Of a stretch of 64,000 bases of DNA, positions 1-64,000 are shown piece by piece. Origin of the DNA: Alphaproteobacteria bacterium (GTDB lineage: Bacteria; Pseudomonadota; Alphaproteobacteria; Micavibrionales; UBA2020). The notes under the pieces were generated by a model. That model was not told the DNA's origin. It saw only the letters and a list, made by a program, of their open reading frames with translations, and did no database searches. The stretch's first letter is position 1, and each line of letters begins with the position of its first letter. The position numbers and the translations under genes are program-made. The stretch covers positions 186,001 to 250,000 of the forward strand of contig JAICWS010000002.1 of NCBI GenBank assembly GCA_025934695.1, written 5' to 3'.

Positions 1-1006
1 AATAGGTATAGCCGTGCGCGAATTCGACGCCGAATTCGCCGCCCGTCATGAAGGCGTCATAGATATGCTTGCGAATAAAGGTCGCGCCCATCGGCACGGT
101 GCCGGAATTGATGCCCTTGGCCGAGGTCAGGATGTCGGGGATGATGTTGAAGCGCTCGGCGGCGGTTGCCTTGCCGAGGCGTCCCCAGCCGGTAATGACC
201 TCGTCAAAAATGAGAAGAATATCGTGCTTCTTGCAGATGGCCTGCAGCTTCTCGAGATAACCTTTGGGCGGCACGAGGACCCCTGTCGATCCGGCCACGG
301 GCTCGACGATCACGGCCGCGATGTTCGACGGGTCATGCAGGGTGACGAGGTTTTCCAGGTCGTTCGCCAGCTCCGCGCCCCATTCCGGCTGGCCTTTTGA
401 AAAGGCGTTCTTCGCGAGATTGTGCGTATGCGGCAAATAGTCGATGTTCGGCATCAGCGCGCCCGAGAAGGCCTTGCGGTTGAACTGCAGGCCGCCCAAG
501 CTGACGCCGCAGATATTCACGCCGTGATAGGCGCGCTCGCGGCTGATGATCTTGGTCTTGGTGCCCTGGCCGCGCGCGCGCCAGTAGGCCAGCGCGATCT
601 TCACCGCCGTGTCGACGGATTCGGAACCCGAATTGCTGAAGAACACATGCTCGATGTCGCCCGGCATCTCGGCGCAGAGCATCGAGGCCGCCTTGAAGGC
701 GGTCGGATGCGCGAAGGCGAAGTTGGGGGCATAATCGAGTTCGCCCGCCTGCTTGCGGATGGCCTCGACGATCTTCGGATGGTTGTGGCCCGCGTTCACG
801 CACCACAGGCCGGCCGAGGCGTCGAGCACCTCGCGCCCGTCGTCTGAATAGTAATACATGCCCTTGGCGCCCACGAGCATGCGCGGCTTGCGCTTGAACG
901 AGCGTTGCGGGGTGAAGGGCATGAAATGCGCTTCCAGGTCGTTGGGCTTCAGGGACGGTTTGCCGGTTTCCTTCTGGCTCGCGGAAGGCTTGCTGGAAGC
1001 GCTCAT
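1..1006 (-). CDS. Omega-amino acid:pyruvate aminotransferase, class III, C-terminus cut by window edge
   Basis: This is the N-terminal ~335 residues of a fold-type I, PLP-dependent class III aminotransferase; the rest lies left of base 1. Visible motifs are SGSES at 126-130 (PLP phosphate binding), DEVITGWGR with Asp268 (pyridine nitrogen contact) and SAKGINSG with the likely Schiff-base Lys297. The overall sequence resembles beta-alanine/omega-amino acid:pyruvate transaminases, which move an amino group from an omega-amino acid to pyruvate in the cytosol. I chose the ATG at 1006, which has an AGGA about 10 bases upstream; an in-frame ATG at 1015 is the alternative. The gene is divergent from the rhomboid gene. 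The family is clear, but the exact substrate is inferred. Confidence 0.9.
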   Translation of the reverse strand, partial: MSASSKPSASQKETGKPSLKPNDLEAHFMPFTPQRSFKRKPRMLVGAKGMYYYSDDGREVLDASAGLWCVNAGHNHPKIVEAIRKQAGELDYAPNFAFAHPTAFKAASMLCAEMPGDIEHVFFSNSGSESVDTAVKIALAYWRARGQGTKTKIISRERAYHGVNICGVSLGGLQFNRKAFSGALMPNIDYLPHTHNLAKNAFSKGQPEWGAELANDLENLVTLHDPSNIAAVIVEPVAGSTGVLVPPKGYLEKLQAICKKHDILLIFDEVITGWGRLGKATAAERFNIIPDILTSAKGINSGTVPMGATFIRKHIYDAFMTGGEFGVEFAHGYTY

Positions 1007-1098
1007 GTTTGTCATATCCTGTGTTGGAGACTCGTTTGATTTCAAAATCCGGTCAGAGCATACTGCCGGAGACCTTGGATAATCAACCCCGGCGCAAT

Positions 1099-1893
1099 AT
1101 GGCAAAGAAAAACGGCCACGACGACAGCGAAGACTCTAATATTGCTAAATTTCCCGACTCGCGCGAGCGGCGGGAGATCGAGCGCCGCTTCCGCGTCGCC
1201 AACGACCAGAAGCCGCCGTCCGAGCCGATCCTCAACCTGCCGCCGATGGTCAAATGGCTTTGCGTGGCGCTTATCGCCATCCAGGCTGCCGTCTGGGTGC
1301 TGGAGCTGCTGCCTGACGACATGCACGGTCTCGATATCGTCGACTGGCTGGTTGGCAATTTTGGCTTTTTCGTCTTGCGCTATACGGGCGGCATGCCATT
1401 CGGCTGGCAAGGTATCGTGTCTCCGGTCACGCACATGTTTCTGCATGGCGGTTGGCTGCACCTGGCGGTCAATATCGCGACGCTGGCGGCTTTCGGCGCG
1501 GGCATCGAGCGCACGGTTGGCTCGAAGCGTCTGGCCGTGCTGTTTTTCGCGACCGGCATCATCGGCGCTTTCGTCCATGCCGTCGTTTATATTGTGTACG
1601 GCGCCTCGGGCAACGCAGCGCTGTTCCCGCATCCGGAAGCGCCGCTGGTCGGCGCCTCGGGCGGCATCAGCGGGCTGTTCGGCGCGGTGCTGATGATGGC
1701 GCAGGAACGCGGCCTCATGGGCGGCTACGCGAAGCTCCTGCCCTTCGTCGCAATCTGGGTGCTGATCTCCGTCTTCTTCGGCTTCTTCGGCATGCCGGGC
1801 GCGGAAGGACCGATCGCCTGGACTGTGCACATCGGCGGCTTCATTGCCGGGCTACTTCTCTATCGTCCTGTCGCGCGTTCAAAAATTTTTTAG
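1099..1893 (+). CDS. Rhomboid family intramembrane serine protease
   Basis: A 264-residue polytopic membrane protein of peptidase family S54. It has a charged ~48-residue cytoplasmic N-terminus, then about six hydrophobic segments. The catalytic pattern is visible: Asn125 in HLAVN, the nucleophile Ser187 in GASGG, and His244 in the last segment (VHIGGF). The LHGGWLHL loop motif before Asn125 is also typical. Rhomboids cut substrate transmembrane helices within the inner membrane; the substrate here is unknown. A longer in-frame start at 1009 would reach almost to the divergent aminotransferase start, so I used the ATG at 1099, although its ribosome binding site is weak. Confidence 0.93.
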   Translation: MAKKNGHDDSEDSNIAKFPDSRERREIERRFRVANDQKPPSEPILNLPPMVKWLCVALIAIQAAVWVLELLPDDMHGLDIVDWLVGNFGFFVLRYTGGMPFGWQGIVSPVTHMFLHGGWLHLAVNIATLAAFGAGIERTVGSKRLAVLFFATGIIGAFVHAVVYIVYGASGNAALFPHPEAPLVGASGGISGLFGAVLMMAQERGLMGGYAKLLPFVAIWVLISVFFGFFGMPGAEGPIAWTVHIGGFIAGLLLYRPVARSKIF

Positions 1894-2059
1894 CCGATGT
1901 TCTTGTAGCTGCTGCGCCGCAATGAGCCCCAAGCCCTTGTGTCTGATTCTAACCTTGCGCATTTTCGCAATAAAGCTGCGCAAATTCCCCCTTGAGGCGG
2001 CGCGGAGAAGTATCCTACATTCACCCGGGTTTTAGATTTGTACTGAGGGAGTGTTTTCA

Positions 2060-2230
2060 ATGAAAGAACCAAGCGGAAGCGCCGCCAACGCGGCGCTGTT
2101 GCAGCAGATTCAGGAACAGATGCGGGACATGTGCAACCCGCAATACGACGAATTTTACAAAGTGACGACCGAGCGCGGCTTCACGAAGATCACCATTCCG
2201 AAAAACCGGCAGCAGCAGGGCGTCGCTTAA
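2060..2230 (+). CDS. Small protein of 56 residues, unknown function
   Basis: This short frame begins MKEPSGSAANAALL and ends RQQQGVA. A strong GAGGGAG ribosome binding site lies about 9 bases before the ATG, which is the main reason to accept it as a gene. The N-terminal half looks helical and Gln-rich (LLQQIQEQMRDM); the second half has a short beta-like stretch (FTKITIPK). There is no signal peptide, membrane segment or recognisable domain. It stands alone between the rhomboid gene and an inverted-repeat element. I do not recognise the family. Confidence 0.6.
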   Translation: MKEPSGSAANAALLQQIQEQMRDMCNPQYDEFYKVTTERGFTKITIPKNRQQQGVA

Positions 2231-2256
2231 AACGACGCCATCCTTGGACATCCGCA

Positions 2257-2440
2257 CGGAGTTACGGAGTAACGGAGCCTTTCTTCGGCGCAGCCGCCAA
2301 TATTCCAGCAACGGCAAATACGTGAAGACGTCATCGTGGAACCGTCTCTTCGTACCTTCGTAACTTCGCGCTGTTGTGCAAATGATAAAGAAAACGCGCT
2401 CTGCGCGAAGCAAGGGCTGCTCGGTTACTCCGTAACTCCG
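2257..2440. repeat. Inverted-repeat element, ~184 bp
   Basis: Two perfect 17-bp arms, CGGAGTTACGGAGTAAC at 2257-2273 and its exact reverse complement at 2424-2440, bound this stretch. Similarity between the arms continues imperfectly inward (GGAGCC...CTTCGGCGCAG against CGAGCAGCCCTTGCTTCGCGCAG). The arms contain a smaller direct repetition of GGAGTTAC/GGAGTAAC. There is no coding sequence inside. The layout resembles a non-autonomous palindromic or MITE-like dispersed element between two genes. Confidence 0.65.
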
Positions 2441-2462
2441 CGCGAATTTCCGTCGTCGCCTT

Positions 2463-3830
2463 TCAGGAGATATGCCGCGGCGGCTCGAGGATGCCGTGAT
2501 GCGGTTGCAAGACGTGCCTCTTCGGCTCATGCACGTCGAGGCTCGGCGTGACCCAGCCCATGGAATCGAAATGCCCGCAATGGCGGCACAGCGCCTGCCA
2601 TTCGGGTGCGCCATGGCCGCAGGAGGCGCAGATCCAGCGCGCGTCGGGCGGCGCTTCGGCGGCCATCTCCAGCCATTCGCGCGCCTTCGCCTCGTTGCCG
2701 GTCTCTTCGCGCTCGAGCTTCGCAAGACCGCGGAAATCCTGGCCCGCGGTCAGCTGCTCGCGCGCTTCCTTCCACAAATTCACCTGCAGCGCGGCATTGC
2801 CCAGCAGCCGATGGCCTTCGCGGTGTTCGGGATTGACGTCGTAAAGACGTTTTGCCCAGTTATAGACATCGCGGCCCGCGTCGTAGATCGACTTGCGCTT
2901 CTTCGCGGGCGGCGCATGCATCAGCCACAGCGCCGCGAGTTCCGGATGCGGATTTTTCGCCCAGGCGGCCTCGATGGTTTTTAGGGCCGCCCGCCGGCGA
3001 CCGATATTGTCGAACAGTCGTGCCGCGCGCGCGGCGGCGGGCGTGAAACCGGGATCGATCGACAGGGCCCCGCGCGCCAGTTTCAGCGCGGCGGGAAATT
3101 CCTCGCGGCTCTCGGCGTCCGCCGACATGGCGGTCCATAGCGCCAGACGGTGGCGCGACGCGGTCGCGGCATCGAAAACGCCCGATTTCTGCGCTTTCTT
3201 CAGCGTGCGCTCCGCCTTGATCCATTCGCGGTTGCGCGTCTCCAGCTCGAACAAATGCTTGACGACCCAGGCGCGGCCCGGCTGCAGCTCGTGCGCCCGC
3301 CGCACGAGGTCGAGCGCCCTGCGGTGATCGCCGGCATGCAGCGCCTCGTTCAACAGGCCGCGCACGCCCAGGAAGGCCGCGCTGCGGTCATCCAGCAGGT
3401 CGGCAAAATGCCGTCGCGCCTTGGCGGCGTCGCCGCGCAGCAGCGCCGCCTGCGCATGCAGCAGCTTCGTCAGCGGCGTCTCGGGGATCAGCTTGCCCGC
3501 GCGGTGCGACAGTTTCGTCGCTTGATGCGCGTCGCCGGCCGCGACCGCCACGAGACCGTCCGTCAGCGTCTGGTAGCCCCGCTCGCGCCGCGTCGCGTGG
3601 CGGTAACGCCGATAGGCGCGCGGCACGCTCACGAACGCGCGCCAGATGCGGTCGAGGCGCGTCGCGACGAACAGCACGGCCAGCACGAGGAAGACCAGGA
3701 ACACCGCCTGGACGCGGATCTCATAGCCCCAGCCATTGATGGTGACCCAGTTGGACGGTTGCTGCGTCGCCCAGATGACGGCGGCGCAGGCGAGCGCGAT
3801 CTTGATAAAAAACCACAGCGCGCGCAGCAT
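2463..3830 (-). CDS. HemY-like inner-membrane TPR protein with C-terminal zinc-ribbon motif
   Basis: A 455-residue protein. Two N-terminal membrane segments (about 6-22 and 38-58) are followed by TPR-like helical pairs, as in the HemY N-terminal family encoded with hemC/hemD. The C-terminus carries CxxC pairs at Cys401/404 and Cys415/418 (CASCGH, CRHCGH), a probable zinc ribbon; it then ends in a His-rich stretch. Proteobacterial HemY of this type is an uncharacterised membrane protein of the heme operon, distinct from protoporphyrinogen oxidase. It starts 4 bases after the HemD-COG4223 stop and is probably co-transcribed and coupled to it. A 495-residue frame from 3950 would overlap that upstream gene, so I used the ATG at 3830. 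Confidence 0.85.
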   Translation of the reverse strand: MLRALWFFIKIALACAAVIWATQQPSNWVTINGWGYEIRVQAVFLVFLVLAVLFVATRLDRIWRAFVSVPRAYRRYRHATRRERGYQTLTDGLVAVAAGDAHQATKLSHRAGKLIPETPLTKLLHAQAALLRGDAAKARRHFADLLDDRSAAFLGVRGLLNEALHAGDHRRALDLVRRAHELQPGRAWVVKHLFELETRNREWIKAERTLKKAQKSGVFDAATASRHRLALWTAMSADAESREEFPAALKLARGALSIDPGFTPAAARAARLFDNIGRRRAALKTIEAAWAKNPHPELAALWLMHAPPAKKRKSIYDAGRDVYNWAKRLYDVNPEHREGHRLLGNAALQVNLWKEAREQLTAGQDFRGLAKLEREETGNEAKAREWLEMAAEAPPDARWICASCGHGAPEWQALCRHCGHFDSMGWVTPSLDVHEPKRHVLQPHHGILEPPRHIS

Positions 3831-3834
3831 GCAT

Positions 3835-6192
3835 TTACTCCGACGGGCCGAGGTCGGCCCCGCCGCCGCCCGTGGCGCCCGGCGACACAATCGGCGCGGC
3901 GCCACCACCACCGCCGCCAGTGACCTTTTCAAACAGGCTCTGCAGGTCATAGCCCGTCTGCGACTGGATCTGCTGCAGGATGGAGCCGGTCATCTCGTTC
4001 GTCGTTTCGTCGGCGGTCAACGTGCCCGAGGCGTCCTTGATAAAGGGCTGCGCTTCCGCGGCCGGCGCGCCGTCGAGCGTCTGGAGCAGCTTGATCGCGC
4101 CCTTGACGTCGCCCTGGTTGAGCAGAAGCTGCGCCTTCGCCACCGTCGCGTCGACGCCGTCGCCCTTGATGTCGTTCACCTTGCGCACCTGGATCAGCTT
4201 GTCGAAATGGTCGAGAAGCTCTTTCTTGACCGACATATCCTGGCCCTTGGCCTTGGCCATGACGATGTCGAAGGCGACGTCGCCGAATTCCTTCTGCAGC
4301 TTGTCGCGCGACAGTACGCCGCTTTCGGCGTAAGGGGCGAGGCGCGACAAGGATGCCTGCAGCTGCGGATCGTTGCCGGCCAGCTTGCGCATGACCAGCA
4401 GGTCGCTCTGGAACGGGCGGCCGGAATTCACGTTGTTGCGGTATTCGTTGAGCGCCAGCAGCATCGCGGCGGCCGCCACGTCTTTCGAATCCACGTTGCC
4501 CAGCACCTTGTCGAGCGTCGGATCTTCCTTGCGGGCTGCCGCGATATCCGCGCTGAGCTCATTCGGGTTCGCGCCCGAGGCCGCAATGACGACTTTGAGC
4601 TTTTCCATCGCGACATCGACCTTCTCGCGTCCCGACTTGGTGGAATTCATCTTGTTCAGCGTCGTCAGGATATTCAGCATCTGCTGCAGCGCCTTGCCGG
4701 TCTGCGTGTTCTCGATTGCGGTCTGGGCGACCGTGCCGACCGCGCTCGCGGTGGACTTGACGGTGTCGATGGTGTCCTGCACGTGGCCGATCTGGTTGCT
4801 CAGCATGCTGCCGATCGAACTCTCGGGCGGCGGGGGCGCCGGGGTCTGCATCTGGGCATATTTTTTGTTCAGCGCGTCGTACTGGGCCTGCAACTGCTCC
4901 ATCTGCTTGGCCTGCTTCTTCACCTCGAAAATCTCGGGCGCCAGCAAAAAGGCCGCGCCGTAAAGGATGCAGATGGTGAAGAAGGAAGTGGTCACGACCG
5001 TGCGGTTGACGAAGCGCCATTTCTCTTTTTTGATGCGGTCCTGCTGGCGCGACTCGTACGAGCGGCGGTCGACGCCCGTGCGGCGCTCTGGCCCCACGTA
5101 GCTGTCCGAACGCACGACGCCCTGGTGGTCGACCAGCGCGCGCTTGACGCGACGGTCGGTGCTGCGGCGGCGGTCCTGGAACGCGCCAGTTTGCGGCGCT
5201 TTCGGCGCGCCGGCGGCGGGCGTTTTGTCGTCGTTCCGTGTCTGGTCATCATCTGACATGGCGGCTCCCCTTTCAGTCCACAGGCGGTCGAGGTCGATAT
5301 TGGCGGCGCGTGCCGCGGAGATGATGGCGTCGACGCGCGTCTCCGGGATCACGCCGCGTTTTTTCCAACCCTGCACGGTCGAGGCCGTGATGTCGAGCCG
5401 GTTGGCGAGCGGACGCAGGCCGCCGAAAGCCTCGATCACCGGGTCGGCGGGCAAAGGCGCGTTGGCCGAGCGCCCTTCTTCCTTCGTGCGCAGGATGTCG
5501 AGCACCGCTTCCAGGTGCGGGTTCCGGGCCACGCGCACGGCGCGCCAGGGCAGCCCGCGGATCTCGGCCGCCACGCGGTCGGACAGGCAGACGGCCTCGA
5601 GGTCCGCGCTGACGCCCTTCAAATCATCTTTTTGCAGCAGCCGCGAAAAATTGGCCGCGGTGCGGGCCGAAAACAACGTCACGGTCGACACGTCGCCTTC
5701 CGCCAGCGCGCGGCCCACATCGGCGGGCAGCGCGTCGATGTACTTCGCCTTGTAAACCGGGATGCGCTCGACCGCGATGCCGTTGTCGCGCAGCTGCGTC
5801 TCGAGGTCCTGCGCCGTGTCTTCGCCGCAGATGTGCAGGATGCGCTGCAGGTGCAGGTCCGCTTTCTTGCTGCGGATCAGCGTCAGCAGATCCTCGCCGC
5901 CGCCGTCGGCCGAATAGACGCGGTGGAATCCCGTCTTCGACGCGGCCTGCGCCGTGGCCTCGCCGACCGCGAAGACGATCGGCAGGCGCTCGGGACTATG
6001 CTTGGCGAAAATCGCGACGGCCTGCGCGCTCGTGAAGACGATGGCCTGGTAACCATGGGTGTCTGGGATCTCGACATTCAGTTCGGCATACTCGGTCATC
6101 GGCGCGAGGTAGACCTCGAACCCCTCCCGCCGCAACTTGTCGGCGAGTTCATCGGCCGCCGGCTGCGGGCGGGTGACCAGGACTGAACGCAT
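3835..6192 (-). CDS. hemD: Uroporphyrinogen-III synthase fused to HTH domain and COG4223 (mitofilin-like) membrane protein
   Basis: One uninterrupted frame of 785 residues. Residues 1-240 match uroporphyrinogen-III synthase (start MRSVLVTRPQPAADEL), which closes hydroxymethylbilane to uroporphyrinogen III in tetrapyrrole synthesis. Residues ~252-306 look like a small Cro/CI-like helix-turn-helix (LANRLDITASTVQGWKKRG). After Met312 comes an acidic and basic linker, one membrane helix (~399-417), a coiled coil and a long helical C-terminus ending in a Gly-rich tail; this part matches the COG4223/mitofilin-like proteins that usually lie as a separate gene after hemD. A good internal ribosome binding site (AGGGGAG, 5-6 bases) precedes Met312 at 5259, so a separate shorter product may also be made. 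The start at 6192 has TAAGG 6 bases upstream; 6222 is an alternative. Confidence 0.85.
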   Translation of the reverse strand: MRSVLVTRPQPAADELADKLRREGFEVYLAPMTEYAELNVEIPDTHGYQAIVFTSAQAVAIFAKHSPERLPIVFAVGEATAQAASKTGFHRVYSADGGGEDLLTLIRSKKADLHLQRILHICGEDTAQDLETQLRDNGIAVERIPVYKAKYIDALPADVGRALAEGDVSTVTLFSARTAANFSRLLQKDDLKGVSADLEAVCLSDRVAAEIRGLPWRAVRVARNPHLEAVLDILRTKEEGRSANAPLPADPVIEAFGGLRPLANRLDITASTVQGWKKRGVIPETRVDAIISAARAANIDLDRLWTERGAAMSDDDQTRNDDKTPAAGAPKAPQTGAFQDRRRSTDRRVKRALVDHQGVVRSDSYVGPERRTGVDRRSYESRQQDRIKKEKWRFVNRTVVTTSFFTICILYGAAFLLAPEIFEVKKQAKQMEQLQAQYDALNKKYAQMQTPAPPPPESSIGSMLSNQIGHVQDTIDTVKSTASAVGTVAQTAIENTQTGKALQQMLNILTTLNKMNSTKSGREKVDVAMEKLKVVIAASGANPNELSADIAAARKEDPTLDKVLGNVDSKDVAAAAMLLALNEYRNNVNSGRPFQSDLLVMRKLAGNDPQLQASLSRLAPYAESGVLSRDKLQKEFGDVAFDIVMAKAKGQDMSVKKELLDHFDKLIQVRKVNDIKGDGVDATVAKAQLLLNQGDVKGAIKLLQTLDGAPAAEAQPFIKDASGTLTADETTNEMTGSILQQIQSQTGYDLQSLFEKVTGGGGGGAAPIVSPGATGGGGADLGPSE

Positions 6193-6574
6193 TCTCCCCC
6201 TTAACTCATCTTTCTTCCCCATTCTGACGAGCTTAGCCGAGATGGGTCAATATTGATTTAATTCAGGAATTTTCATGGCACGTACGGGCTTATATCCAGA
6301 ATATAGGAGTTGGACGAGGGTTTGGCGACAAGCCTTGGGCAGGAGCCGGTATTCCGGAAAATAAAGGGTTTTGATTGGCGCGGCAGGCTCTTTTAAAGGA
6401 GCCGCGTTAGTGACCCGTCTCCTTGTGCGGTCCCGGGTTTTCTTTTGGCAACCGCATTTTATGAATTGACAAGCGACAAATCATATCATAGTAAAAGAAT
6501 ATGATTTTAATATTGGCGGCGTCTGTGGGGTTATCTGGCGCCGCGCTTTCAATGACAGGTCCGGGAGAGTTTGG
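6193..6574. other. Intergenic region between hemD and porin gene
   Basis: About 380 bases without a convincing gene. A GGCTC...GAGCC hairpin lies near 6387-6404 but has no T-tract. A TTGACA sits at 6466-6471 in an AT-rich stretch before the porin, yet no good -10 lies at the right spacing (TAGTAA at 17 bases; TATCAT is too close). The porin promoter is probably here but I cannot place it firmly. Confidence 0.5.
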
Positions 6575-8083
6575 ATGAAACGGAACACTATTTATGCCGC
6601 CGCGATATCATTGTCGGTGCTGGCGGCTGCCTCGGGCCCTGCGCTGGCGGGCGATGACGAAGACCTGCGGCAGGAGGTGCGCGAGCTGAAAGCGCGGGTG
6701 GCCGAACTCGAAGCGCGCGAGGCCGCGCGGGATAAACAGGCGCAGGTAAAAACAATTTCCGCCACGCGGCTCACGGCAATCACGCCTGCCGCCGGATCGC
6801 CCGCGCCGATTGCGCCTGCCGCGGCTCCCGCCGGATCCGTCGAACAGCGTCTCGAAACCGTCGAAGCTGCGCAAAGCGCCGCGCCGAAGATCGACGTCGG
6901 CTTCGGCAAGGGCCTCACCGTTTCCAGTCCCGACCGGCAATATAGTCTGACTGTCCGCGCCTATGCGCAAATCGACAATCGCGAATTTTTCAGCGGAAGG
7001 TCGGCGGGCAGCGACACCTTTCTTGTCCGCACCGCGCGTCCCATCGTCGAAGGCAAGATGACCGACTACTTCAATGGCCGCCTGATGTGGGATTTCGGGC
7101 AGGGCAACGCGCGGTTGCTTGACGGTTATGCTGATTTCCATCCGCTTGCGCATCTCACCGCGTCGGGCGGGGGCGATTTTTCCCTGCGCGCCGGCGAATT
7201 CAAGCTGCCGGTCGGCCTCGAACGCTGGCAGTCCGAACAGGATCTTGCCTTCGTCGAGCGCGGGCAGACGACCAACCTTGTCCCGCAGCGCGACCTCGGC
7301 CTGATGGCCTGGGGCAGGCCGTGGAACGGCTTGGTCGAATATGAAGTCGGCCTCGTCAATGGCGCGAGCGATCTGCAGATCAACACGGGGGATACCGACA
7401 ATGCCAAGGATACGGTGGGACGGGTGCTTGCCCGTCCCTTCGCGAGCACGGATATGGCGGCGCTCGAAGGCCTGGCGCTCGGCGCGGGCGGCACCTATGG
7501 CCAGCATCGCGGGACTGCGGCTTCGCCGGGCCTGACCAGCGGATACCTGACGGCGGCGCAGCGCAGCTGGTTCAGCTATACGCCGGCAGCTGGCACGCCC
7601 ATCGCCAACGGCGCGGACTGGCGCTTCAATCCGCAGCTTCAATACACGGTGGGCGGTCTCGCCGCGCAGGGCGAATATGTGCGCGAAGGACAGGATATCG
7701 CCAATGGCCTTGTCACGCGCGAGCTCGTCAACGATGCCTGGATGGCCAGCGCCAGCTATCTGCTGACCGGCGAGAAAGCCAGTTTCGACGGCATCCGCCC
7801 GTTGCGCGATTTCGATCCTGCGTCAGGCAACTGGGGCGCCTTTGAGATCGCCGCACGCCTCAGCCGTCTTGACATAGACGCCGATACCTTCCCGACCTTC
7901 GCCGACCCCACCAAGCAGGCGCGCCGCGCCAACGAATGGGTGGTGGGCGGCAACTGGTACTTCAACCCTGCTGTCAAGCTCAACCTCGACTATGCGCGCA
8001 TGAGTTTCGCTGGCGGCGCTCCCGGCGGGGCCAGCCGTCCGCCGGAAGAAACGCTTCTGACGCGCACACAATTCAGATTTTGA
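6575..8083 (+). CDS. OprO/OprP-type outer-membrane porin
   Basis: A 502-residue precursor with a signal peptide ending near ALAG (residue ~26). A short coiled coil follows (DLRQEVRELKARVAELEAREAA region), a trimerisation feature known in such porins. Then comes a beta-barrel-like sequence with alternating aromatic and polar residues (RLMWDF, FKLPVGLERWQSEQD, LGLMAWGRPW). The protein ends in Phe, as is usual for barrel insertion by BAM. OprO/OprP family porins pass phosphate or other anions. I see no clear pho box, so phosphate specificity is not shown. A GGGAGAG ribosome binding site precedes the ATG. The DUF2061 gene follows after 22 bases. Confidence 0.87.
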   Translation: MKRNTIYAAAISLSVLAAASGPALAGDDEDLRQEVRELKARVAELEAREAARDKQAQVKTISATRLTAITPAAGSPAPIAPAAAPAGSVEQRLETVEAAQSAAPKIDVGFGKGLTVSSPDRQYSLTVRAYAQIDNREFFSGRSAGSDTFLVRTARPIVEGKMTDYFNGRLMWDFGQGNARLLDGYADFHPLAHLTASGGGDFSLRAGEFKLPVGLERWQSEQDLAFVERGQTTNLVPQRDLGLMAWGRPWNGLVEYEVGLVNGASDLQINTGDTDNAKDTVGRVLARPFASTDMAALEGLALGAGGTYGQHRGTAASPGLTSGYLTAAQRSWFSYTPAAGTPIANGADWRFNPQLQYTVGGLAAQGEYVREGQDIANGLVTRELVNDAWMASASYLLTGEKASFDGIRPLRDFDPASGNWGAFEIAARLSRLDIDADTFPTFADPTKQARRANEWVVGGNWYFNPAVKLNLDYARMSFAGGAPGGASRPPEETLLTRTQFRF

Positions 8084-8105
8084 TTTTCACGAAAGGAATA
8101 CCGCC

Positions 8106-8372
8106 ATGACCATTGCGGAAACAGTCTCCGTCCCGCGTCCCGGCCTCATCCGCCGCTTTTTTCAATCGCCGCATGCCGCGCATCGCCGCTCCCTGCTCAA
8201 GGCGTTTAGCTGGCGCATGTTCGGCTCGCTCGATACGTTTATCCTCGCGACGCTGATCTCCGGCCACGCCAAAACCGGCGCCGCCATCGCCAGTACCGAG
8301 TTCCTGACCAAGATCGTGCTCTATTACCTGCACGAACGCGGCTGGGCGCATGTCCGGTGGGGGTTGAAGTAG
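8106..8372 (+). CDS. DUF2061 small membrane protein
   Basis: An 88-residue protein. A basic N-terminus (HRRSLLKAFSWRMFGSLDT) is followed by a hydrophobic span and a second segment ending YYLHERGWAHVRWG, the signature arrangement of DUF2061. The family occurs as small predicted inner-membrane proteins, sometimes fused to or beside sulfur-metabolism genes; its function is unknown. A GAAAGGAA ribosome binding site lies in the 22-base gap after the porin, so the two are probably co-transcribed. It is convergent with hemC. Confidence 0.85.
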   Translation: MTIAETVSVPRPGLIRRFFQSPHAAHRRSLLKAFSWRMFGSLDTFILATLISGHAKTGAAIASTEFLTKIVLYYLHERGWAHVRWGLK

Positions 8373-8420
8373 TACGGTCTGTGGCGCTTCGACATCTTTT
8401 TTATTGCGGCCTCGCCGCGA

Positions 8421-9347
8421 TCATCTCTGTTTCAGCAGATCGTCGCCCGCCGTCTCGCCCAGCTTCTTCGCCTCGTAAAGGTTTTTGACCGTCATCATAT
8501 ACGAGACTTTTTTGACGCCGCTGCCGTCGGGTTCTGCTTTAAGCGCGTCAAACCTCACGCGGCCTTCGGAGTCGGGGATCGTCATCAGCGCGGCCAGCGG
8601 CGTGCGGCAGGAACCGTCCATGACGGCGAGGAACGCGCGTTCGGCGGTCACGCGGAGTTCGGTCACCGGGCAGTGCACGGGTTCCAGCAGTTTCTTCGTG
8701 GCGGTGTCATTGTCGCGCACCTCAATGCCGACGGCGCCCTGCGCGACCGCGGGCAGCATGATCTCGGGCTCGAGGATCGATTGAATCAGATGCTCCTGCT
8801 TCAGGCGCTTGAGGCCGGCGACGGCCAATAATGTCGCGTCGACGATGCCCTCCTGCAGTTTGCGCAGCCGCGTGCCGACGTTGCCGCGGAAAGTGACCAC
8901 CTGCAAATCGGGACGGCGCGCAAGAATGATCGCCTGGCGTCGTAAACTCGACGTGCCGACGACAGCCTTCTCGGGCAGCTCGTCGAGCGTCTTGGCCTTG
9001 GTCGCGAAGAACGCGTCGCGCGGGTCTTCGCGCGGCAGCAGGCAGGAAATCACCAGTCCCTCGGGCAGCACCGTCGGCATGTCCTTCATCGAATGCACGG
9101 CGCAGTCGATGTCGCTGTTCAGCAGCGCGTCTTCAATCTCTTTGGTGAACAGGCCCTTGCCGCCCGCTTCCGACAGGGCGCGGTCCTGGATGCGGTCGCC
9201 CGAGGTCGTGATCGTCACGATCTCGATCGCGCCCGGATGCTTCAGGTGCGGATGTTTTTCCTTGAGGGCGTCGGCGAGCAGTTCCGTCTGGGCGAGGGCA
9301 AGCGGGCTGCCGCGCGTGCCGATTCTGAGTGGCTTGTTCATGGCCAT
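8421..9347 (-). CDS. hemC: Porphobilinogen deaminase (hydroxymethylbilane synthase)
   Basis: A 308-residue cytosolic enzyme that polymerises four porphobilinogens into hydroxymethylbilane, the substrate of HemD. Diagnostic motifs are RIGTRGSPLALAQ at the N-terminus, GRG-type TFRGNVGTRLRK, VAQGAVGIE, and MDGSCRTPLAA, whose Cys binds the dipyrromethane cofactor. The longest frame starts with a TTG at 9404. I prefer the ATG at 9347 (or 9341), where family homology begins and a GGGA lies upstream. HemD lies about 2.2 kb downstream on the same strand, behind the oppositely oriented porin/DUF2061 pair, so hemC and hemD are unlikely to share a transcript here. Confidence 0.95.
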   Translation of the reverse strand: MAMNKPLRIGTRGSPLALAQTELLADALKEKHPHLKHPGAIEIVTITTSGDRIQDRALSEAGGKGLFTKEIEDALLNSDIDCAVHSMKDMPTVLPEGLVISCLLPREDPRDAFFATKAKTLDELPEKAVVGTSSLRRQAIILARRPDLQVVTFRGNVGTRLRKLQEGIVDATLLAVAGLKRLKQEHLIQSILEPEIMLPAVAQGAVGIEVRDNDTATKKLLEPVHCPVTELRVTAERAFLAVMDGSCRTPLAALMTIPDSEGRVRFDALKAEPDGSGVKKVSYMMTVKNLYEAKKLGETAGDDLLKQR

Positions 9348-9512
9348 AAGATTTAATCCCTTGGCCCGCTGTTTCAAAGCCAAAGAATTAACCAATGAAT
9401 TCAATGGAAAAATAGCTGTTTATTTAACATAATCATTGACTTACATTCCACAATGGTTTAACCTGTCTGAGGTTTTGGATTTTGCGACTGTGAAGGCAAG
9501 GGAGTCGGCTGA

Positions 9513-10289
9513 ATGGCTGAAGAGCAGCTCACCGTATCTAAAGACGAACACAGCGAAACACCTGCGAGCTTCGAGGACGCGCTGAACGAAATGCGCGCCG
9601 CGATGGACAAGGCCTATTCGAATGAGGCTATGATGGACGCCTGCCGCGGCGGCGACATCATGCGCGCCAAACTTGCTGTTTCCAATGGTGCCGACAGAAC
9701 CGCGACTGACGAAGACGGCAATACGCCGATGCATCTGGCCGCGCTGTCGGGCAACCGCGAGCTCACGACTTTCCTGATGGCGGAGAAATTCGCCTTCGAC
9801 CTCTCGAACAAGGCGGGCTTCACGCCGCTCGCCAATGCGATCAGCGGCGGCCATGTCGAAATCGCCGACGATCTTTCCGTGGCGGGCGCCAATATCAATC
9901 ACGCGCTGGCCCTCAACGAAACCCTGCTGATGATGGCGGCCTACCGCGATCTGCCGGCCATCGTGGCGGGACTGATCAAGCACGGCGCGACCGTCGACGC
10001 GCAGGACATAAATGGCGTCAGTGCGGCAATGCGCGCGGCCGGCCAGAACAGCACGCTCTGCCTCAAACTGATCATGGATGGCGGCGCGAACCCCTACCTG
10101 AAATCGAAAAGCGGCCGCACCGCCTATGATTTCGCCAAGCGCACCCGCGCGGCGGATACGATTGCCTATCTCGATAATTATCTCGTCGAATACGCCACGC
10201 GCACCGCCGAAAAGGGCCAGGAACATGGCACGACCGCGATGAAGAAGCTCTCTTTCAAGAAACCGGATGGGTATATTCCGCTTTCTTAA
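9513..10289 (+). CDS. Ankyrin-repeat protein, 258 residues
   Basis: A soluble protein of about five to six ankyrin repeats from residue ~35 onward: DGNTPMHLAALSGNRELTTFL, AGFTPLANAISGGHVEIADDL, a degenerate NETLLMMAAYRDLPAIVAGLI, and GVSAAMRAAGQNSTLCLKLI. It ends with a basic tail (MKKLSFKKPDGYIPLS) that loosely resembles the PLxLK tails of the accessory ankyrin proteins further right. No signal peptide is visible. Ankyrin repeats mediate protein binding; the partner is unknown. It sits between hemC (divergent) and two SPFH genes, apparently as an insertion into core synteny. Confidence 0.9.
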   Translation: MAEEQLTVSKDEHSETPASFEDALNEMRAAMDKAYSNEAMMDACRGGDIMRAKLAVSNGADRTATDEDGNTPMHLAALSGNRELTTFLMAEKFAFDLSNKAGFTPLANAISGGHVEIADDLSVAGANINHALALNETLLMMAAYRDLPAIVAGLIKHGATVDAQDINGVSAAMRAAGQNSTLCLKLIMDGGANPYLKSKSGRTAYDFAKRTRAADTIAYLDNYLVEYATRTAEKGQEHGTTAMKKLSFKKPDGYIPLS

Positions 10290-10328
10290 AGTCCTTCCCA
10301 AAAGTCATTGGTTCAAAAAAAAGACATC

Positions 10329-10474
10329 GTCATCCCCGCGCAGGCGGGGATCCAGCACCGTGGTTTATAAAACAGCCTGCGGCGGTGCAAATTGTTCAGG
10401 CAGCCGTTTTACTACTACGGTACTGGATGACATGAAATTTCATGAGGAAATTTCATGTCCTACGCGGGCATGAC
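10329..10474. repeat. Dispersed palindromic repeat element
   Basis: The element begins GTCATCCCCGCG and ends GCGGGCATGAC, so the outer ends are inverted repeats. Inside the left end a CCCCGC-gcag-GCGGGG hairpin lies at 10334-10349; GGATCCAG and CTGGATGACATG form inner pairing, and ATGAAATTTCATG is a local palindrome that is partly repeated (GAAATTTCATG twice). This type of GTCATCCCCGCG...GCGGGGATCC element is common between genes in GC-rich proteobacteria. It is noncoding. Confidence 0.65.
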
Positions 10475-10619
10475 AGTTATGTTTGAGTCCAGCGCAAATT
10501 TCATCCTCGCGCACTCTCTTTAGGACCCACTCAGATTCGCATCCGCCGTTTATCTAAAAATTCGCGCGGCTTATGTAAACGCGAAACTTTATATCTGAAA
10601 TGCGTTACGTTAAACCTAA

Positions 10620-10635
10620 ATCATATTAATATGAT
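10620..10635. promoter_or_regulatory. Perfect 16-bp palindrome, possible operator
   Basis: ATCATATTAATATGAT is a perfect inverted repeat in an AT-rich patch about 200 bases before the first SPFH gene. Its length and symmetry suit a dimeric regulator, but there is no other copy to support this. Confidence 0.3.
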
Positions 10636-10837
10636 AGGGATAGTAGAATTGTTGAATGCGCATTATGCAAACGTATCTACACTGCGAACCACTCGCACTT
10701 GACGCCACAAAGACTCGCGTCTATCCCTGAACCATGCACCTGGTAGTTTTTACGGTAACAAACTTGGCGGCGTCAGCATTACGGACCGGTGCATTTCGCG
10801 ACGCCTATAAACGTAACGATAGAGGAGCACAGCTACT

Positions 10838-11794
10838 ATGATTGAAACCGCAATTATCGCGGGCGTCGTCGCCCTGTCCGGCACGGCCTGGGGCGCGAGC
10901 ATGATCATGAACGTCAAGGAGAAGCAGGAAGTCATTCTCGAAAGCTTCGGAAAATATGTGAAAACCGTCAAGAACGCGGGGCTCAAGCTCAAGGCACCCT
11001 GGCCGTTCCAGCGCGTCGCCGAACGCGTGCCGACCTCGCTCATGGAGATGAAGGAAGACCTCCAGACGAAGACCAAAGACGATATCTTCGTAACGCTGCC
11101 GATCAAGATGCACCTGCAGGTCGAGGACACCAAGAAGTTCCACTACGAATCGCAGGACCCCATCAAGCAAACCATGTCGCGCGTGGCCGCCACCGTGAAG
11201 CAGCTCACCTCGCAGATGGATTTCGCGGAACTGTACCAGGCCCGCCAGACCATCTCCGACAAGGTGCGCGAAAACGTGGGCAAGGAGATCGAGGCGCTTT
11301 ATGGCGTAAAACTGGTCGACGTCATTGTCGACGAGCCGCATGCGCCAGCCGAGATCCAGGCCTCCTACAACAACGTCAAGGCCTCCGAGCGCAACATGCT
11401 GGCCACCAAGAACAACGCCGAGGCGCACAAGATCGAGATCATCGCCGAAGCCGAAGCCCGCAAGGAAGCGCAGCGCCTAGACGGTGAGGGCATCGCGGCC
11501 CAGCGTTCGGCGATCTTCGCCAACTACGCGCAGCAGTTCAACAAGCTCGCGAAGGAAGGACTGACCGAGGAAATGGCGCACCAGATCATCACGCTCGCCA
11601 TGCAGAACGACACGATCCGCGACGCGGCCAAGGGCGGCAACGTCATCATCACCTCGGCGGACGCCAACGACGTGCTGGCCAAGATGCAGGCGCTCGGCAA
11701 GACGCTGACGCACCCGACGCCGGCCAAGCCCGCCAACGATCCGGGCAGCGAAATCCCGGCCGCGGCGAAAATCCAGCAACCCAAACTTGGCTAA
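10838..11794 (+). CDS. SPFH/band-7 domain membrane protein, first of a tandem pair
   Basis: A 318-residue protein. An N-terminal hydrophobic segment (residues 4-24) is followed by an SPFH (stomatin/prohibitin/flotillin) domain starting KEKQEVILESFGKYVKTV. A charged helical region rich in Ala/Glu (NNAEAHKIEIIAEAEARKEAQR) probably forms the coiled coil that oligomerises on the membrane. Family members form ring or cage scaffolds around membrane proteases. The C-terminus has an AND box (KPANDPGSE) and ends in QQPKLG, matching the PKLG end of the downstream paralogue. It is 85 bases ahead of that gene, likely in one transcript ending at the terminator at 12791. Confidence 0.9.
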   Translation: MIETAIIAGVVALSGTAWGASMIMNVKEKQEVILESFGKYVKTVKNAGLKLKAPWPFQRVAERVPTSLMEMKEDLQTKTKDDIFVTLPIKMHLQVEDTKKFHYESQDPIKQTMSRVAATVKQLTSQMDFAELYQARQTISDKVRENVGKEIEALYGVKLVDVIVDEPHAPAEIQASYNNVKASERNMLATKNNAEAHKIEIIAEAEARKEAQRLDGEGIAAQRSAIFANYAQQFNKLAKEGLTEEMAHQIITLAMQNDTIRDAAKGGNVIITSADANDVLAKMQALGKTLTHPTPAKPANDPGSEIPAAAKIQQPKLG

Positions 11795-11879
11795 ACGACT
11801 TTAACTAAAAAACTGGCGGCGGGGGATCAACCTCCGCTGCCTATAACCTCAAAAAAACGCACAGAAGGAGACTAACACC

Positions 11880-12764
11880 ATGGGATTTTTTTTCTTCCTC
11901 CAGGAAAAAGAAGAAGTCATCGTCCAGAGCTTCGGTAAATACGTCAAGACCGTGAAAGACGCCGGTCCGCACCTGATCATGCCCTGGCAGAACATCGCCG
12001 CGCGCGTGGGTATGGAACTCAAGCAGGTCGAGGACAAGCTCAACACGAAGACGAAGGACGATATCTTCGTTTCCATTCCGATCAAGATGCACCTTCAGAT
12101 CGTCGATTCGAAGAAATTCGTCTATGATTCGAACAAGCCCATCGAGCAGGTCATGGCCCGCGTCAACGCGACCATCAAGCAGCTCGTCTCCGGCATGGAG
12201 TTCATTGAGCTCTACAAGACACGCGAACAGATCTCCGAGATGGCCCGCGAAAAGGTCGGCAAGGAAATCGAGAACCTCTACGGCGTGAAGCTCATCGACG
12301 TCATCGTCGACGAGCCGCAGGCCGATGCGAAGGCGATGGCTTCCTTCTCGGGCGTGAAAGAGTCCGAGCGGAACAAGCTGGCCGCGCAGAACAACGCCGA
12401 GGCGCACAAGATCGAGATCATCGCGGAAGCCGAAGCAAGGAAAGAAGCTCTGCGCCTGCACGGGGAAGGCATCGCCGAGCAGCGCAACGCGATCTTCCAG
12501 AACTATGCCGAGCAATTCAATAACCTCGCCAAGAAGGGCATGTCGCCCGACATGGCGCATGAGGTCATTACGCTCGCCATGTCGCTCGACACCACGCGCG
12601 ACGCGGCCGAAAAGGGCAACCTCATCGTCTCGACCACCAATCCGAACGAGCTCATCTCGCAGCTCCAGACGCTGGGCCGGACGCTGAGCAAGCCTGCTTC
12701 CGCCAAGCCCGCGAACGATGACGCCGACGCCGCGCCGAAGACGCAGGCGCCGAAACTCGGCTAA
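11880..12764 (+). CDS. SPFH/band-7 domain protein, second of a tandem pair
   Basis: A 294-residue paralogue of the preceding protein; much of the SPFH and coiled-coil part is shared (for example NNAEAHKIEIIAEAEARKEA and GVKLIDVIVDEPQA). The N-terminus is only MGFFFFLQEKEEV, so it lacks the first protein's full membrane helix and may associate through its partner, a hydrophobic loop or the short Phe-rich start. It ends with KPANDDADAA and APKLG. A strong AAGGAG ribosome binding site precedes the ATG. The pair could form a hetero-oligomeric SPFH complex, as HflK/HflC and some stomatin pairs do; that is inferred from their arrangement. Confidence 0.9.
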   Translation: MGFFFFLQEKEEVIVQSFGKYVKTVKDAGPHLIMPWQNIAARVGMELKQVEDKLNTKTKDDIFVSIPIKMHLQIVDSKKFVYDSNKPIEQVMARVNATIKQLVSGMEFIELYKTREQISEMAREKVGKEIENLYGVKLIDVIVDEPQADAKAMASFSGVKESERNKLAAQNNAEAHKIEIIAEAEARKEALRLHGEGIAEQRNAIFQNYAEQFNNLAKKGMSPDMAHEVITLAMSLDTTRDAAEKGNLIVSTTNPNELISQLQTLGRTLSKPASAKPANDDADAAPKTQAPKLG

Positions 12765-12790
12765 ACTTTTCTCCCCACGAGCCTCTTCAA

Positions 12791-12823
12791 GGCCCCGGCG
12801 CCGTAACCGCCGGGGCCTTTTTT
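12791..12823 (+). terminator. Intrinsic terminator after the SPFH pair
   Basis: A 10-bp perfect GC stem, GGCCCCGGCG at 12791-12800 and CGCCGGGGCC at 12808-12817, is followed at once by six T. It lies 27 bases after the second SPFH stop and should end that transcript. Confidence 0.9.
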
Positions 12824-12834
12824 CGTCTAACAAA

Positions 12835-12920
12835 TGTCATTCTGAGGGAGCGCAGCGACCGAAGAATCCCCCTCCGCCGCGACAAAGAAAGGGAGATGCT
12901 TCGCTGCGCTCAGCATGACA
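12835..12920. repeat. Dispersed palindromic repeat element
   Basis: The element runs from TGTCATTCTGAGGGAGCGC to GCTGCGCTCAGCATGACA. The arms pair as TGTCAT/ATGACA and GAGCGCAGCGA/TCGCTGCGCTC. Repeats of the form TGTCATTCTGAG...AGCATGACA occur between genes in many bacteria. It sits between the SPFH terminator and tsaD. Confidence 0.65.
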
Positions 12921-12965
12921 AAGGTATGGTGGATTATGGGGGTCGAAACCGCTATATTCCTCCCC

Positions 12966-14033
12966 ATGAACGTACTCGGCATTGAAACCAGCTGCGACGA
13001 GACGGCGGTGGCCGTGGTGACGGGGGAAAAGAAAATCCTCGCGCACCGTATCCTCAGCCAGAAAGAGCACAACACCTTCGGCGGCGTGGTGCCTGAGGTC
13101 GCGGCGCGCGCGCACCTCAATCACATCGATACGCTGATCGAAGAGGCGATGGCCGAGGCCAAGCTCGATTTCAAGGATCTCGACGCGATCGCGGTGACCG
13201 CCGGCCCCGGCCTGATCGGCGGCGTTTTCGTGGGCGTCATGACGGCAAAGGCAATCTCTGCCGTGCATGGGACGAAACTCGTCGCCGTCAATCATCTCGA
13301 GGGCCATGCGCTCACCGTGCGCCTGACCGACGATGTTCCGTTCCCATACCTGCTGCTGCTTGCCTCAGGCGGGCATTGCCAGCTTCTCATTGTCGAAGGT
13401 GTGGGAAAGTATAAGCGCCTGGGTGCGACCATCGACGATGCGGCAGGCGAGGCTTTCGATAAAACCTCCAAGCTCATGGGCCTGGGCTATCCCGGCGGTC
13501 CGCCGGTCGAGCGCATGGCGGCCTCCTGCGGCACTCCGGAACGGGCACGTAAAAAATTCCCACTCCCGCGCCCGCTGATGGGCCGCGCCGGTTGCGATTT
13601 TTCGTTCTCGGGCCTCAAGACGGCGGTGCGCCGCGCGGTCGACGCTTACCAAGGCGAAATCCCGCAGGAGGATATCGTTGACCTGTGCTTCGCCTTCCAG
13701 GATGCCATCGGCGATATCATGGCCGACCGCGTCCGCCATGCCATCGACATATATATGGCCTCCCATCCCGCACAGCCTACGCTGGTCGTGGCGGGCGGCG
13801 TTGCCGCGAACAAGGCCTTGCGCGCGCGTCTCGAAAAATGCGCCGCCGACGGGGGCCTCAAATTTTCCGCGCCGCCGCTGAAACTCTGCACCGACAATGC
13901 CGCCATGATCGCCTGGGCCGGAATTGAGCGTTTGAAACTGGGCCTCGTGGACACGATCGATTTTCCCGTGCACGCCCGCTGGCCGCTCGATCCCGACGCG
14001 CCGGTCGCCAGCGCGAAATCGGAGAAAATCTGA
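12966..14033 (+). CDS. tsaD: tRNA N6-threonylcarbamoyladenosine transferase TsaD
   Basis: A 355-residue cytosolic enzyme of the Kae1/TsaD family that transfers the threonylcarbamoyl group to A37 of ANN-decoding tRNAs, with TsaB and TsaE. It begins [18 protein letters not shown]. The metal-binding His110 and His114 lie in NHLEGHAL, and [10 protein letters not shown] is present near the C-terminus. A longer in-frame start at 12915 exists, but it would add residues out of the repeat element, so I used the ATG at 12966. gpsA follows after 74 bases with its own promoter, an order common in alphaproteobacteria. Confidence 0.97.
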
Positions 14034-14040
14034 GGTGGAT

Positions 14041-14070
14041 TTGACATAGCGCCAGCCTTCCCGGTATAAC
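14041..14070 (+). promoter_or_regulatory. Promoter for gpsA
   Basis: TTGACA at 14041-14046 and TATAAC at 14065-14070, spaced 18 bases apart, form a near-consensus sigma70-type promoter directly after the tsaD stop. Transcription would start near 14077, about 30 bases before gpsA. Confidence 0.75.
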
Positions 14071-14107
14071 AAGACGTGGTCTAAACACGACATTCCGCGG
14101 ACAAGAC

Positions 14108-15118
14108 ATGGCCGATCTGCTCAATCGCATTGCCGTTATCGGCGCCGGGGCCTGGGGCTCGGCGCTGGCCGAAGTGCTCAGCCAGGCCGGGCGCAGCGTC
14201 ACGCTCTATGCCCGCGATCCGGGCCTCGCCGAGCGGCTGAACAGCAGCCACGATAATCCCATCTACCTGCCGAACGAAAAGCTCGATCCGCGCATTCGCG
14301 CCACCGCCGATGCGGCCGAAGCCGTGAAGGATGCCGAGCTCGTGCTCCTTGTGACGCCGTCGCAATACGTCCGCGACACGCTCAAAAAACTTCTACCGCA
14401 TCTGCCCAAGGGCGTGCCGCTCGTCAATTGCGCCAAGGGCATCGAGATCAAGACCGGCTACCTGTTGTCGGAAGTCGCGGCCGAAGTCGCGCCCGGCCAC
14501 CCTTATGCCGCACTGTCCGGTCCCACTTTCGCCGTCGAGGTCGTCAAGGGCATGCCGACGGCGATCACGCTCGCCACCACTGCGGGCGAGGCGGCGGGAA
14601 CGCTCTGGGGCAACAGCCTGCGCGGCAAAGCCTTCCGTCCTTACCTGTCGAATGACCCCATCGGCGTGGAAATCGCTGGCGCCTTGAAAAACGTGATCGC
14701 CATCGGCTGCGGCATCGTGGATGGAAAACGCCTCGGCCAGAATGCGAAGGCCGCCGTCATGACGCGGGGGCTTGCCGAGGTACGCCGCCTCGGCGTCAAG
14801 CGCGGCGCGAAACAGGAAACATTTTTAGGCTTGGCGGGCGTGGGCGACCTGACGCTAACCTGCTCCTCGATGACCTCGCGCAATTACTCGCTCGGGTTCG
14901 AACTGGGGCAGGGGCGCAAGCTCGATGACATTTTAAAAAGCCGGCGTTCCGTCGCCGAAGGCGTGACGACCGCCTGGGCCGTCGCCGATTACGCCGCGCA
15001 GCACGGCGTCGACATGCCGATCTGCCTCGGCGTCCACGACATCCTGCGGGCGAAATCCGGCGTCGACGATGTGGTGACGAACCTGCTCTCCCGCGGCCTG
15101 CGTTACGAAAGCGATTGA
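14108..15118 (+). CDS. gpsA: Glycerol-3-phosphate dehydrogenase [NAD(P)+]
   Basis: A 336-residue cytosolic enzyme that reduces dihydroxyacetone phosphate to sn-glycerol-3-phosphate for phospholipid synthesis. The Rossmann motif GAGAWG lies at 12-17, NCAKGIE with Lys110 follows, ALSGPTFA lies at ~135-142, and Lys194 in GALKNVIAIG is the expected catalytic base. Full length for the family. The phosphatase gene starts 4 bases after its stop and is probably in the same transcript. Confidence 0.97.
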   Translation: MADLLNRIAVIGAGAWGSALAEVLSQAGRSVTLYARDPGLAERLNSSHDNPIYLPNEKLDPRIRATADAAEAVKDAELVLLVTPSQYVRDTLKKLLPHLPKGVPLVNCAKGIEIKTGYLLSEVAAEVAPGHPYAALSGPTFAVEVVKGMPTAITLATTAGEAAGTLWGNSLRGKAFRPYLSNDPIGVEIAGALKNVIAIGCGIVDGKRLGQNAKAAVMTRGLAEVRRLGVKRGAKQETFLGLAGVGDLTLTCSSMTSRNYSLGFELGQGRKLDDILKSRRSVAEGVTTAWAVADYAAQHGVDMPICLGVHDILRAKSGVDDVVTNLLSRGLRYESD

Positions 15119-15122
15119 CGCC

Positions 15123-15710
15123 ATGAATGACATCATCATCTGCCGCGCCAGCGAACTGCTTAAAAAAGTGGCTCAGTATGAACCGGCCGCCGTGCTATCG
15201 TTCGAGCATCCGGGCGTGAGCCCCGGCGAGCCCGGCTATGTCGCGCGCCTGGCCGAGAACGGCTTCGACGACGTGCCGCAGCTGATCCTTACCTGCTGGG
15301 ATTCGGAACAGGAAGTCCCTAACGGCCCTGACAAGGGGCAGGTCGAAAAGGGCCTCGATTTCGTGCTGTCGCATATCGAAGACGGGCCGGTCATCATCCA
15401 TTGCAAGGCGGGCAAGTCGCGCTCGGCCGCGCTGGCGCTCGGCGTGCTGTCAAAACTTTATCCCGAAAAGCCCGAGACAGAACTGATCGACATGCTGCTC
15501 ACCATCCGCCCGCAGGCGGCGCCGAACATACTGATGGTGCAAATGGTCGATGACCTCACGGGCCGCGGCGGCAGGCTGACGCAGGCGGTGCTCGATAATC
15601 CCATTCTGTCCGAACAGCGCGCGCAGGCGGAATCGAACCGTCGCGACCTCGCGCGCGAACGCCCCGATCTCTACCGCAAGATGTTCCCGGAAAAATTCTT
15701 CAAGCCTTAA
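15123..15710 (+). CDS. Protein tyrosine/dual-specificity phosphatase-like protein
   Basis: A 195-residue soluble protein with a clear CX5R active-site loop, IIHCKAGKSRSAAL (Cys94, Arg100), preceded by DGPVIIH as in dual-specificity phosphatases. A conserved acid could be Asp60 in LTCWDSEQE, in the position of the general-acid loop. The C-terminal ~40 residues are charged and helical and end FFKP. It lies 4 bases after gpsA, so co-expression is likely; in related genomes this slot is occupied by other small genes. Substrate unknown. Its last 4 bases overlap the convergent gene at 15707. Confidence 0.8.
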   Translation: MNDIIICRASELLKKVAQYEPAAVLSFEHPGVSPGEPGYVARLAENGFDDVPQLILTCWDSEQEVPNGPDKGQVEKGLDFVLSHIEDGPVIIHCKAGKSRSAALALGVLSKLYPEKPETELIDMLLTIRPQAAPNILMVQMVDDLTGRGGRLTQAVLDNPILSEQRAQAESNRRDLARERPDLYRKMFPEKFFKP

Positions 15711-16678
15711 GCGCCGAAGCCTGGCTTCTTCAGCTGGAGCGGCTTGCCGATGGTGATGTCGTCGGTGGCGCCTTTCTTGATCGCTGCACCCTGTTTGTCG
15801 CCGGCGGCTGAACGCAGCATCTTGCCGGTATTGAAGATCTGCGCCGCATAGGAGGTCACTTCCTTGGGCAGCGTGAACCCGGCCTGTTTCAGCCCTTCGT
15901 CGATGGCGGTCAGCGTATCGTTCAGTGTGCGGCCGAAGGCGCGGACCTTTCCCGGATTGGCGGGATGTAGGAAGTCGCCTTTGTCCGCGGCGGTCAGCGT
16001 TTCCTCGGCGAAATCCCAGAAGCGCTTGACGAGCAGGCCGAGACCCGCGCCGCCCATATTATCATTTATATAATTAATGAAGCTTTCGACGCGCTCCGGC
16101 CTGCATTGCTGCAGCATGTCATGAAGCCCTGCGGCCAGCTGCTGAGGGTCGAGCTGCTTGCTGCGCGCGGTCATGGCGGCCGCGATGTCTTCGACGCTTA
16201 AACTCTGGGCCAGGCGGTAGATCTCGCGGGCATCCGTCTCGGGATCCCGGCCGTCTGACATCGCATCCGACGCGGCCTTGATCGAGGGCGGCAGAATGCC
16301 GTCGAGCGCAAGCGTCAGCGTAACGTAATCGTCCTCGCTGAAGGACGTGATATTGCTCTTGAGTTTCTGCGCGCGCACCAGCGGGTCCTTCCCGCCCAGA
16401 TCCATGCTGTCGACGAACGCCTGCACATCGCTTTGTGTAACGGCGGTGATTTTCGCCGACAGCATCGCGGGGTCGACGTCGCTCATCAGCAGGTCATAGA
16501 AGACGGGAATGTTGCGCGCCTTGAGGTCGAGCTCCGCGCGGTTTTCCTTCAGCTTCGGGAGCAGCGCGAGGGCGATGGTTTCCAGCGCATCCTGCTGGTT
16601 GTTCGTGTTGGACAGCGTCTTGCCCATAAAATCGATAATTTCTTTCGGGCCGGCATTGTTATTGAACGAGTTTTTCAT
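15707..16678 (-). CDS. Helical protein of unknown function with C-terminal PLQLKK tail
   Basis: I do not recognise this 323-residue protein. It appears almost entirely alpha-helical, has no signal peptide or membrane segment, and is rich in Leu, Ala, Asp and Lys. Its C-terminus, DDITIGKPLQLKKPGFGA, closely matches the end of the ankyrin protein at 34442 (DITVGRPLQLKKNPGARP) although the rest of the protein shows no ankyrin repeats. That makes the tail a module independent of the fold. The start at 16678 gives MKNSFNNNAG. It is convergent with the phosphatase gene, overlapping it by 4 bases, and divergent from the EVE gene. Confidence 0.85.
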   Translation of the reverse strand: MKNSFNNNAGPKEIIDFMGKTLSNTNNQQDALETIALALLPKLKENRAELDLKARNIPVFYDLLMSDVDPAMLSAKITAVTQSDVQAFVDSMDLGGKDPLVRAQKLKSNITSFSEDDYVTLTLALDGILPPSIKAASDAMSDGRDPETDAREIYRLAQSLSVEDIAAAMTARSKQLDPQQLAAGLHDMLQQCRPERVESFINYINDNMGGAGLGLLVKRFWDFAEETLTAADKGDFLHPANPGKVRAFGRTLNDTLTAIDEGLKQAGFTLPKEVTSYAAQIFNTGKMLRSAAGDKQGAAIKKGATDDITIGKPLQLKKPGFGA

Positions 16679-16828
16679 GGGCGCCGCCCTCCCTGGACGG
16701 AAAAGATGTGATCGATGTTATAAACCCAAAGTCAGTATTATGTCAATAACTTTGGCGGTTTTTCATGAAAAACTTCATGAAAACAGGGTCGTAGGTGTAA
16801 TATCCAGGCAGGACAAAGGGACATCACG

Positions 16829-17236
16829 ATGGCTTACTGGCTTCTGAAATCCGAACCTTCCGCCTATTCCTGGGACCAGATGGTCAAGGACAAGAAGACG
16901 GGCTGGACCGGTGTGCGCAACCACCAGGCGGCCGCCAACCTGCGCGCCATGAAGCCGGGTGACGAATGTTTCTTCTACCATTCGAACGAGGGCAAGGAGA
17001 TCGTGGGCGTGGTCAAGGTGACCAAGCCCTATCATCCCGATCCGACGGACGAAACCCATAAATTCGGCATGGTCGAGGTCGCGGCGGTCAACCCGCTCAG
17101 CCGCCATGTGACGCTCGCCGACATCAAGATCCATCCGAAACTCAAAGAAATGGTCTTCGCGCGCCAGTCGCGGCTTTCCGTTTCTCCCGTGACCGACGAG
17201 GAATGGAAGCTGATCGTCAAGATGGGTGGCGGATAG
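16829..17236 (+). CDS. EVE domain-containing protein
   Basis: A single-domain protein of 135 residues. It begins MAYWLLKSEPSAYSWDQM, contains GWTGVRNHQAAANLRAMKPGD and FFYHS, and matches the EVE fold, a PUA-like relative of YTH domains thought to bind modified nucleotides. In many alphaproteobacteria this gene follows gpsA; here the phosphatase and a reverse-strand gene intervene. The next gene starts 4 bases after its stop. Confidence 0.93.
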   Translation: MAYWLLKSEPSAYSWDQMVKDKKTGWTGVRNHQAAANLRAMKPGDECFFYHSNEGKEIVGVVKVTKPYHPDPTDETHKFGMVEVAAVNPLSRHVTLADIKIHPKLKEMVFARQSRLSVSPVTDEEWKLIVKMGGG

Positions 17237-17240
17237 AGCC

Positions 17241-17828
17241 ATGCGCCTGTCGGGGGATCGTCACAAGCTCGCCAAAATGGCGGCCGGCGAACTGGCGGAA
17301 GCGATCGCTGAGCGCCGCGCTGTCATTCGGGCGCACCGCGACGCGAAGGGGGACGACCGCTGCTGGATCGACGATCTCGCCGTCTGGCGCATGGTCGACG
17401 GGCTCACCGCCGACGCGGCGACGCTGCCGTCCTTCGACGAGGGAATGAAACGCTGCCGCGACTTTTACCAGCACCGCCGCGCGGAAGCGCCGGAGGAAGG
17501 TGCTTCGCCCGCGCCGGAGACCGATGCGGATCTCGCGCAGATGGCGCATGCCGATCTCGTCAAAACGCTGGTGGCGCTGCAGACGGCCATTCGCGCCCAC
17601 AGCGATATCAAGGACCGGCCGCGCAATCTCGACGACGACCGCGCGCTCTATGCCGTATTGCCCGAAAAGGTCGCCGCCGACTTCCGCCTGCCGCCCGAGC
17701 CGGACTTTCTGGGCGAGGCCAGGGCGCCCAAGGCGGGCTGCCCTTCCTTCTGGCGCAGCCACGCCGGCTGTCCCGCGCAGAAGCATAATCTGCACCGCTG
17801 GGGCCCTTGCCGCGAGGAAGACGCGTGA
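17241..17828 (+). CDS. Unknown protein with internal duplication, 195 residues
   Basis: Two similar helical modules can be seen, one around RAVIRAHRDAKGDDRCWIDD and one around TAIRAHSDIKDRPRNLDDDR; each has a helix ending in IRAHxDxK and then a short Asp-rich stretch. The C-terminus has Cys and His residues (AGCPSFWRSHAGCP, HNLHRWGPC) that could bind a metal. I used the ATG at 17241; a GTG at 17226 would overlap the EVE gene. Its stop overlaps the GTG start of the ATPase gene (GTGA), so translation is probably coupled. No named family is assigned. Confidence 0.8.
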   Translation: MRLSGDRHKLAKMAAGELAEAIAERRAVIRAHRDAKGDDRCWIDDLAVWRMVDGLTADAATLPSFDEGMKRCRDFYQHRRAEAPEEGASPAPETDADLAQMAHADLVKTLVALQTAIRAHSDIKDRPRNLDDDRALYAVLPEKVAADFRLPPEPDFLGEARAPKAGCPSFWRSHAGCPAQKHNLHRWGPCREEDA

Positions 17829-18406
17829 GCGGGGACGGTTTTCGCTTTCACACCAACTGGTGCGCCATCACGGGCGCGCCCTCGTCGGGGAAGACCTCGG
17901 TCGTCGAGGAACTGGCGCACCGCGGCTATGCCATCCAGAACGAAGTCGCGCGCGAACTGATCGAGGAAGCGCTGCGGCGCGGCAAGACGCTCGCCGAAGT
18001 GCGCGATGTGACACACGTGCAGGAATTGCAGCGCCGCATTCTGAAGCTGAAAGTCGCGCGCGAAAAGGGGCTCGATCGCAATGCGCTCGTGTTCACCGAC
18101 CGCGGCACGCCCGATTCCATCGTCTATTTCCGTCTCGCGAAGATGGATCCGCAGCCCGCCATAGAGGCGTCAAAGATCTTCCGCTACAAGGCCGTATTCC
18201 TGTTCGAGCGTTTGGCCATCGTGCGTGACGATGTTCGCACCGAAAGCGAGCAGCAGGCGGGTGAAATTGAAAACATGCTGATCGAGGATTACGGCGCGCT
18301 GGGATACGACGTCGTGCGCGTGCCGGTGCTGCCCATTCCGGAGCGGGCGGATTTCATCATGGCGCACCTCGGTGTCAATAAACTGGCTTCCGGCGTCGAC
18401 GCGTAA
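17825..18406 (+). CDS. P-loop ATPase/kinase-like protein (AAA_28/NadR-type)
   Basis: A 193-residue protein with a Walker A motif GAPSSGKTS at 17-25, just after the first strand (WCAITGAPSSGKT). A Walker B-like strand lies at NALVFTDRGTPDS. The layout suits AAA_28/NadR-like P-loop proteins, small nucleoside kinase relatives; the substrate is unknown. It starts with GTG at 17825 in a 4-base overlap with the preceding stop; no internal ATG gives the P-loop strand. It forms a likely operon with the EVE and 17241 genes. Confidence 0.85.
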   Translation: MSGDGFRFHTNWCAITGAPSSGKTSVVEELAHRGYAIQNEVARELIEEALRRGKTLAEVRDVTHVQELQRRILKLKVAREKGLDRNALVFTDRGTPDSIVYFRLAKMDPQPAIEASKIFRYKAVFLFERLAIVRDDVRTESEQQAGEIENMLIEDYGALGYDVVRVPVLPIPERADFIMAHLGVNKLASGVDA

Positions 18407-18525
18407 GAATCTTTTCAGGTTATGGCATACTGCGCCGCAGCAATCCTTGGTTGCCCATGGACGCGGCGGGAATCCTTGCTATTCTTTGAGTCCCAGATTT
18501 TATGCAGTTTATAAGGAGATGAACG

Positions 18526-20481
<1,956 letters not shown>

Positions 20482-20510
20482 ACTGATCTAATCCATTGAT
20501 TTAAAAGAAA

Positions 20511-20537
20511 AAGGACGTCTTCGGACGTCCTTTTTTT
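20511..20537 (+). terminator. Intrinsic terminator after acs
   Basis: A 9-bp stem (AAGGACGTC/GACGTCCTT) closes a TTCG tetraloop and runs into seven T, about 30 bases after the acs stop. Confidence 0.93.
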
Positions 20538-20562
20538 ATGGCTCCGCCTCTCTGCTAACCTA

Positions 20563-20591
20563 TTGACATTATGACAAATAAACGCTATAGT
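20563..20591 (+). promoter_or_regulatory. Strong promoter for the 20623 gene
   Basis: TTGACA (20563-20568), a 17-base spacer and TATAGT (20586-20591) form a near-perfect sigma70-type promoter right after the acs terminator. The predicted start is near 20598, leaving a leader of about 25 bases. Confidence 0.82.
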
Positions 20592-20622
20592 CGGTGCACG
20601 ATTCAGGCGGGAGTGTCATTCC

Positions 20623-21459
20623 ATGTTCGACAAGGCAAAAGAGAAAATTACCAGCTGGTGGAATAATCCGTATTGGGCGCCCGTCACCGAGCCTCTGAAA
20701 ATGATCGGTGCTGCGGCCTATGCGCCGAACGGGCAATTCGTCGAATGCATTCGGAGCGGGATTGAGGCGAGATACGGCAACGAAGACAGTCTCGCGCTGG
20801 TCCGCATCTTCAAGGAGTTTTGGGATGCCGACAATATATTGCCCGTCGGCATCAGCACGATCGGCGCCGGCATTGCAGGCATCGCGGCCGGCATCAGCGC
20901 CGGCATCGCTATCGGTAGCGCCGGCATGGGCGCGTTCGCCCTCGGGGCGGGCGCGGTGATTGCGGCTGGTGCGGCCGCTATCGCAACGCCTTTCGCCTTT
21001 ATGGGCGTGCTCGCCTTTGCGGGCGCATCGCTGGCGGCGATTTGTTCGCCCTATGGCCTCGCGAAAGGCGGCGTCAAGGCCCTCAAATATCGCGCGGCGC
21101 AGAAGACGCAGGCGGCGGCGGTGCAGGCGATGCCTGCCGTGAAAAATGCGGCGCCCGATATCCAGGAAACCGCCGCTCAACTCTACAAGAGCCTGCGCGA
21201 CATGCCGGCGGAGATCCGGGCCCCGGTGCTGAAGGATTTGAGCGAGAAATTCGCCGCCTCCGGCACGGGCACGGCGCAATCGGTCATGAAAGCCGTCGAC
21301 GCCATGCCCGAAGCCGAGCGCAAGGCGCTCGTGAAGGAACTCCAGGCGAAGCTTAGCGCCACCTTCGACGCCGTCGCCAACGACGAGGCCAATCAATCCG
21401 TGACGCTGCAGCAGCCCGCCGCCACGATGCCCACCATCAAGCTGAAAACGCGCGCCTGA
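20623..21459 (+). CDS. Gly/Ala-rich membrane protein with KLKT C-terminus
   Basis: An unrecognised 278-residue protein. Residues ~72-144 are a long Gly/Ala/Ile-rich hydrophobic stretch (STIGAGIAGIAAG, GAGAVIAAGAAAI), with a glycine-zipper look and room for two or three membrane passes. The polar N-terminus is aromatic (SWWNNPYWAPV). The C-terminal ~130 residues are helical and soluble. Near the end it has VANDEANQS and then MPTIKLKTRA, combining the AND box and the basic tail seen elsewhere in the window. It has its own strong promoter and no partner gene. Confidence 0.8.
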   Translation: MFDKAKEKITSWWNNPYWAPVTEPLKMIGAAAYAPNGQFVECIRSGIEARYGNEDSLALVRIFKEFWDADNILPVGISTIGAGIAGIAAGISAGIAIGSAGMGAFALGAGAVIAAGAAAIATPFAFMGVLAFAGASLAAICSPYGLAKGGVKALKYRAAQKTQAAAVQAMPAVKNAAPDIQETAAQLYKSLRDMPAEIRAPVLKDLSEKFAASGTGTAQSVMKAVDAMPEAERKALVKELQAKLSATFDAVANDEANQSVTLQQPAATMPTIKLKTRA

Positions 21460-21483
21460 ATTATACCGCAGGCTTGTCGAAGA

Positions 21484-22296
21484 CTACGGCTTCCGCACGC
21501 GCGCCAGCGCTTGCGCGCCTTCCCGTTCTTCCTGCTGCTCGCGCCAGCCGGCATAGATCAGCGCGCCGGTGACCGCCAGCGCGGCCAGCGTGAACAGCAT
21601 ATGAAAGGCCGCGACATGCTGGATATTGGTGTCCAGCCGGTCTGCCAGGACGGTAAAGTCGTTGGCAATATGGCTTTCGCCCTTGCCCTCGTTGTAAGCG
21701 TCGCGCACGATGTCGCTGGTCATGAGATTCCAGCTCAGCATGATGCCGTCATTCAGCACCGCGTAGAGGCCGAACATCATGTGGATGTAGCGTTCCGCCT
21801 CGCGGCTCGTCTCCGAGACGACTTTGTTCAGGGCTGCGCGCCAGATGCAGAAACATCCCACCAGCACTGCGCCGCCGTTGCCCATGTAATTGACGGGCAG
21901 CATGTAATGCTCCCCCGTCGAGAAACTGGCATGCACGGTGAGCAGCGCGACAAGGCACCCCAGATACGCCCAATAGCCTTCGCGGAACATCAGGTAACCC
22001 ACATACAGAAGGCCAAGATATATAACTCCCTGCAGGATCAGGAAACGCGGCATGAAGGGCGTCGAAAAGCCACCGCCGTTGGCGAAGTCAAACAGGGGCA
22101 CAGCGAGTTGCCCGTATGACAGGAAAGTCACCGTATGCCCGAGCTCATGAAAGAACACGACCATATAGCCAAGGCCCGCGTGCGGGATCATCGTGAGCCA
22201 GCGCAGCCATTCCGGCACGTTCCAGTCGCGCAGAATGGCCATCTGCGGCAGCATCCCCAGGCAGGCGACGATCAGGCTGATGATAAAAAGCCTCAT
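21484..22296 (-). CDS. M50-like membrane metalloprotease with HELGH motif
   Basis: A 270-residue polytopic membrane protein, with about six hydrophobic segments. HELGH (His50, Glu51, His54) lies inside a hydrophobic helix (GYMVVFFHELGHTVTFLSYG), as in M50-type intramembrane zinc proteases; NGGGFSTPF follows in a position where the family has a loop. The third metal ligand is not obvious, but a later membrane segment contains ndg-type residues (YAVLNDGIML). The longer frame from 22440 has no support, so I used the ATG at 22296. It is 43 bases downstream of the M48 gene, probably in one operon. Confidence 0.75.
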   Translation of the reverse strand: MRLFIISLIVACLGMLPQMAILRDWNVPEWLRWLTMIPHAGLGYMVVFFHELGHTVTFLSYGQLAVPLFDFANGGGFSTPFMPRFLILQGVIYLGLLYVGYLMFREGYWAYLGCLVALLTVHASFSTGEHYMLPVNYMGNGGAVLVGCFCIWRAALNKVVSETSREAERYIHMMFGLYAVLNDGIMLSWNLMTSDIVRDAYNEGKGESHIANDFTVLADRLDTNIQHVAAFHMLFTLAALAVTGALIYAGWREQQEEREGAQALARVRKP

Positions 22297-22339
22297 ACCT
22301 TCAGCATGCCGCGAAATACGTGCTTTTGTAAAGGCGGGG

Positions 22340-23563
22340 CTACTGCGGCGGCTGTTTCGGGGGCAGGGATGGAATGGGCCCCCAGGGACCTTGTCCCGTG
22401 CCCGGAAGCGGCAGCGGCGTTTGCGGGGACACCGGCGCATGCGGCGGAGGTGCCTCGCCTGTCCATGGCTGCTCCGGAACGCGGCGCAGGCTGACCTGCA
22501 AATCCGGCACCGGCGTATTCGTCATCGCCGAAATCGCCGCGACGCGCGCTTTCAAGGGCGGATGCGTCGCGAACATGCCCAGAAACTCCTGCGAATTTTC
22601 AATGCACATCTGCTGCACCTGGTTGGGCATGCCGGGCACCGCGTCATTACCTGAAATACGCAAGAGTGCGCGCATCATGGCTTCGGGGTTCTTCGTCAAT
22701 TCGACCGAGCCCGCGTCGGCCAGGAATTCCCTTTTCCGCGACAGGGCGAAGCGGATGACGATCGCAAAGAAATAGCCGACCATCAGGATCGCGAGCGCCA
22801 GCAGCATCACGATCAGCGCGCCGCCGCCGCCCTCCCGGTCGCGGCGGGAATAATAATTCGGCCGCACGCCGTAAACGAGCATCTTGTAGAAGAACTGCGC
22901 GAAGAAGCTGAACATGCCGGCGAAAATCACCGCGACCATCAGCAGGCGCGCGTCGCGGTTGATGATATGCGTCAACTCGTGCCCGATGACGGCCTCCAGC
23001 TCGTCGTCATGCAGGCGCTCGATCAGCCCGCGCGTCAGCACGATGCGGTAGCTTTTGTCGTTGATGCCGGTCGCGAAAGCATTCAGCGCCGGGCTGTCGA
23101 TCACCTCGAACTGCGGCATCGTGAGGCCGCGCGAGATGCACAGGTTCTCCAGCATATTGTAAATGCGCGGCATTTGCTGGCGCGTGATCGGCTGCGAATG
23201 CGTCACGAGGCGCATCAGGCTGTTGTGGAAGAAGAAGGCGATCACGAACCAGACGAAGGCGACGCCCACCGCATAGGGCCCGAATTGCGCGACGCCCCAC
23301 AGCCCCGCGCGCACGGCTTCCTTCGTCGAGGGCGAGAAGGAGGCGGGCGCGGGGACGTAGCCAACGTTGCCGTCCTGGTCCATGCCGCCGAACATGCCGT
23401 AGGCCGATTGCATGTTGCGCAGGTCCGAATGCGCGCCCCACCACAGGTCGGCCAGGAAGAAAAAGGCGAAGATCATCAGGATCAGCAGGATGGGAAATCC
23501 CGCCAGCAGGGCGAGGGATTTAAGCTGGTTGTTCCACTGGTATGTCGCAAGACCGGCGGCCAT
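22340..23563 (-). CDS. M48 family membrane metalloprotease (HtpX-like)
   Basis: A 407-residue protein. Two N-terminal membrane segments (about 15-39 and 93-113) are followed by a peptidase domain with HELTH (His195, Glu196, His199), then two hydrophobic segments, and REFLADAGSVEL, which supplies the third zinc ligand Glu and the typical downstream motif. M48B/HtpX-type proteases degrade damaged membrane proteins. The C-terminal ~55 residues are Pro/Gly-rich and end PSLPPKQPPQ, a proline-rich end shared in style with many other proteins of the window. LemA, a frequent partner of HtpX, is encoded just upstream beyond one small gene. Confidence 0.88.
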   Translation of the reverse strand: MAAGLATYQWNNQLKSLALLAGFPILLILMIFAFFFLADLWWGAHSDLRNMQSAYGMFGGMDQDGNVGYVPAPASFSPSTKEAVRAGLWGVAQFGPYAVGVAFVWFVIAFFFHNSLMRLVTHSQPITRQQMPRIYNMLENLCISRGLTMPQFEVIDSPALNAFATGINDKSYRIVLTRGLIERLHDDELEAVIGHELTHIINRDARLLMVAVIFAGMFSFFAQFFYKMLVYGVRPNYYSRRDREGGGGALIVMLLALAILMVGYFFAIVIRFALSRKREFLADAGSVELTKNPEAMMRALLRISGNDAVPGMPNQVQQMCIENSQEFLGMFATHPPLKARVAAISAMTNTPVPDLQVSLRRVPEQPWTGEAPPPHAPVSPQTPLPLPGTGQGPWGPIPSLPPKQPPQ

Positions 23564-23868
23564 GGGGCTCCAAAATTTTCGATGCCGAAAACGACAGTTA
23601 CTTCAATATTATATGGGCTTTTTGAGCCCCGCGGAAAGGCATTTTTCTTGACAGAAAAGCCTATCAGCGTATGCTGAACGCCGATTGAAGCCTTTGCAGG
23701 GCCGGCTGGCTTGCCGCCGGACCCGCTTCAAAACACGAACAATCCCGTTTCAAAAACGCTTTTGCTCGCGACGAAGGGACCGGTAAACCGGCCCTGGCCA
23801 AGGTATTTTCAATCGTCAAAAACAAGAGCCCCAAAACGGAGCCTTACAACAACAGAGGAGTGTTAATT
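23564..23868. other. Intergenic region with promoter and long leader
   Basis: About 305 bases between the divergent M48 gene and the 23869 gene. It holds the TTGACA/TATGCT promoter at 23648-23675, a GGACCGG...CCGGCCC imperfect hairpin near 23780 and the ribosome binding site of the small gene. The leader of nearly 190 bases could be structured; I do not recognise a riboswitch. Confidence 0.45.
23648..23675 (+). promoter_or_regulatory. Putative promoter for the 23869 gene
   Basis: TTGACA at 23648-23653 and TATGCT at 23670-23675 are spaced 16 bases apart. The -35 is perfect; the -10 matches at four of six positions. Confidence 0.55.
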
Positions 23869-24183
23869 ATGAGAGACAAATTACCCGAAGAACATCATGT
23901 CTTCGCCGCCGCCCTGCCCGATATGCGCGCGCATTTCGAAGAAGCGTCCAGGCGCAGCCCGGACCATTCGTTCGTGCTGGACCATATCGCGGATGAGCTG
24001 CGCCAGGCCGAACATCTTGTCGCCAGCAATAACGCGGAACCGCGTCATTTCGAGCGCCTGCGCATGAACCTGATCACCGCGGCCGAGGGCGCGCATTACT
24101 ATCCGCTCGTCGCGCATGAGTTCGATGCGGCGCTCGATATCGCGCTGTCTCACCAGAAGAAGCTGAAAACGCCCGGCTTGTAA
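23869..24183 (+). CDS. Small helical protein of unknown function, 104 residues
   Basis: The protein begins MRDKLPEEHHVFAAALPDMR and appears alpha-helical, with many His and Glu residues (HSFVLDHIADELRQAEHLV). No membrane segment is visible. The ATG at 23869 has a GAGGAG ribosome binding site 8 bases upstream; a GTG at 23860 is less likely. It ends HQKKLKTPGL and abuts the convergent lemA gene with no gap. It separates lemA from the M48 gene, but lies on the opposite strand with its own promoter. Not recognised. Confidence 0.75.
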   Translation: MRDKLPEEHHVFAAALPDMRAHFEEASRRSPDHSFVLDHIADELRQAEHLVASNNAEPRHFERLRMNLITAAEGAHYYPLVAHEFDAALDIALSHQKKLKTPGL

Positions 24184-24777
24184 TCAGGTCCCGAAGCTGA
24201 CCTTGGGCGCTGCCTGCGCGGCCTTTTGCTCGGCGGGGTCGAGCTCGAAGAAGGGCTCTTCCCGGTAGTTGAAGAAGTGCGCAATGATCACGCCGGGCAC
24301 CTGCGTGATCGTCGTGTTGTATTCGCTCGTCGCGTTGTTGAAGAAACGGCGCGCTGCCGCGATCTTGTTCTCGATGTCCGACAGATCGGCCTGCAGCTGG
24401 CGGAAATTCGCATCCGCTTTCAATTGCGGATAGTTTTCCGCGACGGCCAGCAGGTTCGTCATCGCTGCGCCCAGGGCCGCTTCCGACTTGACGCGGTCTG
24501 CGATCGCGCCGCCGCGCATGGCGGTGGCGCGCGCGTTCGTCACTTCCTCGAGGATCGTTTTTTCGTGGGCGGCATAGCCTTTGACGGTCTCGACCATGTT
24601 CGGCACCAGGTCGTAGCGCAATTTAAGCTGCACGTCGACATCGGCAAAAGCGCTCTTGCGGCGCTGGCGCAGCGCGGCCACGCGATTATAGACGCCGACG
24701 GCAACCACGATCGCGAAGATCAGCGACAGGCCCAAGAGCCACAGCACGGTGTCGGTGTAATTCCAGATCGATCCCAT
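24184..24777 (-). CDS. lemA: LemA family membrane-anchored protein
   Basis: A 197-residue protein. One N-terminal membrane helix (~10-29) is followed by YNRVAALRQRRKSAFADVDVQLKLRYDLVPNMV, matching the LemA signature, and then a helical body ending FFNYREEPFFE. LemA proteins are membrane-anchored helical bundles, often encoded with HtpX-type proteases; the exact role is not settled. Here the M48 gene lies on the same strand further downstream, with one small opposite-strand gene between them. Confidence 0.93.
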   Translation of the reverse strand: MGSIWNYTDTVLWLLGLSLIFAIVVAVGVYNRVAALRQRRKSAFADVDVQLKLRYDLVPNMVETVKGYAAHEKTILEEVTNARATAMRGGAIADRVKSEAALGAAMTNLLAVAENYPQLKADANFRQLQADLSDIENKIAAARRFFNNATSEYNTTITQVPGVIIAHFFNYREEPFFELDPAEQKAAQAAPKVSFGT

Positions 24778-24860
24778 CCCTTATCTCCCTAGATTCTATT
24801 TATATTGAGATAGCCCCCAGCCCGAGTTTCCGCCAATCTCCGCCAAAAATAAACCAAAAT

Positions 24861-24889
24861 AAAAACCGGCCGGGAAGTGGCCCGGCCGG
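24861..24889 (-). terminator. Intrinsic terminator, reverse strand
   Basis: A 9-bp stem, CCGGCCGGG at 24866-24874 and CCCGGCCGG at 24881-24889, is flanked on its left by five A, which read as T on the reverse strand, followed by further T-rich sequence. It should end transcription coming from the ankyrin gene at 25094 or from the small frame at 24907. Confidence 0.75.
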
Positions 24890-24906
24890 CCTGTTACGTG
24901 TGCAGA

Positions 24907-25050
24907 TCAAGAACGCAAAACGGGAAGCCTGACATACCCCAACGTAAGAGACATTCCGCCGCAAGCGCTCCGCAGAACCGGCAGGCCCGGGCACAACAAC
25001 CGGAAGAGCCGGTAGACTCCACCCCCAAAAACTCGGGTACGATATTTCAT
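24907..25050 (-). CDS. Possible 47-residue small protein
   Basis: This frame, MKYRTRVFGGGVYRLFRLL to RLPVLRS, is basic and hydrophobic and repeats LPVLRS twice. It ends about 18 bases before a good reverse-strand terminator. There is no ribosome binding site, and the reading may be chance, so it is offered only as a candidate. Confidence 0.2.
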   Translation of the reverse strand: MKYRTRVFGGGVYRLFRLLCPGLPVLRSACGGMSLTLGYVRLPVLRS

Positions 25051-25093
25051 AATACCACGGTGGCGGTAAAAGAATGATGAATAATTGAAAAGC

Positions 25094-25618
25094 CTAAGGT
25101 TTCGGCGGCACGGGCGGCGGGGTTTTCGGCTTCGCGGCTTTGGCTGCGCCGAGTCCGACGGGAATCGAGAGGAACTGTTTGAGCTTCTCGGCGGCGGCTG
25201 CGTTTTCTTCCCACAGCAGCATATAATCCGCCGCAGTCCAGCCATGCTTATCCTTCACATCGTCTTTCGCGCCCGCTTTTTTCAAAAGCTCGATGGTTTT
25301 TTTGCGGCTCTTCATGCCGCCCGACACGGCGGCGGAATGCAGCGCGGTCCAGCCGTGGCCATTGTGATGATGCACGTCGGCGCCTGCCTTGATCAGCGCC
25401 TCGACCATTTCGGCTTCGCCCCAATAGGCGGCGTGCTGCAGCGGCGTCAGTTTATGATTGTTCGCGACATTCGGATCCGCGCCATCGCGCAGAAGTTTCT
25501 TGACCGTGCGGACGTCGCCATTCTTCACTGCGCGGTACAGCTGCGTTTCGCCGTGTTTGTCGCGCTTGTTGATGCCATGTCCGGTCAGCGAGTTGAAAAG
25601 ATGATTAAGCCCCAACAT
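25094..25618 (-). CDS. Ankyrin-repeat protein, 174 residues, proline-rich end
   Basis: About four repeats: KHGETQLYRAVKNGDVRTV from residue 20, HKLTPLQHAAYWGEAEMVEALI, HGWTALHSAAVSGG, and a final KHGWTAADYML. The linker GADPNVAN and GADVHHHN show the usual beta-hairpin turns. No signal peptide is visible. The C-terminus is AAKPKTPPPVPPKP, one of many proline-rich ends in this region. It is the first gene of the dense ankyrin region. Confidence 0.92.
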   Translation of the reverse strand: MLGLNHLFNSLTGHGINKRDKHGETQLYRAVKNGDVRTVKKLLRDGADPNVANNHKLTPLQHAAYWGEAEMVEALIKAGADVHHHNGHGWTALHSAAVSGGMKSRKKTIELLKKAGAKDDVKDKHGWTAADYMLLWEENAAAAEKLKQFLSIPVGLGAAKAAKPKTPPPVPPKP

Positions 25619-25806
25619 GCAAACCCCGATTCCCTGTTCAAGAATAGCGCAAAGTCATCGGTCGCGGCAAACGTCCGCGCAATAAAGAGACTAGTGAGCA
25701 CCTGTTAACATCAGGTTAATTGCTTTAACCAACGCCGGGACGGCGTTTTAGCACAGACTTATGGGATTGCTGCGGCGCGGGAATGCAAGAAAATACGACT
25801 GTTATA

Positions 25807-27339
25807 TCAGTACATGCCGTAGTGCGGGCGATAGGGAACCGACATCAGCACGCGGATCTCGCTGCGCCTTTTCTGTCCGACGGCCCGCACCGAAATATTT
25901 TCGAGCCTGCCCGCCTCGTGATCCCCGGCGAATTTCAGCGCCTCCGTGGTGCCGCGCTGCGTCAGGTACGCCCGGAGATGACGCGGCGCGTCGGATAATT
26001 TATATCCATCCGCAATAAGAAGGCGCGCGAAATCATAGCGCCCGTGCAGCAGTGCCACGGCGAGCGCGCCACCGCCGATTTCTTTCGAAATATCTACGTT
26101 GCCGCGCAGGAAGCGGTCGCGGTGCGCCTCGATATAGCCCGCCATCGTTCCCGCGAGGTTGCTGCCGCCCACGGCGGCTTCGAACGCTTCGGCCAGTTTT
26201 TTGCCGCGCAGCTTGCGGAACTCCTTCGCCTTGTCGCGCAGGGTCAGCGCGAAAGCAGCGCTCCTCTTGCGCCGGTATCTTTCGGCGTCGATGTCTTTCA
26301 CCGCATGGCCGCGCCACAGCATCATTTCCTCGAGCGTCGCGAAGAGATTCAGGCGGAAGGCCGCGTCGAAAATAGTCTGGTCCTGCATCTGCCCGCCGAC
26401 CTCATAGGGCGCGGAAGGGTTCGCGCCCCAGGCCATCAGGTGGTGCGCCGCGCTGCGCCGCCCGCCACCCGCGACAGCCGCCGACAGCGCCTGGTTCAGC
26501 GTGCGTTCGTCGAACAACATCTGGTCGTGCAGGAAACGCATCGCGGCCGTGTTGCCGTTGAAAGCGGCGGTGACGAAAACCGCATCCCAATTGAATTCGC
26601 CGCCCGCGCCGCGGATCGCCGCATAGGCATCCTTCAGCGCCGTTTCGTCCATCGCGGCGCATTTGTCGATCAGCGCCTTGCGCGTATCCGCCGACTGCAA
26701 GCCGATGCCGGCCATGGCGCGGAAGAACGCATCCTTCAGGGGATCGGGTTCAGGCTTTTTCTTTTCTTCCGCGGGCGCGGCGGCGGGAAGGGGCGCGGGA
26801 GGCGCGGCCGGCGCTTGAGGCGCGCACTGGCCCATGCGCCGCGCGAAATCACGGTTTTGGCGGAACGCATCGCGGGTCTTTTCGTCGACCGCGAGATCGA
26901 AGGCGGTTTCGCCGTCGCTGTTGCAAAGATCGAAAGGCGCCTGGTGGGCCAGCAGCAGGCGCACGCAGTCCGCAGCGCCGCAGGCCGCCGCGTAATGCAG
27001 CGCCGTCCAGCCGTCATTGTCCGCGCGCGCGAGGTTGACGAGCGGATGCGCGGCCAGCGCCTCCACCGCGGGGCTGTTCCAGATCATCGCGGCCGCCATC
27101 AGGGGTGTGATGCCGTTCGTTCCCGCGAAATCCGGCAGCACGTCCCGCCGCTGCAGATGGGCCTTCAGCCGCGCGAGGGAGGCACTGTCGTTGCTGCCGG
27201 CCGCTGCCATGAAATCGGCGGCCAGGCTTTCCGGGTCGAGGCCCGCGTGGATCGTATCCATTGTCACGCGTTTTCCGTTCCGGTCCACTCGGGGCGGAAT
27301 TCCATTGGACAGTTGCGATGGTTCTGCGCGTTTGGCCAT
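25807..27339 (-). CDS. Large ankyrin-repeat protein, 510 residues
   Basis: Clear repeats lie between ~60 and 170 (NGITPLMAAAMIWNSPAVEAL, DGWTALHYAAACGAADCVRLLL, DGETAFDLAVDEKTRDAF). A Pro/Ala-rich linker follows (~183-208), then a longer degenerate helical region with ankyrin-like pairs and basic clusters (KAKEFRKLRGKKLAEAFE). The end is EIRVLMSVPYRPHYGMY. There is no secretion signal. The likely start is the ATG at 27339. It is divergent from the 27497 gene, which carries the PxxV-type tail. Confidence 0.85.
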   Translation of the reverse strand: MAKRAEPSQLSNGIPPRVDRNGKRVTMDTIHAGLDPESLAADFMAAAGSNDSASLARLKAHLQRRDVLPDFAGTNGITPLMAAAMIWNSPAVEALAAHPLVNLARADNDGWTALHYAAACGAADCVRLLLAHQAPFDLCNSDGETAFDLAVDEKTRDAFRQNRDFARRMGQCAPQAPAAPPAPLPAAAPAEEKKKPEPDPLKDAFFRAMAGIGLQSADTRKALIDKCAAMDETALKDAYAAIRGAGGEFNWDAVFVTAAFNGNTAAMRFLHDQMLFDERTLNQALSAAVAGGGRRSAAHHLMAWGANPSAPYEVGGQMQDQTIFDAAFRLNLFATLEEMMLWRGHAVKDIDAERYRRKRSAAFALTLRDKAKEFRKLRGKKLAEAFEAAVGGSNLAGTMAGYIEAHRDRFLRGNVDISKEIGGGALAVALLHGRYDFARLLIADGYKLSDAPRHLRAYLTQRGTTEALKFAGDHEAGRLENISVRAVGQKRRSEIRVLMSVPYRPHYGMY

Positions 27340-27417
27340 GATCTTTAAGTATTCTGAAAATGCAATCAGCCACCTTAAAAGCCGATACGGAAAATGTCAA
27401 CGCCACACGGCACCGCA

Positions 27418-27445
27418 TTGACATAAAACGCGAATCTGTTAGCCT
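27418..27445 (+). promoter_or_regulatory. Putative promoter for the 27497 ankyrin gene
   Basis: A perfect TTGACA at 27418-27423 is followed after 16 bases by TAGCCT (27440-27445), which matches the -10 consensus only at three of six positions. Confidence 0.45.
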
Positions 27446-27496
27446 GTGGGCGTATCACATAACGCATTCGTTCATCACGCAAAGGGGACCACGCCC

Positions 27497-28465
27497 GTGC
27501 AACACCGCGCCAAGCCAGCCATGACGCCCGAGCAAAAACAGATCATCAACCGCGCGCTGTCAGCGGCGGTGAAAGCCTGGGACGTCGACCTGATCAAGGG
27601 CGCGGTTGAATCCGGCGCCGATCCGCAGGAGCTGCTGGCCAAGGCGATCGCAAAGAAAAGCCCCGACATGGTCAAACTGTCCATCCAGTACGGCGCGGAC
27701 GTCAACGCGCTGGTGTCGACCGGCGACAGGAAATTCCAGCCGGTCATCCATTACGCGCATGACAATTTCAACGAAGAGATCTTCAATATCATCCTGCAGC
27801 GCGGCGTGCGCATCGACGTGAAGAGCGCGCAAGGCGAAACGCTCGTCCAGCGCGCCGTGCGCAGCGGCGACTTCGACCGCATGCGCTTTTACATCTCCAA
27901 GGGCGGCGACCTCGACGGCTGCGCGCAGGAAGTCCTCGTCAAGGCGATCGACAAGAAAGACCTGGCGGCCATCCAGTGGGCGGTCGACAACGGCGCGGAC
28001 CTCCACGGACGCATCCGCGGCAACGACGACGTCATGAGCACGATGCTGCACCACGCCTACAATAATTTCCGCGAAGATGTCATGGAATATATGCTGAAAT
28101 CCCTCGACATTGACGCGCGCAACTCGGCCGGCGAAACCGTGCTGCAACTGGCCGTGCGCCAGCCGGACTCCAAGAAGGTCGATTACCTGCTGAAAAAAGG
28201 CGCCGATCCGCTGGCCGCGAGCTACGCCAATGTCTCCATCCTCGACGAGGCCATGAAGAGCGTGGCGGAAGAGCGCGAATATTCGTCGTATTCGTCACGT
28301 TCCAAAGAGGGTAAGGCCGTCATGACGTTGTTGCTGGCGAAGATCAAGGACGTTTACGGCGTCGAGCCGTATAATACCGCGATGCAGCGTAATATCACCA
28401 TCTCCAAGCCCATCGCCGTATCGCCGCCGAAAAAGAATGAAGACGGTCCGGGCGCGCCGCGCTGA
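27497..28465 (+). CDS. Ankyrin-repeat protein with ITISKP tail
   Basis: A 322-residue protein with about seven ankyrin-like repeats (AVKAWDVDLIKGAVESGADPQ, KSPDMVKLSIQYGADVNAL, QGETLVQRAVRSGDFDRMR, AGETVLQLAVRQPDSKKVDYLL). Its end joins two local tail types: RNITISKPIAVSPPKK and then a short Pro/Gly end, GPGAPR. I chose the GTG at 27497, which has an AGGGGA ribosome binding site about 9 bases upstream; an ATG at 27521 is the alternative. It is convergent with the Hsp100-like pair, with one base between stops. Confidence 0.87.
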   Translation: MQHRAKPAMTPEQKQIINRALSAAVKAWDVDLIKGAVESGADPQELLAKAIAKKSPDMVKLSIQYGADVNALVSTGDRKFQPVIHYAHDNFNEEIFNIILQRGVRIDVKSAQGETLVQRAVRSGDFDRMRFYISKGGDLDGCAQEVLVKAIDKKDLAAIQWAVDNGADLHGRIRGNDDVMSTMLHHAYNNFREDVMEYMLKSLDIDARNSAGETVLQLAVRQPDSKKVDYLLKKGADPLAASYANVSILDEAMKSVAEEREYSSYSSRSKEGKAVMTLLLAKIKDVYGVEPYNTAMQRNITISKPIAVSPPKKNEDGPGAPR

Positions 28466-28466
28466 T

Positions 28467-28952
28467 TTAGACGCCTTGCCGTGGCGCGAGGCGCAGCTTT
28501 TTCATCGGTTGAACCGGAATTTCGCGACGGAAATCGGCAGCCAGCTGTTCGCCGCGGCGCTGTCCCGTTTTGGCGGCGAAAGCGGGCGAACAGGCGGCGA
28601 GGATATCCTCCGCCTCCGGCGATAGCGGGCCGGTCAGCGTGCTGTCAATGTTCTTGAGGACGCCGCGCATGCCCTGGCTGCCGTCGATTTCGGCGGCGCG
28701 GATGAGGGCTGCCACGGCTTCACCCAGCGCCTTTTCCTGCTCCGCTGTCAGTTCCCGGTCGCCGAGCTTCTTCGCGGAGAATCTGCCGGAGATGCGTGCA
28801 ATATCGTCTTTCGACAGCGGCTTGAACTCGACCGGCTTGAAGCGCTCCAGGAATGCCGGGTCCGCGGCAAACCTTTTAAAATCTTCCGATGCCGCGTCGG
28901 CGCCAATATTGCTCGTCGCGATGAAAATTTTGTCGCGGATGTCCTCGCTCAT
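28467..28952 (-). CDS. Hsp100-like fragment, sensor half of an AAA2-type domain
   Basis: A 161-residue protein that begins MSEDIRDKIFIATSNIGA, equivalent to the sensor-1 strand (MTSNLGA) of ClpA/ClpB second ATPase domains. It continues DPAFLERFKPVEFKPLSKDD, matching the region FRPEMINRIEELGGFVTFVPL in the Hsp100 at the right edge. It then diverges and ends REIPVQPMKKLRLAPRQGV, a loose match to the local tail. There is no Walker A or B. It starts with ATG at 28952, overlapping the stop of the preceding gene (ATGA), with AGGAAGGA 7 bases upstream, so it is translated as its own gene, coupled to its partner. Confidence 0.8.
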   Translation of the reverse strand: MSEDIRDKIFIATSNIGADAASEDFKRFAADPAFLERFKPVEFKPLSKDDIARISGRFSAKKLGDRELTAEQEKALGEAVAALIRAAEIDGSQGMRGVLKNIDSTLTGPLSPEAEDILAACSPAFAAKTGQRRGEQLAADFRREIPVQPMKKLRLAPRQGV

Positions 28953-29476
28953 GACCACATCCTTCCTGCGATGGAAAAGCCCGCGCCCGATGCGCCGCGC
29001 AAACGCAGTGGACGCATGGTTGAAGCGGGGGACGCAATCCCGTCCCGGCATTGGGCCGCCAGTGCATCGCCATTGCGCGCCGATTCAATCGCCTCTTCCC
29101 TTCGGCGTATCACCGCGCGGACGTCGGCCATGGTTCGGTCGAACAGGCTGTCGTCGGAGTCGAACCCTTCGTAGCCGGGCGGATGCCCCAGCAGTTTATC
29201 CAGAGCGCCCGGGTCTTTGAGCGAGGACGCATCGACCCTCTTCACATCCAGGCCCATGGCCTTTGCCATGGCCTCTATGACCATGGTTTTGCCGGCGCCG
29301 GTCATCGGCGGCCCCGGCATCGAGCCCGACTGGTCGATGAGACCCAGCGGAAAGCCCGACGATGGTTGGCGCAGTGGACGCGCTCCTTTTTGGCCGAACA
29401 GCTTGCTCAGGCGGATGGTCTCGTCGATCATCTGATCGGTGATCCGGATGGAATGTTTATTCGCTTTGTCCATCAT
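28949..29476 (-). CDS. Hsp100-like fragment, P-loop half of an AAA2-type domain
   Basis: A 175-residue protein beginning MMDKANKHSIRITDQMIDE. A Walker A motif is visible in PPMTGAGKTMVIEAMAKAMG, followed by LLGHPPGYEGFDSDDSLFD, which matches the LIGAPPGYVGFD pore-loop region of ClpA/ClpB second ATPase domains. The Walker B segment (LLLDEVEKAH in the Hsp100 at the right edge) is absent. The end, STMRPLRLRGASGAGFSI, resembles the PLRLRG tail of the ankyrin protein at 43086. The partner gene continues where the family's sensor region would be. Together they look like a split, degenerate ATPase domain; activity is doubtful without Walker B. Confidence 0.8.
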   Translation of the reverse strand: MMDKANKHSIRITDQMIDETIRLSKLFGQKGARPLRQPSSGFPLGLIDQSGSMPGPPMTGAGKTMVIEAMAKAMGLDVKRVDASSLKDPGALDKLLGHPPGYEGFDSDDSLFDRTMADVRAVIRRREEAIESARNGDALAAQCRDGIASPASTMRPLRLRGASGAGFSIAGRMWS

Positions 29477-29542
29477 TCAATCCATTGAAATGGCGCTAAA
29501 AAATATCCGTTATTATACATAATGCAAAGGGAAAAAGATACG

Positions 29543-29581
29543 AAAAAAAACCGGCCTGGGTCTGTCCCGGGCCGGCTTTTT
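29543..29581 (-). terminator. Bidirectional intrinsic terminator
   Basis: A GC stem, CCGGCCTGGG at 29551-29560 and CCCGGGCCGG at 29566-29575, with one G-T wobble, is flanked by eight A on the left and five T on the right. It lies 16 bases after the FHA gene stop and should end the reverse-strand FHA/protease transcript. Confidence 0.88.
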
Positions 29582-29597
29582 AAGCGATTGATGAAGC

Positions 29598-30575
29598 TTA
29601 TTTTTTCGCGGTTTCAGCGGTCTTGAAGATGTCCGAGCTGAACAGCTTGTCGTTACCCTTCATAAACTCGTCCACGGAATCGGTGGGGGCGAGGTTCGCC
29701 AGATAGGGCTCCAGGTGCGCGGGATAGGTGGGCTCCTGGACGAAGTGACGCTGTGCAACTTGGGTCAGCGCGAAGATGCCGACCATGATGCCGATCGAGA
29801 AGTAAGCCGACACTTGAGCGCGGCGCTTGCGGGGCAGGTCCGTCGACAGCGACAGCGAGCCATAGAGCAGCGCCACCAGCAGCAAGAGGTCGAGGAGATA
29901 GGTCCCCAGCATCGCCATCCAGTTCTCGTTGCTCAGGAAGTCCGCGTAAGCCTCGACATAGGAGAGGATGCCGACCGAGATAATCGTCGTGATGCTGATC
30001 AGCGCCACATGGCTGCGGAAGCGCGACTTGTGGCGGATCAGGCGTCCGGCTACGGCCCAAAGCGCGGCCCAGACGAGGATGAAGGCGAGCGTGCCGCCGC
30101 CCGCGGCCGCCAGCTGCGGGCCGGGCTCGTTGTTCCAGATCTCGAGATACGACCAGCCGGTCACGGTGGCCAGCGCCAGGATGAAGGACACCCAGACATT
30201 TACCGGGCGCGACAGCCAGCCGATGAAGGGATTGGCTTTCTGGATCTTGCGCTCCTTCGGGACCGGGTGCAGCGGATCGAAGGCGCGGATTTCGGTATGG
30301 CCGATGCGCACCGTATCGCCCGACTGCAGGCGCGCGGGCCCGTCGCGAAAGACCTTGTCGTTGACGACCAGGCCGTTTTCGGTGCCGAGGTCGCGGATGC
30401 TCCAGCCCTGCCCGTCGAATTCGATGCGCACGTGCTGCGCGCTGACATGCGGGTCGGAGAGGATGATGTCGTTGTGGTAGCCGCGCCCGAGCGTGGCGGG
30501 GAAGCTTTCAACCATGCGGTGGGTGACCGAACCGTCGCCGGCGTGGCTGGTGATTTCAAGAACCAGTTTTTTCAT
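29598..30575 (-). CDS. FHA-domain membrane protein
   Basis: A 325-residue protein. The N-terminal FHA domain (residues ~10-100) shows GRGYHNDIILSDPHVSAQHVRI and GTENGLVVND, the phosphothreonine-binding motifs (GR, SxxH-like SAQH, NG). About five hydrophobic segments follow (~125-285), then a polar end, KLFSSDIFKTAETAKK. The FHA domain should lie in the cytoplasm if the N-terminus is inside. The gene starts at the last base of the upstream protease stop (TAATG), so the two products are made together. No kinase gene is nearby, and the phosphorylated partner is unknown. Confidence 0.9.
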   Translation of the reverse strand: MKKLVLEITSHAGDGSVTHRMVESFPATLGRGYHNDIILSDPHVSAQHVRIEFDGQGWSIRDLGTENGLVVNDKVFRDGPARLQSGDTVRIGHTEIRAFDPLHPVPKERKIQKANPFIGWLSRPVNVWVSFILALATVTGWSYLEIWNNEPGPQLAAAGGGTLAFILVWAALWAVAGRLIRHKSRFRSHVALISITTIISVGILSYVEAYADFLSNENWMAMLGTYLLDLLLLVALLYGSLSLSTDLPRKRRAQVSAYFSIGIMVGIFALTQVAQRHFVQEPTYPAHLEPYLANLAPTDSVDEFMKGNDKLFSSDIFKTAETAKK

Positions 30576-32071
30576 TAGCGTGTCTCCTTGCCGCCGCGGC
30601 CCGCAGAGGGCGTTTCTTCGCCGTTGTCGTCATTATCGTCCGAAGGCGTCGCGTCCTTCGTCGGCGCGGCGGCCACGGGCGTGGCCGAGCCGGGCACGTT
30701 GGAGGCCGGGGCTTCCGACGCGTCGCGCGGATGGATTTCGGAGAGGAACTTCTGCGCCAGCTTCATCGCGCTTTCCTTCGACACGCCTTCCGCGACCTCC
30801 GTCGCCATCATGCCCTGCCGGCCCTGGCCGACAAGCGCCATATAAAGGTGCATGTCGTAAAGCTTGGGATATTTCTTGTACTGGCGGATGCAGAAGGACG
30901 ATTTCCACTTGCCGCCCGCGATGTTGACGAAGCTGGTGTTGCAGTCGAAGTTCGTGACGTTGCTTTCGCCCGCGTTGGTGTAGGCCTCGAGCGGCATCGA
31001 ATACTGGTCTTCATAATAGGCATAGAAGCGCGCCAGGTTCAGGTCGTCGTCGCCGACGATCGAGTCATAGCGGTACAAGTAGGTGCCCGTGTAAAAGGAT
31101 TCGCCCGATCCCGCGTTCTCGTCGAGGAACTGGCGGTCCTGGCTCGAGCAGGTCAGATGATAGCCGCGGTACTGGTTCTTCTCCTGGATGTCGGAATCGC
31201 CCCAGCACTTGAAGGCGTCGGTGATGCGGCCCGGCACCATATAGGGGCCGAAGGGCTCGCTTTCCCACTTCGCGTTCAGCATGCGGTCGACGTTTTTCTG
31301 CTGGCCGGCCAGCAGCTGCTCTTCGATATATTGATCGGCATGCGCGAGGAAGTCGAACTTCGGACCTTCCTTCTGGTATTTCTCGTAGAGGTCGCGCAAA
31401 GGCTCGACGGGGACGAGGAAGCTGATCTGGTTGCCCGCGGTCGACACGTTGATGCCGGCGACGCGGCCGTCGTGGCCCAGCGCGGGGCCGCCGCTCATGC
31501 CCGGGTTCAGCGAGCCGGAGAAGTGGATCTTCTCGACAAAACTTTCGTCCGACAGGCCGTTATACGTGCCCTCGATGATCGTGAAGCCGATGTCGTGCGG
31601 ATTGCCGAGCGAGAACAGCTTGATGCCCTTGGGCAGGTTCGACTGGCCTAGCTCGACGTGAGTTTTGCCCGGCTTGTCCATCTTCAGGATGGCCAGGTCA
31701 TGCACCGTGTCGGCGATCAGGATTTTCAGGTTGCCGTGTTCGCCCTTGCCGTGCAGGTATTCGAGGCGATTGGCGGTCGGGCGCTGGATGGCCTCGGCCA
31801 CGACGTGGTAGTTGGTCGCAATGAGCCCGTCGGCCGTGAACTGGAAACCCGAACCGATCGAGCTTTTCTTGTCGGACGCGAGGTCGATGGTCTGGACTTG
31901 ATAGATCGCGTCGCCGTAAGACTGGAAGATGCGCTGCGCTTCGTCAGTGATCTGCTGGTTTGGCTGCGCGCCGGCACTATTATGAGCCGCGGCGAGGCCG
32001 AGGCTTGGCTGGCCGAGCAAGGCCAGGGACAAAAACGTCAGGGAAACCCCATAATAGACCGCTGATTTCAT
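30575..32071 (-). CDS. Exported trypsin-like serine protease
   Basis: A 498-residue precursor. A signal peptide (MKSAVYYGVSLTFLSLALLG) ends around residue 28. The trypsin-like domain has His89 (ATNYHVV), Asp125 (VHDLAIL) and Ser193 (PGMSGGP), the complete catalytic triad, as in S1C/DegP-like peptidases; I see no PDZ domain. The following ~200 residues are a unique domain with four Cys (KCWGD, LTCSSQ, FDCNTSF, SFCIRQ) that could form disulfides outside the cytoplasm. The C-terminus is a disordered, acidic and Ser/Pro-rich stretch. It is coupled to the FHA gene. I used the ATG at 32071, with GAGGG upstream, as it gives the signal peptide. Confidence 0.9.
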   Translation of the reverse strand: MKSAVYYGVSLTFLSLALLGQPSLGLAAAHNSAGAQPNQQITDEAQRIFQSYGDAIYQVQTIDLASDKKSSIGSGFQFTADGLIATNYHVVAEAIQRPTANRLEYLHGKGEHGNLKILIADTVHDLAILKMDKPGKTHVELGQSNLPKGIKLFSLGNPHDIGFTIIEGTYNGLSDESFVEKIHFSGSLNPGMSGGPALGHDGRVAGINVSTAGNQISFLVPVEPLRDLYEKYQKEGPKFDFLAHADQYIEEQLLAGQQKNVDRMLNAKWESEPFGPYMVPGRITDAFKCWGDSDIQEKNQYRGYHLTCSSQDRQFLDENAGSGESFYTGTYLYRYDSIVGDDDLNLARFYAYYEDQYSMPLEAYTNAGESNVTNFDCNTSFVNIAGGKWKSSFCIRQYKKYPKLYDMHLYMALVGQGRQGMMATEVAEGVSKESAMKLAQKFLSEIHPRDASEAPASNVPGSATPVAAAPTKDATPSDDNDDNGEETPSAGRGGKETR

Positions 32072-32307
32072 GAAACCCTCAAAAAAAACCGGCGCAAACA
32101 CTGACAAGAATGCTTGGCTGCGCCGGACATTAACTTTCCATTAGGCATTATCTAGATGCAGCGGCACGCTTGACAAGCTGAAATCCGAATCGGGACTGCC
32201 CGCCGCCGGGACGCGGACGGAATCCCGTAATATGACCAACGAGATAATTAAATTTCAAATCCCTCCCTTGATTTGCAGCTTGCTTGCGATGGTGCATGGA
32301 CTCGCGC

Positions 32308-33789
32308 ATGTTAACCATGCTAACTTCTTCAATCGAAAGCAATTCACGACACCAACGTTTTTGGGACGCAATCAGGTCGAAAAAGTTGAAAAATTTTTTT
32401 AACAAGGTGGCAGGAATATTTCGCGGTGATCCGAACAAGATCCAGGACACCGGCTACACGCGTCTTCAAAAAGCCATCGTCCAGAACGACCTCGCTTCGG
32501 TTGTCGCCCTGATCAAGGCCGGCGCCGACGTCAACCTGCGCGGCAATCTCATGTACCCGCCGCTGCACCTCGCGCTCGACAAGGACCGCCACACTATCGC
32601 GGTCGCCCTGATCCAGGGCGGTGCCGACGTCAACCTGCCCGACGCGGCGGGCAAGACGCCGCTACACCGCGCGGTCATGCAAAGCCAGGAAACATTCGTG
32701 CGCACGCTCATCAAGCTGGGCGCCGACCCGAACTTGAAAGACGAAACGGGCAAGACGCCGCTCCACGTGGTAGCGACCGCGCAGCCTGACCTCATCGATA
32801 TTCTCGTCAAGTCGAACGCCAATCCGAACGCGCAGGACAAGGACGGCAATACGCCGCTGCACCTGTTCCTGGCCCGCCCCGTGATGGTCGAGCACCTGCT
32901 CAAGAACGGCGCTGACCCGAACCTGAAGAACGATTTCGGCGTCTCGCCGTACATGATGATGCTCGAGGAAGAGCGCATCCGCGACTATCCGAAAGTCCTG
33001 CAGCAGATGCTGGCCTTCAAAGCCGACGTGGGCTCGACCAACCAGCTGGGCGAAACCATCCTGCACATGGCGGCCAGGCTCGAGCTCGGCGACACGTTCA
33101 ACAACATCCTGCCGAACTGCGAGATCTGTGCGCGCGACGCGAACGGCAACAACGTGCTCCACGCGCTCGCCCGCACCCAGAACGCCGACATGGTCGCGAA
33201 GGTCATCAAGATCGCGCCGCAGCTGCTGAAAGACGTCAACGCGGCGGGCCGCACGCCGCTCGGCGACCTCGTGCGCCGCGCGGACCGTCCGCCGTACCGC
33301 ATCGACGATAAATTCGTCTCCGCCGCCCATATCATGATCGACGCGGGCGCCGACCCTTCCGCGAAGGACGAGCGCGGCCGCACGCTGCTGCATTACGCGA
33401 TCGAGCAGAACCAGCTCGGCCTCGTCGAATACCTGATGAACAAGGGCATCGACCCCGACATCCGCGACAAGGACGGCAAGGCCGCGCTGCACCTGTCGAT
33501 CGAGAAGAAGAATCTCACCGCGCTCGACCGCCTGCTCGACCTCGGCGCCGATCCGGACCTGACCGACGCGCGCGGCTGGACGGTCCTCGACCGGCTGGCC
33601 GAAAAGGAAGACCGCGACTCTTCTTTCGTCCAGCGCCTGATCGTGGCGGGCGGCCAATACAAAAAGCAGCTGCCGCTTAATCCTGAGCTCATGCGCAAGA
33701 ACCGCGCCGGCCTCGACAAGGGCCGCATCGGCAGCACGGGCACCAGCTTCGGCCTCGACAAGGGCGGCCCAAAGCCTCCCGTTCCCTAA
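32308..33789 (+). CDS. Large ankyrin-repeat protein, about 493 residues, KPPVP end
   Basis: About twelve ankyrin repeats occupy most of the protein, many close to consensus (GKTPLHRAVMQSQETFVRTL, GNTPLHLFLARPVMVEHLL, GRTLLHYAIEQNQLGLVEYL, GKAALHLSIEKKNLTALDRLL), with turns such as GADPNLKD. An amphipathic, Phe-rich N-terminus (LKNFFNKVAGIFRGDPNK) precedes them. It ends LDKGGPKPPVP. The start is uncertain: ATG at 32296, 32308 and 32317 and TTG at 32386 are in frame, none with a good ribosome binding site. The stop overlaps the convergent ankyrin gene by 4 bases. Confidence 0.9.
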   Translation: MLTMLTSSIESNSRHQRFWDAIRSKKLKNFFNKVAGIFRGDPNKIQDTGYTRLQKAIVQNDLASVVALIKAGADVNLRGNLMYPPLHLALDKDRHTIAVALIQGGADVNLPDAAGKTPLHRAVMQSQETFVRTLIKLGADPNLKDETGKTPLHVVATAQPDLIDILVKSNANPNAQDKDGNTPLHLFLARPVMVEHLLKNGADPNLKNDFGVSPYMMMLEEERIRDYPKVLQQMLAFKADVGSTNQLGETILHMAARLELGDTFNNILPNCEICARDANGNNVLHALARTQNADMVAKVIKIAPQLLKDVNAAGRTPLGDLVRRADRPPYRIDDKFVSAAHIMIDAGADPSAKDERGRTLLHYAIEQNQLGLVEYLMNKGIDPDIRDKDGKAALHLSIEKKNLTALDRLLDLGADPDLTDARGWTVLDRLAEKEDRDSSFVQRLIVAGGQYKKQLPLNPELMRKNRAGLDKGRIGSTGTSFGLDKGGPKPPVP

Positions 33790-34445
33790 AGTTTCGGAAT
33801 TTTCAGTTTCAGCGAGTGGCCGACAAGCACTTGGCGGGTCAGCCCGTGCCGCGCTTCCCGCGCCGCTTCCCAGGCCAACAGGGCCTGCTGGCTAAAATGC
33901 GCGCCGGTTTCTTTCGCCCAATCGGCGGCGTTGCGCCCCTCATTGTCGCGCAAGGAAGGATCGGCGCCCGCCTTCAGCAGCACCTCCATCATGCCCGCGT
34001 TATCATCCGCGGCGGTGATCATCAGCGCCGTGCGCCCATCCGCCAACCGGTAATCGAGGAGATATTTCTCCTGCGCCAGCAGCTCGGTCATTGCATGCGC
34101 GTGAAATGAGGGACTGGGACATTTGACGGCGAGGTGCAGCGCCGTTTCCGAACTTTTCGCGCGCACCGACGGGGTCGCGCCCGCCGCCATCAACACCCTG
34201 GCGGCTTCGATATGCCCATACTCGGCGGCGACAAGCAGTGGGCTCTTGCCGTCCATGTCGAGTGCGTGGATATCGGCGCGATTTTCTATCAGCAGCGCCG
34301 CGATGTCGGCATAACCCAGTTCGGCTGCGAGGTGCAGCGGTGTGCGTCCGCGGCCTTCGATCCCGGCGTTTCCTGACGAAGACCGGATCCATTTCCTGAC
34401 GGCGTTGAGATCATTCGCCCGGATGGCGTCGAATATCCGCGTCAC
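33786..34445 (-). CDS. Ankyrin-repeat protein, 219 residues, SLKLK end
   Basis: About five repeats from the N-terminus: FDAIRANDLNAVRKWI, GRTPLHLAAELGYADIAALLI, GKSPLLVAAEYGHIEAARVLM, SETALHLAVKCPSP, GRTALMITAADDNAGMMEVLL. The end, TRQVLVGHSLKLKIPKL, follows the xVxxxxLxLK pattern of the local tails, with SLKLK in place of PLQLK. It starts within the stop of the upstream ankyrin gene (ATGA overlap at 34442-34445), so the two are translationally coupled. Confidence 0.92.
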   Translation of the reverse strand: MTRIFDAIRANDLNAVRKWIRSSSGNAGIEGRGRTPLHLAAELGYADIAALLIENRADIHALDMDGKSPLLVAAEYGHIEAARVLMAAGATPSVRAKSSETALHLAVKCPSPSFHAHAMTELLAQEKYLLDYRLADGRTALMITAADDNAGMMEVLLKAGADPSLRDNEGRNAADWAKETGAHFSQQALLAWEAAREARHGLTRQVLVGHSLKLKIPKL

Positions 34446-35230
34446 GGCCGCGCTCCTGGATTTTTTTTCAATTGCAGGGGCCGACCGACGGTGATGTCGC
34501 TGCCCATCCCTTCAGTCAATTCGCGCGCGGCCTTGCGCATCTCGCGTTCCGCGACGATGCTGCGCAGCAGCGCCCCGCCGTCCCGCGCCCAGTCGAAGGG
34601 CGTCTGCGTCCCGTTCGCCGTCGAATTTTCATTCGCGCCCTTGTCGATCAGGAAGCGCATAAAATCCTCTGCCCCGCCGCGCGCCGCGACATGCAGGGCG
34701 GTATAGCCGTTCTTCGCCTGCCCGCGGTCGATATCGGCGCCCGCTGCCAGGCAAGTGCGCGCGAGGTCGAGGTCATTTTGCTCCGCCGCGTGGACGATCA
34801 GCGGCGATCCCTTGAAAGGGCGGTCGGGCCATTTGCCCTGCACCAGCATCCGTCCGATGACGTCATACATCTTGTTCGACAGCGCCCAGTCGAGCGGATA
34901 ATCGGCGCCTTTGCCGGACGGGAAGGGGCTTGCGCCGCAATCGAGCAGCGCATGCGCGATATCGGCGCGGTTTTGCCGCACGGCCAGCGTAAACGGCGAA
35001 AAGTCGCAATCGTTCTGCGGGTCGATATTGCGGCTGCGCCCGGCGATCAGCCGCACGACCGCGACATCGCCCTTTTCCACGGCAAGGAACAGCGGCGCGC
35101 GTCCCTCCGGCGTCCAGGCATCGACATCGGCGCCGTCATGGATGGCGGTGGTGAGCGCGGCTGCATCGGCGGCGCATATCGCCTCCGCCACGCGGCGGCT
35201 CAAACTGTCCTGGTCGGAAGCGGCAGGCAT
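34442..35230 (-). CDS. Ankyrin-repeat protein with DITVGRPLQLKK tail
   Basis: A 262-residue protein with about six repeats (GRAPLFLAVEKGDVAVVRLI, DFSPFTLAVRQNRADIAHALL, GSPLIVHAAEQNDLDLARTCL, GYTALHVAARGGAEDFMRFLI). A charged helix and then the tail SDITVGRPLQLKKNPGARP close the protein; the tail nearly repeats that of the non-ankyrin protein at 15707. I used the ATG at 35230 with AGGAG 12 bases upstream; the ATG at 35242 sits directly on that AGGAG. It is coupled to the downstream ankyrin gene by a 4-base overlap. Confidence 0.92.
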   Translation of the reverse strand: MPAASDQDSLSRRVAEAICAADAAALTTAIHDGADVDAWTPEGRAPLFLAVEKGDVAVVRLIAGRSRNIDPQNDCDFSPFTLAVRQNRADIAHALLDCGASPFPSGKGADYPLDWALSNKMYDVIGRMLVQGKWPDRPFKGSPLIVHAAEQNDLDLARTCLAAGADIDRGQAKNGYTALHVAARGGAEDFMRFLIDKGANENSTANGTQTPFDWARDGGALLRSIVAEREMRKAARELTEGMGSDITVGRPLQLKKNPGARP

Positions 35231-35360
35231 CGTCTCTCGCATCTCCTTTAAAAATCAATCGCGACAGGCTAACATTATCTTTATATTATGACAATCATAA
35301 AATCGCGAAGCATTTGAAAAAGCGCGGAGATGACAACGTCAGGACACTTGTCATAAACTA

Positions 35361-35388
35361 TTGACCGTTCTTCGAAAACGATTAATAT
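35361..35388 (+). promoter_or_regulatory. Putative promoter for the 35434 gene
   Basis: TTGACC (35361-35366) and TAATAT (35383-35388), spaced 16 bases apart, lie in an AT-rich stretch 45 bases before the start codon. Confidence 0.55.
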
Positions 35389-35433
35389 ACGGCTATTCAC
35401 ACTGCTTGCGGAAACAAAGGCCCGGTCCTGAAA

Positions 35434-36354
35434 ATGCCTGCCACGTCAAATCCCGAACCGACAGCACGCGATAAGGCACTGGCCGATCCCGCCGTGCCGG
35501 CGCTCCTGAAAGAGCTGGCCCAGCGCATTTTGCCGCAGCGGCAAAAAGACGAATTCCTCGCCCTTGTCCATGGTGGCGCGCTTGATCCGCTGACGGATTG
35601 CGCCGCGCAGCCGCTGTTCTCGCCCGTGTCGCAGGTGATGGGCCTGCCGCGCGCCGAGGCGGATGAATGGATCAGGATGCTGTTCGACAAAGAGCCCGCG
35701 AAAATTCTCGAGGCGAAATGCCCCTGCTGGGGTTTTCGCAACGGCCGCTTCTCGACCGATCCCAATCACCGCGATCCTTATTACGCCGTCGAGATCGAGA
35801 CGCCGATGCTGCTCAGCGTGCTGGCGGCGCGCGATACACCCGTGCTGGACGTTGCTAAAATAGCGCCGCACGCGCTGTCGGCGGCGTTCCCGGACCGCTA
35901 CGGCAACAATGCCGGCGAACCGCTGCTGCACCAGCTTTTCAACAGCAAGGAACTGGCGATCGCGACCTTCGACGCGCTCGAGCAGCTGACCGGCGGCGTC
36001 GATTTTCTGTTCATCAAGAACAGCCGCGGCGAGACCCTGTTCCATCGCATCGCCAGCATGCCGGGAGCCGCCGAAGACCAGCTGCGCCTGGACGTCGCCA
36101 GCTGGATGCTGCAGCGCCGCCCCGACCTCGTCAACGAGCCCGACCGCTTCGGCTGGACCCCGCTCGACCGCCTGGTGTCGCAGTCGCGCGGCAACGTAGA
36201 TACCTCGATGGGGCGCCTCCTGATCGTCGAGGGCGCGCGCCTGGCCAAACAGATCGCCCCCGCTTTCACGCTGGCCGCCGCGCTCGAGCAGCATTCGGGG
36301 TCGCGACTCGATAAACCGGCACCCCGCAAGCCAAACCAATTGCCGAAGCCCTGA
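35434..36354 (+). CDS. Degenerate ankyrin-like protein, 306 residues
   Basis: The N-terminal ~150 residues show no recognised domain; a CPCW motif lies near 96-99. The C-terminal half holds degenerate ankyrin-like units (AGEPLLHQLFNSKELAIATF, RGETLFHRIASMPGAAEDQL, FGWTPLDRLVSQSRGNV), the last one like the end of the 32308 protein (WTVLDRLAEKED). Both also share LIV(A/E)G(G/A)xxxKQ after that unit, so the two C-terminal regions are probably homologous. It ends APRKPNQLPKP. The start at 35434 is preceded by a weak site only. Confidence 0.85.
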   Translation: MPATSNPEPTARDKALADPAVPALLKELAQRILPQRQKDEFLALVHGGALDPLTDCAAQPLFSPVSQVMGLPRAEADEWIRMLFDKEPAKILEAKCPCWGFRNGRFSTDPNHRDPYYAVEIETPMLLSVLAARDTPVLDVAKIAPHALSAAFPDRYGNNAGEPLLHQLFNSKELAIATFDALEQLTGGVDFLFIKNSRGETLFHRIASMPGAAEDQLRLDVASWMLQRRPDLVNEPDRFGWTPLDRLVSQSRGNVDTSMGRLLIVEGARLAKQIAPAFTLAAALEQHSGSRLDKPAPRKPNQLPKP

Positions 36355-36355
36355 A

Positions 36356-36372
36356 TTGATGCATTGCATCAA
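36356..36372. promoter_or_regulatory. Perfect 17-bp palindrome, possible operator
   Basis: TTGATGCATTGCATCAA is a perfect inverted repeat around a central T, starting 2 bases after the 35434 stop and about 80 bases before the promoter at 36449. It is probably too short for a terminator and may be a regulator site. Confidence 0.3.
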
Positions 36373-36448
36373 AGTTTAAACTTGCTATAAGAGACTGAAT
36401 TCGCTATTTAAACGGCGATTCTGCGCGGCGGGTTTAATGTCTACTAAG

Positions 36449-36478
36449 TTGACATAATAGCGACGCGCATGGGATAGT
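36449..36478 (+). promoter_or_regulatory. Putative promoter for the 36517 gene
   Basis: TTGACA (36449-36454) and GATAGT (36473-36478) are spaced 18 bases apart; the -35 is perfect, the -10 matches at four of six positions. Confidence 0.55.
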
Positions 36479-36516
36479 GTCTGAATTTGACGCATATTTT
36501 GAAGTTGGTGTGCCCC

Positions 36517-36942
36517 ATGTTGCAGAAAGTCACTCCCCGGCCGGGTCCGAATGCCCGGAAGTCTTTTCAACTGAATGAAATTCTTTCGCTGATGTCGGGG
36601 TTGCCGCTCGCCTGCGAAGGTCCCGTCTCGATCTACCGGCTTGTCGCCTTCGTCATGGAAACCGACGCCAATGCCGCCGCCGCCGCCGCGAACCTTGAAA
36701 CGGTGAAACAGTGCCTGCGCGAACAGCTTCCCTTCCTCGAGGCGGTTGACATGACCGGCCTCTACCAGATCTACAATTACGAAAGCGCGCGCGAGGAAAT
36801 CGAAAATCCCTATCTCGACGTCTGGATGGAAATGCAGACGCTGCGCTACGGCAACGATCATCGCGTCATGCCGTTCAAGGCCTGGAAGAAGGCGAAGCAT
36901 TCCGCGGAATGCGCATCCGAAGAAGCCGTCGGCGCCGCCTGA
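36517..36942 (+). CDS. Unknown protein, 141 residues
   Basis: An unrecognised soluble protein, beginning MLQKVTPRPGPNARKSFQLNE. It contains a helical region with Ala repeats (DANAAAAAANLETVKQCL) and a Tyr-rich stretch (GLYQIYNYESAREEIENPYL). No signal peptide or membrane segment is visible. A TTG-started frame from 36487 is longer, but the ATG at 36517 fits the promoter at 36449 well. A bidirectional terminator follows. Confidence 0.75.
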   Translation: MLQKVTPRPGPNARKSFQLNEILSLMSGLPLACEGPVSIYRLVAFVMETDANAAAAAANLETVKQCLREQLPFLEAVDMTGLYQIYNYESAREEIENPYLDVWMEMQTLRYGNDHRVMPFKAWKKAKHSAECASEEAVGAA

Positions 36943-36964
36943 CGCGGAATGGCGCTTTAAATCA

Positions 36965-37003
36965 AAAACCGCCGCCCCTTTTTCCGGTGCGGCGGTTTTG
37001 CTT
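36965..37003. terminator. Bidirectional intrinsic terminator
   Basis: AAAACCGCCGC (36965-36975) pairs with GCGGCGGTTTT (36989-36999), giving an 11-bp stem with A and T tracts built in. It lies between the convergent 36517 and 37019 genes and should serve both. Confidence 0.88.
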
Positions 37004-37018
37004 TTGCAAAAAAAACTT

Positions 37019-38008
37019 TTAAGGCTTGCCGCCGGGGGCCGGCCCTTGCGGTTTGGTGACCGCATCGAGAACCTGGGTAACGGCCTGCACCACCTGCACC
37101 GCCTGCTCTTCCGCCTGCGCTGTAGTCGCGTCCGGCTTCGCGCCCGTGGCGCCCGTGCCGATATGCAGGAAGGTCGAGAAGAACTGCGCCACGGCCTCGA
37201 CCGCTTCGTGCGTGGCGACGCTGGTGGCATGTGCCGCGCCGCGGACCGCGTTCGCGACCTTGTGGAAGTCCTCGCGAATGGTCTCGCTCACCTTGTGGGT
37301 GCGTTCCAGGAACCATTCGAAGTTGCCATCGAAGGTGACGGCCTTCTGCTCGGGCTCGCGTTCCGCCTCATGCGGATCGGACGCCGCTTTGTTGAAGTCG
37401 TTGCGCTGGTGGCGCATAATGATGGCGTTGTAAACCGCGAAGTTGCCGTGCTCGAGCGCGATTTCCGCCGCTTCGTCGTCGTCGTCGGCCTCGAGCTCGT
37501 CGTCTTCCATCTCGTCGAGGACCATCTGCGCGACGTCGACGTTTCCGTTCGCGGCGGACAGCATCAGTGCGGCCAGGCCGGCGTCGGCGCGGCTGTCGGG
37601 ATCGACCTGCCGGAGCAGCTCGTCCTGCGCCTTATCGGTTTCGCTTTGCTCCACGGCATTCTTCAGCAGCGCGAAGCGGTCGACCGCGCGGTCGAGAAGG
37701 CGCTGGCCGAGGCTGGCGCCGTCGGCGTCCGCGCTCTGGAGATCCAGGCCTGAATTCGGCATGAGCAATGATTTCAGTTTCAGCACGTCGCCGTTCTTCA
37801 CAGCTGCGAAGGCCTCATCGGAAAGCTCTTCGCGCGGCACGATGATGCGCGAGGTTTCAAGCACCGGGGTCTCAAGGACGGCTTCTGTCGTCATCGGTTC
37901 CTTCACTGTTGTTGACTGCGCGTTAAAAGCGGTCGCGACGGATTCCCGCCCGTCCGTTTGGTCGTCCTGCACGGCTGCATCCGAGAAACTGTCTGTCAGA
38001 TTCGCCAT
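37019..38008 (-). CDS. Acidic ankyrin-like protein, 329 residues
   Basis: A long N-terminal polar region is followed by two or three degenerate ankyrin-like units (DEAFAAVKNGDVLKLKSLL, DAGLAALMLSAANGNVDVAQ). Then come a very acidic run (DEMEDDELEADDDDEAAE), further helices, and a low-complexity Ala/Val/Gln helix (AEEQAVQVVQAVTQVLDAV). It ends TKPQGPAPGGKP, a proline-rich end. No export signal. It is convergent with the 36517 gene across a shared terminator. Function unknown. Confidence 0.83.
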   Translation of the reverse strand: MANLTDSFSDAAVQDDQTDGRESVATAFNAQSTTVKEPMTTEAVLETPVLETSRIIVPREELSDEAFAAVKNGDVLKLKSLLMPNSGLDLQSADADGASLGQRLLDRAVDRFALLKNAVEQSETDKAQDELLRQVDPDSRADAGLAALMLSAANGNVDVAQMVLDEMEDDELEADDDDEAAEIALEHGNFAVYNAIIMRHQRNDFNKAASDPHEAEREPEQKAVTFDGNFEWFLERTHKVSETIREDFHKVANAVRGAAHATSVATHEAVEAVAQFFSTFLHIGTGATGAKPDATTAQAEEQAVQVVQAVTQVLDAVTKPQGPAPGGKP

Positions 38009-38186
38009 ACCCCTATCTTATCCCTGATTTCCCAAACTATGGATATTATATAAAAAATTGCCTGCAAAGTCAAAAGAAATATGGCAAATCATCTGGCGTA
38101 ACTTATTGATTTTTCGAGAAGTTTGTGAGGACGCAAAAATATAGGAGAAGTACCATAAGGCATTGAAAAGATAGTTTTTTTGCGAT

Positions 38187-38531
38187 TCAGGCGATGGGCC
38201 CAGATTTCGGGGCGAAAATCGCCGGTATAAGGGGTGTATTGCCGACATTCGCGTCGCGGACTGCCTTGTTGAATTCCTTGCCAAAGCCCTCGAAGCTTGC
38301 TTCAAACGCGCTCAGGTGGCGGGCGCGAGCTTCACGGCCTCTGCCCCGGCAGCTGCCGCCCCTGTCTTCGAAATCCTGATGTTCATTGCATTCGCGGGCT
38401 TTCAGCGCGAAGATTTCCTGCAGCCTGATCTCGATCAGCGCGTCCGCGCTCAGCTGTTCGCCCTTGAGCAACGCGTCCAGGGGCCCATTGTCTTTCGCAT
38501 TTCCGCCGATAATGTCGTTGTCTCTGATCAT
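38187..38531 (-). CDS. Unknown protein, 114 residues
   Basis: The N-terminal half (IIGGNAKDNGPLDALLKGEQ, LIEIRLQEIFALKAREC) looks like a real helical protein; the second half is rich in Arg, Gly and Glu (RGGSCRGRGREARARH), which could be a divergent region or a frame error. It ends AIFAPKSGPIA. I used the ATG at 38531, with a GGCAGG just upstream, in place of the TTG at 38543. No family is recognised. Confidence 0.5.
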   Translation of the reverse strand: MIRDNDIIGGNAKDNGPLDALLKGEQLSADALIEIRLQEIFALKARECNEHQDFEDRGGSCRGRGREARARHLSAFEASFEGFGKEFNKAVRDANVGNTPLIPAIFAPKSGPIA

Positions 38532-38697
38532 GCCTGCCTTCAATTCTTGTCGTTGTCCACATAATATCCATAAAACATTAACGGGGGATTAACGGCGGGA
38601 AGTTCCAGGTAAGTGGTTGTTTTTGTTCCAACTGATGCTCCGACGATCCCAAAATGGGGGATTGCATTCTGAAAAGGGCATGGTACAAAGCCCGGCC

Positions 38698-39447
38698 ATG
38701 ATCAAGACCGTGCTGATCGACCTCGACAATACCCTGCTGGAAACGCAGGCGCTTTATTCGGCCGCCGAAGCCAGGCTGCAGGATTATATCCTCGCGCGCG
38801 TCGCTGCCGATCCACGCGCCGTCGCGGGTGAAATCCAGCGCCGGAAACTCGCGCTGTTTGAAGAGTACGGGTACGACCCCGCGATGCTGCCGCGCGCCTA
38901 TGAGGAAACGCTGGTGCATTTCGTGCCGGCGGCGAACGACAATGACATCCTGGCGGCGCGCAGCTTCGGCCTGCATATTTTCGAAGCGGAAGCGCGCCTT
39001 AAAGACGGCGCGGAAGAGGCGATCCGTCGCCTCTCCGAACATTTCACCCTGTGTATCGTAACGGTCGGCGACGATATGGTGCAGCGCCGCCGCATCGACG
39101 CGCTCCCCTTTCGCGACGTCTTCCGCGAGCTGTTTATCGTCCCGGAGAAAAAGCCCCAGACCTATGCGTCCGTGCTCGCGCGGCTTGACTGTTCGCCCGG
39201 CGAGGCCGTCATGATCGGCGACAGCCTGATGTCGGATATCATCCCCGCGGTCGAGGCGGGCCTCACCGCCATCCATATCCCGACCGAGAACTGGACCGAG
39301 CGCGAAACGCAAGGGCTCGAATTGCCCAAAGGCCGCGTCGCCTTGCACGCCAGCCTGTCGGACGCCGCCGATTTTCTCGTCGCCGCGCGCGGCGATCACT
39401 TTGCAGTCAAGCCGAAGGCGCGGCTCCGCCGCGCCCCCAGCCTTTAG
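38698..39447 (+). CDS. HAD superfamily hydrolase
   Basis: A 249-residue protein with HAD motif I at the start, LIDLDNTLLE (nucleophile Asp8, Asp10), a helical cap at ~20-90, motif II near IVTVGDD, and motif IV GDSLMSD. These fit a phosphatase of the HAD subfamily I, similar to FMN or phosphoglycolate phosphatase relatives; the substrate is unknown. An ANDND stretch lies in the cap region. I used the ATG at 38698, where the first strand begins; the longer frame from 38617 adds no homologous sequence. Confidence 0.9.
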   Translation: MIKTVLIDLDNTLLETQALYSAAEARLQDYILARVAADPRAVAGEIQRRKLALFEEYGYDPAMLPRAYEETLVHFVPAANDNDILAARSFGLHIFEAEARLKDGAEEAIRRLSEHFTLCIVTVGDDMVQRRRIDALPFRDVFRELFIVPEKKPQTYASVLARLDCSPGEAVMIGDSLMSDIIPAVEAGLTAIHIPTENWTERETQGLELPKGRVALHASLSDAADFLVAARGDHFAVKPKARLRRAPSL

Positions 39448-39450
39448 TTT

Positions 39451-39900
39451 TTAGATAAAGAGCCCCGGTTCCCGCTGCAGGATCGACCGGAAAGGCTGCG
39501 GCGCCGGCGGATCGTCGTCGATCGAACGCATCTCGTGGATCTCCTCGATCGTGTGATGGTCTTCGTCCTCCAGCTCCACCTTGCGTTTGCGTTTCTGTGC
39601 GCAACCATCGTGGCGGTCGCTCACCACTTCCTCGATCTCGGCGCGGAAGCGCGGCGAAATCGCGTGGTCGTTGGCGAGCATCAGAAGAAGAAGCCGGTGC
39701 AGCTGTTCGCCGCGGCCCGCGCACTTGGCGAAGGCCAGGCGCTGAAAGGTACCCATCTCCAGCAGGGCTTCTTCCAGGTCGTTCATATATTGCTGTTCGC
39801 GTCTTTCTTCCGAAATTGCGTTGAAGTCCGAGGACAGCGCCAAGGCCGGCGCCGCGCTGCTGTCAAACTGGTCTGTCAGTACCCTCTGTTTCATTCTCAT
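39451..39900 (-). CDS. Unknown helical protein, 149 residues
   Basis: It begins MRMKQRVLTDQFDSSAAPAL. A helical core (QQYMNDLEEALLEMGTFQRL, RGEQLHRLLLLMLAND) is followed by a basic and then acidic stretch (QKRKRKVELEDEDHHTIEEI) and ends REPGLFI. The start at 39900 has GGGAG about 9 bases upstream; the frame from 39936 also exists. It is convergent with the HAD gene, 3 bases apart. Not recognised. Confidence 0.75.
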   Translation of the reverse strand: MRMKQRVLTDQFDSSAAPALALSSDFNAISEERREQQYMNDLEEALLEMGTFQRLAFAKCAGRGEQLHRLLLLMLANDHAISPRFRAEIEEVVSDRHDGCAQKRKRKVELEDEDHHTIEEIHEMRSIDDDPPAPQPFRSILQREPGLFI

Positions 39901-40227
39901 TTTCTTGTCTCCCTGAATAGCTAACTCATTACCCACGCCTTCAGCTTACGCGAGGACGACACGGTATGGGGTACCATGAGACGGAGTTAATTCCTACTAA
40001 CTTGGAATGATTTGACTATTTTTTTTATTCCGCAAAATATTTATTTCCATAATAAATTTAATTTTTAATCGTCGCGGCAGGGAACCGCGTTGCATTTTGA
40101 ACACCTGATTCTCATGTTGAAATTATTGGGAAAAAGACTGTCTGTTTCATCCTCGAAGACGGGCTTTCCTTTGGCGCCAGCATTGCTTAAGATTTCCTCC
40201 ACCGACACAAGCTTCCAGCAAGGGGTT

Positions 40228-41388
40228 ATGACCGTGGCGCAATCACAGCCGCGGCGGGATAAGGGGTTGCACAAAACAAAAGACGGGGCCGAACCGCGTC
40301 CCCGGCTCCGGCACGCCTTCAATAAGGCGCGGCCGGTAAAGAAACTGCTCTGCACCGGCGTGCTGGCGGTTTCCCTGACCGCCGGTTTCAGCATGTCCGC
40401 CGCCGCCGAAACGCGCGATGTGCGCCCGCCTGCGTCGGCGATGGTCAAGCCCGACAAGCACGGCAAGGTGAAATACGAATTCTCGCAGGAGCGGCTCGAC
40501 AGGATCGAGGCGCGCATGCGCCAGACGGACCTGGGGCGGCAACTGCTAAAATTCGCCGACGATCAGAACATCAGCATATCGATGTCGGACTCCAAGGTCA
40601 TGAACCCAAGCCCGAAGGACGCAATCTTCATCAAAGGCCGCAATTATTCGACCTACATCCTGCTCAACGGCGAGACGAAAAGCGATGATGAGATCATGAT
40701 CACCATCGCGCATGAACTGCGCCATTCCTGGCACGAACGCACCATCAAGTCCGGCGACCTGGAGCTCGATCCGCGCCACCATTGGCTCATGCGCCGCATC
40801 CAGGAAGCCGATGCCTTCGCCTTCGAGGCGCATTTCGCCTATGAATATGAGAAGGCGACCGGCAGGCAGCTCGACCTCGGCGACCGCTGGAGCGCTTGCG
40901 ACGGCAAGAACCCGTACCTATGTGTCGTCGAGCAGTACCGGCGCGAGCGCGACGCGAAGAAACCGGTGGACCAGGCCTACAGCGACCTGCTGGAGAACAC
41001 CCTGCGCCACGTCCACCAGATGCGCTACGACAAGACTTTCGTGGGCGAGCTCGACGACGGCTGGGGGACCGTGATCCGGGATCCGCAGCGTGGCGAATTT
41101 TACGCGCAGCGCCTCGATCATCCCGCAACCGACGCGGAATTCGTAGCCCGGATGCGTAAAGTCGCGACCGCCGGCCTGGTGCCCGGAACCGACCCGGCGG
41201 CACTTACGAAATGGCAGGACGCGGATTTCCTCTCCTTCGACAAGACCGGCGGCAAGGAAAAGGGCGACCAGAAAAAGCTTATCTCCATCGAGCAGAAATT
41301 CGCCCAGGCGAAGGACGCCTGGGACAAATTCGACGCCGCGCGGCTAGCGCCGCCCCCGCCGTCACCACCGAAGGTCGCAGGCCCGTGA
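40228..41388 (+). CDS. Exported HEXXH metallopeptidase-like protein, first of a tandem pair
   Basis: A 386-residue protein. After a basic N-region of ~40 residues lies a hydrophobic signal-like segment (LLCTGVLAVSLTAGFSMSAAA, ending ~60), so the protein is probably exported. The zinc-binding motif HELRH (His162, Glu163, His166) sits in MITIAHELRHSWHE; a Glu in QEADAFAFEAHFAYE, about 35 residues later, is the probable third ligand. The end, SPPKVAGP, is proline-rich. It shares this layout with the next gene (DUF6782-like families have it). I used the ATG at 40228, because the longer frame would bury the signal peptide deeper. It is 52 bases before its paralogue. Confidence 0.78.
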   Translation: MTVAQSQPRRDKGLHKTKDGAEPRPRLRHAFNKARPVKKLLCTGVLAVSLTAGFSMSAAAETRDVRPPASAMVKPDKHGKVKYEFSQERLDRIEARMRQTDLGRQLLKFADDQNISISMSDSKVMNPSPKDAIFIKGRNYSTYILLNGETKSDDEIMITIAHELRHSWHERTIKSGDLELDPRHHWLMRRIQEADAFAFEAHFAYEYEKATGRQLDLGDRWSACDGKNPYLCVVEQYRRERDAKKPVDQAYSDLLENTLRHVHQMRYDKTFVGELDDGWGTVIRDPQRGEFYAQRLDHPATDAEFVARMRKVATAGLVPGTDPAALTKWQDADFLSFDKTGGKEKGDQKKLISIEQKFAQAKDAWDKFDAARLAPPPPSPPKVAGP

Positions 41389-41440
41389 CGGCAGATAGGC
41401 TCTTTTCATCGGCCGCCGTTATGCTAAAGTCCTACCCCTA

Positions 41441-42628
41441 ATGCAAAAACAAAAGAGATTCGAGTCCGCGCCCCAGGGCGACGGCAAAAGGACATTGTCG
41501 CCCGCCTGGAAAAAGGCGCACGGCCTGCGCAAAAGCTTTTGCACGCTCGGCGCAGCCGCCGCATTGGTTTTCGGTGCGGGCCTGGAGGCGCCCGCGCAGG
41601 CGCAGCAGCCTGCGCCGACATACGCCCAGAATACCCATTCCGCGCCCCACAAGAAGGCGCAGGGTAAATACACCGGCTATGCCTATTCACGCGCGCGGCT
41701 GAACGCGATGGAAATGCGCATGCGTCTCTCGCCACTCGGGCGCGAGCTGATGCAGTTCGCGAACGACCAGGGCCTGCGCATCGAGATGTCGAACTCGAAG
41801 GTCATGGACGACAAGCCCACTGACGGCTTCACCGTCGACGGCAGCTATGGCAACAAGCGCGTCCGCCTCAACGGGGCGGAAAAAAGCGACGATGAGTTGA
41901 TGGTCATCCTGGTGCATGAGCTGCGCCATGCCTGGCACGACCGCGTTCTTCATGAAGGCGATATGCGCCTCGATCCCAAGCTGACGCTGATCAAGGAGCG
42001 CATGCTCGAAGCCGACGTCTTCGCCTTCCAGACTCATTTCGCCTACGAGTGGGAAAAGGCAACCGGCAAGAAGCTTCGCCTCGGCAACCGGACGAAGCCC
42101 TGCGACGACGCAGAATCCTCGCTGTGCCTGTTGGCAGGCTACGCCGCCGACCGCGATGCCGGCATGGCTGTCGAAAAAGCCTATGGCAAGCTGATCGAAC
42201 GCACCATCGAGCATGTGCAGGCCGAACAGTACGACAGCGACTTCGTCAATGATCAGAAAGAAAGCTGGCAGTCCGTCATCGACGATCCCGATACCGGTTA
42301 TGACGTCTTCGGCGACGGCATGATGACGGACGCGGAATTCGCGGCAACGATGCGCCGCGTGGCGACCGTCGGCCTGACCCCCGGCGCAACGCCGTCAGCA
42401 CTGGCCGACTGGTCCGATGCCGACCTGACCTCGCTCGACAAGACCGGGGGCGCCACGGTGAAAGGCTTCAACACCGATATCAAAAAGTTCGACGACGCGC
42501 GCGCCGCCTGGAACCTTTACCAGCAGGACTCCTCCGATCCGGAGCCGTCCAGGAATGCGCCGGCCGATCCCCCGCCGGGTGGGCGCGTGGTGCGCAACGA
42601 TCCGCCGCCGCAGGGACCTTCCGTTTAA
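41441..42628 (+). CDS. Exported HEXXH metallopeptidase-like protein, second of a tandem pair
   Basis: A 395-residue paralogue of the preceding protein. Matching features are a basic n-region, a signal-like segment (LGAAAALVFGAGLEAPAQAQ, cleaved near 55), VMVHE-like VILVHELRHAWHD with His159, Glu160 and His163, and EADVFAFQTHFAYEWEKATG. Later stretches also align (DAEFAATMRRVATVGLTPG with DAEFVARMRKVATAGLVPG). The end is long and Pro-rich (PPPGGRVVRNDPPPQGPSV). The two probably arose by duplication and may act in the periplasm or outside the cell. No substrate can be named. Confidence 0.82.
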   Translation: MQKQKRFESAPQGDGKRTLSPAWKKAHGLRKSFCTLGAAAALVFGAGLEAPAQAQQPAPTYAQNTHSAPHKKAQGKYTGYAYSRARLNAMEMRMRLSPLGRELMQFANDQGLRIEMSNSKVMDDKPTDGFTVDGSYGNKRVRLNGAEKSDDELMVILVHELRHAWHDRVLHEGDMRLDPKLTLIKERMLEADVFAFQTHFAYEWEKATGKKLRLGNRTKPCDDAESSLCLLAGYAADRDAGMAVEKAYGKLIERTIEHVQAEQYDSDFVNDQKESWQSVIDDPDTGYDVFGDGMMTDAEFAATMRRVATVGLTPGATPSALADWSDADLTSLDKTGGATVKGFNTDIKKFDDARAAWNLYQQDSSDPEPSRNAPADPPPGGRVVRNDPPPQGPSV

Positions 42629-42637
42629 GTTTTGTCG

Positions 42638-42961
42638 TTAAGGCTGGGGCGGCGCCGGTTTTTTCTTCGGCAGCTCTGACGCCTCGGGCGCGGCGGACGC
42701 ATCGTCGTTCGCGTGCTTCTTTTTGTATTTATGATGGCGATGCGCGTAATAGGCGAACCAGCCGCCCGGGATAATCGTCGCGACGGCGAGGCCGACGCGT
42801 TCCTTGTTGTTGTCGCGCAGGTCGTCGGCCGTGTCTTTCAGCACTTCGGCGACTTCGCTCTTCTTCGCTTTTTCGAATTTCGCGCGCAGCCGCTGGCGCA
42901 GGGGCATGCGGGCGGGCTTTTGTTCCGGGTTCGGCGTTTCGCCGGGCGTGTCGTTTTCCAT
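42638..42961 (-). CDS. Small IPGGW membrane-associated protein, 107 residues
   Basis: The protein is highly charged, with a central hydrophobic stretch, VGLAVATIIPGGWFAYYAH. It matches the protein at 44755 in order and motif: an EVAEVLKDTADDLR helix, then IPGGWFAYY, a His/Lys-rich run (HRHHKYKKK), HANDDASAAPEAS and a proline end (KKKPAPPQP). One short membrane passage or hairpin is likely. It converges with the second metallopeptidase gene, 9 bases apart. Function unknown. Confidence 0.78.
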   Translation of the reverse strand: MENDTPGETPNPEQKPARMPLRQRLRAKFEKAKKSEVAEVLKDTADDLRDNNKERVGLAVATIIPGGWFAYYAHRHHKYKKKHANDDASAAPEASELPKKKPAPPQP

Positions 42962-43085
42962 GAGTGAACCTCGGACACGACCCTATACCGGGGCCGCATT
43001 TTCCGCAACGCCGGAAAACGGTCGAAAGGCCGATTGTCCGTCTTTTCAGGGACGTTGGCCGCGGATACTGATTTACATATTTCCT

Positions 43086-43730
43086 TTAGGCAAAGGCCAG
43101 CCACGCGGTTTTCCCGCCGCGCAGGCGCAGGGGTTTGAGGATGCGGGTGCCTTGGGCAAGACCGTCGCGCATGCCCTGCGCCATGATCTCCACCTCTTGC
43201 CCGCGCTGCGTTTCGGCGCGCGCCACGCGCGCGGCCTGGGAAAATTCGGTCGCGAGCTGATTGAAGAAATAATCGACCGTGGCTTTAGTCTCGGGTTTTT
43301 CGCGGGCCAGCACGGTGCTGTATTTTTTTGCATGCTCCGGATCTGCGCCTTCCTGGAGAAGCAGGTGGACGGCGTCCTTGTATGTGTATTCCAGCGCCCA
43401 GCACAGCGCATCGTCGCCGCATCCGCTGCGGTAATCGATCTTCGCGCCGGCCTTTAACAGTTTTTCCGCGATCCCGGTCTCGCCCCAGCCGCAGGCCACC
43501 ATCAGGGGGGACGTGTCCTGCCTGTCCGCGCCGGTATTGGGATCGTATCCGCGCGCCAGCAACGCGTCGGCGATATTCTCCCTGCTTTTCTGGATCGCCA
43601 GAGACATGGCCTGAAGACCGCCGTCAAAAGCATAAAGGTTCGCGCCCGCATCCAGCGCCGCATTCATGGCGGAAACATCGCCCGCTTTGACGGCGCTTAA
43701 GTAGTCCGCATCCCGTGAATCGTCGGCCAT
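43086..43730 (-). CDS. Ankyrin-repeat protein with PLRLRG tail, 214 residues
   Basis: About four repeats: DADYLSAVKAGDVSAMNAAL, LQAMSLAIQKSRENIADALL, TSPLMVACGWGETGIAEKLL, DDALCWALEYTYKDAVHLLL. A long helix follows (~140-195). The end is TRILKPLRLRGGKTAWLAFA, the same PLRLRG pattern as the Hsp100-like P-loop half at 28949. No export signal is visible. It stands alone on the reverse strand between the small IPGGW gene and another ankyrin gene. Confidence 0.9.
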   Translation of the reverse strand: MADDSRDADYLSAVKAGDVSAMNAALDAGANLYAFDGGLQAMSLAIQKSRENIADALLARGYDPNTGADRQDTSPLMVACGWGETGIAEKLLKAGAKIDYRSGCGDDALCWALEYTYKDAVHLLLQEGADPEHAKKYSTVLAREKPETKATVDYFFNQLATEFSQAARVARAETQRGQEVEIMAQGMRDGLAQGTRILKPLRLRGGKTAWLAFA

Positions 43731-43810
43731 GAGAAATCCTGCGCATTGTTACGCCGCGGGATACATTACTATACAATATGGAAAATAGCAAGCGGTTTCT
43801 GCCGCTGGCG

Positions 43811-44554
43811 TTACGAGCCCGTCGTGAACAGCGTCTTCGTCTGCGTGCGCTTGTCGACCGCGACGGGAAGCGGCGTTTCTTTTGCCTGTTTCAGCAAAGT
43901 CTGCATGGCGGTGTTACCCGTCGCCTCGGCGATCTTCATCGGCGTTTCGCCGCGCGCGTTCGGCTGGTCCGGGTTAGCGCCGGCCTTCAGGAAAGCGTCG
44001 GCAATGCTTTCCATACCTTTTTGTCTTGCCGCCCAAGTCATGACCGTTTCGCCGTAGCGCGGATCGATTTCGTCGAGGTTGGCGTGCGAGGCGCGCAGCC
44101 GCTGGGCGACCTCCCAGCTCGGGATGTTGTCGAGCGACTTCTTCAGCGGATTCGCGAAAACGTCCGCAAGGTCGGCGTCTTTATGTTGGTGCGCGTATTT
44201 CAGCGCCGTCATGCCGTGGCGGTCTTCCAGGAAGATATCCGCGCCGGAATCGCTCAGCACGCGGCAGATTTCGATGTTCTTTTGCTGGGCGGCCAGCATC
44301 AGCGCCGTCGTGCCGTCTTTGTCCTGGGCGTCCAGACTGACGCCCGCGTCGATCAGCGTCAGCGTCATGGCGATGTCATTGTTCCGGACGGCATGGATAA
44401 GCGCGGTATCTTTATTGTCGAAGCGCGCGTTCCGGTTCGCGCCGCGCCCGATAAATTTGAGCGCTTCGGCCGGGTTGCCTTTCCCGACGGCGTCAAGGAA
44501 GGCGTCGGTGACGGAGTCGAGGTTTGCGCCGTTGAATTTGATGCTGACAGTCAC
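43811..44554 (-). CDS. Ankyrin-repeat protein, 247 residues
   Basis: About six repeats (DNKDTALIHAVRNNDIAMTL, GTTALMLAAQQKNIEICRVL, HGMTALKYAHQHKDADLADV, YGETVMTWAARQKGMESIAD, RGETPMKIAEATGNTAMQTL). The C-terminus is a short non-repeat tail, ETPLPVAVDKRTQTKTLF, which has a weak PLxV resemblance to the local tails only. Turns such as GANPDQPN and GADIFLED are typical. It is the most regular ankyrin protein of the middle section. Confidence 0.92.
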   Translation of the reverse strand: MTVSIKFNGANLDSVTDAFLDAVGKGNPAEALKFIGRGANRNARFDNKDTALIHAVRNNDIAMTLTLIDAGVSLDAQDKDGTTALMLAAQQKNIEICRVLSDSGADIFLEDRHGMTALKYAHQHKDADLADVFANPLKKSLDNIPSWEVAQRLRASHANLDEIDPRYGETVMTWAARQKGMESIADAFLKAGANPDQPNARGETPMKIAEATGNTAMQTLLKQAKETPLPVAVDKRTQTKTLFTTGS

Positions 44555-44754
44555 GTAATTCGCACCCGGTATCTTCGTTGTCCTGGCGTCCCGAAATTTT
44601 GAGTCGGAGCGCCATTTTCATTAATTCAAATTATAGGATAAGCCGCTTAAAGATATGTTAAATCGCATTATCCGGCGCTGCGGAAAGCAACCGTTCAGTC
44701 GATCTAAGTCATTAAATCTTAATAATAATATGGGGAGTTAAAATCTTAACGGCG

Positions 44755-45057
44755 TCAGGGCCTGGGCGGCTTCGGTGGCTGAATTTTGTGTTCAGGCGCT
44801 GGTTGCGCACGGTTGTCATTGGCGGCTTTTTTATGGCGGTATTTGGCGATGCGATAGATACCGTAGCCGATCCAGCCGCCAGGCAGGAAACTGCAGCCCA
44901 CCAGCAGCGCGATCTCCTGCGGACGCTTTAAGTCGCTCAGCGTGTCCTTGATGACCTTGAGCCATTCCTTGCGCGAAACGCCGTTAAAGGCATCCTTGAT
45001 GCGCTGGCTGAAAGAGGGTTTTTTCTCTCCCGGTTCCTTCTTGGGTTTTTGACCCAT
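44755..45057 (-). CDS. Small IPGGW-type membrane-associated protein, paralogue
   Basis: A 100-residue paralogue of the 42638 protein. It starts MGQKPKKEPGEKKPSFSQR, then EWLKVIKDTLSDLKRPQ (compare EVLKDTADDLRDN), GCSFLPGGWIGYGIYRIAKY in place of IPGGWFAYY, KKAANDNRAQPAPEH, and it ends IQPPKPPRP. The hydrophobic stretch around LPGGW could be a short membrane hairpin. I used the ATG at 45057; the frame from 45081 is less likely. The gene lies downstream of the 45151 gene on the same strand. Confidence 0.78.
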   Translation of the reverse strand: MGQKPKKEPGEKKPSFSQRIKDAFNGVSRKEWLKVIKDTLSDLKRPQEIALLVGCSFLPGGWIGYGIYRIAKYRHKKAANDNRAQPAPEHKIQPPKPPRP

Positions 45058-45150
45058 GGCAAGCCGCCCCTTTGGTTCCAAGGTCCAAGCTTATCAGCAA
45101 CGCCCGAAGCGGCCAAGTTGTGCCATGCGAACGCTTGTCAGAAGGAAGAA

Positions 45151-46863
45151 CTAACGCGGGCCGCTGCTGTTGGTCCCGCGCCGGAAAGACATAAAGCGGC
45201 GCCGTACGGCCGGATTGGCGCCATATTCGCGGATAAAGAGGCGCTGATAACCGGCTTCCGCCGTCCCGCGCAACGGAATGTATTTGCCGGGCATCATGGA
45301 TTCCAGGATGACCTGGCACATGAATTCCTGGTCCGCGTAAGCCCGCGTCCCACGAAGGGTGAGCGGGCGCAGCTCCCCGTCATGCCGGCGCGCGATTTTT
45401 TCGATGTCGATCTGTCGCGGCTGTACGAGCCCCTGGTCGAGCAGCACCTTGCATAAGCCGGGCGCCGACTTGCCGATATAGCGGTTCGGGTCGACATTTG
45501 AAAAAACCGCGCCGCCATCGCGCAGGATTTGCAGCGCCGCGACGACGCCGTCGGGAACCGCGTCCTTCTTTACCTGCGCGGCGAGATAGTCCAGGATTTT
45601 TCGCGTCTCTTCAGGTCCCGCGCGCCAGGCGCCGTTTTTATGCGCCTCCAGCACTTCATGGAATTTCGCCGGCGACAGGAAATTTTCTATACCCTCTTTG
45701 TTGAGAAGTTTCACGGACGCGAGATGGTTGAAGCGCGCGCTTAAATTTTTCTCGTCCGCAGGCGCGGCCGCCGCCAGTTCGCGCAGCCGTCCGGCCGTGA
45801 AGGCCGTATCGGCAAAGAAGCCGAGGTCGAACAGCGCCTTGTCCATACGGGCGAGCCCTTCCGGCGTCTGTTTTGCGCGCGCCGCATGCAGGCGCATGAA
45901 CTGGCCGGCTTCCGCGTCCGACAGCCGTCTGTCCGCGTTGAAAAGCGCTCCCGCCGCCTCGCGCCATGCCGCGTGCTGGCGCTCCACGAAATCCTGGGGC
46001 AGTTCGATGTCACTGCCGCCGATGTCGACCTTGCGCTGGATGCAGGACCAGTTGCGCAGCAGGTTCATGCGGTTTTCGTATTGCGCGGCGCTTAAAATTC
46101 CCCGCGTGCCGAGTTCCTTGAGCAGTTGCGGGCTGTGCCAGACGGCGGTGCCCGAAAGGGTGATGGGCGCGACGGCGCGTCCCTGCGCCGCGAGATGGTC
46201 GATGAAAGCGAGCACGCGCGCCGTTTCCGCCGGACCCCGCGCGCTCATAATCTCGATGACCATGTCGAGCTTGAAAGGTTTCTCCTGACTTCCGTCCCCG
46301 AACGAGGCGCCACCCGCCTCCAGCAGCTTCTGCGCCAGGTCATGCTTGCCGCTGCCGATAAACACGCCGGCGCCCGTCAGCACCTGTCCTTCGAAATGTA
46401 CGCGCGCTTTGGCGGCCTCAGACAGCCCCAGGCGCTCCGCATGCTCGACAAGGCGCCGCGCCCAGTCCGTCACGGCGAAGGCGTCGACGGTTTTGAGTTC
46501 CGTCTCGTTGAACTGCGTGCGGATGCCCGCGCGCCGCAGCTCGGTTTCCGCGGCGCTCCAGGCCGCGGGCCCGCAGAGCAGGCGGGCGATTTTCGTTTCT
46601 TCCGCTGTCCAAGCCGCGCCGTGCGTGGCCAGCAGGCGGATCATCTCGCGGTTGCCGCGCCGGACGGCGTTGAGCAGATGATAGCCGTCGGGCGTGAACG
46701 CAACCTTGTCCCAGAAAGCCTGTTCGAAGACCTGGCGTGCGCCCGCCATGTCGTCGTGCAGCACCGCGTCGATCAGCGCGTCATGCAGCTGTCCCGGCGT
46801 CGCTGACGCGTTGGGGCGCGGCGGAGGCGGTGTCGGTCGGCGCTTGTGCAGCCACATCGGCAT
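45151..46863 (-). CDS. Large ankyrin-like helical protein, 570 residues
   Basis: After a Pro-rich N-terminus (MPMWLHKRRPTPPPPRP) come helical pairs with ankyrin-like features at the start (LHDALIDAVLHDDMAGARQV, YHLLNAVRRGNREMIRLLA, THGAAW). The central ~300 residues lose the consensus, with helical pairs (LAQKLLEAGGASFGDG, RVLAFIDHLAAQGRAV). The C-terminus is basic, PAVRRRFMSFRRGTNSSGPR. It resembles the 25807 protein in length and architecture, but I cannot align it closely. No export signal; function unknown. Confidence 0.8.
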   Translation of the reverse strand: MPMWLHKRRPTPPPPRPNASATPGQLHDALIDAVLHDDMAGARQVFEQAFWDKVAFTPDGYHLLNAVRRGNREMIRLLATHGAAWTAEETKIARLLCGPAAWSAAETELRRAGIRTQFNETELKTVDAFAVTDWARRLVEHAERLGLSEAAKARVHFEGQVLTGAGVFIGSGKHDLAQKLLEAGGASFGDGSQEKPFKLDMVIEIMSARGPAETARVLAFIDHLAAQGRAVAPITLSGTAVWHSPQLLKELGTRGILSAAQYENRMNLLRNWSCIQRKVDIGGSDIELPQDFVERQHAAWREAAGALFNADRRLSDAEAGQFMRLHAARAKQTPEGLARMDKALFDLGFFADTAFTAGRLRELAAAAPADEKNLSARFNHLASVKLLNKEGIENFLSPAKFHEVLEAHKNGAWRAGPEETRKILDYLAAQVKKDAVPDGVVAALQILRDGGAVFSNVDPNRYIGKSAPGLCKVLLDQGLVQPRQIDIEKIARRHDGELRPLTLRGTRAYADQEFMCQVILESMMPGKYIPLRGTAEAGYQRLFIREYGANPAVRRRFMSFRRGTNSSGPR

Positions 46864-46947
46864 CGGGATCTCGGAATGATTCTGGCGTTATTAGGGAAAT
46901 GACTATACGCGAGCGCGCAGGGGAGAGTCCAGCCTATACGGGCCCCG

Positions 46948-47685
46948 TCAGAACAGGCCCCATCTCTTCGGATGTTTTGTGGTTTTGAACTTGATGGGCC
47001 CGGAAACGGTGATGTCCCGCCCGGTATCCGTCTTGGGGGCGGTGATGGCTTCGATACGCTCTTGTTCCAGGCGGCGGGCTTCGTCCTCGGCTGCTTTTCT
47101 TTCCGCTTCCGCAGCCTCGCGTTTGGCGCGCGCCGCCGCTTCCGTCGCCTCGTCACGGCGTTGCGGCTCGTTCTCCAGCATCTCGATCACGTCTTTCCAT
47201 GCATGTCTGCGCGCGATGTCGAGCGCAGTCGAATGCCCCAGGTATTCCGCGTTTTCCTCCGAATGGATGGAGGTCTTGCAGCTCATATCCGCGCCGGCGT
47301 CCAGCATCAGGCGCATGATCCGCGCGCGGTCGTGAAGGGCGGCTTCATGCAGCGGCGTATGGCCGGTAAGGGTATCCGCCCGCGACAGATCCGCCGCATG
47401 CGCGATGAATAGCGCGGACATCGCGATGTCGTTTCTCCGCACCAGTTCCGTCATGAGCGGGTAAAGATACATCGTAAAGCCGTGTTCATAGGAGAGTTGC
47501 GCGTCGGGGCTCGCGCCGTTGTCCAGCAAAACGGCGGCGGTTTTGAGCCTGCGCTTCAGGGCGGCCTTGATGAGCGATTTATTCAGTTCCTGCGACGCGG
47601 GCTTCCCGCGCTTGAGCCGATACGACAGCAGGCCCGCCCTGATCGCGTCGTTCCAGGCATGCGCGAGGCGCCAGGGCGTCATCAT
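46948..47685 (-). CDS. Ankyrin-repeat protein with coiled coil and DITVSGPIKFK tail
   Basis: A 245-residue protein. Ankyrin units occupy ~35-175 (LIKAALKRRLKTAAVLLDNG, GHTPLHEAALHDRARIMRLM, HSTALDIARRHAWKDVIEML). A long charged Ala/Glu/Arg helix follows (AARAKREAAEAERKAAEDEA), then the tail GRDITVSGPIKFKTTKHPK and a short hydrophobic end. The tail matches those of 15707 and 34442. Its start lies within the stop of the upstream ankyrin gene (ATGA overlap), so the pair is coupled. Confidence 0.9.
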   Translation of the reverse strand: MMTPWRLAHAWNDAIRAGLLSYRLKRGKPASQELNKSLIKAALKRRLKTAAVLLDNGASPDAQLSYEHGFTMYLYPLMTELVRRNDIAMSALFIAHAADLSRADTLTGHTPLHEAALHDRARIMRLMLDAGADMSCKTSIHSEENAEYLGHSTALDIARRHAWKDVIEMLENEPQRRDEATEAAARAKREAAEAERKAAEDEARRLEQERIEAITAPKTDTGRDITVSGPIKFKTTKHPKRWGLF

Positions 47686-48251
47686 CGCGGGCAGCCCGTC
47701 TTCAGCTTCAAGGGCGCGGAGATTTTGATGGACTGGCCGGTCGCCACGGCAGGCGCGGGTTTGACGGACGCCGCGACGGCAGGGGGCGCGGCTTTTTTCA
47801 TCGCCTCCTCGAGCAGGTCCTCGACCTCCTTGTTACTGGCGTAAGCACGCGCGCAGTCGAGCGCGCTCATTTTGTTAAAGTCGCTCCGACATGCCGCGTC
47901 GGCGCCATAGGCGAGCAGAATCTTGACGGATTCCACATCGCCGGCCGAGGCCGCGCACATCAGCGCCGTCGATTTATCCGGCCCCTTGATGTTGACGTCG
48001 ACGCCGCGCTTGAGCATCTCTTCGATGGCGCGCGGCATGGTTTCATTGGCCGCCATGAGCAGCGGTATATCGGCTCCGTATTTGAGGTAGTTGGGATTCG
48101 CGCCGTGTTCGAGCGCGTAGAGGGCAAGGCGCTCCGATCCATGCTCGACGGCGTATTGCAGCCGCGCCTCCAGGATGCGCTTCCCGGGCCGGCGGCGGGC
48201 GTCCGCCAGCTTCCACAACATCAACCGGGTCATGTCTTTCGCAAGTTTCAT
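47682..48251 (-). CDS. Ankyrin-repeat protein with SIKISAPLKLK tail
   Basis: A 189-residue protein with about four repeats (ARLQYAVEHGSERLALYALE, DIPLLMAANETMPRAIEEML, STALMCAASAGDVESVKILL, MSALDCARAYASNKEVEDLL). An Ala/Pro linker (AAPPAVAASVKPAPAVATG) leads into the tail QSIKISAPLKLKTGCPR. It is the upstream member of a coupled ankyrin pair, overlapping the 46948 gene by 4 bases. Both members carry the same kind of tail, which suggests common handling of the products. Confidence 0.92.
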   Translation of the reverse strand: MKLAKDMTRLMLWKLADARRRPGKRILEARLQYAVEHGSERLALYALEHGANPNYLKYGADIPLLMAANETMPRAIEEMLKRGVDVNIKGPDKSTALMCAASAGDVESVKILLAYGADAACRSDFNKMSALDCARAYASNKEVEDLLEEAMKKAAPPAVAASVKPAPAVATGQSIKISAPLKLKTGCPR

Positions 48252-48358
48252 GCCGCTTCAGGCCTTCCTTATGAAGTCACAAGGAAGGCGAATCTAGCAT
48301 ATTCCATAACTAATTACAACAAATGGAGGGGATGGCCGCGCGGTCGCGTTTAACGCTC

Positions 48359-48706
48359 TCAGGCGAAGGCTTTCAGCGTCTCGCGCAGGCGCTCCGAGGT
48401 GGACTCGGCAAGGTCGATGCCGGCGCTGATGGCCTGCAGCTTGCGGTCCAGCTCGCCATCGTTCTGGGCGTCCTGGCCGGCGAGAATGACGGCGTTAAAC
48501 ATGAAGATCTCGGTCTGGTTCTCGATCTTCTTCAAAAGCTTTTGCCCCTGCTGCAGATCGGCGGCCGAGGGCTTCTGGCCCTGCGCCATGGACTCGTTCA
48601 ACTGGTTGATGAATTTTTCGGCGGCGGCAATTTGCTTGCGGGGCAGGATAGCGTTTTTTGCGAATTCGGCACGCAGTGTTGCTTTAGCAGCAGAGGTGTC
48701 GGTCAT
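48359..48706 (-). CDS. Unknown helical protein, 115 residues
   Basis: A soluble, all-helical protein beginning MTDTSAAKATLRAEFAKNA, with regular hydrophobic spacing (AAAEKFINQLNESMAQGQK, LQQGQKLLKKIENQTEI) that suggests a helical bundle or coiled coil. No tail, signal peptide or membrane segment. The ATG at 48706 has GAGGA 4 bases upstream, better than the frame from 48742. Not recognised. Confidence 0.75.
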   Translation of the reverse strand: MTDTSAAKATLRAEFAKNAILPRKQIAAAEKFINQLNESMAQGQKPSAADLQQGQKLLKKIENQTEIFMFNAVILAGQDAQNDGELDRKLQAISAGIDLAESTSERLRETLKAFA

Positions 48707-48848
48707 GAAATCCTCAAAAAAAGAATGTCTCGATAACTCCAAACTATCAGGAGTTCCTTAAGGGACTGTTAAAAAAGCCAGCAATTTGAGGGTTTTCAGA
48801 GGGTTTTTCTAAAACAGGCGTACAAGTAGCAATTTTCTTGCGCTGCTT

Positions 48849-49136
48849 TTAAGGCGCCGGCGGCTTTTGCGGCGGTGCCGCATGGTTTGTTTTGCCGCGG
48901 CGTTCGGCTTCCGCCTTTTCGGCTTCCATGCGCCGCACCCAGTCGCGGATGCGCATTTCAACCATCCATTCCGGACTGCCGTGCGGATAGTTGATCGGCT
49001 GGGCGCCCTTGATGCGTTTGATCTCCTCCTGCTGGCGGTCCGCATAGCGCTCTTTCAGCTCATGCAGGGGCCCGGCGTCCGGGTCCGGCGCGACGGAGCG
49101 GATAAAATCCTTCAGCAAGGGCGGCAGAGGGTTCAT
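48849..49136 (-). CDS. Small charged protein, 95 residues, PPQKPPAP end
   Basis: It begins MNPLPPLLKDFIRSVAPDPD and is mostly helical and charged (LHELKERYADRQQEEIKRI, WVRRMEAEKAEAERRG), closing with HAAPPQKPPAP. The last residues almost repeat the OsmC-like protein at 53663 (TPPQKPPTP), an unrelated fold. I used the ATG at 49136; the frame from 49181 starts with TTG. No ribosome binding site is clear. Function unknown. Confidence 0.68.
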   Translation of the reverse strand: MNPLPPLLKDFIRSVAPDPDAGPLHELKERYADRQQEEIKRIKGAQPINYPHGSPEWMVEMRIRDWVRRMEAEKAEAERRGKTNHAAPPQKPPAP

Positions 49137-49315
49137 GGAAGCAAGTATAGCGTGAAGCGGCTCCCGAGGGCCATCCGGCAAAGGGGCCTCTAACGGACAC
49201 TAAAAGCTGTTAAATTATTTAACGTAATATTGGGGGTTAGTAGATTGGCGAACCTTGGGTCCGACGTGCAAATTTTATGCGTGGCCTTGTGCCAATAATT
49301 TTTGCCTAAATTACT

Positions 49316-49831
49316 TTATGCGGTTTTGCGGATTGCGGGATTGAAGCCGTATTCGAAAGTAAAGGGCACCAGCTTATCCGATTTCTCCAGGTGAATATGC
49401 CATTTTCCGCCGCCGACGATGTTGTTCAGGCACACAAGATTCTCGACGTCGAACTGATAATCCTTGTGGTGGCCCTTCCAGTTAAGGATGGTTTTCAGCG
49501 CCCGAACTTTCGCCTTTGATTCCGTCGGCGCGACGACAAAGACGTTTTTGGCAGGTTCGCTGAATTGATCGGGGTCGTAGCCGCCCAGGTTGACGAACCA
49601 GAGTTTATCCTCGCCGGCAAAAGGCTCCTGGCGAAGCATGATGTTATGGCCGTCGGCGGATGTCAGCTCGCCCCAGCAGTCTAGGTGCAGGCTTTCCGGC
49701 GTTCCCCACCAGCTGTCGCGAATTTGGCCATAGCAATCCTCAATCGAGCGTCCGGCAATAATGCGGACATCGTGCAATTCGATCAGCGAGGTCGGCGTGC
49801 TTCCGCCAATGTAAAAAGCGAAGAGTTTCAT
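49316..49831 (-). CDS. DUF1543 domain-containing protein
   Basis: A 171-residue soluble protein that begins MKLFAFYIGGSTPTSLIELH, the recognisable start of DUF1543, followed by DVRIIAGRSIEDCYGQIRDSWWG and ADGHNIMLR. The family's function is unknown. It is the first gene of a lower-GC block of five small genes. A copy of the 12-bp motif lies 11 bases before the start (49843-49854). Confidence 0.82.
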   Translation of the reverse strand: MKLFAFYIGGSTPTSLIELHDVRIIAGRSIEDCYGQIRDSWWGTPESLHLDCWGELTSADGHNIMLRQEPFAGEDKLWFVNLGGYDPDQFSEPAKNVFVVAPTESKAKVRALKTILNWKGHHKDYQFDVENLVCLNNIVGGGKWHIHLEKSDKLVPFTFEYGFNPAIRKTA

Positions 49832-49842
49832 GGGTGCGCCCA

Positions 49843-49854
49843 GTGAGTGATAAT
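49843..49854 (-). promoter_or_regulatory. ATTATCAC motif copy 1
   Basis: Read on the reverse strand this is ATTATCACTCAC, matching the consensus ATTATCACACAT at 10 of 12 positions. It lies 11 bases before the DUF1543 start, in the gene's orientation. Confidence 0.5.
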
Positions 49855-49880
49855 ATATATCTTATAACAAATAGATGGTA

Positions 49881-50330
49881 TCATGGCCTTTGTGAAACAG
49901 TATAGACCTCGATGCCGAAACCGACGCCCAGCTCAGCTAATTTTGCCAGCGTCGCTGATTGAATTTCATCGCCAAAATATCCATCACCTAGAAACTGAAC
50001 CAGCACGCAGACACTACCATGCGTAGAGACAATGTTTTGAAGAAATGATTTGTGCGGCATCAGGCGGTCTACCAACTTTCCAATCGGTGATACGAACCAT
50101 TGGCTATCGACAGTATGGCGCTCGCTATAGCGCCAGCGGGTATCAGGATAGTTACCCTCGAGAGGCGTACCTTTCGGCGTATGACGCCGGTCCCCGACGT
50201 TCCAGGCTATGCGGGGCTTTAACCCTAGAGCCGCTGTAATTTCTTCGGACTTCATAAATGGATGTACTATAAACAGCTCAACATCGAACCGTCGTTCTTC
50301 ATCCCCGGTTATAGTTTCAATTTCCGACAT
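49881..50330 (-). CDS. DUF4279-like protein
   Basis: A 149-residue protein with FDVELFIVHPFMKSEEITAAL, LGLKPRIAWNVGDRRHTPKG, and WRYSERHTVDSQWF, which resembles DUF4279 proteins (small cytosolic proteins of unknown role). No signal peptide. A motif copy, ATTATCACACAT on the reverse strand (50399-50410), lies about 68 bases upstream. Its base composition is lower in GC than the surroundings. Confidence 0.75.
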   Translation of the reverse strand: MSEIETITGDEERRFDVELFIVHPFMKSEEITAALGLKPRIAWNVGDRRHTPKGTPLEGNYPDTRWRYSERHTVDSQWFVSPIGKLVDRLMPHKSFLQNIVSTHGSVCVLVQFLGDGYFGDEIQSATLAKLAELGVGFGIEVYTVSQRP

Positions 50331-50371
50331 GTCGTCAGCCTACCGCGCTGCATGCAGAAAAACACCCCCGA

Positions 50372-50400
50372 TTGTGGCGGGCCAGGTCCTTCGGTATAAT
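50372..50400 (+). promoter_or_regulatory. Putative promoter for the 50439 gene
   Basis: TATAAT at 50395-50400 is a perfect -10, 17 bases after TTGTGG (50372-50377), which matches three of six -35 positions. It overlaps the divergent motif copy 2. Confidence 0.5.
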
Positions 50401-50410
50401 GTGTGATAAT
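50399..50410 (-). promoter_or_regulatory. ATTATCAC motif copy 2
   Basis: Read on the reverse strand this is a perfect ATTATCACACAT. It lies upstream of the DUF4279-like gene in that gene's orientation, and overlaps the -10 of the divergent gene. Confidence 0.55.
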
Positions 50411-50438
50411 AAAATAGATTGTGGAAAACGGGCAGCGC

Positions 50439-50831
50439 GTGAAGATCAGCTGGAAAAGCCTGAAGTGGCGCGCGGCGACATATGCTTTGATTGCCAGCTC
50501 ACTACTAGTATTGCTAATGATCTGGCGAACGGAGCGGATTCAATCTCAGCTCGAACAGACGCGTCCGAACCCCAATATGAAGGCTCTATATAGCGAGCAA
50601 ATTACGCCCTATTTTCACTGGAATTGGTATATGCACCTTGTAGCGACACCGGGTGCGTACGTTAACCTTTTTTGGCAATGCAAAATTGTGGGTCGGCCCT
50701 GTGGCGCCGACTGGATTACACCAGCCAACATGCCGCTCATATACACTGCTAGTTTTATGTTTTGGACAGGAGTTTTTTATGCTGTATTTTTGGTTCTGAA
50801 CAAAACATGGCAATGGCCACGACCTCCGTAA
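50439..50831 (+). CDS. Small membrane protein, 130 residues
   Basis: It starts MKISWKSLKWRAATYALIAS, with a membrane helix at ~15-30 and a second hydrophobic segment near the end (PLIYTASFMFWTGVFYAVFLVL). The region between holds PYFHWNWYMHLVATPGAYVN and two Cys. The first residues match those of the next gene (MKINWKSRR). I used the GTG at 50439, in place of the GTG at 50421, because of that match. It ends QWPRPP. Composition is low in GC; family unknown. Confidence 0.65.
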   Translation: MKISWKSLKWRAATYALIASSLLVLLMIWRTERIQSQLEQTRPNPNMKALYSEQITPYFHWNWYMHLVATPGAYVNLFWQCKIVGRPCGADWITPANMPLIYTASFMFWTGVFYAVFLVLNKTWQWPRPP

Positions 50832-50858
50832 ATTAGCCATGATTTGTCGGAAGATTAA

Positions 50859-50870
50859 TTTATCACGCAT
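50859..50870 (+). promoter_or_regulatory. ATTATCAC motif copy 3
   Basis: TTTATCACGCAT matches the consensus at 10 of 12 positions and lies 22 bases before the ATG of the next gene, in its orientation. Confidence 0.45.
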
Positions 50871-50892
50871 TTAAACTAGGCCCCCGGCCCGC

Positions 50893-51252
50893 ATGAAAAT
50901 CAACTGGAAAAGCCGTAGGACCATTGGCACTTTGACTTTGGTAGCGCTGTGGGGATTGTGCTTGGCCCTCGGGGGCTACAATACTTGGCCGCGCTTTATA
51001 TTGCTGGTATTCGTTCTACCGCTACTGCTTCCAACTCTTATTTTGCTTCTGATGCCAGGTAAGAAGTCCCTCATCGGTGCCACCTGCTTGTTGCTGGCAT
51101 TTTGCGTCTGGGGCCATTACGACGCCGCAAAGGCGCACGGCGGGCCTGCCTGCCTGGCGTGCGGCATTCCCGACTTCGTGCTTATCTCTACCATTTTTGG
51201 ATTCTGCGCGAGTGCTGGTATCATGTTCTATAGAAACAAACTTCGGAATTAG
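50893..51252 (+). CDS. Small membrane protein, 119 residues
   Basis: It begins MKINWKSRRTIGTLTLVALW and has three or four hydrophobic segments (TLVALWGLCLALGG, FILLVFVLPLLLPTLILLL, GATCLLLAFCVWG, FVLISTIFGFCASAGIMF), with a CLACG motif near 85-89. The N-terminus is shared with the preceding gene, so both may derive from one ancestral cassette or share a targeting start. Family unknown. Composition is low in GC. Confidence 0.7.
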   Translation: MKINWKSRRTIGTLTLVALWGLCLALGGYNTWPRFILLVFVLPLLLPTLILLLMPGKKSLIGATCLLLAFCVWGHYDAAKAHGGPACLACGIPDFVLISTIFGFCASAGIMFYRNKLRN

Positions 51253-51263
51253 TCGTAAAAATC

Positions 51264-51275
51264 ATTATCACACAT
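51264..51275 (+). promoter_or_regulatory. ATTATCAC motif copy 4
   Basis: A perfect ATTATCACACAT, 16 bases before the ATG of the 51292 gene, in its orientation, just after the stop of the previous gene. Confidence 0.55.
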
Positions 51276-51291
51276 CGAGCGGCACGCCTAC

Positions 51292-51666
51292 ATGGACACT
51301 GTGTCAATATTTGCCAAGGAAGAAATATCCCTTGAGGCCATCCGGGCGCAGCTGGCGAGCTCAAAGTTGTTACCCAGGACTGTGCGGGTCTATGACCAGA
51401 AAGAGCCTGTAGTCGTCGAAGAGGGAAATAGTCGCGTATATATCAATCACGCGCGCCCGAATGAGAATCCAAAAGAAAAAATTTTGACGGAGCTGTACCT
51501 GGATTATTCTTCTCTGGCTTTGGTCAAAACGGTTATTGTGATCATCGCCGATAATCCGGAATTAACCGTCGAGAATGAATACGGCACCTCTCTGCCTGGC
51601 GATAAATTCGTAGCTTGGATTAAGTCTGAGCCAAACCTAATCTGGCGGGGCCATCATTCGTCATAA
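51292..51666 (+). CDS. Unknown protein, 124 residues
   Basis: A soluble protein, MDTVSIFAKEEISLEAIRAQ, with alternating strands and helices (LPRTVRVYDQKEPVVVEEG, ALVKTVIVIIADNPELTVE) suggesting a small alpha/beta fold. No membrane segment or signal. It ends WIKSEPNLIWRGHHSS. GC is near 42-48% over the lines counted. A perfect motif copy precedes it and another follows it. Not recognised; the setting suggests a transferred gene. Confidence 0.7.
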   Translation: MDTVSIFAKEEISLEAIRAQLASSKLLPRTVRVYDQKEPVVVEEGNSRVYINHARPNENPKEKILTELYLDYSSLALVKTVIVIIADNPELTVENEYGTSLPGDKFVAWIKSEPNLIWRGHHSS

Positions 51667-51671
51667 CGGAT

Positions 51672-51683
51672 ATTATCACACAT
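51672..51683 (+). promoter_or_regulatory. ATTATCAC motif copy 5, with no gene behind it
   Basis: A perfect ATTATCACACAT directly after the 51292 gene. The ~130 bases that follow hold no convincing gene before the convergent 51817 gene, so this copy marks a boundary or a lost gene. Confidence 0.5.
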
Positions 51684-51816
51684 CCGACGCGGCGACTCTG
51701 CGCTTTAGCTTGGCCAAAACCTTGACGCGGGTGGCGGGTTCTCGACGATGCGCACCCTCACCCGCACCGGCATCGCCGGTTACCGTGCCAAAGCCGCTCC
51801 GGCTTTTGCGCAATCC

Positions 51817-52734
51817 TTAATTAAAGCGATTGTTGTTGCTGCGCTTGCGGGCCTGGCGCTCTTCGGCGGCGCGCTTGCGCTCGGCCGAAAGCTCGCTGCT
51901 GTTATTGTTCACCGGCTCGGCCGAGTTTGAGCTGGTATTGAATTCGAAGGACGCGGCTTTCGCTTTCGGCGTGAACACCTGGCCGCGGTCGATGGGCTGG
52001 CCGTTCGGCTGCGGCTTCTTGAATACCGGGCGGTCGGGGTTGCGCGCATAGGCGGTCTTGTTGCACCAGGCCATCGCCGCGATGCCGACCGGAATGGCCG
52101 CGACCGCAAGGCCCGTCACTGTCGCGACGGCGGCGGCAGCCGACAGGCCGACAACCGCGCCCGCGTGGGCGATGCCGCCCAGGATGCCGGTCGCGGTGGC
52201 GCCGGTCGAAAACGCGGGAACGCCCGCATAGCTCAGGCCCGCGCCGATGCCGACGGCGGCGCCCGCGGCAGCGAGACCGCCGCCGATCCACTTGCCGGCC
52301 TTCACGACCGACAGCGGGATGCTGGAACCGAAGTTCGCGATTTTATCTTTCACCGATTTCAGGCCGCGCTGGAGGAAGTTGCCGTCCGCTTTCCGGTGCA
52401 GCCACTGATTTTCCTTCTCGCGCACATAACCGTAGACGAAGCTGCTGTTCTTCAGCATGCGCATCTTCTGGAAGCCCTGCCAGCCGAAGTTAATGGCGAC
52501 CGAAAAACCCACGAGCGAAACCAGCAGGGGCACGAGCGGCAGCGCGGCGATCATGCTGACACTCAAGACGCCCTGGGTAACGGCGGCGGCGCCGACGAAA
52601 ATGCCGACGTCCTTGCCCGCCTTCTTCGCATCCTTCTGGGTCGAATATTCGAAGGGCGTGCGCAGCATGGCCTTGGTGTTCTGCCAGAAGTACCAGAGCT
52701 TGCCGGGAGATTTGCCGTCGTATTGGATCGCCAT
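51817..52734 (-). CDS. Gly/Ala-rich membrane protein, 305 residues
   Basis: It starts MAIQYDGKSPGKLWYFWQNT. One hydrophobic region (~42-80, AAAVTQGVLSVSMIAALPLVP) is followed by a soluble stretch and a longer Gly/Ala-rich one (~155-240; GGGLAAAGAAVGIGAGLSYAG, TATGILGGIAHAGAVVG), which can form several membrane passes with a glycine-zipper pattern. The C-terminus is polar and basic and ends ARKRSNNNRFN. The ATG at 52734 has GAGG 9 bases upstream; the 347-residue frame is not supported. It resembles the 20623, 54147 and 54995 proteins in layout only. Confidence 0.82.
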   Translation of the reverse strand: MAIQYDGKSPGKLWYFWQNTKAMLRTPFEYSTQKDAKKAGKDVGIFVGAAAVTQGVLSVSMIAALPLVPLLVSLVGFSVAINFGWQGFQKMRMLKNSSFVYGYVREKENQWLHRKADGNFLQRGLKSVKDKIANFGSSIPLSVVKAGKWIGGGLAAAGAAVGIGAGLSYAGVPAFSTGATATGILGGIAHAGAVVGLSAAAAVATVTGLAVAAIPVGIAAMAWCNKTAYARNPDRPVFKKPQPNGQPIDRGQVFTPKAKAASFEFNTSSNSAEPVNNNSSELSAERKRAAEERQARKRSNNNRFN

Positions 52735-52900
52735 GATCTTGTGCCTCGCTGAATGTGACCTAAAGCTATGAACGCTTGAAACGCGGGTCAGTATATTGCC
52801 ATAAGATGAATTGTCAAACGCCTTTTGGCGGCTTTGGGACGCCCTTTGGCGCGATTTCACCCCTTATGTAAATCAAGGGGCACTTTGTCCTGAAAAAAGC

Positions 52901-53572
52901 TTAGAAGCCTTTCCGGCGGAAGGCAACAGGCTTGAGCGGCACGACATCGCGCTGCAAAACGGTCGCCTCGCGGATGACCTGTTCTTTCTCGCGCTGCGCC
53001 TGTTCCGCGGCGGCCACGGCTTCCTGGCGCAGCTTCTCGCGGCGCCTTTCGACGCAGGCCTCGAACAGGGCGACATCCTTCGGGATCATCACCCGGCGCG
53101 CCAGCATCAGGGCGTTCGCGCCCTGCGCGTTGCGAAGATTGTCGGCATCCGCGCCTGCCTCGACCAGCTTGCAGGCGGCCCAGCCGTCGCCCGCCGCGCA
53201 GGCCATGATCAGGGCCGTATTGCCGTGCTCGTTCTGCACGTCGACGGCGACCTTCTTCTGCAGCAGGCGCTGCACAATCTCGGGGGTTTTCGCGCCGCCG
53301 GCCTCGAGAAGCGGCGTGGATCCGCTCGCATTTTTTTGTTCGGCGTCGATGCCGCGGTTCAGCAGCAGGGCGGCCATCTCGGGCTGGCGACCCTCGATCG
53401 CATACATCAGCGCATTGTTGCCGGCGCGATCGACCGCATTGATGTCGTATCCCTCATCAAGGCATTGCAGCAGCTGCTCATAGGCGCCCTGCCGCGCGCT
53501 TTCCATCAGCAGCGTGGTGCCGTTCGAGTCACACTTGTCGGTGACGAAGGCGGTCTTCAGGCTTTTTTTCAT
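52901..53572 (-). CDS. Ankyrin-repeat protein with charged helix and VVPLKP end
   Basis: A 223-residue protein with about five repeats (GTTLLMESARQGAYEQLLQC, GNNALMYAIEGRQPEMAALL, GSTPLLEAGGAKTPEIVQRL, GNTALIMACAAGDGWAACKL, GANALMLARRVMIPKDVALF). A charged helix follows (RRREKLRQEAVAAAEQAQRE), then LQRDVVPLKPVAFRRKGF, which loosely matches the local tail (D-V-V-x-x-P-L-K). The arrangement of repeats, helix and tail is the same as in the 46948 protein. Confidence 0.92.
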   Translation of the reverse strand: MKKSLKTAFVTDKCDSNGTTLLMESARQGAYEQLLQCLDEGYDINAVDRAGNNALMYAIEGRQPEMAALLLNRGIDAEQKNASGSTPLLEAGGAKTPEIVQRLLQKKVAVDVQNEHGNTALIMACAAGDGWAACKLVEAGADADNLRNAQGANALMLARRVMIPKDVALFEACVERRREKLRQEAVAAAEQAQREKEQVIREATVLQRDVVPLKPVAFRRKGF

Positions 53573-53662
53573 CCGCGTGCTTGTGGCTTAGGTGGTGGAA
53601 TTCCGCCCGACTATATAGGTATTACGGAAAGAGTCAAGCAAAGGGGCCTATCCTGCTGAAAT

Positions 53663-54127
53663 TCAGGGGGTTGGCGGCTTTTGTGGCGGCGTGATAGCGG
53701 CGGCCGGTCCATTGTCGATCAGCGCCGTCGTAATCTGTGGCACGCTTTCCAGCGTCCGATGGACTGGGCATTTGTTCGCGATCTCCAGCAGACGCTGGCG
53801 CTGGGCCGCGTCGAGCGGGCCTTCGAGCTGGATATCCCGCGTGATGACATCGTGCTTCTTGCCGTCGGCGCCCGTGACCTTCTCATGGGTGAGAGAGACA
53901 GTCACCTTTTCGAGCGGCCATTTCTTCTGGTTTGCATACATGCGCAGGGTCATCGAGGTGCAGGAGCCCAGGGCGCCCAGCAGCATATCGTAGGGGTTCG
54001 GACCCTTGTCCAGCCCGCCCACGTCCACCGGCTCATCGGTCGTGATGATATGCGGGCCGGCCGTGACTTCCTGCGTATAGGTGCCTTCGCCGGTTTCATG
54101 GACGGTGACGGTTCGTTTATCGGTCAT
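53663..54127 (-). CDS. OsmC family protein
   Basis: A 154-residue OsmC/Ohr-type protein. Conserved Cys residues lie in LGSCTSMTLRMYA (~Cys56) and NKCPVHRTLE (~Cys119), the pair used for peroxide reduction, and GPNPYDMLLGALG precedes the first. OsmC proteins reduce organic hydroperoxides in the cytosol. The protein continues ten residues past the family's usual end into ITPPQKPPTP, the local proline-rich tail, so a housekeeping-type fold has acquired it. It is 19 bases upstream of nothing clear and follows the 54147 gene on the same strand. Confidence 0.92.
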   Translation of the reverse strand: MTDKRTVTVHETGEGTYTQEVTAGPHIITTDEPVDVGGLDKGPNPYDMLLGALGSCTSMTLRMYANQKKWPLEKVTVSLTHEKVTGADGKKHDVITRDIQLEGPLDAAQRQRLLEIANKCPVHRTLESVPQITTALIDNGPAAAITPPQKPPTP

Positions 54128-54146
54128 TTTGAAGACCTCGCTGTTG

Positions 54147-54920
54147 TCAGGGCGCGGGCGGTTTGGGCGCGTCGGGCTGTTTGTCGGCGGGCTTTTGTTC
54201 TTTCGACTTGGCTTCGAGCGCCTTGCGCGCGCGCTCTTCGGCCATTTTGCGGGCGAGGTCGGCGAAGGCCGAGCCCAGCGATTTCTTTTCTTGCTTCTTC
54301 GCTTCGGGCTTGGTCGGTGCCGCCTGTTTATCAGTCGCGGCAGGTTGCGGCGCCGGCTGTGCCGCAGTTTCCGGCTTCGGCGCGTCCTGCTTCACCTCGG
54401 GCTTTTTCGCCTCCGATTTCGCTTGTTCGGGGGCTTTCTGTGCGGGGGCGTCTTTCTTTGTCTCGGCTTTCTTCTTGCGGCGCTCATCGAGATTGCGCTG
54501 CCAGGCGGCTTTCAGCTCGCTCATTTTATAGTCGAGATATTTCTTGCCGACTTCGCCGCGCAGTCCGGGCAGCGTTTCCGTCATGAAGCGTCCGACATGA
54601 TGCTTCGCCCTGAAGCCCGAGAGGATCGCCGCGCCAAGGGCGGCCGCGCCTGCCGCCGCCATCGGGAGGGCGAGCGGGAACAGCATGACGGCGCCGACCG
54701 CGCCTGCGATCAGCGCGCCAAAGCCCAGACCCGCGTGAATGGCGGCGCGGCCGATCGTGTTGTGAAAGCTTTTGTTATCCTTCACGAATTCATAGGCCGT
54801 CTTCAGGATCCATTTGTCAGGGGGCAGCAGCGCCGAATTGGCGTCGATCTGCGGCAGCAGCAGGCGCGCGATGCGCGTCTTTTGTTTTTTGGCTTGAGGT
54901 TCTGCGGTGGCCGCGGTCAA
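54147..54920 (-). CDS. Membrane protein with long charged Ala/Pro/Lys-rich C-terminus
   Basis: A 257-residue protein. A hydrophobic Gly/Ala-rich hairpin (~60-100; GLGFGALIAGAVGAVMLFPL, PMAAAGAAALGAAILSG) is followed by a helix and a disordered run of Lys, Ala, Pro and Gln, then LGSAFADLARKMAEERARKA and the end KQPDAPKPPAP. No ATG lies before the hairpin. I chose a TTG at 54920, which has AGGA about 8 bases upstream; TTG at 54980 is possible. OsmC follows after 19 bases. Function unknown. Confidence 0.72.
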   Translation of the reverse strand: MTAATAEPQAKKQKTRIARLLLPQIDANSALLPPDKWILKTAYEFVKDNKSFHNTIGRAAIHAGLGFGALIAGAVGAVMLFPLALPMAAAGAAALGAAILSGFRAKHHVGRFMTETLPGLRGEVGKKYLDYKMSELKAAWQRNLDERRKKKAETKKDAPAQKAPEQAKSEAKKPEVKQDAPKPETAAQPAPQPAATDKQAAPTKPEAKKQEKKSLGSAFADLARKMAEERARKALEAKSKEQKPADKQPDAPKPPAP

Positions 54921-54994
54921 GGGCGTGGTCCTGTTCAAAAATGCGATTGAGTCGGCGGCAACTGTAGCACGCCTGCGCAATATGACAAGAGGGT

Positions 54995-56059
54995 TTATGC
55001 CGCCGGAGGCGGGGGCGGCGCCGGCTGTTTCGCGGCCGGGACAGCGACCGGGCCGTTTTCCGGCTTTTTCCCGGCGTTGTCGTTCGCTTCCTGCGCAAAG
55101 GCCTTGGACAGGTCGGATGCGGATGCCGGTTTCGCGGCGGGCTTTTCAGGCGGGGGCAGGGCTTTCAGCCGGTCGAGCAGCAGGGGTTTTTCGCGCGCGG
55201 CCTCTTTGGCTTCCTTCTTCTCGCGGCGCTTCTTGATGATGCTTTCCGCCGTCAGGTACATGCCGTAAATGCCGCTCGCGAAGCAGACGGCGACTTCAGC
55301 GGTCGCCCAGGTCAAAAGGCTGCCGACCGCGACGACGGGGAGGACCAGCACCTGGGTGGCCAGGACGGTCGCGCCCAAGGCGAGCGTCACGACGGCACCG
55401 CCGACCGCCATGCTGGTCAGGATCGTGTCTTCCCGCCGCTTGGTGAATTTCTGGGTCATGCGCCAGGCGCGGCTCTGGAAGATCTTTTTGGCGGTCGGCG
55501 TTTCGACCGCCTTCTTGACCCACTTCATGCAGGCGATGCGCTCGATGATGTCCTTGCGTTCCTTATGGGGCTTGATCTTGGGTTCGCGGCCCATGACGCG
55601 GTTGTAGACGTTGGAGATGCTTTCCCAGGCTTTCGCGCCGGCGGCGGCGCAGCTATATATGCCGATGCCCAGCAGCGCGCCGCATCCCGCGATGACGCCG
55701 GCGGCGGCGAAGAACGGCAGCGCCACGACGGAGGACAGGCCCACTACCCCCGCGATGATGATGGCGGACGCGCCGCCCTTGACGGCCAGGGCCTCGATCC
55801 AGAGATCGTGTTCGTCCCAGGCTTCCTTGGCGAAGGTCCAGGTGGTGCGCATTTTGCCGCTCATCGTCCTGGCGCGCGCATGTACACCGGCCCAGAAACC
55901 GGTTTTTTCGGCGTCAGCATTTGTTTTTGACGCGGGCGCACTATTTGTGTCTTGCGGCGGGGCGGGCTCGGATGCGGCGGGTGTCGGCGCGGAAGAGGCG
56001 GCTGAAATGCTTTGCTTCTCGGGAGCGGGAGGCCTGGATGCCTGCGGATCGTTATCCAT
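54995..56059 (-). CDS. Membrane protein with proline-rich ends, 354 residues
   Basis: A disordered Ser/Pro/Ala N-terminus (~1-50) is followed by helices and two hydrophobic hairpins: ~92-140 (AIIIAGVVGLSSVVALPFFA, VIAGCGALLGIGIYSCAAAG) and ~216-270 (VGGAVVTLALGATVLATQVL, AVGSLLTWATAEVAVCFASG). A Lys/Glu coiled region, a Pro-rich stretch and then LSKAFAQEANDNAGKKPENG lead to the end QPAPPPPPAA. The AND box and terminal prolines are as in the small IPGGW proteins. It precedes the 54147 gene on the same strand by 74 bases. Confidence 0.82.
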   Translation of the reverse strand: MDNDPQASRPPAPEKQSISAASSAPTPAASEPAPPQDTNSAPASKTNADAEKTGFWAGVHARARTMSGKMRTTWTFAKEAWDEHDLWIEALAVKGGASAIIIAGVVGLSSVVALPFFAAAGVIAGCGALLGIGIYSCAAAGAKAWESISNVYNRVMGREPKIKPHKERKDIIERIACMKWVKKAVETPTAKKIFQSRAWRMTQKFTKRREDTILTSMAVGGAVVTLALGATVLATQVLVLPVVAVGSLLTWATAEVAVCFASGIYGMYLTAESIIKKRREKKEAKEAAREKPLLLDRLKALPPPEKPAAKPASASDLSKAFAQEANDNAGKKPENGPVAVPAAKQPAPPPPPAA

Positions 56060-56378
56060 GATCGGGCGAATGTCTCTCTGCTGTTAAGAAGATTGCCGGA
56101 ATATTAGCCAAGGCACCGTCAATTCTAAAGTCCTTCGGGGTCAAGATTCGGTAGATCGCTAACAGTTTGTAATTTAGGACAAAAACTTTCATTATGTCAA
56201 TATCAAGCTGGGGCAGTGCGGCGACTCAAAGCCAAAAAAAGCAAAAAAAAACCAAAAAACTCAGGATCGTAACCAATCATTAACTTTATTGCCATAAAGT
56301 CTTATATAGGATTTCCGAGAACACCAAAAATAGATTGGATTTTAGGGAATTAGGATACCAATCGGACCGGAGGATACA
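56060..56378. other. Intergenic region with phased A-tracts
   Basis: About 320 bases between divergent genes, without a supported gene. Three A-tracts of 7, 9 and 6 bases (56234-56240, 56243-56251, 56254-56259) have centres about 10 bases apart, which predicts intrinsically curved DNA. A promoter for the 56379 gene is probably to the right of it, but no clean -35/-10 pair is visible. Confidence 0.5.
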
Positions 56379-56723
56379 ATGACACTCGTGTTCAGCAAGA
56401 CAGTCTTCGACGAAAACGCCAACAACGGCCTGGGCGAATGGAGGGCACGTTTCGATCCCGACGCCGGCGTGGCGAAAGCCTTCAGGAGCGCCGCCGCCAA
56501 GCCCGGCATCAAGGAAAACCGCGGCGTGACCATGAGCGCGCATCAGATCGATCAGCGCATCGGGCAACTGTCGGAAGGCATGGAAAAGCTGGATGCCGAC
56601 AAGGCGAAGGTGGCGCGCGAAACCATCGCGCAGCTCGAAACAGGGCGCCGCGCGATCGAGCACAGAGTATCGGCGCCCAAGGCAACCGTTTCCACCGTGT
56701 CTCCCGCGCGCGGTGTCGCATAA
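56379..56723 (+). CDS. Unknown protein, 114 residues
   Basis: A soluble helical protein beginning MTLVFSKTVFDENANNGLGE. A coiled region runs from ~50 to 90 (AHQIDQRIGQLSEGMEKLDA, KVARETIAQLETGRRAIEHR); the end is ATVSTVSPARGVA. No membrane segment. A GGAGGA ribosome binding site is 5 bases before the ATG. A bidirectional terminator follows 47 bases after the stop. Not recognised. Confidence 0.78.
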   Translation: MTLVFSKTVFDENANNGLGEWRARFDPDAGVAKAFRSAAAKPGIKENRGVTMSAHQIDQRIGQLSEGMEKLDADKAKVARETIAQLETGRRAIEHRVSAPKATVSTVSPARGVA

Positions 56724-56770
56724 AGTTTTTGTTGGGGTATGCGTCTCTTCATTGAAGGCGCAAAAAGAAG

Positions 56771-56815
56771 AAGGGCTGCAGGTCAGGGGATGAAACTGCA
56801 GCCCTTATCTTTTTA
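56771..56815. terminator. Bidirectional intrinsic terminator
   Basis: An 11-bp perfect stem, AAGGGCTGCAG at 56771-56781 and CTGCAGCCCTT at 56796-56806, is followed by a T-rich run on the + strand; A-rich sequence on its left serves the reverse-strand gene at 56835. Confidence 0.88.
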
Positions 56816-56834
56816 GAAAGTTATCAGCCTTAAT

Positions 56835-57383
56835 TTAGTACTCGTTGCTCCGCATGGACGGGGTGCCGCCGTTGCCGACGATACCGTTGGTGCAGGTCAG
56901 GCAGGTCGAGCCATTGACGTTATTCGTGTCGATGGCCACGAAACCGCCGGTTGCGCGCGTGCGATAGACGTCGGTCGTCGTCGTGGATTCAACCACTTCG
57001 CCGCCCGCTGCCGGTTCGATGTCCTGCGGTGCGCCGTAAACGACGCTCGAAGAACTCCGCACGTTCAGCATCGCGAGAGTTTCGCTCGTAGGCAGGCCGT
57101 TGGCGGCCAGGCCTTGAGACGACTGGAACGACGACAGCGCGGAGGCGGTCATCGGGCCCCATTTGCCGTCAATCGGCCCTCTGTAAAAGCCCTTCGCGGC
57201 GAGGCTGCTTTGGATGGAGATCACATCCGAGCGGGTCAGCCGCGTCTGCGTCACGGAACGGGAAGTAACCCCGTTGCCGTAGTAGGCATGGTTAGTGCTG
57301 AAAAATCCGGCGTGCGCCGGCGTCACGGCCATAAAGCCGCAAATCGCCGTCGTAAACAGCATAGTGCCGATGACTTTTTTCAT
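56835..57383 (-). CDS. Exported peptidoglycan-binding-domain protein
   Basis: A 182-residue precursor with a signal peptide (MKKVIGTMLFTTAICGFMAV, cleaved after AHA at ~25). A PG_binding_1-type domain lies at ~50-107 (LTRSDVISIQSSLAAKGFYR, GPIDGKWGPMTASALSSFQ), as in periplasmic cell-wall enzymes; no catalytic domain is present. The remaining C-terminus is Thr/Ser/Gly-rich and holds a CLTC motif. It probably tethers to or senses peptidoglycan. It stands alone. Confidence 0.9.
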   Translation of the reverse strand: MKKVIGTMLFTTAICGFMAVTPAHAGFFSTNHAYYGNGVTSRSVTQTRLTRSDVISIQSSLAAKGFYRGPIDGKWGPMTASALSSFQSSQGLAANGLPTSETLAMLNVRSSSSVVYGAPQDIEPAAGGEVVESTTTTDVYRTRATGGFVAIDTNNVNGSTCLTCTNGIVGNGGTPSMRSNEY

Positions 57384-57541
57384 GGTTTCATACTCCTTTT
57401 AAGGCTCCCTTTGCCGTCAACGTGCAGGAAAGCCGCGTGGTTCCGGCCGAAACGCGCATGCGCCTTCATCTCTAAAGGTGGAGAATGCAACATAAAATGC
57501 GCCGGGAACCAAAAGGGGGCTTAAAACGTTTCGGCGCGCCC

Positions 57542-58588
57542 TCATGTTGGGCGATGGCGCGACCGGCGGGTCATGACCCCGCCTACGATGCTGAAGACCG
57601 TGCCGAACAGCAGCAGCAGCACCGGCCCCAGGTAGTTCGCCGTCCCGCGGTCGATCATCGCGCTGTGCTGCGGGTCATGCGGCAGGTACAGCACCGTCAC
57701 GATATCGCCCGCCTGGAATTCGGGCGGGTTCGTGCTGATCGAATCCTCGAACTGCCGCTGCGTCCCGCTGGCGTCGGTGAAGGCGACGACGGCGTAATAA
57801 TCGCCCGACGCGCTGGCGCGGCTTTGCATGGCGACGACCTGGCCCTTTGCCGTCACGCCGTATTGCAGCAGTTCGGCGAGCGAGGTGCCGATGTGCACGC
57901 CGCCCCAGATCATCAGCAGCCCGCCGATCAGCAGCAAGGGCCCGGCCAGGCGCATGTTTTTCGCCTGCCGGGCGGCCATTTTCTGCGTGCTGCCGGGCGG
58001 CACAAGGTCTTCGATGCGCTGCACGGGGATGCCCTGCATCTCCTGTTCGTGCCTCTGGCGCATCGCCGCCTTCCAGCCTTTCAGCGACAGGTTGCCGGTC
58101 TTCGCGAACAGGATGCGGTGCAGCTTCATCCCGCTGTAGCACAACATGGCGGTCGCCACATATATCGTCATCTGCGTGATTGCATAGCGCGTCAGCGCCG
58201 CATAGATCAGCCAGGCGGCGGGCAGCAACAGGATCAGCCCGACGGCGCCGAAGGCCCAGCTGCCCGAGGCGCGCGCCTCGTTCGGCGTGTCGGTGAAGAC
58301 CAGCAGCGGCACCATCCGCCCTGTTTCCTTGCCGGCAAGGCCCGCGGACCCGATGTTCGACGTCGCCTCCTGGACCTCGCCCGTCGGCATCTGATAACGA
58401 TAGACGGGATAAAAAACATTTCCCTTGTGCCGCACGCCCGCGATGATGCCCGCGACATGAATCGCCCTAAGGCGCCAGTAAACTTCGTTGCCGACAAGCA
58501 GGATGCCCAGCGACAGGCATATGAATCCGCCCGCCAGCATCAGGAACTGCTGGTATGCCATCATGCCGCTTGCGATCGTATCGAACAT
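57542..58588 (-). CDS. DUF3592-like membrane protein, 348 residues
   Basis: The protein has four to five membrane segments: one near the N-terminus (FLMLAGGFICLSLGILLVGN), two in the middle (VGLILLLPAAWLIYAALTRY, MTIYVATAMLCYSG), one before the second domain and one at the end (LLLLFGTVFSIVGGV). Two similar extracellular or periplasmic segments (AIHVAGIIAGVRHKG...YPVYRYQ and VTAKGQVVAMQSRAS...YAVVAFTD) have the DUF3592 pattern, so it is an internal duplication of that unit. Function unknown. Confidence 0.82.
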   Translation of the reverse strand: MFDTIASGMMAYQQFLMLAGGFICLSLGILLVGNEVYWRLRAIHVAGIIAGVRHKGNVFYPVYRYQMPTGEVQEATSNIGSAGLAGKETGRMVPLLVFTDTPNEARASGSWAFGAVGLILLLPAAWLIYAALTRYAITQMTIYVATAMLCYSGMKLHRILFAKTGNLSLKGWKAAMRQRHEQEMQGIPVQRIEDLVPPGSTQKMAARQAKNMRLAGPLLLIGGLLMIWGGVHIGTSLAELLQYGVTAKGQVVAMQSRASASGDYYAVVAFTDASGTQRQFEDSISTNPPEFQAGDIVTVLYLPHDPQHSAMIDRGTANYLGPVLLLLFGTVFSIVGGVMTRRSRHRPT

Positions 58589-58694
58589 GAAAGGGGTTCC
58601 CCTTCGTCTCCACGCCCCGTCCTTATTCTAGAAGGAACTTGAGCAAAACCACAAGTTTGTTAAACTCCTCGCGAATTTATTCACGGAGGCCGCC

Positions 58695-59057
58695 ATGTCT
58701 TATGACAGCAATAATATCTTCGCGAAGATCCTGCGCAAGGAAATCCCCTGCAAGCCGGTGTACGAGGATGAACATGTGCTGGCGTTCCACGATATCCACC
58801 CGCAGGCGCCCACGCACATCCTCGTGCTGCCCAAGGGTGCCTACCGCGACATGAACGATTTTTCCGCGAACGCAAGCCCCGCGGAAATCGCGGCGCTGTT
58901 CCGCGCCGTGGGCAAGATCGTGAAGGAACTAGGCGTCGAGGAAAGCGGCTACCGCGTTATCTCCAACTGCGGCGCCAACGGCGGTCAGGAAGTTCCGCAC
59001 CTGCACCTGCATATCCTGGGCGGACGGCGTCTGGGCCGCATGCTGCAGCCGGCGTGA
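58695..59057 (+). CDS. HIT family protein
   Basis: A 120-residue protein with the histidine-triad motif HLHLHILGG (His102, 104, 106) at the end, and IFAKILRKEIPCKPVYEDE at the start, as in the HINT/PKCI branch. Such enzymes hydrolyse phosphoramidates, for example AMP-lysine. The start codon at 58695 is preceded by GGAGG about 7 bases upstream (CGGAGGCCGCC). It is monocistronic. Confidence 0.96.
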   Translation: MSYDSNNIFAKILRKEIPCKPVYEDEHVLAFHDIHPQAPTHILVLPKGAYRDMNDFSANASPAEIAALFRAVGKIVKELGVEESGYRVISNCGANGGQEVPHLHLHILGGRRLGRMLQPA

Positions 59058-59063
59058 CCAAAG

Positions 59064-59093
59064 AAAAACGGCCCGCCGCCGAAAGCGGGCCGT
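59064..59093 (-). terminator. Intrinsic terminator, reverse strand
   Basis: The stem ACGGCCCG (59068-59075) and CGGGCCGT (59086-59093) is flanked on its left by AAAAA, which reads as a T-tract on the reverse strand. It ends the 59109 transcript and may also stop HIT transcription. Confidence 0.8.
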
Positions 59094-59108
59094 CTTCGCC
59101 GAAGCTAT

Positions 59109-59747
59109 TTATTTCTTGTGGGTCTTCTCACCGCAGGCGCTGGGGCCGCAAGCGCCCTGGCCGCAATTCATGCCCAGCTTCATCTTGAAGATGCCGCGCC
59201 CCACGATGGCGCCGGTCAGCCCGAAGGCAATCACCTCGTCGGCGATGCCCGTCAGCGTCCAGCTAACCGGGAAATGATAGAAGATATAGTTCGGCGCGAA
59301 AGCCGCGACGCCGACAAGAAGGCCGGTCTTGACCGAAAACAGCACGGGGCAGAAGCCTTCCACCTTCTTGCTCAGCAGGCAGCTTAAGAGTCCCGCCATC
59401 ACGACCGACATGACGAAGGCGCTGATCATCATCGAGACCATCGTCCCTTTCACATCCACGCCGGGTGCGAAGACCGAGACGAAGGCGAAAGGCTTGTCGG
59501 TCGCCTGCTTCACCTGGCCCATGTTGGTCCAGGGAATGACGTAAACGCCTGAGTCACTCTTCGCGAGCGCGCCCGCGACTTCCGCCTCGTTCTTGAAGCC
59601 CATCAGCGAATTGGCGTGCCAAGGCAGGAAATGCCACGACACCGAAAACCAGATGAACATGACGAGGCCGCCCAGAATCGCGCCCTTGATGATTTTTCCG
59701 CAGCAGCTTCCGCCTGCCGCCGTGACTGAACAGGATCCTTGTTCCAT
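59109..59747 (-). CDS. Cys-rich membrane protein, 212 residues
   Basis: It starts MEQGSCSVTAAGGSCCGKII and has about four membrane segments (~22-40, ~105-130, ~140-165, ~170-195), with a soluble region of ~65 residues between the first and second. Cys residues cluster at both ends (SCS, SCCGK; MNCGQGACGPSACGE), which could bind a metal or a thiol partner. The C-terminus is Gly/Cys-rich and ends KTHKK. I used the ATG at 59747, with GGAGG 10 bases upstream. Function unknown. Confidence 0.82.
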   Translation of the reverse strand: MEQGSCSVTAAGGSCCGKIIKGAILGGLVMFIWFSVSWHFLPWHANSLMGFKNEAEVAGALAKSDSGVYVIPWTNMGQVKQATDKPFAFVSVFAPGVDVKGTMVSMMISAFVMSVVMAGLLSCLLSKKVEGFCPVLFSVKTGLLVGVAAFAPNYIFYHFPVSWTLTGIADEVIAFGLTGAIVGRGIFKMKLGMNCGQGACGPSACGEKTHKK

Positions 59748-59984
59748 ATTTTTAAAACCTCCGCTTTCCATTAGGTATGATCTTGTTTTCCAGTGTATCC
59801 ATCCGCCGGAGTGCAGGAAAGGCAAATGATTGAATTTCCTGATCTTTTCTGTGTTAAGTTCCCGTAGCGGTTGTGCGGCCGCCTTTTATCTTGTCACAGT
59901 CAAGATTCACAATTTCCGGAAGCGATGTTTCATGCTACGGTCGATCACATTCAATTTCTCGGATTCGCTTAAAAAAGGGTAGCC

Positions 59985-61358
59985 ATGAAAGCCTGGCGCC
60001 GGCTGCGTGATGTTTTTAACCGTAAAAGCCTGAAGCGGGCGACGCTCGCTTTCGCCGGCGCCATGACCTTGTCGACCAACGGCCTGGCCCAACAGGGCCC
60101 GGTGGTGCCGCTGAATTGCCCGCCCACCGTGGCGCGGGTGCCCCTGACACCGGCCCAGCCGAACATCCCTTATGACGAGCGCCTGCTGCGCGGGAACGAC
60201 GACCAGCCGCCCTCCGCGGAAGTGCTGGCGATGACGCCAGCGCAGCGCCTGCAATATTACATGGACAAATACTGTTTCACCGCCGACCAGATCGCGAACG
60301 ACAACCGGGCGAGCGACAGGGCGATGGTCAGCGCGGTCAGCACGCTTTCGGGCGAGACCTATATGGGCAAGCCGCTCATCGATCTCGCCAACCAGGAGCA
60401 TCTGAAGTTCTGTGCGATCAAACACCTGCCAGCCGGCGTCGGCGCGCAGTACGAGACGGGCGACCGGCTGGTGGTTTCGGGCGCGCAGGAGAACGCGATC
60501 GCCCAGGTGCCTTACATCGCGCATGAACTTACCCATGCCGCGCAGACCAAGCATGGGCTGATGTCGTATTATTTCGACTGGGACATCCAGTCGCGCGTAC
60601 GGCGCAACCTCGTCGTCGAGGCGGCACCCATCGCAATGGAATTCTCCGTCGCCTACGAAAAAAAGCTTCAGGGCGACGACCGCTACTGGGAATACCTCAA
60701 GACGCATAACGCCAGCTCGGCCTATACCAATCCCGACAATTACCGGCTTTTCGAGCGCACCTATAAAGACAATATCGCCGGGGGCGCCACGCAGAACGAC
60801 GCGCTGCACGCCGCCGCCCACGCCCTGTTCGAGCGCGTGTTCGACAGCGCTGACTGGCGCCGCTTTTACATGACCTCCGAACTCAATTCATATATCGCGG
60901 ACATCGCGGGCGGCAGGTACAAGGACCGCGGCCCGGTCATTCATGACGGTTTCGGCCAGGACAAAATCGACCTGGCGGGCGCCATCGGCGACCTGCCCAG
61001 CTACACGAAGGGCGCGCATGTTCCCGATTATGCCGATTTCTTCAAGGGCGAAGACCGCAAGCTGCAATGGGCTTACGAGGCGGCCGATCTCGCCCGCTAC
61101 CGCCAGCAATTCGGCGCGACGAGCCCCGAAGCCACTGTCATGGAAACCGACGCGATCCACAACAAGAACCCCTATATCAACCTCGACATGGCCGAGCTCA
61201 GCCGCCGCATCGACAGGGCGAACTGGAGCGGCCATTTCCAGACGACCTGGCAGGTCATGGACCAGATGGTGAAGGACACGGCCGCCGTTCCCTCTCCTGG
61301 CTGCCCGGTTGTGCCGCCAGCCAAGCCCATGTCGGCCATGCGCACGCCCCATTTCTGA
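59985..61358 (+). CDS. Exported HEXXH metallopeptidase-like protein, third copy
   Basis: A 457-residue protein with a basic N-terminus and a signal-like segment (ATLAFAGAMTLSTNGLAQ, ending ~36). The motif HELTH (His180, Glu181, His184) lies in VPYIAHELTHAAQTKHG, with EAAPIAMEFSVAYE ~40 residues later, as in the 40228/41441 pair. An IANDNRASD box lies at 103-111. The longer C-terminal region differs from the pair. The three probably belong to one DUF6782-like family of secreted peptidases. Its end, PAKPMSAMRTPHF, is not strongly proline-rich. Confidence 0.8.
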   Translation: MKAWRRLRDVFNRKSLKRATLAFAGAMTLSTNGLAQQGPVVPLNCPPTVARVPLTPAQPNIPYDERLLRGNDDQPPSAEVLAMTPAQRLQYYMDKYCFTADQIANDNRASDRAMVSAVSTLSGETYMGKPLIDLANQEHLKFCAIKHLPAGVGAQYETGDRLVVSGAQENAIAQVPYIAHELTHAAQTKHGLMSYYFDWDIQSRVRRNLVVEAAPIAMEFSVAYEKKLQGDDRYWEYLKTHNASSAYTNPDNYRLFERTYKDNIAGGATQNDALHAAAHALFERVFDSADWRRFYMTSELNSYIADIAGGRYKDRGPVIHDGFGQDKIDLAGAIGDLPSYTKGAHVPDYADFFKGEDRKLQWAYEAADLARYRQQFGATSPEATVMETDAIHNKNPYINLDMAELSRRIDRANWSGHFQTTWQVMDQMVKDTAAVPSPGCPVVPPAKPMSAMRTPHF

Positions 61359-61440
61359 CCCGAATTAATTTCCCGCGTAAAACCCGCATAAAGAAGGGGC
61401 CCCTTTCGGGGCCCCATCAGTCTCACCAAAACACCTATAG

Positions 61441-64000
<2,560 letters not shown>

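What the first reader, a model, noticed from the sequence alone, without database searches (positions are those of the whole stretch)
28467..29476. A split Hsp100 ATPase domain in which both halves carry the local tail
Two genes overlap by ATGA. The first has Walker A (TGAGKT) and the PPGYEGFD pore region of a ClpA/ClpB second ATPase domain; the second starts at the sensor strand (IATSNIGA) and follows with FLERFKPVEFKPL. The Walker B segment that should lie between them is missing from both. Each ends in a PLRLRG- or KKLRLAP-like tail, and the second has its own strong ribosome binding site, so this is not a simple sequencing frameshift. The pair may be an inactive adaptor or decoy derived from the window's full Hsp100, or a non-ATPase scaffold.
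Basis: partly seen in the sequence, partly recalled or inferred. Interest (0 to 1): 0.75.

Follow-up and report, generated by a model that had tools for sequence, protein, structure and literature searches.

The report
Tail-tagged, broken-up Clp ATPase domain
Two overlapping genes encode the two halves of a protein-unfolding motor domain with a key catalytic part missing; relatives keep similar motor fragments bearing the same kind of end tag as dozens of other proteins, so they look like working non-motor parts rather than debris.

Summary
Minus-strand ORF1 (29476-28949) has Walker A TGAGKT and pore PPGYEGFD; ORF2 (28952-28467) has sensor 1, Arg finger and sensor 2. They overlap by ATGA, ORF2 has AGGAAGG, and no frame between pore and sensor 1 encodes Walker B. 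Profiles place them on the two halves of a Clp D2 domain; the nearest own paralogue is ClpA, not the window's Hsp100. Behind the same FHA gene, G004 has two tailed halves, G003 one, G002 a single chain, G001 none. The G003/G004 N-half is under purifying selection (dN/dS 0.16). A second locus in G000 and G001 has tailed AAA fragments with Walker B but no Walker A. The tail is genome-wide: 43 matches in G000, 34 in G001, 0 of 37 genomes outside the family; three congeners use another consensus. Best reading: non-catalytic Clp-domain modules in a tail-tagged protein set. What the tail binds, and any action on Clp, is inference. The tails of ORF1 and ORF2 themselves are atypical, ORF2's weak; structure models failed.

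The parts
28949..29476 (-). ORF1, N-half: Walker A and pore loop of a Clp D2-like domain, no Walker B, tail MRPLRLRG...
29285..29302 (-). Walker A TGAGKT of ORF1 (preceded by LIDQSGSMPGPPM)
   Evidence: alignments
29159..29182 (-). pore-loop motif PPGYEGFD
   Evidence: alignments
28952..29017 (-). C-terminal tail of ORF1 (core PASTMRPLRLRG)
   Evidence: 1 of 5000 shuffles as good; only 6.4 bits, E 3.4, with the later tail model
28467..28952 (-). ORF2, C-half: sensor 1, Arg finger, D2-small-like part, sensor 2, tail
28961..28967 (-). Shine-Dalgarno-like AGGAAGG of ORF2, 8 nt before its ATG
28949..28952 (-). ATGA start-stop overlap (translational coupling, inferred); G004 has TTGA in the same place
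28899..28916 (-). sensor 1 TSNIGA
   Evidence: alignment
28842..28844 (-). Arg finger R37 of FLERFKP, kept in G004, G002 and the window Hsp100
28665..28667 (-). sensor 2 Arg R96 (QGMRGV), kept in G004, G002 and the window Hsp100
28470..28508 (-). C-terminal tail of ORF2 (PMKKLRLAPRQGV), weak on its own
   Evidence: 250 of 5000 shuffles as good; not listed
29598..30575 (-). FHA-TM gene, the syntenic anchor of the slot (found in 16 of 18 family genomes)

Best explanation
The pair is a functional, non-catalytic remnant of a ClpA/ClpB-type D2 domain carried on two translationally coupled chains, and it belongs to a lineage-specific set of proteins that share a short C-terminal recognition tail. 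Shown: domain origin of both halves, missing Walker B, a related pair in the same slot in G004, and tails as a genome-wide C-terminal feature with clade-specific consensus. Inferred: the tail docks these proteins on one common receptor. Once there, the N-half (pore face) and C-half (Arg finger and lid) act as pseudo-subunits or caps that contact real Clp/Hsp100 rings and slow or redirect them, without hydrolysing ATP themselves.
For: Both halves map to consecutive parts of one D2 domain. G004 has N- and C-half counterparts in the same place with TTGA coupling and clear tails. The N-half between G003 and G004 has dN/dS 0.16 over 213 codons, below four neighbours at 0.20-0.29. A second operon (G000 C7, L032) has a tailed 204-aa protein with pore and Walker B but no Walker A, plus a tailed 99-aa Walker-B piece, with ATGA overlaps; a 206-aa G001 protein is its likely orthologue, 30% over its length, with tail. 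None of the nine tailed AAA-like proteins that I compared has both Walker motifs (read). Tail matches in fetched G000 regions: 27 of 27 lie within 25 aa of a C-terminus, 15 of them outside the training set; 0 in reversed and in three shuffled sets of the same 1022 ORFs. Arg finger and sensor 2, the parts that act between subunits (general knowledge), are what the C-halves keep.
Against: G001, the closest genome by the FHA protein, has no counterpart in this slot, and the C-half profile finds only its Hsp100-length frame, weakly. G003 has the N-half without a C-half, so the pair is not an obligate unit across the genus. The AAA origin of G003N/G004N is weak by sequence (10.9 and 6.9 bits; no support; no Pfam or NCBIfam match for G004N) and rests on PPGFVG, gene place and tail. 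The C-half PDB match is 2.1e-6 for the whole chain but its best single stretch is only E 0.019. No selection test was possible on ORF1/ORF2 themselves. ORF2's tail is weak and neither tail is recovered by the 23-row model. AlphaFold models show no AAA fold, at low confidence. No promoter-like site was found before ORF1. Nothing shows that any of these proteins touches a Clp ring or that a tail receptor exists.
Confidence: 0.65

Rival explanations
1. Decay: an old clp-like gene broke up and the pair is a pseudogene on its way out.
For: Walker B gone, no counterpart in G001's slot and no C-half in G003, GC3 of ORF1/ORF2 0.74/0.75 against 0.81-0.87 in four other window genes (FHA, Hsp100, the 18526 acyl-CoA-synthetase-like gene, the 27446 ankyrin gene).
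Against: Both frames open, own SD, ATGA coupling; dN/dS 0.16 for the N-half in G003/G004; the same kind of fragment recurs at a second locus with tails; the tailed C7 204-aa gene also has GC3 0.74.
Confidence: 0.17
2. Two-chain enzyme: ORF1 and ORF2 (perhaps with the tailed Walker-B pieces coded on contig C7) assemble into a working AAA+ domain.
For: ORF1 keeps Walker A, ORF2 keeps sensors and Arg finger, C7 proteins carry Walker B.
Against: The beta-strand with Walker B would have to come in trans from another locus; no C-half partner in G003; ORF1's Walker A is set in an altered loop (GPPMTGAGKT after an insert). The single-chain models are too poor to count either way.
Confidence: 0.07
3. 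Exported effectors: the tail is a C-terminal secretion signal and the Clp fragments poison Clp rings of a prey or host cell.
For: The tailed set is rich in ankyrin (Pfam), LRR-like, MORN-like and hairpin-membrane proteins (by eye), typical of effector sets (general knowledge); one relative is titled Micavibrio sp., a genus known for predators (general knowledge).
Against: No VirB4 in 6 of 6 genus genomes (two of the six are under 90% complete) and no VipB in 17 of 17 family genomes, so no sign of an ordinary type IV or VI system; types I, II, III and others were not tested; the lifestyle of these genomes is unknown.
Confidence: 0.2
4. Assembly or sequencing error split one gene.
For: None found.
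Against: No frame contains Walker B and a comparable split exists in an independent assembly, G004.
Confidence: 0.02

Closest known systems
ClpA (second ATPase domain)
   Same: ORF1 residues 56-124 align to ClpA chain 6uqe_A at E=3.6e-8, and ORF1 to the own-genome ClpA at 38.8% over 80 columns (ClpA is my label for that gene).
   Different: No D1, no Walker B, domain cut after the pore region, added tail.
ClpB/ClpC/ClpA C-terminal part of D2 (Arg finger to sensor 2)
   Same: The C-half profile A4 hits ClpB chain 4ciu_A at whole-chain E=2.1e-6, best stretch E 0.019; Arg finger and sensor 2 kept.
   Different: Stand-alone 161-aa chain with a tail; no Pfam ClpB_D2-small call.
Walker-B 'trap' mutants of plastid ClpC1
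   Same: Non-hydrolysing Clp subunits; passages of PMC7966870 say the trap is dominant-negative and suggest that it forms inactive mixed oligomers. A precedent for dead Clp subunits acting on live rings.
   Different: Engineered point mutants of a full-length protein, not natural half domains.
C-terminal sorting signals in general (LPXTG, PEP-CTERM and the like; recalled, not tested)
   Same: Short C-terminal motif shared by many unrelated proteins of one genome.
   Different: By eye, the tails end without a terminal membrane segment and most tailed proteins that I read show no N-terminal signal peptide (no predictor was run); two clade-specific consensus forms.

Membership tests
AAA+ Clp/Hsp100 D2 ATPase | Walker A GxxxxGK[T/S] | tested here: met
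   TGAGKT in ORF1 within an altered loop
AAA+ Clp/Hsp100 D2 ATPase | Walker B hhhhDE | tested here: not met
   absent in all three frames between pore and sensor 1
AAA+ Clp/Hsp100 D2 ATPase | aromatic pore loop GY.G | tested here: met
   PPGYEGFD in ORF1
AAA+ Clp/Hsp100 D2 ATPase | sensor 1, Arg finger, sensor 2 | tested here: met
   ORF2: TSNIGA; R37 and R96 invariant over four rows
AAA+ Clp/Hsp100 D2 ATPase | one continuous domain on one chain, after a D1 domain | tested here: not met
   two ORFs, no D1
AAA+ Clp/Hsp100 D2 ATPase | Pfam AAA_2 above the curated cut-off | tested here: not met
   ORF1 21.9 bits against 27; the C7 204-aa relative passes at 66.5
AAA+ Clp/Hsp100 D2 ATPase | AAA fold in a model | tested here: inconclusive
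   pLDDT 55.1 and 43.4; Foldseek best E 2.4 for the ORF2 model
AAA+ Clp/Hsp100 D2 ATPase | ATP hydrolysis | not testable with these tools
   needs purified protein
Tail-tagged protein set of this genus | C-terminal tail of the local consensus | tested here: inconclusive
   ORF1 1 of 5000, ORF2 250 of 5000 shuffles; with the 23-row model ORF1 only E 3.4, ORF2 not listed at E 5, neither at E<=0.01 in the genome; G004 counterparts clear
Type IV effector set | VirB4 in the genome | tested here: not met
   0 of 6 genus genomes, 2 of 17 family genomes
Type VI effector set or ClpV | VipB sheath in the genome | tested here: not met
   0 of 17 family genomes; control E. coli rings

The most novel reading that the evidence does not exclude
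The genus uses a private C-terminal address code. Dozens of unrelated proteins (ankyrin, LRR-like, MORN-like, hairpin-membrane, Clp fragments) carry one short tail read by one unknown receptor. The code changed as a whole in one clade (PLxLK in G000/G001, ARFTRK in G003/G004/G005), and pieces of the Clp motor have been recruited repeatedly as non-catalytic modules of that system.
Probability: 0.4. Interest if true: 0.85.

Novelty: new variant of a known kind. Interest (0 to 1): 0.64.

Why it matters
Natural, selected fragments of a Clp motor that have lost catalysis would be a new way to regulate or jam protein unfolding. The tail they share with dozens of proteins points to an undescribed sorting or docking system in Micavibrio-related alphaproteobacteria. 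Because the code differs between sister clades, it can be tested by swapping tails.

Tried and rejected
Frameshift or hidden Walker B: rejected, three-frame translation. Longer ORF2 from 29051: no extra AAA match. Derivation from the window's Hsp100: not favoured. Structure of the halves: both models too poor to use; Foldseek on the ORF2 model found nothing; no search was run on the ORF1 model. Defence system: PADLOC gave for the AAA fragments one weak match for ORF2 (DolB, E 0.005) and PDC-M37B for the C7 204-aa protein (5.7e-10, probably its AAA part), nothing for ORF1. Type IV and type VI export: markers absent in the genus. Hsp100 N-domain as a tail-specific receptor: found across the family also where my tail model found nothing (e.g. 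G009, G011, G015, G016), so not specific. Literature: searches listed no paper on this tail or on such split AAA pairs; I saw only listings and abstract starts, and passages of PMC7966870. Most subscription papers and bioRxiv preprints are not in that library.

Not independent: the tail model A2 used contains ORF1 and ORF2, so their hits there prove nothing. A5 contains 23 of the 43 G000 matches that it then finds; its 34 G001 matches are outside the training set. A6 contains four G004 tails and one G003 tail. The regions used, apart from the window and L032, were chosen because they had tail hits; the test there is position within the protein.

Full report
What is there. The window lies in contig C2 of a 4.1 Mb, seven-contig genome (G000). 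Right behind an FHA-TM gene (29598-30575 minus) stand two minus-strand genes. ORF1, 29476-28949, carries TGAGKT and PPGYEGFD. ORF2, 28952-28467, carries TSNIGA, FLERFKPVEFKPL and QGMRGV. They share ATGA, and AGGAAGG ends 8 nt before the ORF2 start. A GC-rich inverted repeat lies between the FHA gene and ORF1; the scan lists it as terminator-like on the plus strand, and the minus-strand sequence also runs into Ts. So the pair may have its own transcript (inference), although the scan found no promoter-like site before ORF1.

Domain origin. A profile from 20 Clp D2 domains of own and related genomes scores ORF1 43.6 bits and ORF2 18.0. hhalign gives 97.9% for ORF1 over template columns 1-161 and 97.0% for ORF2 plus its G004 counterpart over columns 82-291. 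Against PDB, ORF1 hits ClpA (3.6e-8). The C-half profile hits ClpB (whole-chain 2.1e-6, best stretch 0.019). In the own genome ORF1 is nearest to ClpA (52.8 bits), then ClpB 39.7, the 802-aa L004 protein 37.0 and the window Hsp100 33.9. ORF2 also prefers ClpA, 34.7 against 20.4 for the Hsp100 (gene labels mine).

Other genomes. The FHA gene marks the locus in 16 of 18 family genomes. In the genus: G004 has an N-half (215 aa, PPGFVG, tail APTTARFTRKGNAP) and a C-half (222-aa ORF, most likely starting at an internal TTG in a TTGA overlap; sensor 1-like LLTTMNSIP, LLRRFKD, GARGM, tail LPATARFTRRRAP). G003 has only the N-half, 79% identical. G002 has one 263-aa chain that shares DQSGSMP with ORF1 (17 columns, E about 0.01) and has RFKFNFANIAPLD and DAGLRPVI in its C-part. 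G001, the nearest genome by the FHA protein (77%), has only a small tailed ankyrin protein there. G005 gave no FHA match, so its slot could not be seen. Of the 12 family members in other genera I fetched the stretch for 11; by eye no such pair stood behind the FHA gene in those that I could read, but some were cut short and G009's was not read further. The ORF2 protein search matched 2 of 94 genomes, G000 itself and G004. The ORF1 search matched 94 of 94, in the listing mostly through full-length Clp genes (list cut). The C-half profile matched 5 of 17 family genomes: G000, G002 and G004 at E below 1e-66, and G001 and G015 more weakly in frames of 900 and 770 aa. The N-half of G003 and G004 has dN/dS 0.16, beside 0.27, 0.20, 0.20 and 0.29 for four neighbours. 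That is purifying selection on a protein without Walker A. Caveat: its AAA nature is weak by sequence.

A second locus. On contig C7 an operon with ATGA overlaps encodes a MORN-like (by eye) tailed protein, a 204-aa protein and a 99-aa protein. The 204-aa one joins a piece that resembles the N-terminal cap of the genome's LRR-like proteins (by eye) to a D2 fragment with pore and Walker B but no Walker A (94.4 bits; AAA_2 66.5 bits). The 99-aa one has only MVLLDEADRASPDVLREL (AAA_2 26.3 bits, just under the cut-off). Both end in tails. G001 has a 206-aa protein, 30% identical over its length, again with Walker B, no Walker A and a tail. A PF07724 search of the 6 genus genomes shows the G000 and G001 fragments beside the full-length Clp genes. 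Each of the nine tailed AAA-like proteins that I compared (ORF1, ORF2, two of C7, one of G001, G002, G003, two of G004) lacks at least one Walker motif.

The tail. A profile from 14 tails found 95 matches at E<=10 in the own genome, 51 of them at E<=0.1 by my count of the listing (the 14 are among them). A 23-row profile found 43 matches at E<=0.01 in G000 (23 of them its own rows), 34 in G001, 4 in G006, 4 in G008, 1 in G002, none in the other 13 family genomes and none in 37 genomes of the order outside the family. In fetched G000 stretches 27 of 27 domain hits lie within 25 aa of a C-terminus; reversed and three shuffled sets gave 0. The carriers include ankyrin, LRR-like, MORN-like, hairpin-membrane, unknown and AAA-fragment proteins (all but ankyrin and AAA named by eye). 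G003, G004 and G005 have another consensus, (A)PxTARFTRK: 23, 27 and 15 matches at E<=1 (five of these are the model's own rows), while G000, G001 and G002 have 5, 1 and 3, best 0.095. Presumed orthologues of the small ankyrin protein beside the FHA gene carry the local form in G001, G004 and G005 and a further form in G002. The simplest reading is that one receptor reads the tail and that tail and receptor changed together; this is inference. ORF1's own tail is atypical (E 3.4 with the 23-row model; not listed), though only 1 of 5000 shuffles did as well with the first matrix; ORF2's is weak.

How it may work. N-type fragments keep the pore face and C-type fragments keep the Arg finger and sensor 2, which in Clp rings act between subunits (general knowledge). 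A dead subunit can act on live Clp rings: passages of PMC7966870 describe ClpC1 Walker-B traps as dominant-negative and suggest inactive mixed oligomers. I therefore think these are tail-docked pseudo-subunits or caps acting on Clp/Hsp100 rings. The functional non-catalytic part is fairly likely (0.65); the Clp-modulating step is a guess at about 0.3. Export as effectors is the main rival; VirB4 and VipB are absent in the genus, and other secretion types were not tested. Structure models were too poor to decide anything.

Noticed in passing
G000 whole genome; window examples 15707-16678, 34442-35242, 33786-34445, 46948-48251, 52901-53572: Genome-wide C-terminal tail (core VxxPLxLK) on dozens of unrelated proteins; a different consensus (ARFTRK) in three congeners.
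   Followed up: partly
window 61441-63975: Hsp100 with an unusual N-terminal region that matches 15 of 55 genomes searched, all in the family, and also lies in open frames of about 290-325 aa in G003, G004 and G005, too short for the two AAA domains.
   Followed up: partly
L032:9692-11009 (G000 C7): Operon of three tailed genes with ATGA overlaps, including an LRR-cap-like/AAA chimera with Walker B but no Walker A.
   Followed up: yes
window 33786-35242 and 46948-48251: Further pairs of tailed ankyrin-type genes overlapping by four bases.
   Followed up: no
window 22340-32107 and L031, L050, L051, L057: Block with a trypsin-like protease and FHA-TM gene (Pfam), ankyrin proteins, a LemA-like gene and an M48-like protease (last two labels recalled), also seen near the FHA gene in relatives.
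   Followed up: no
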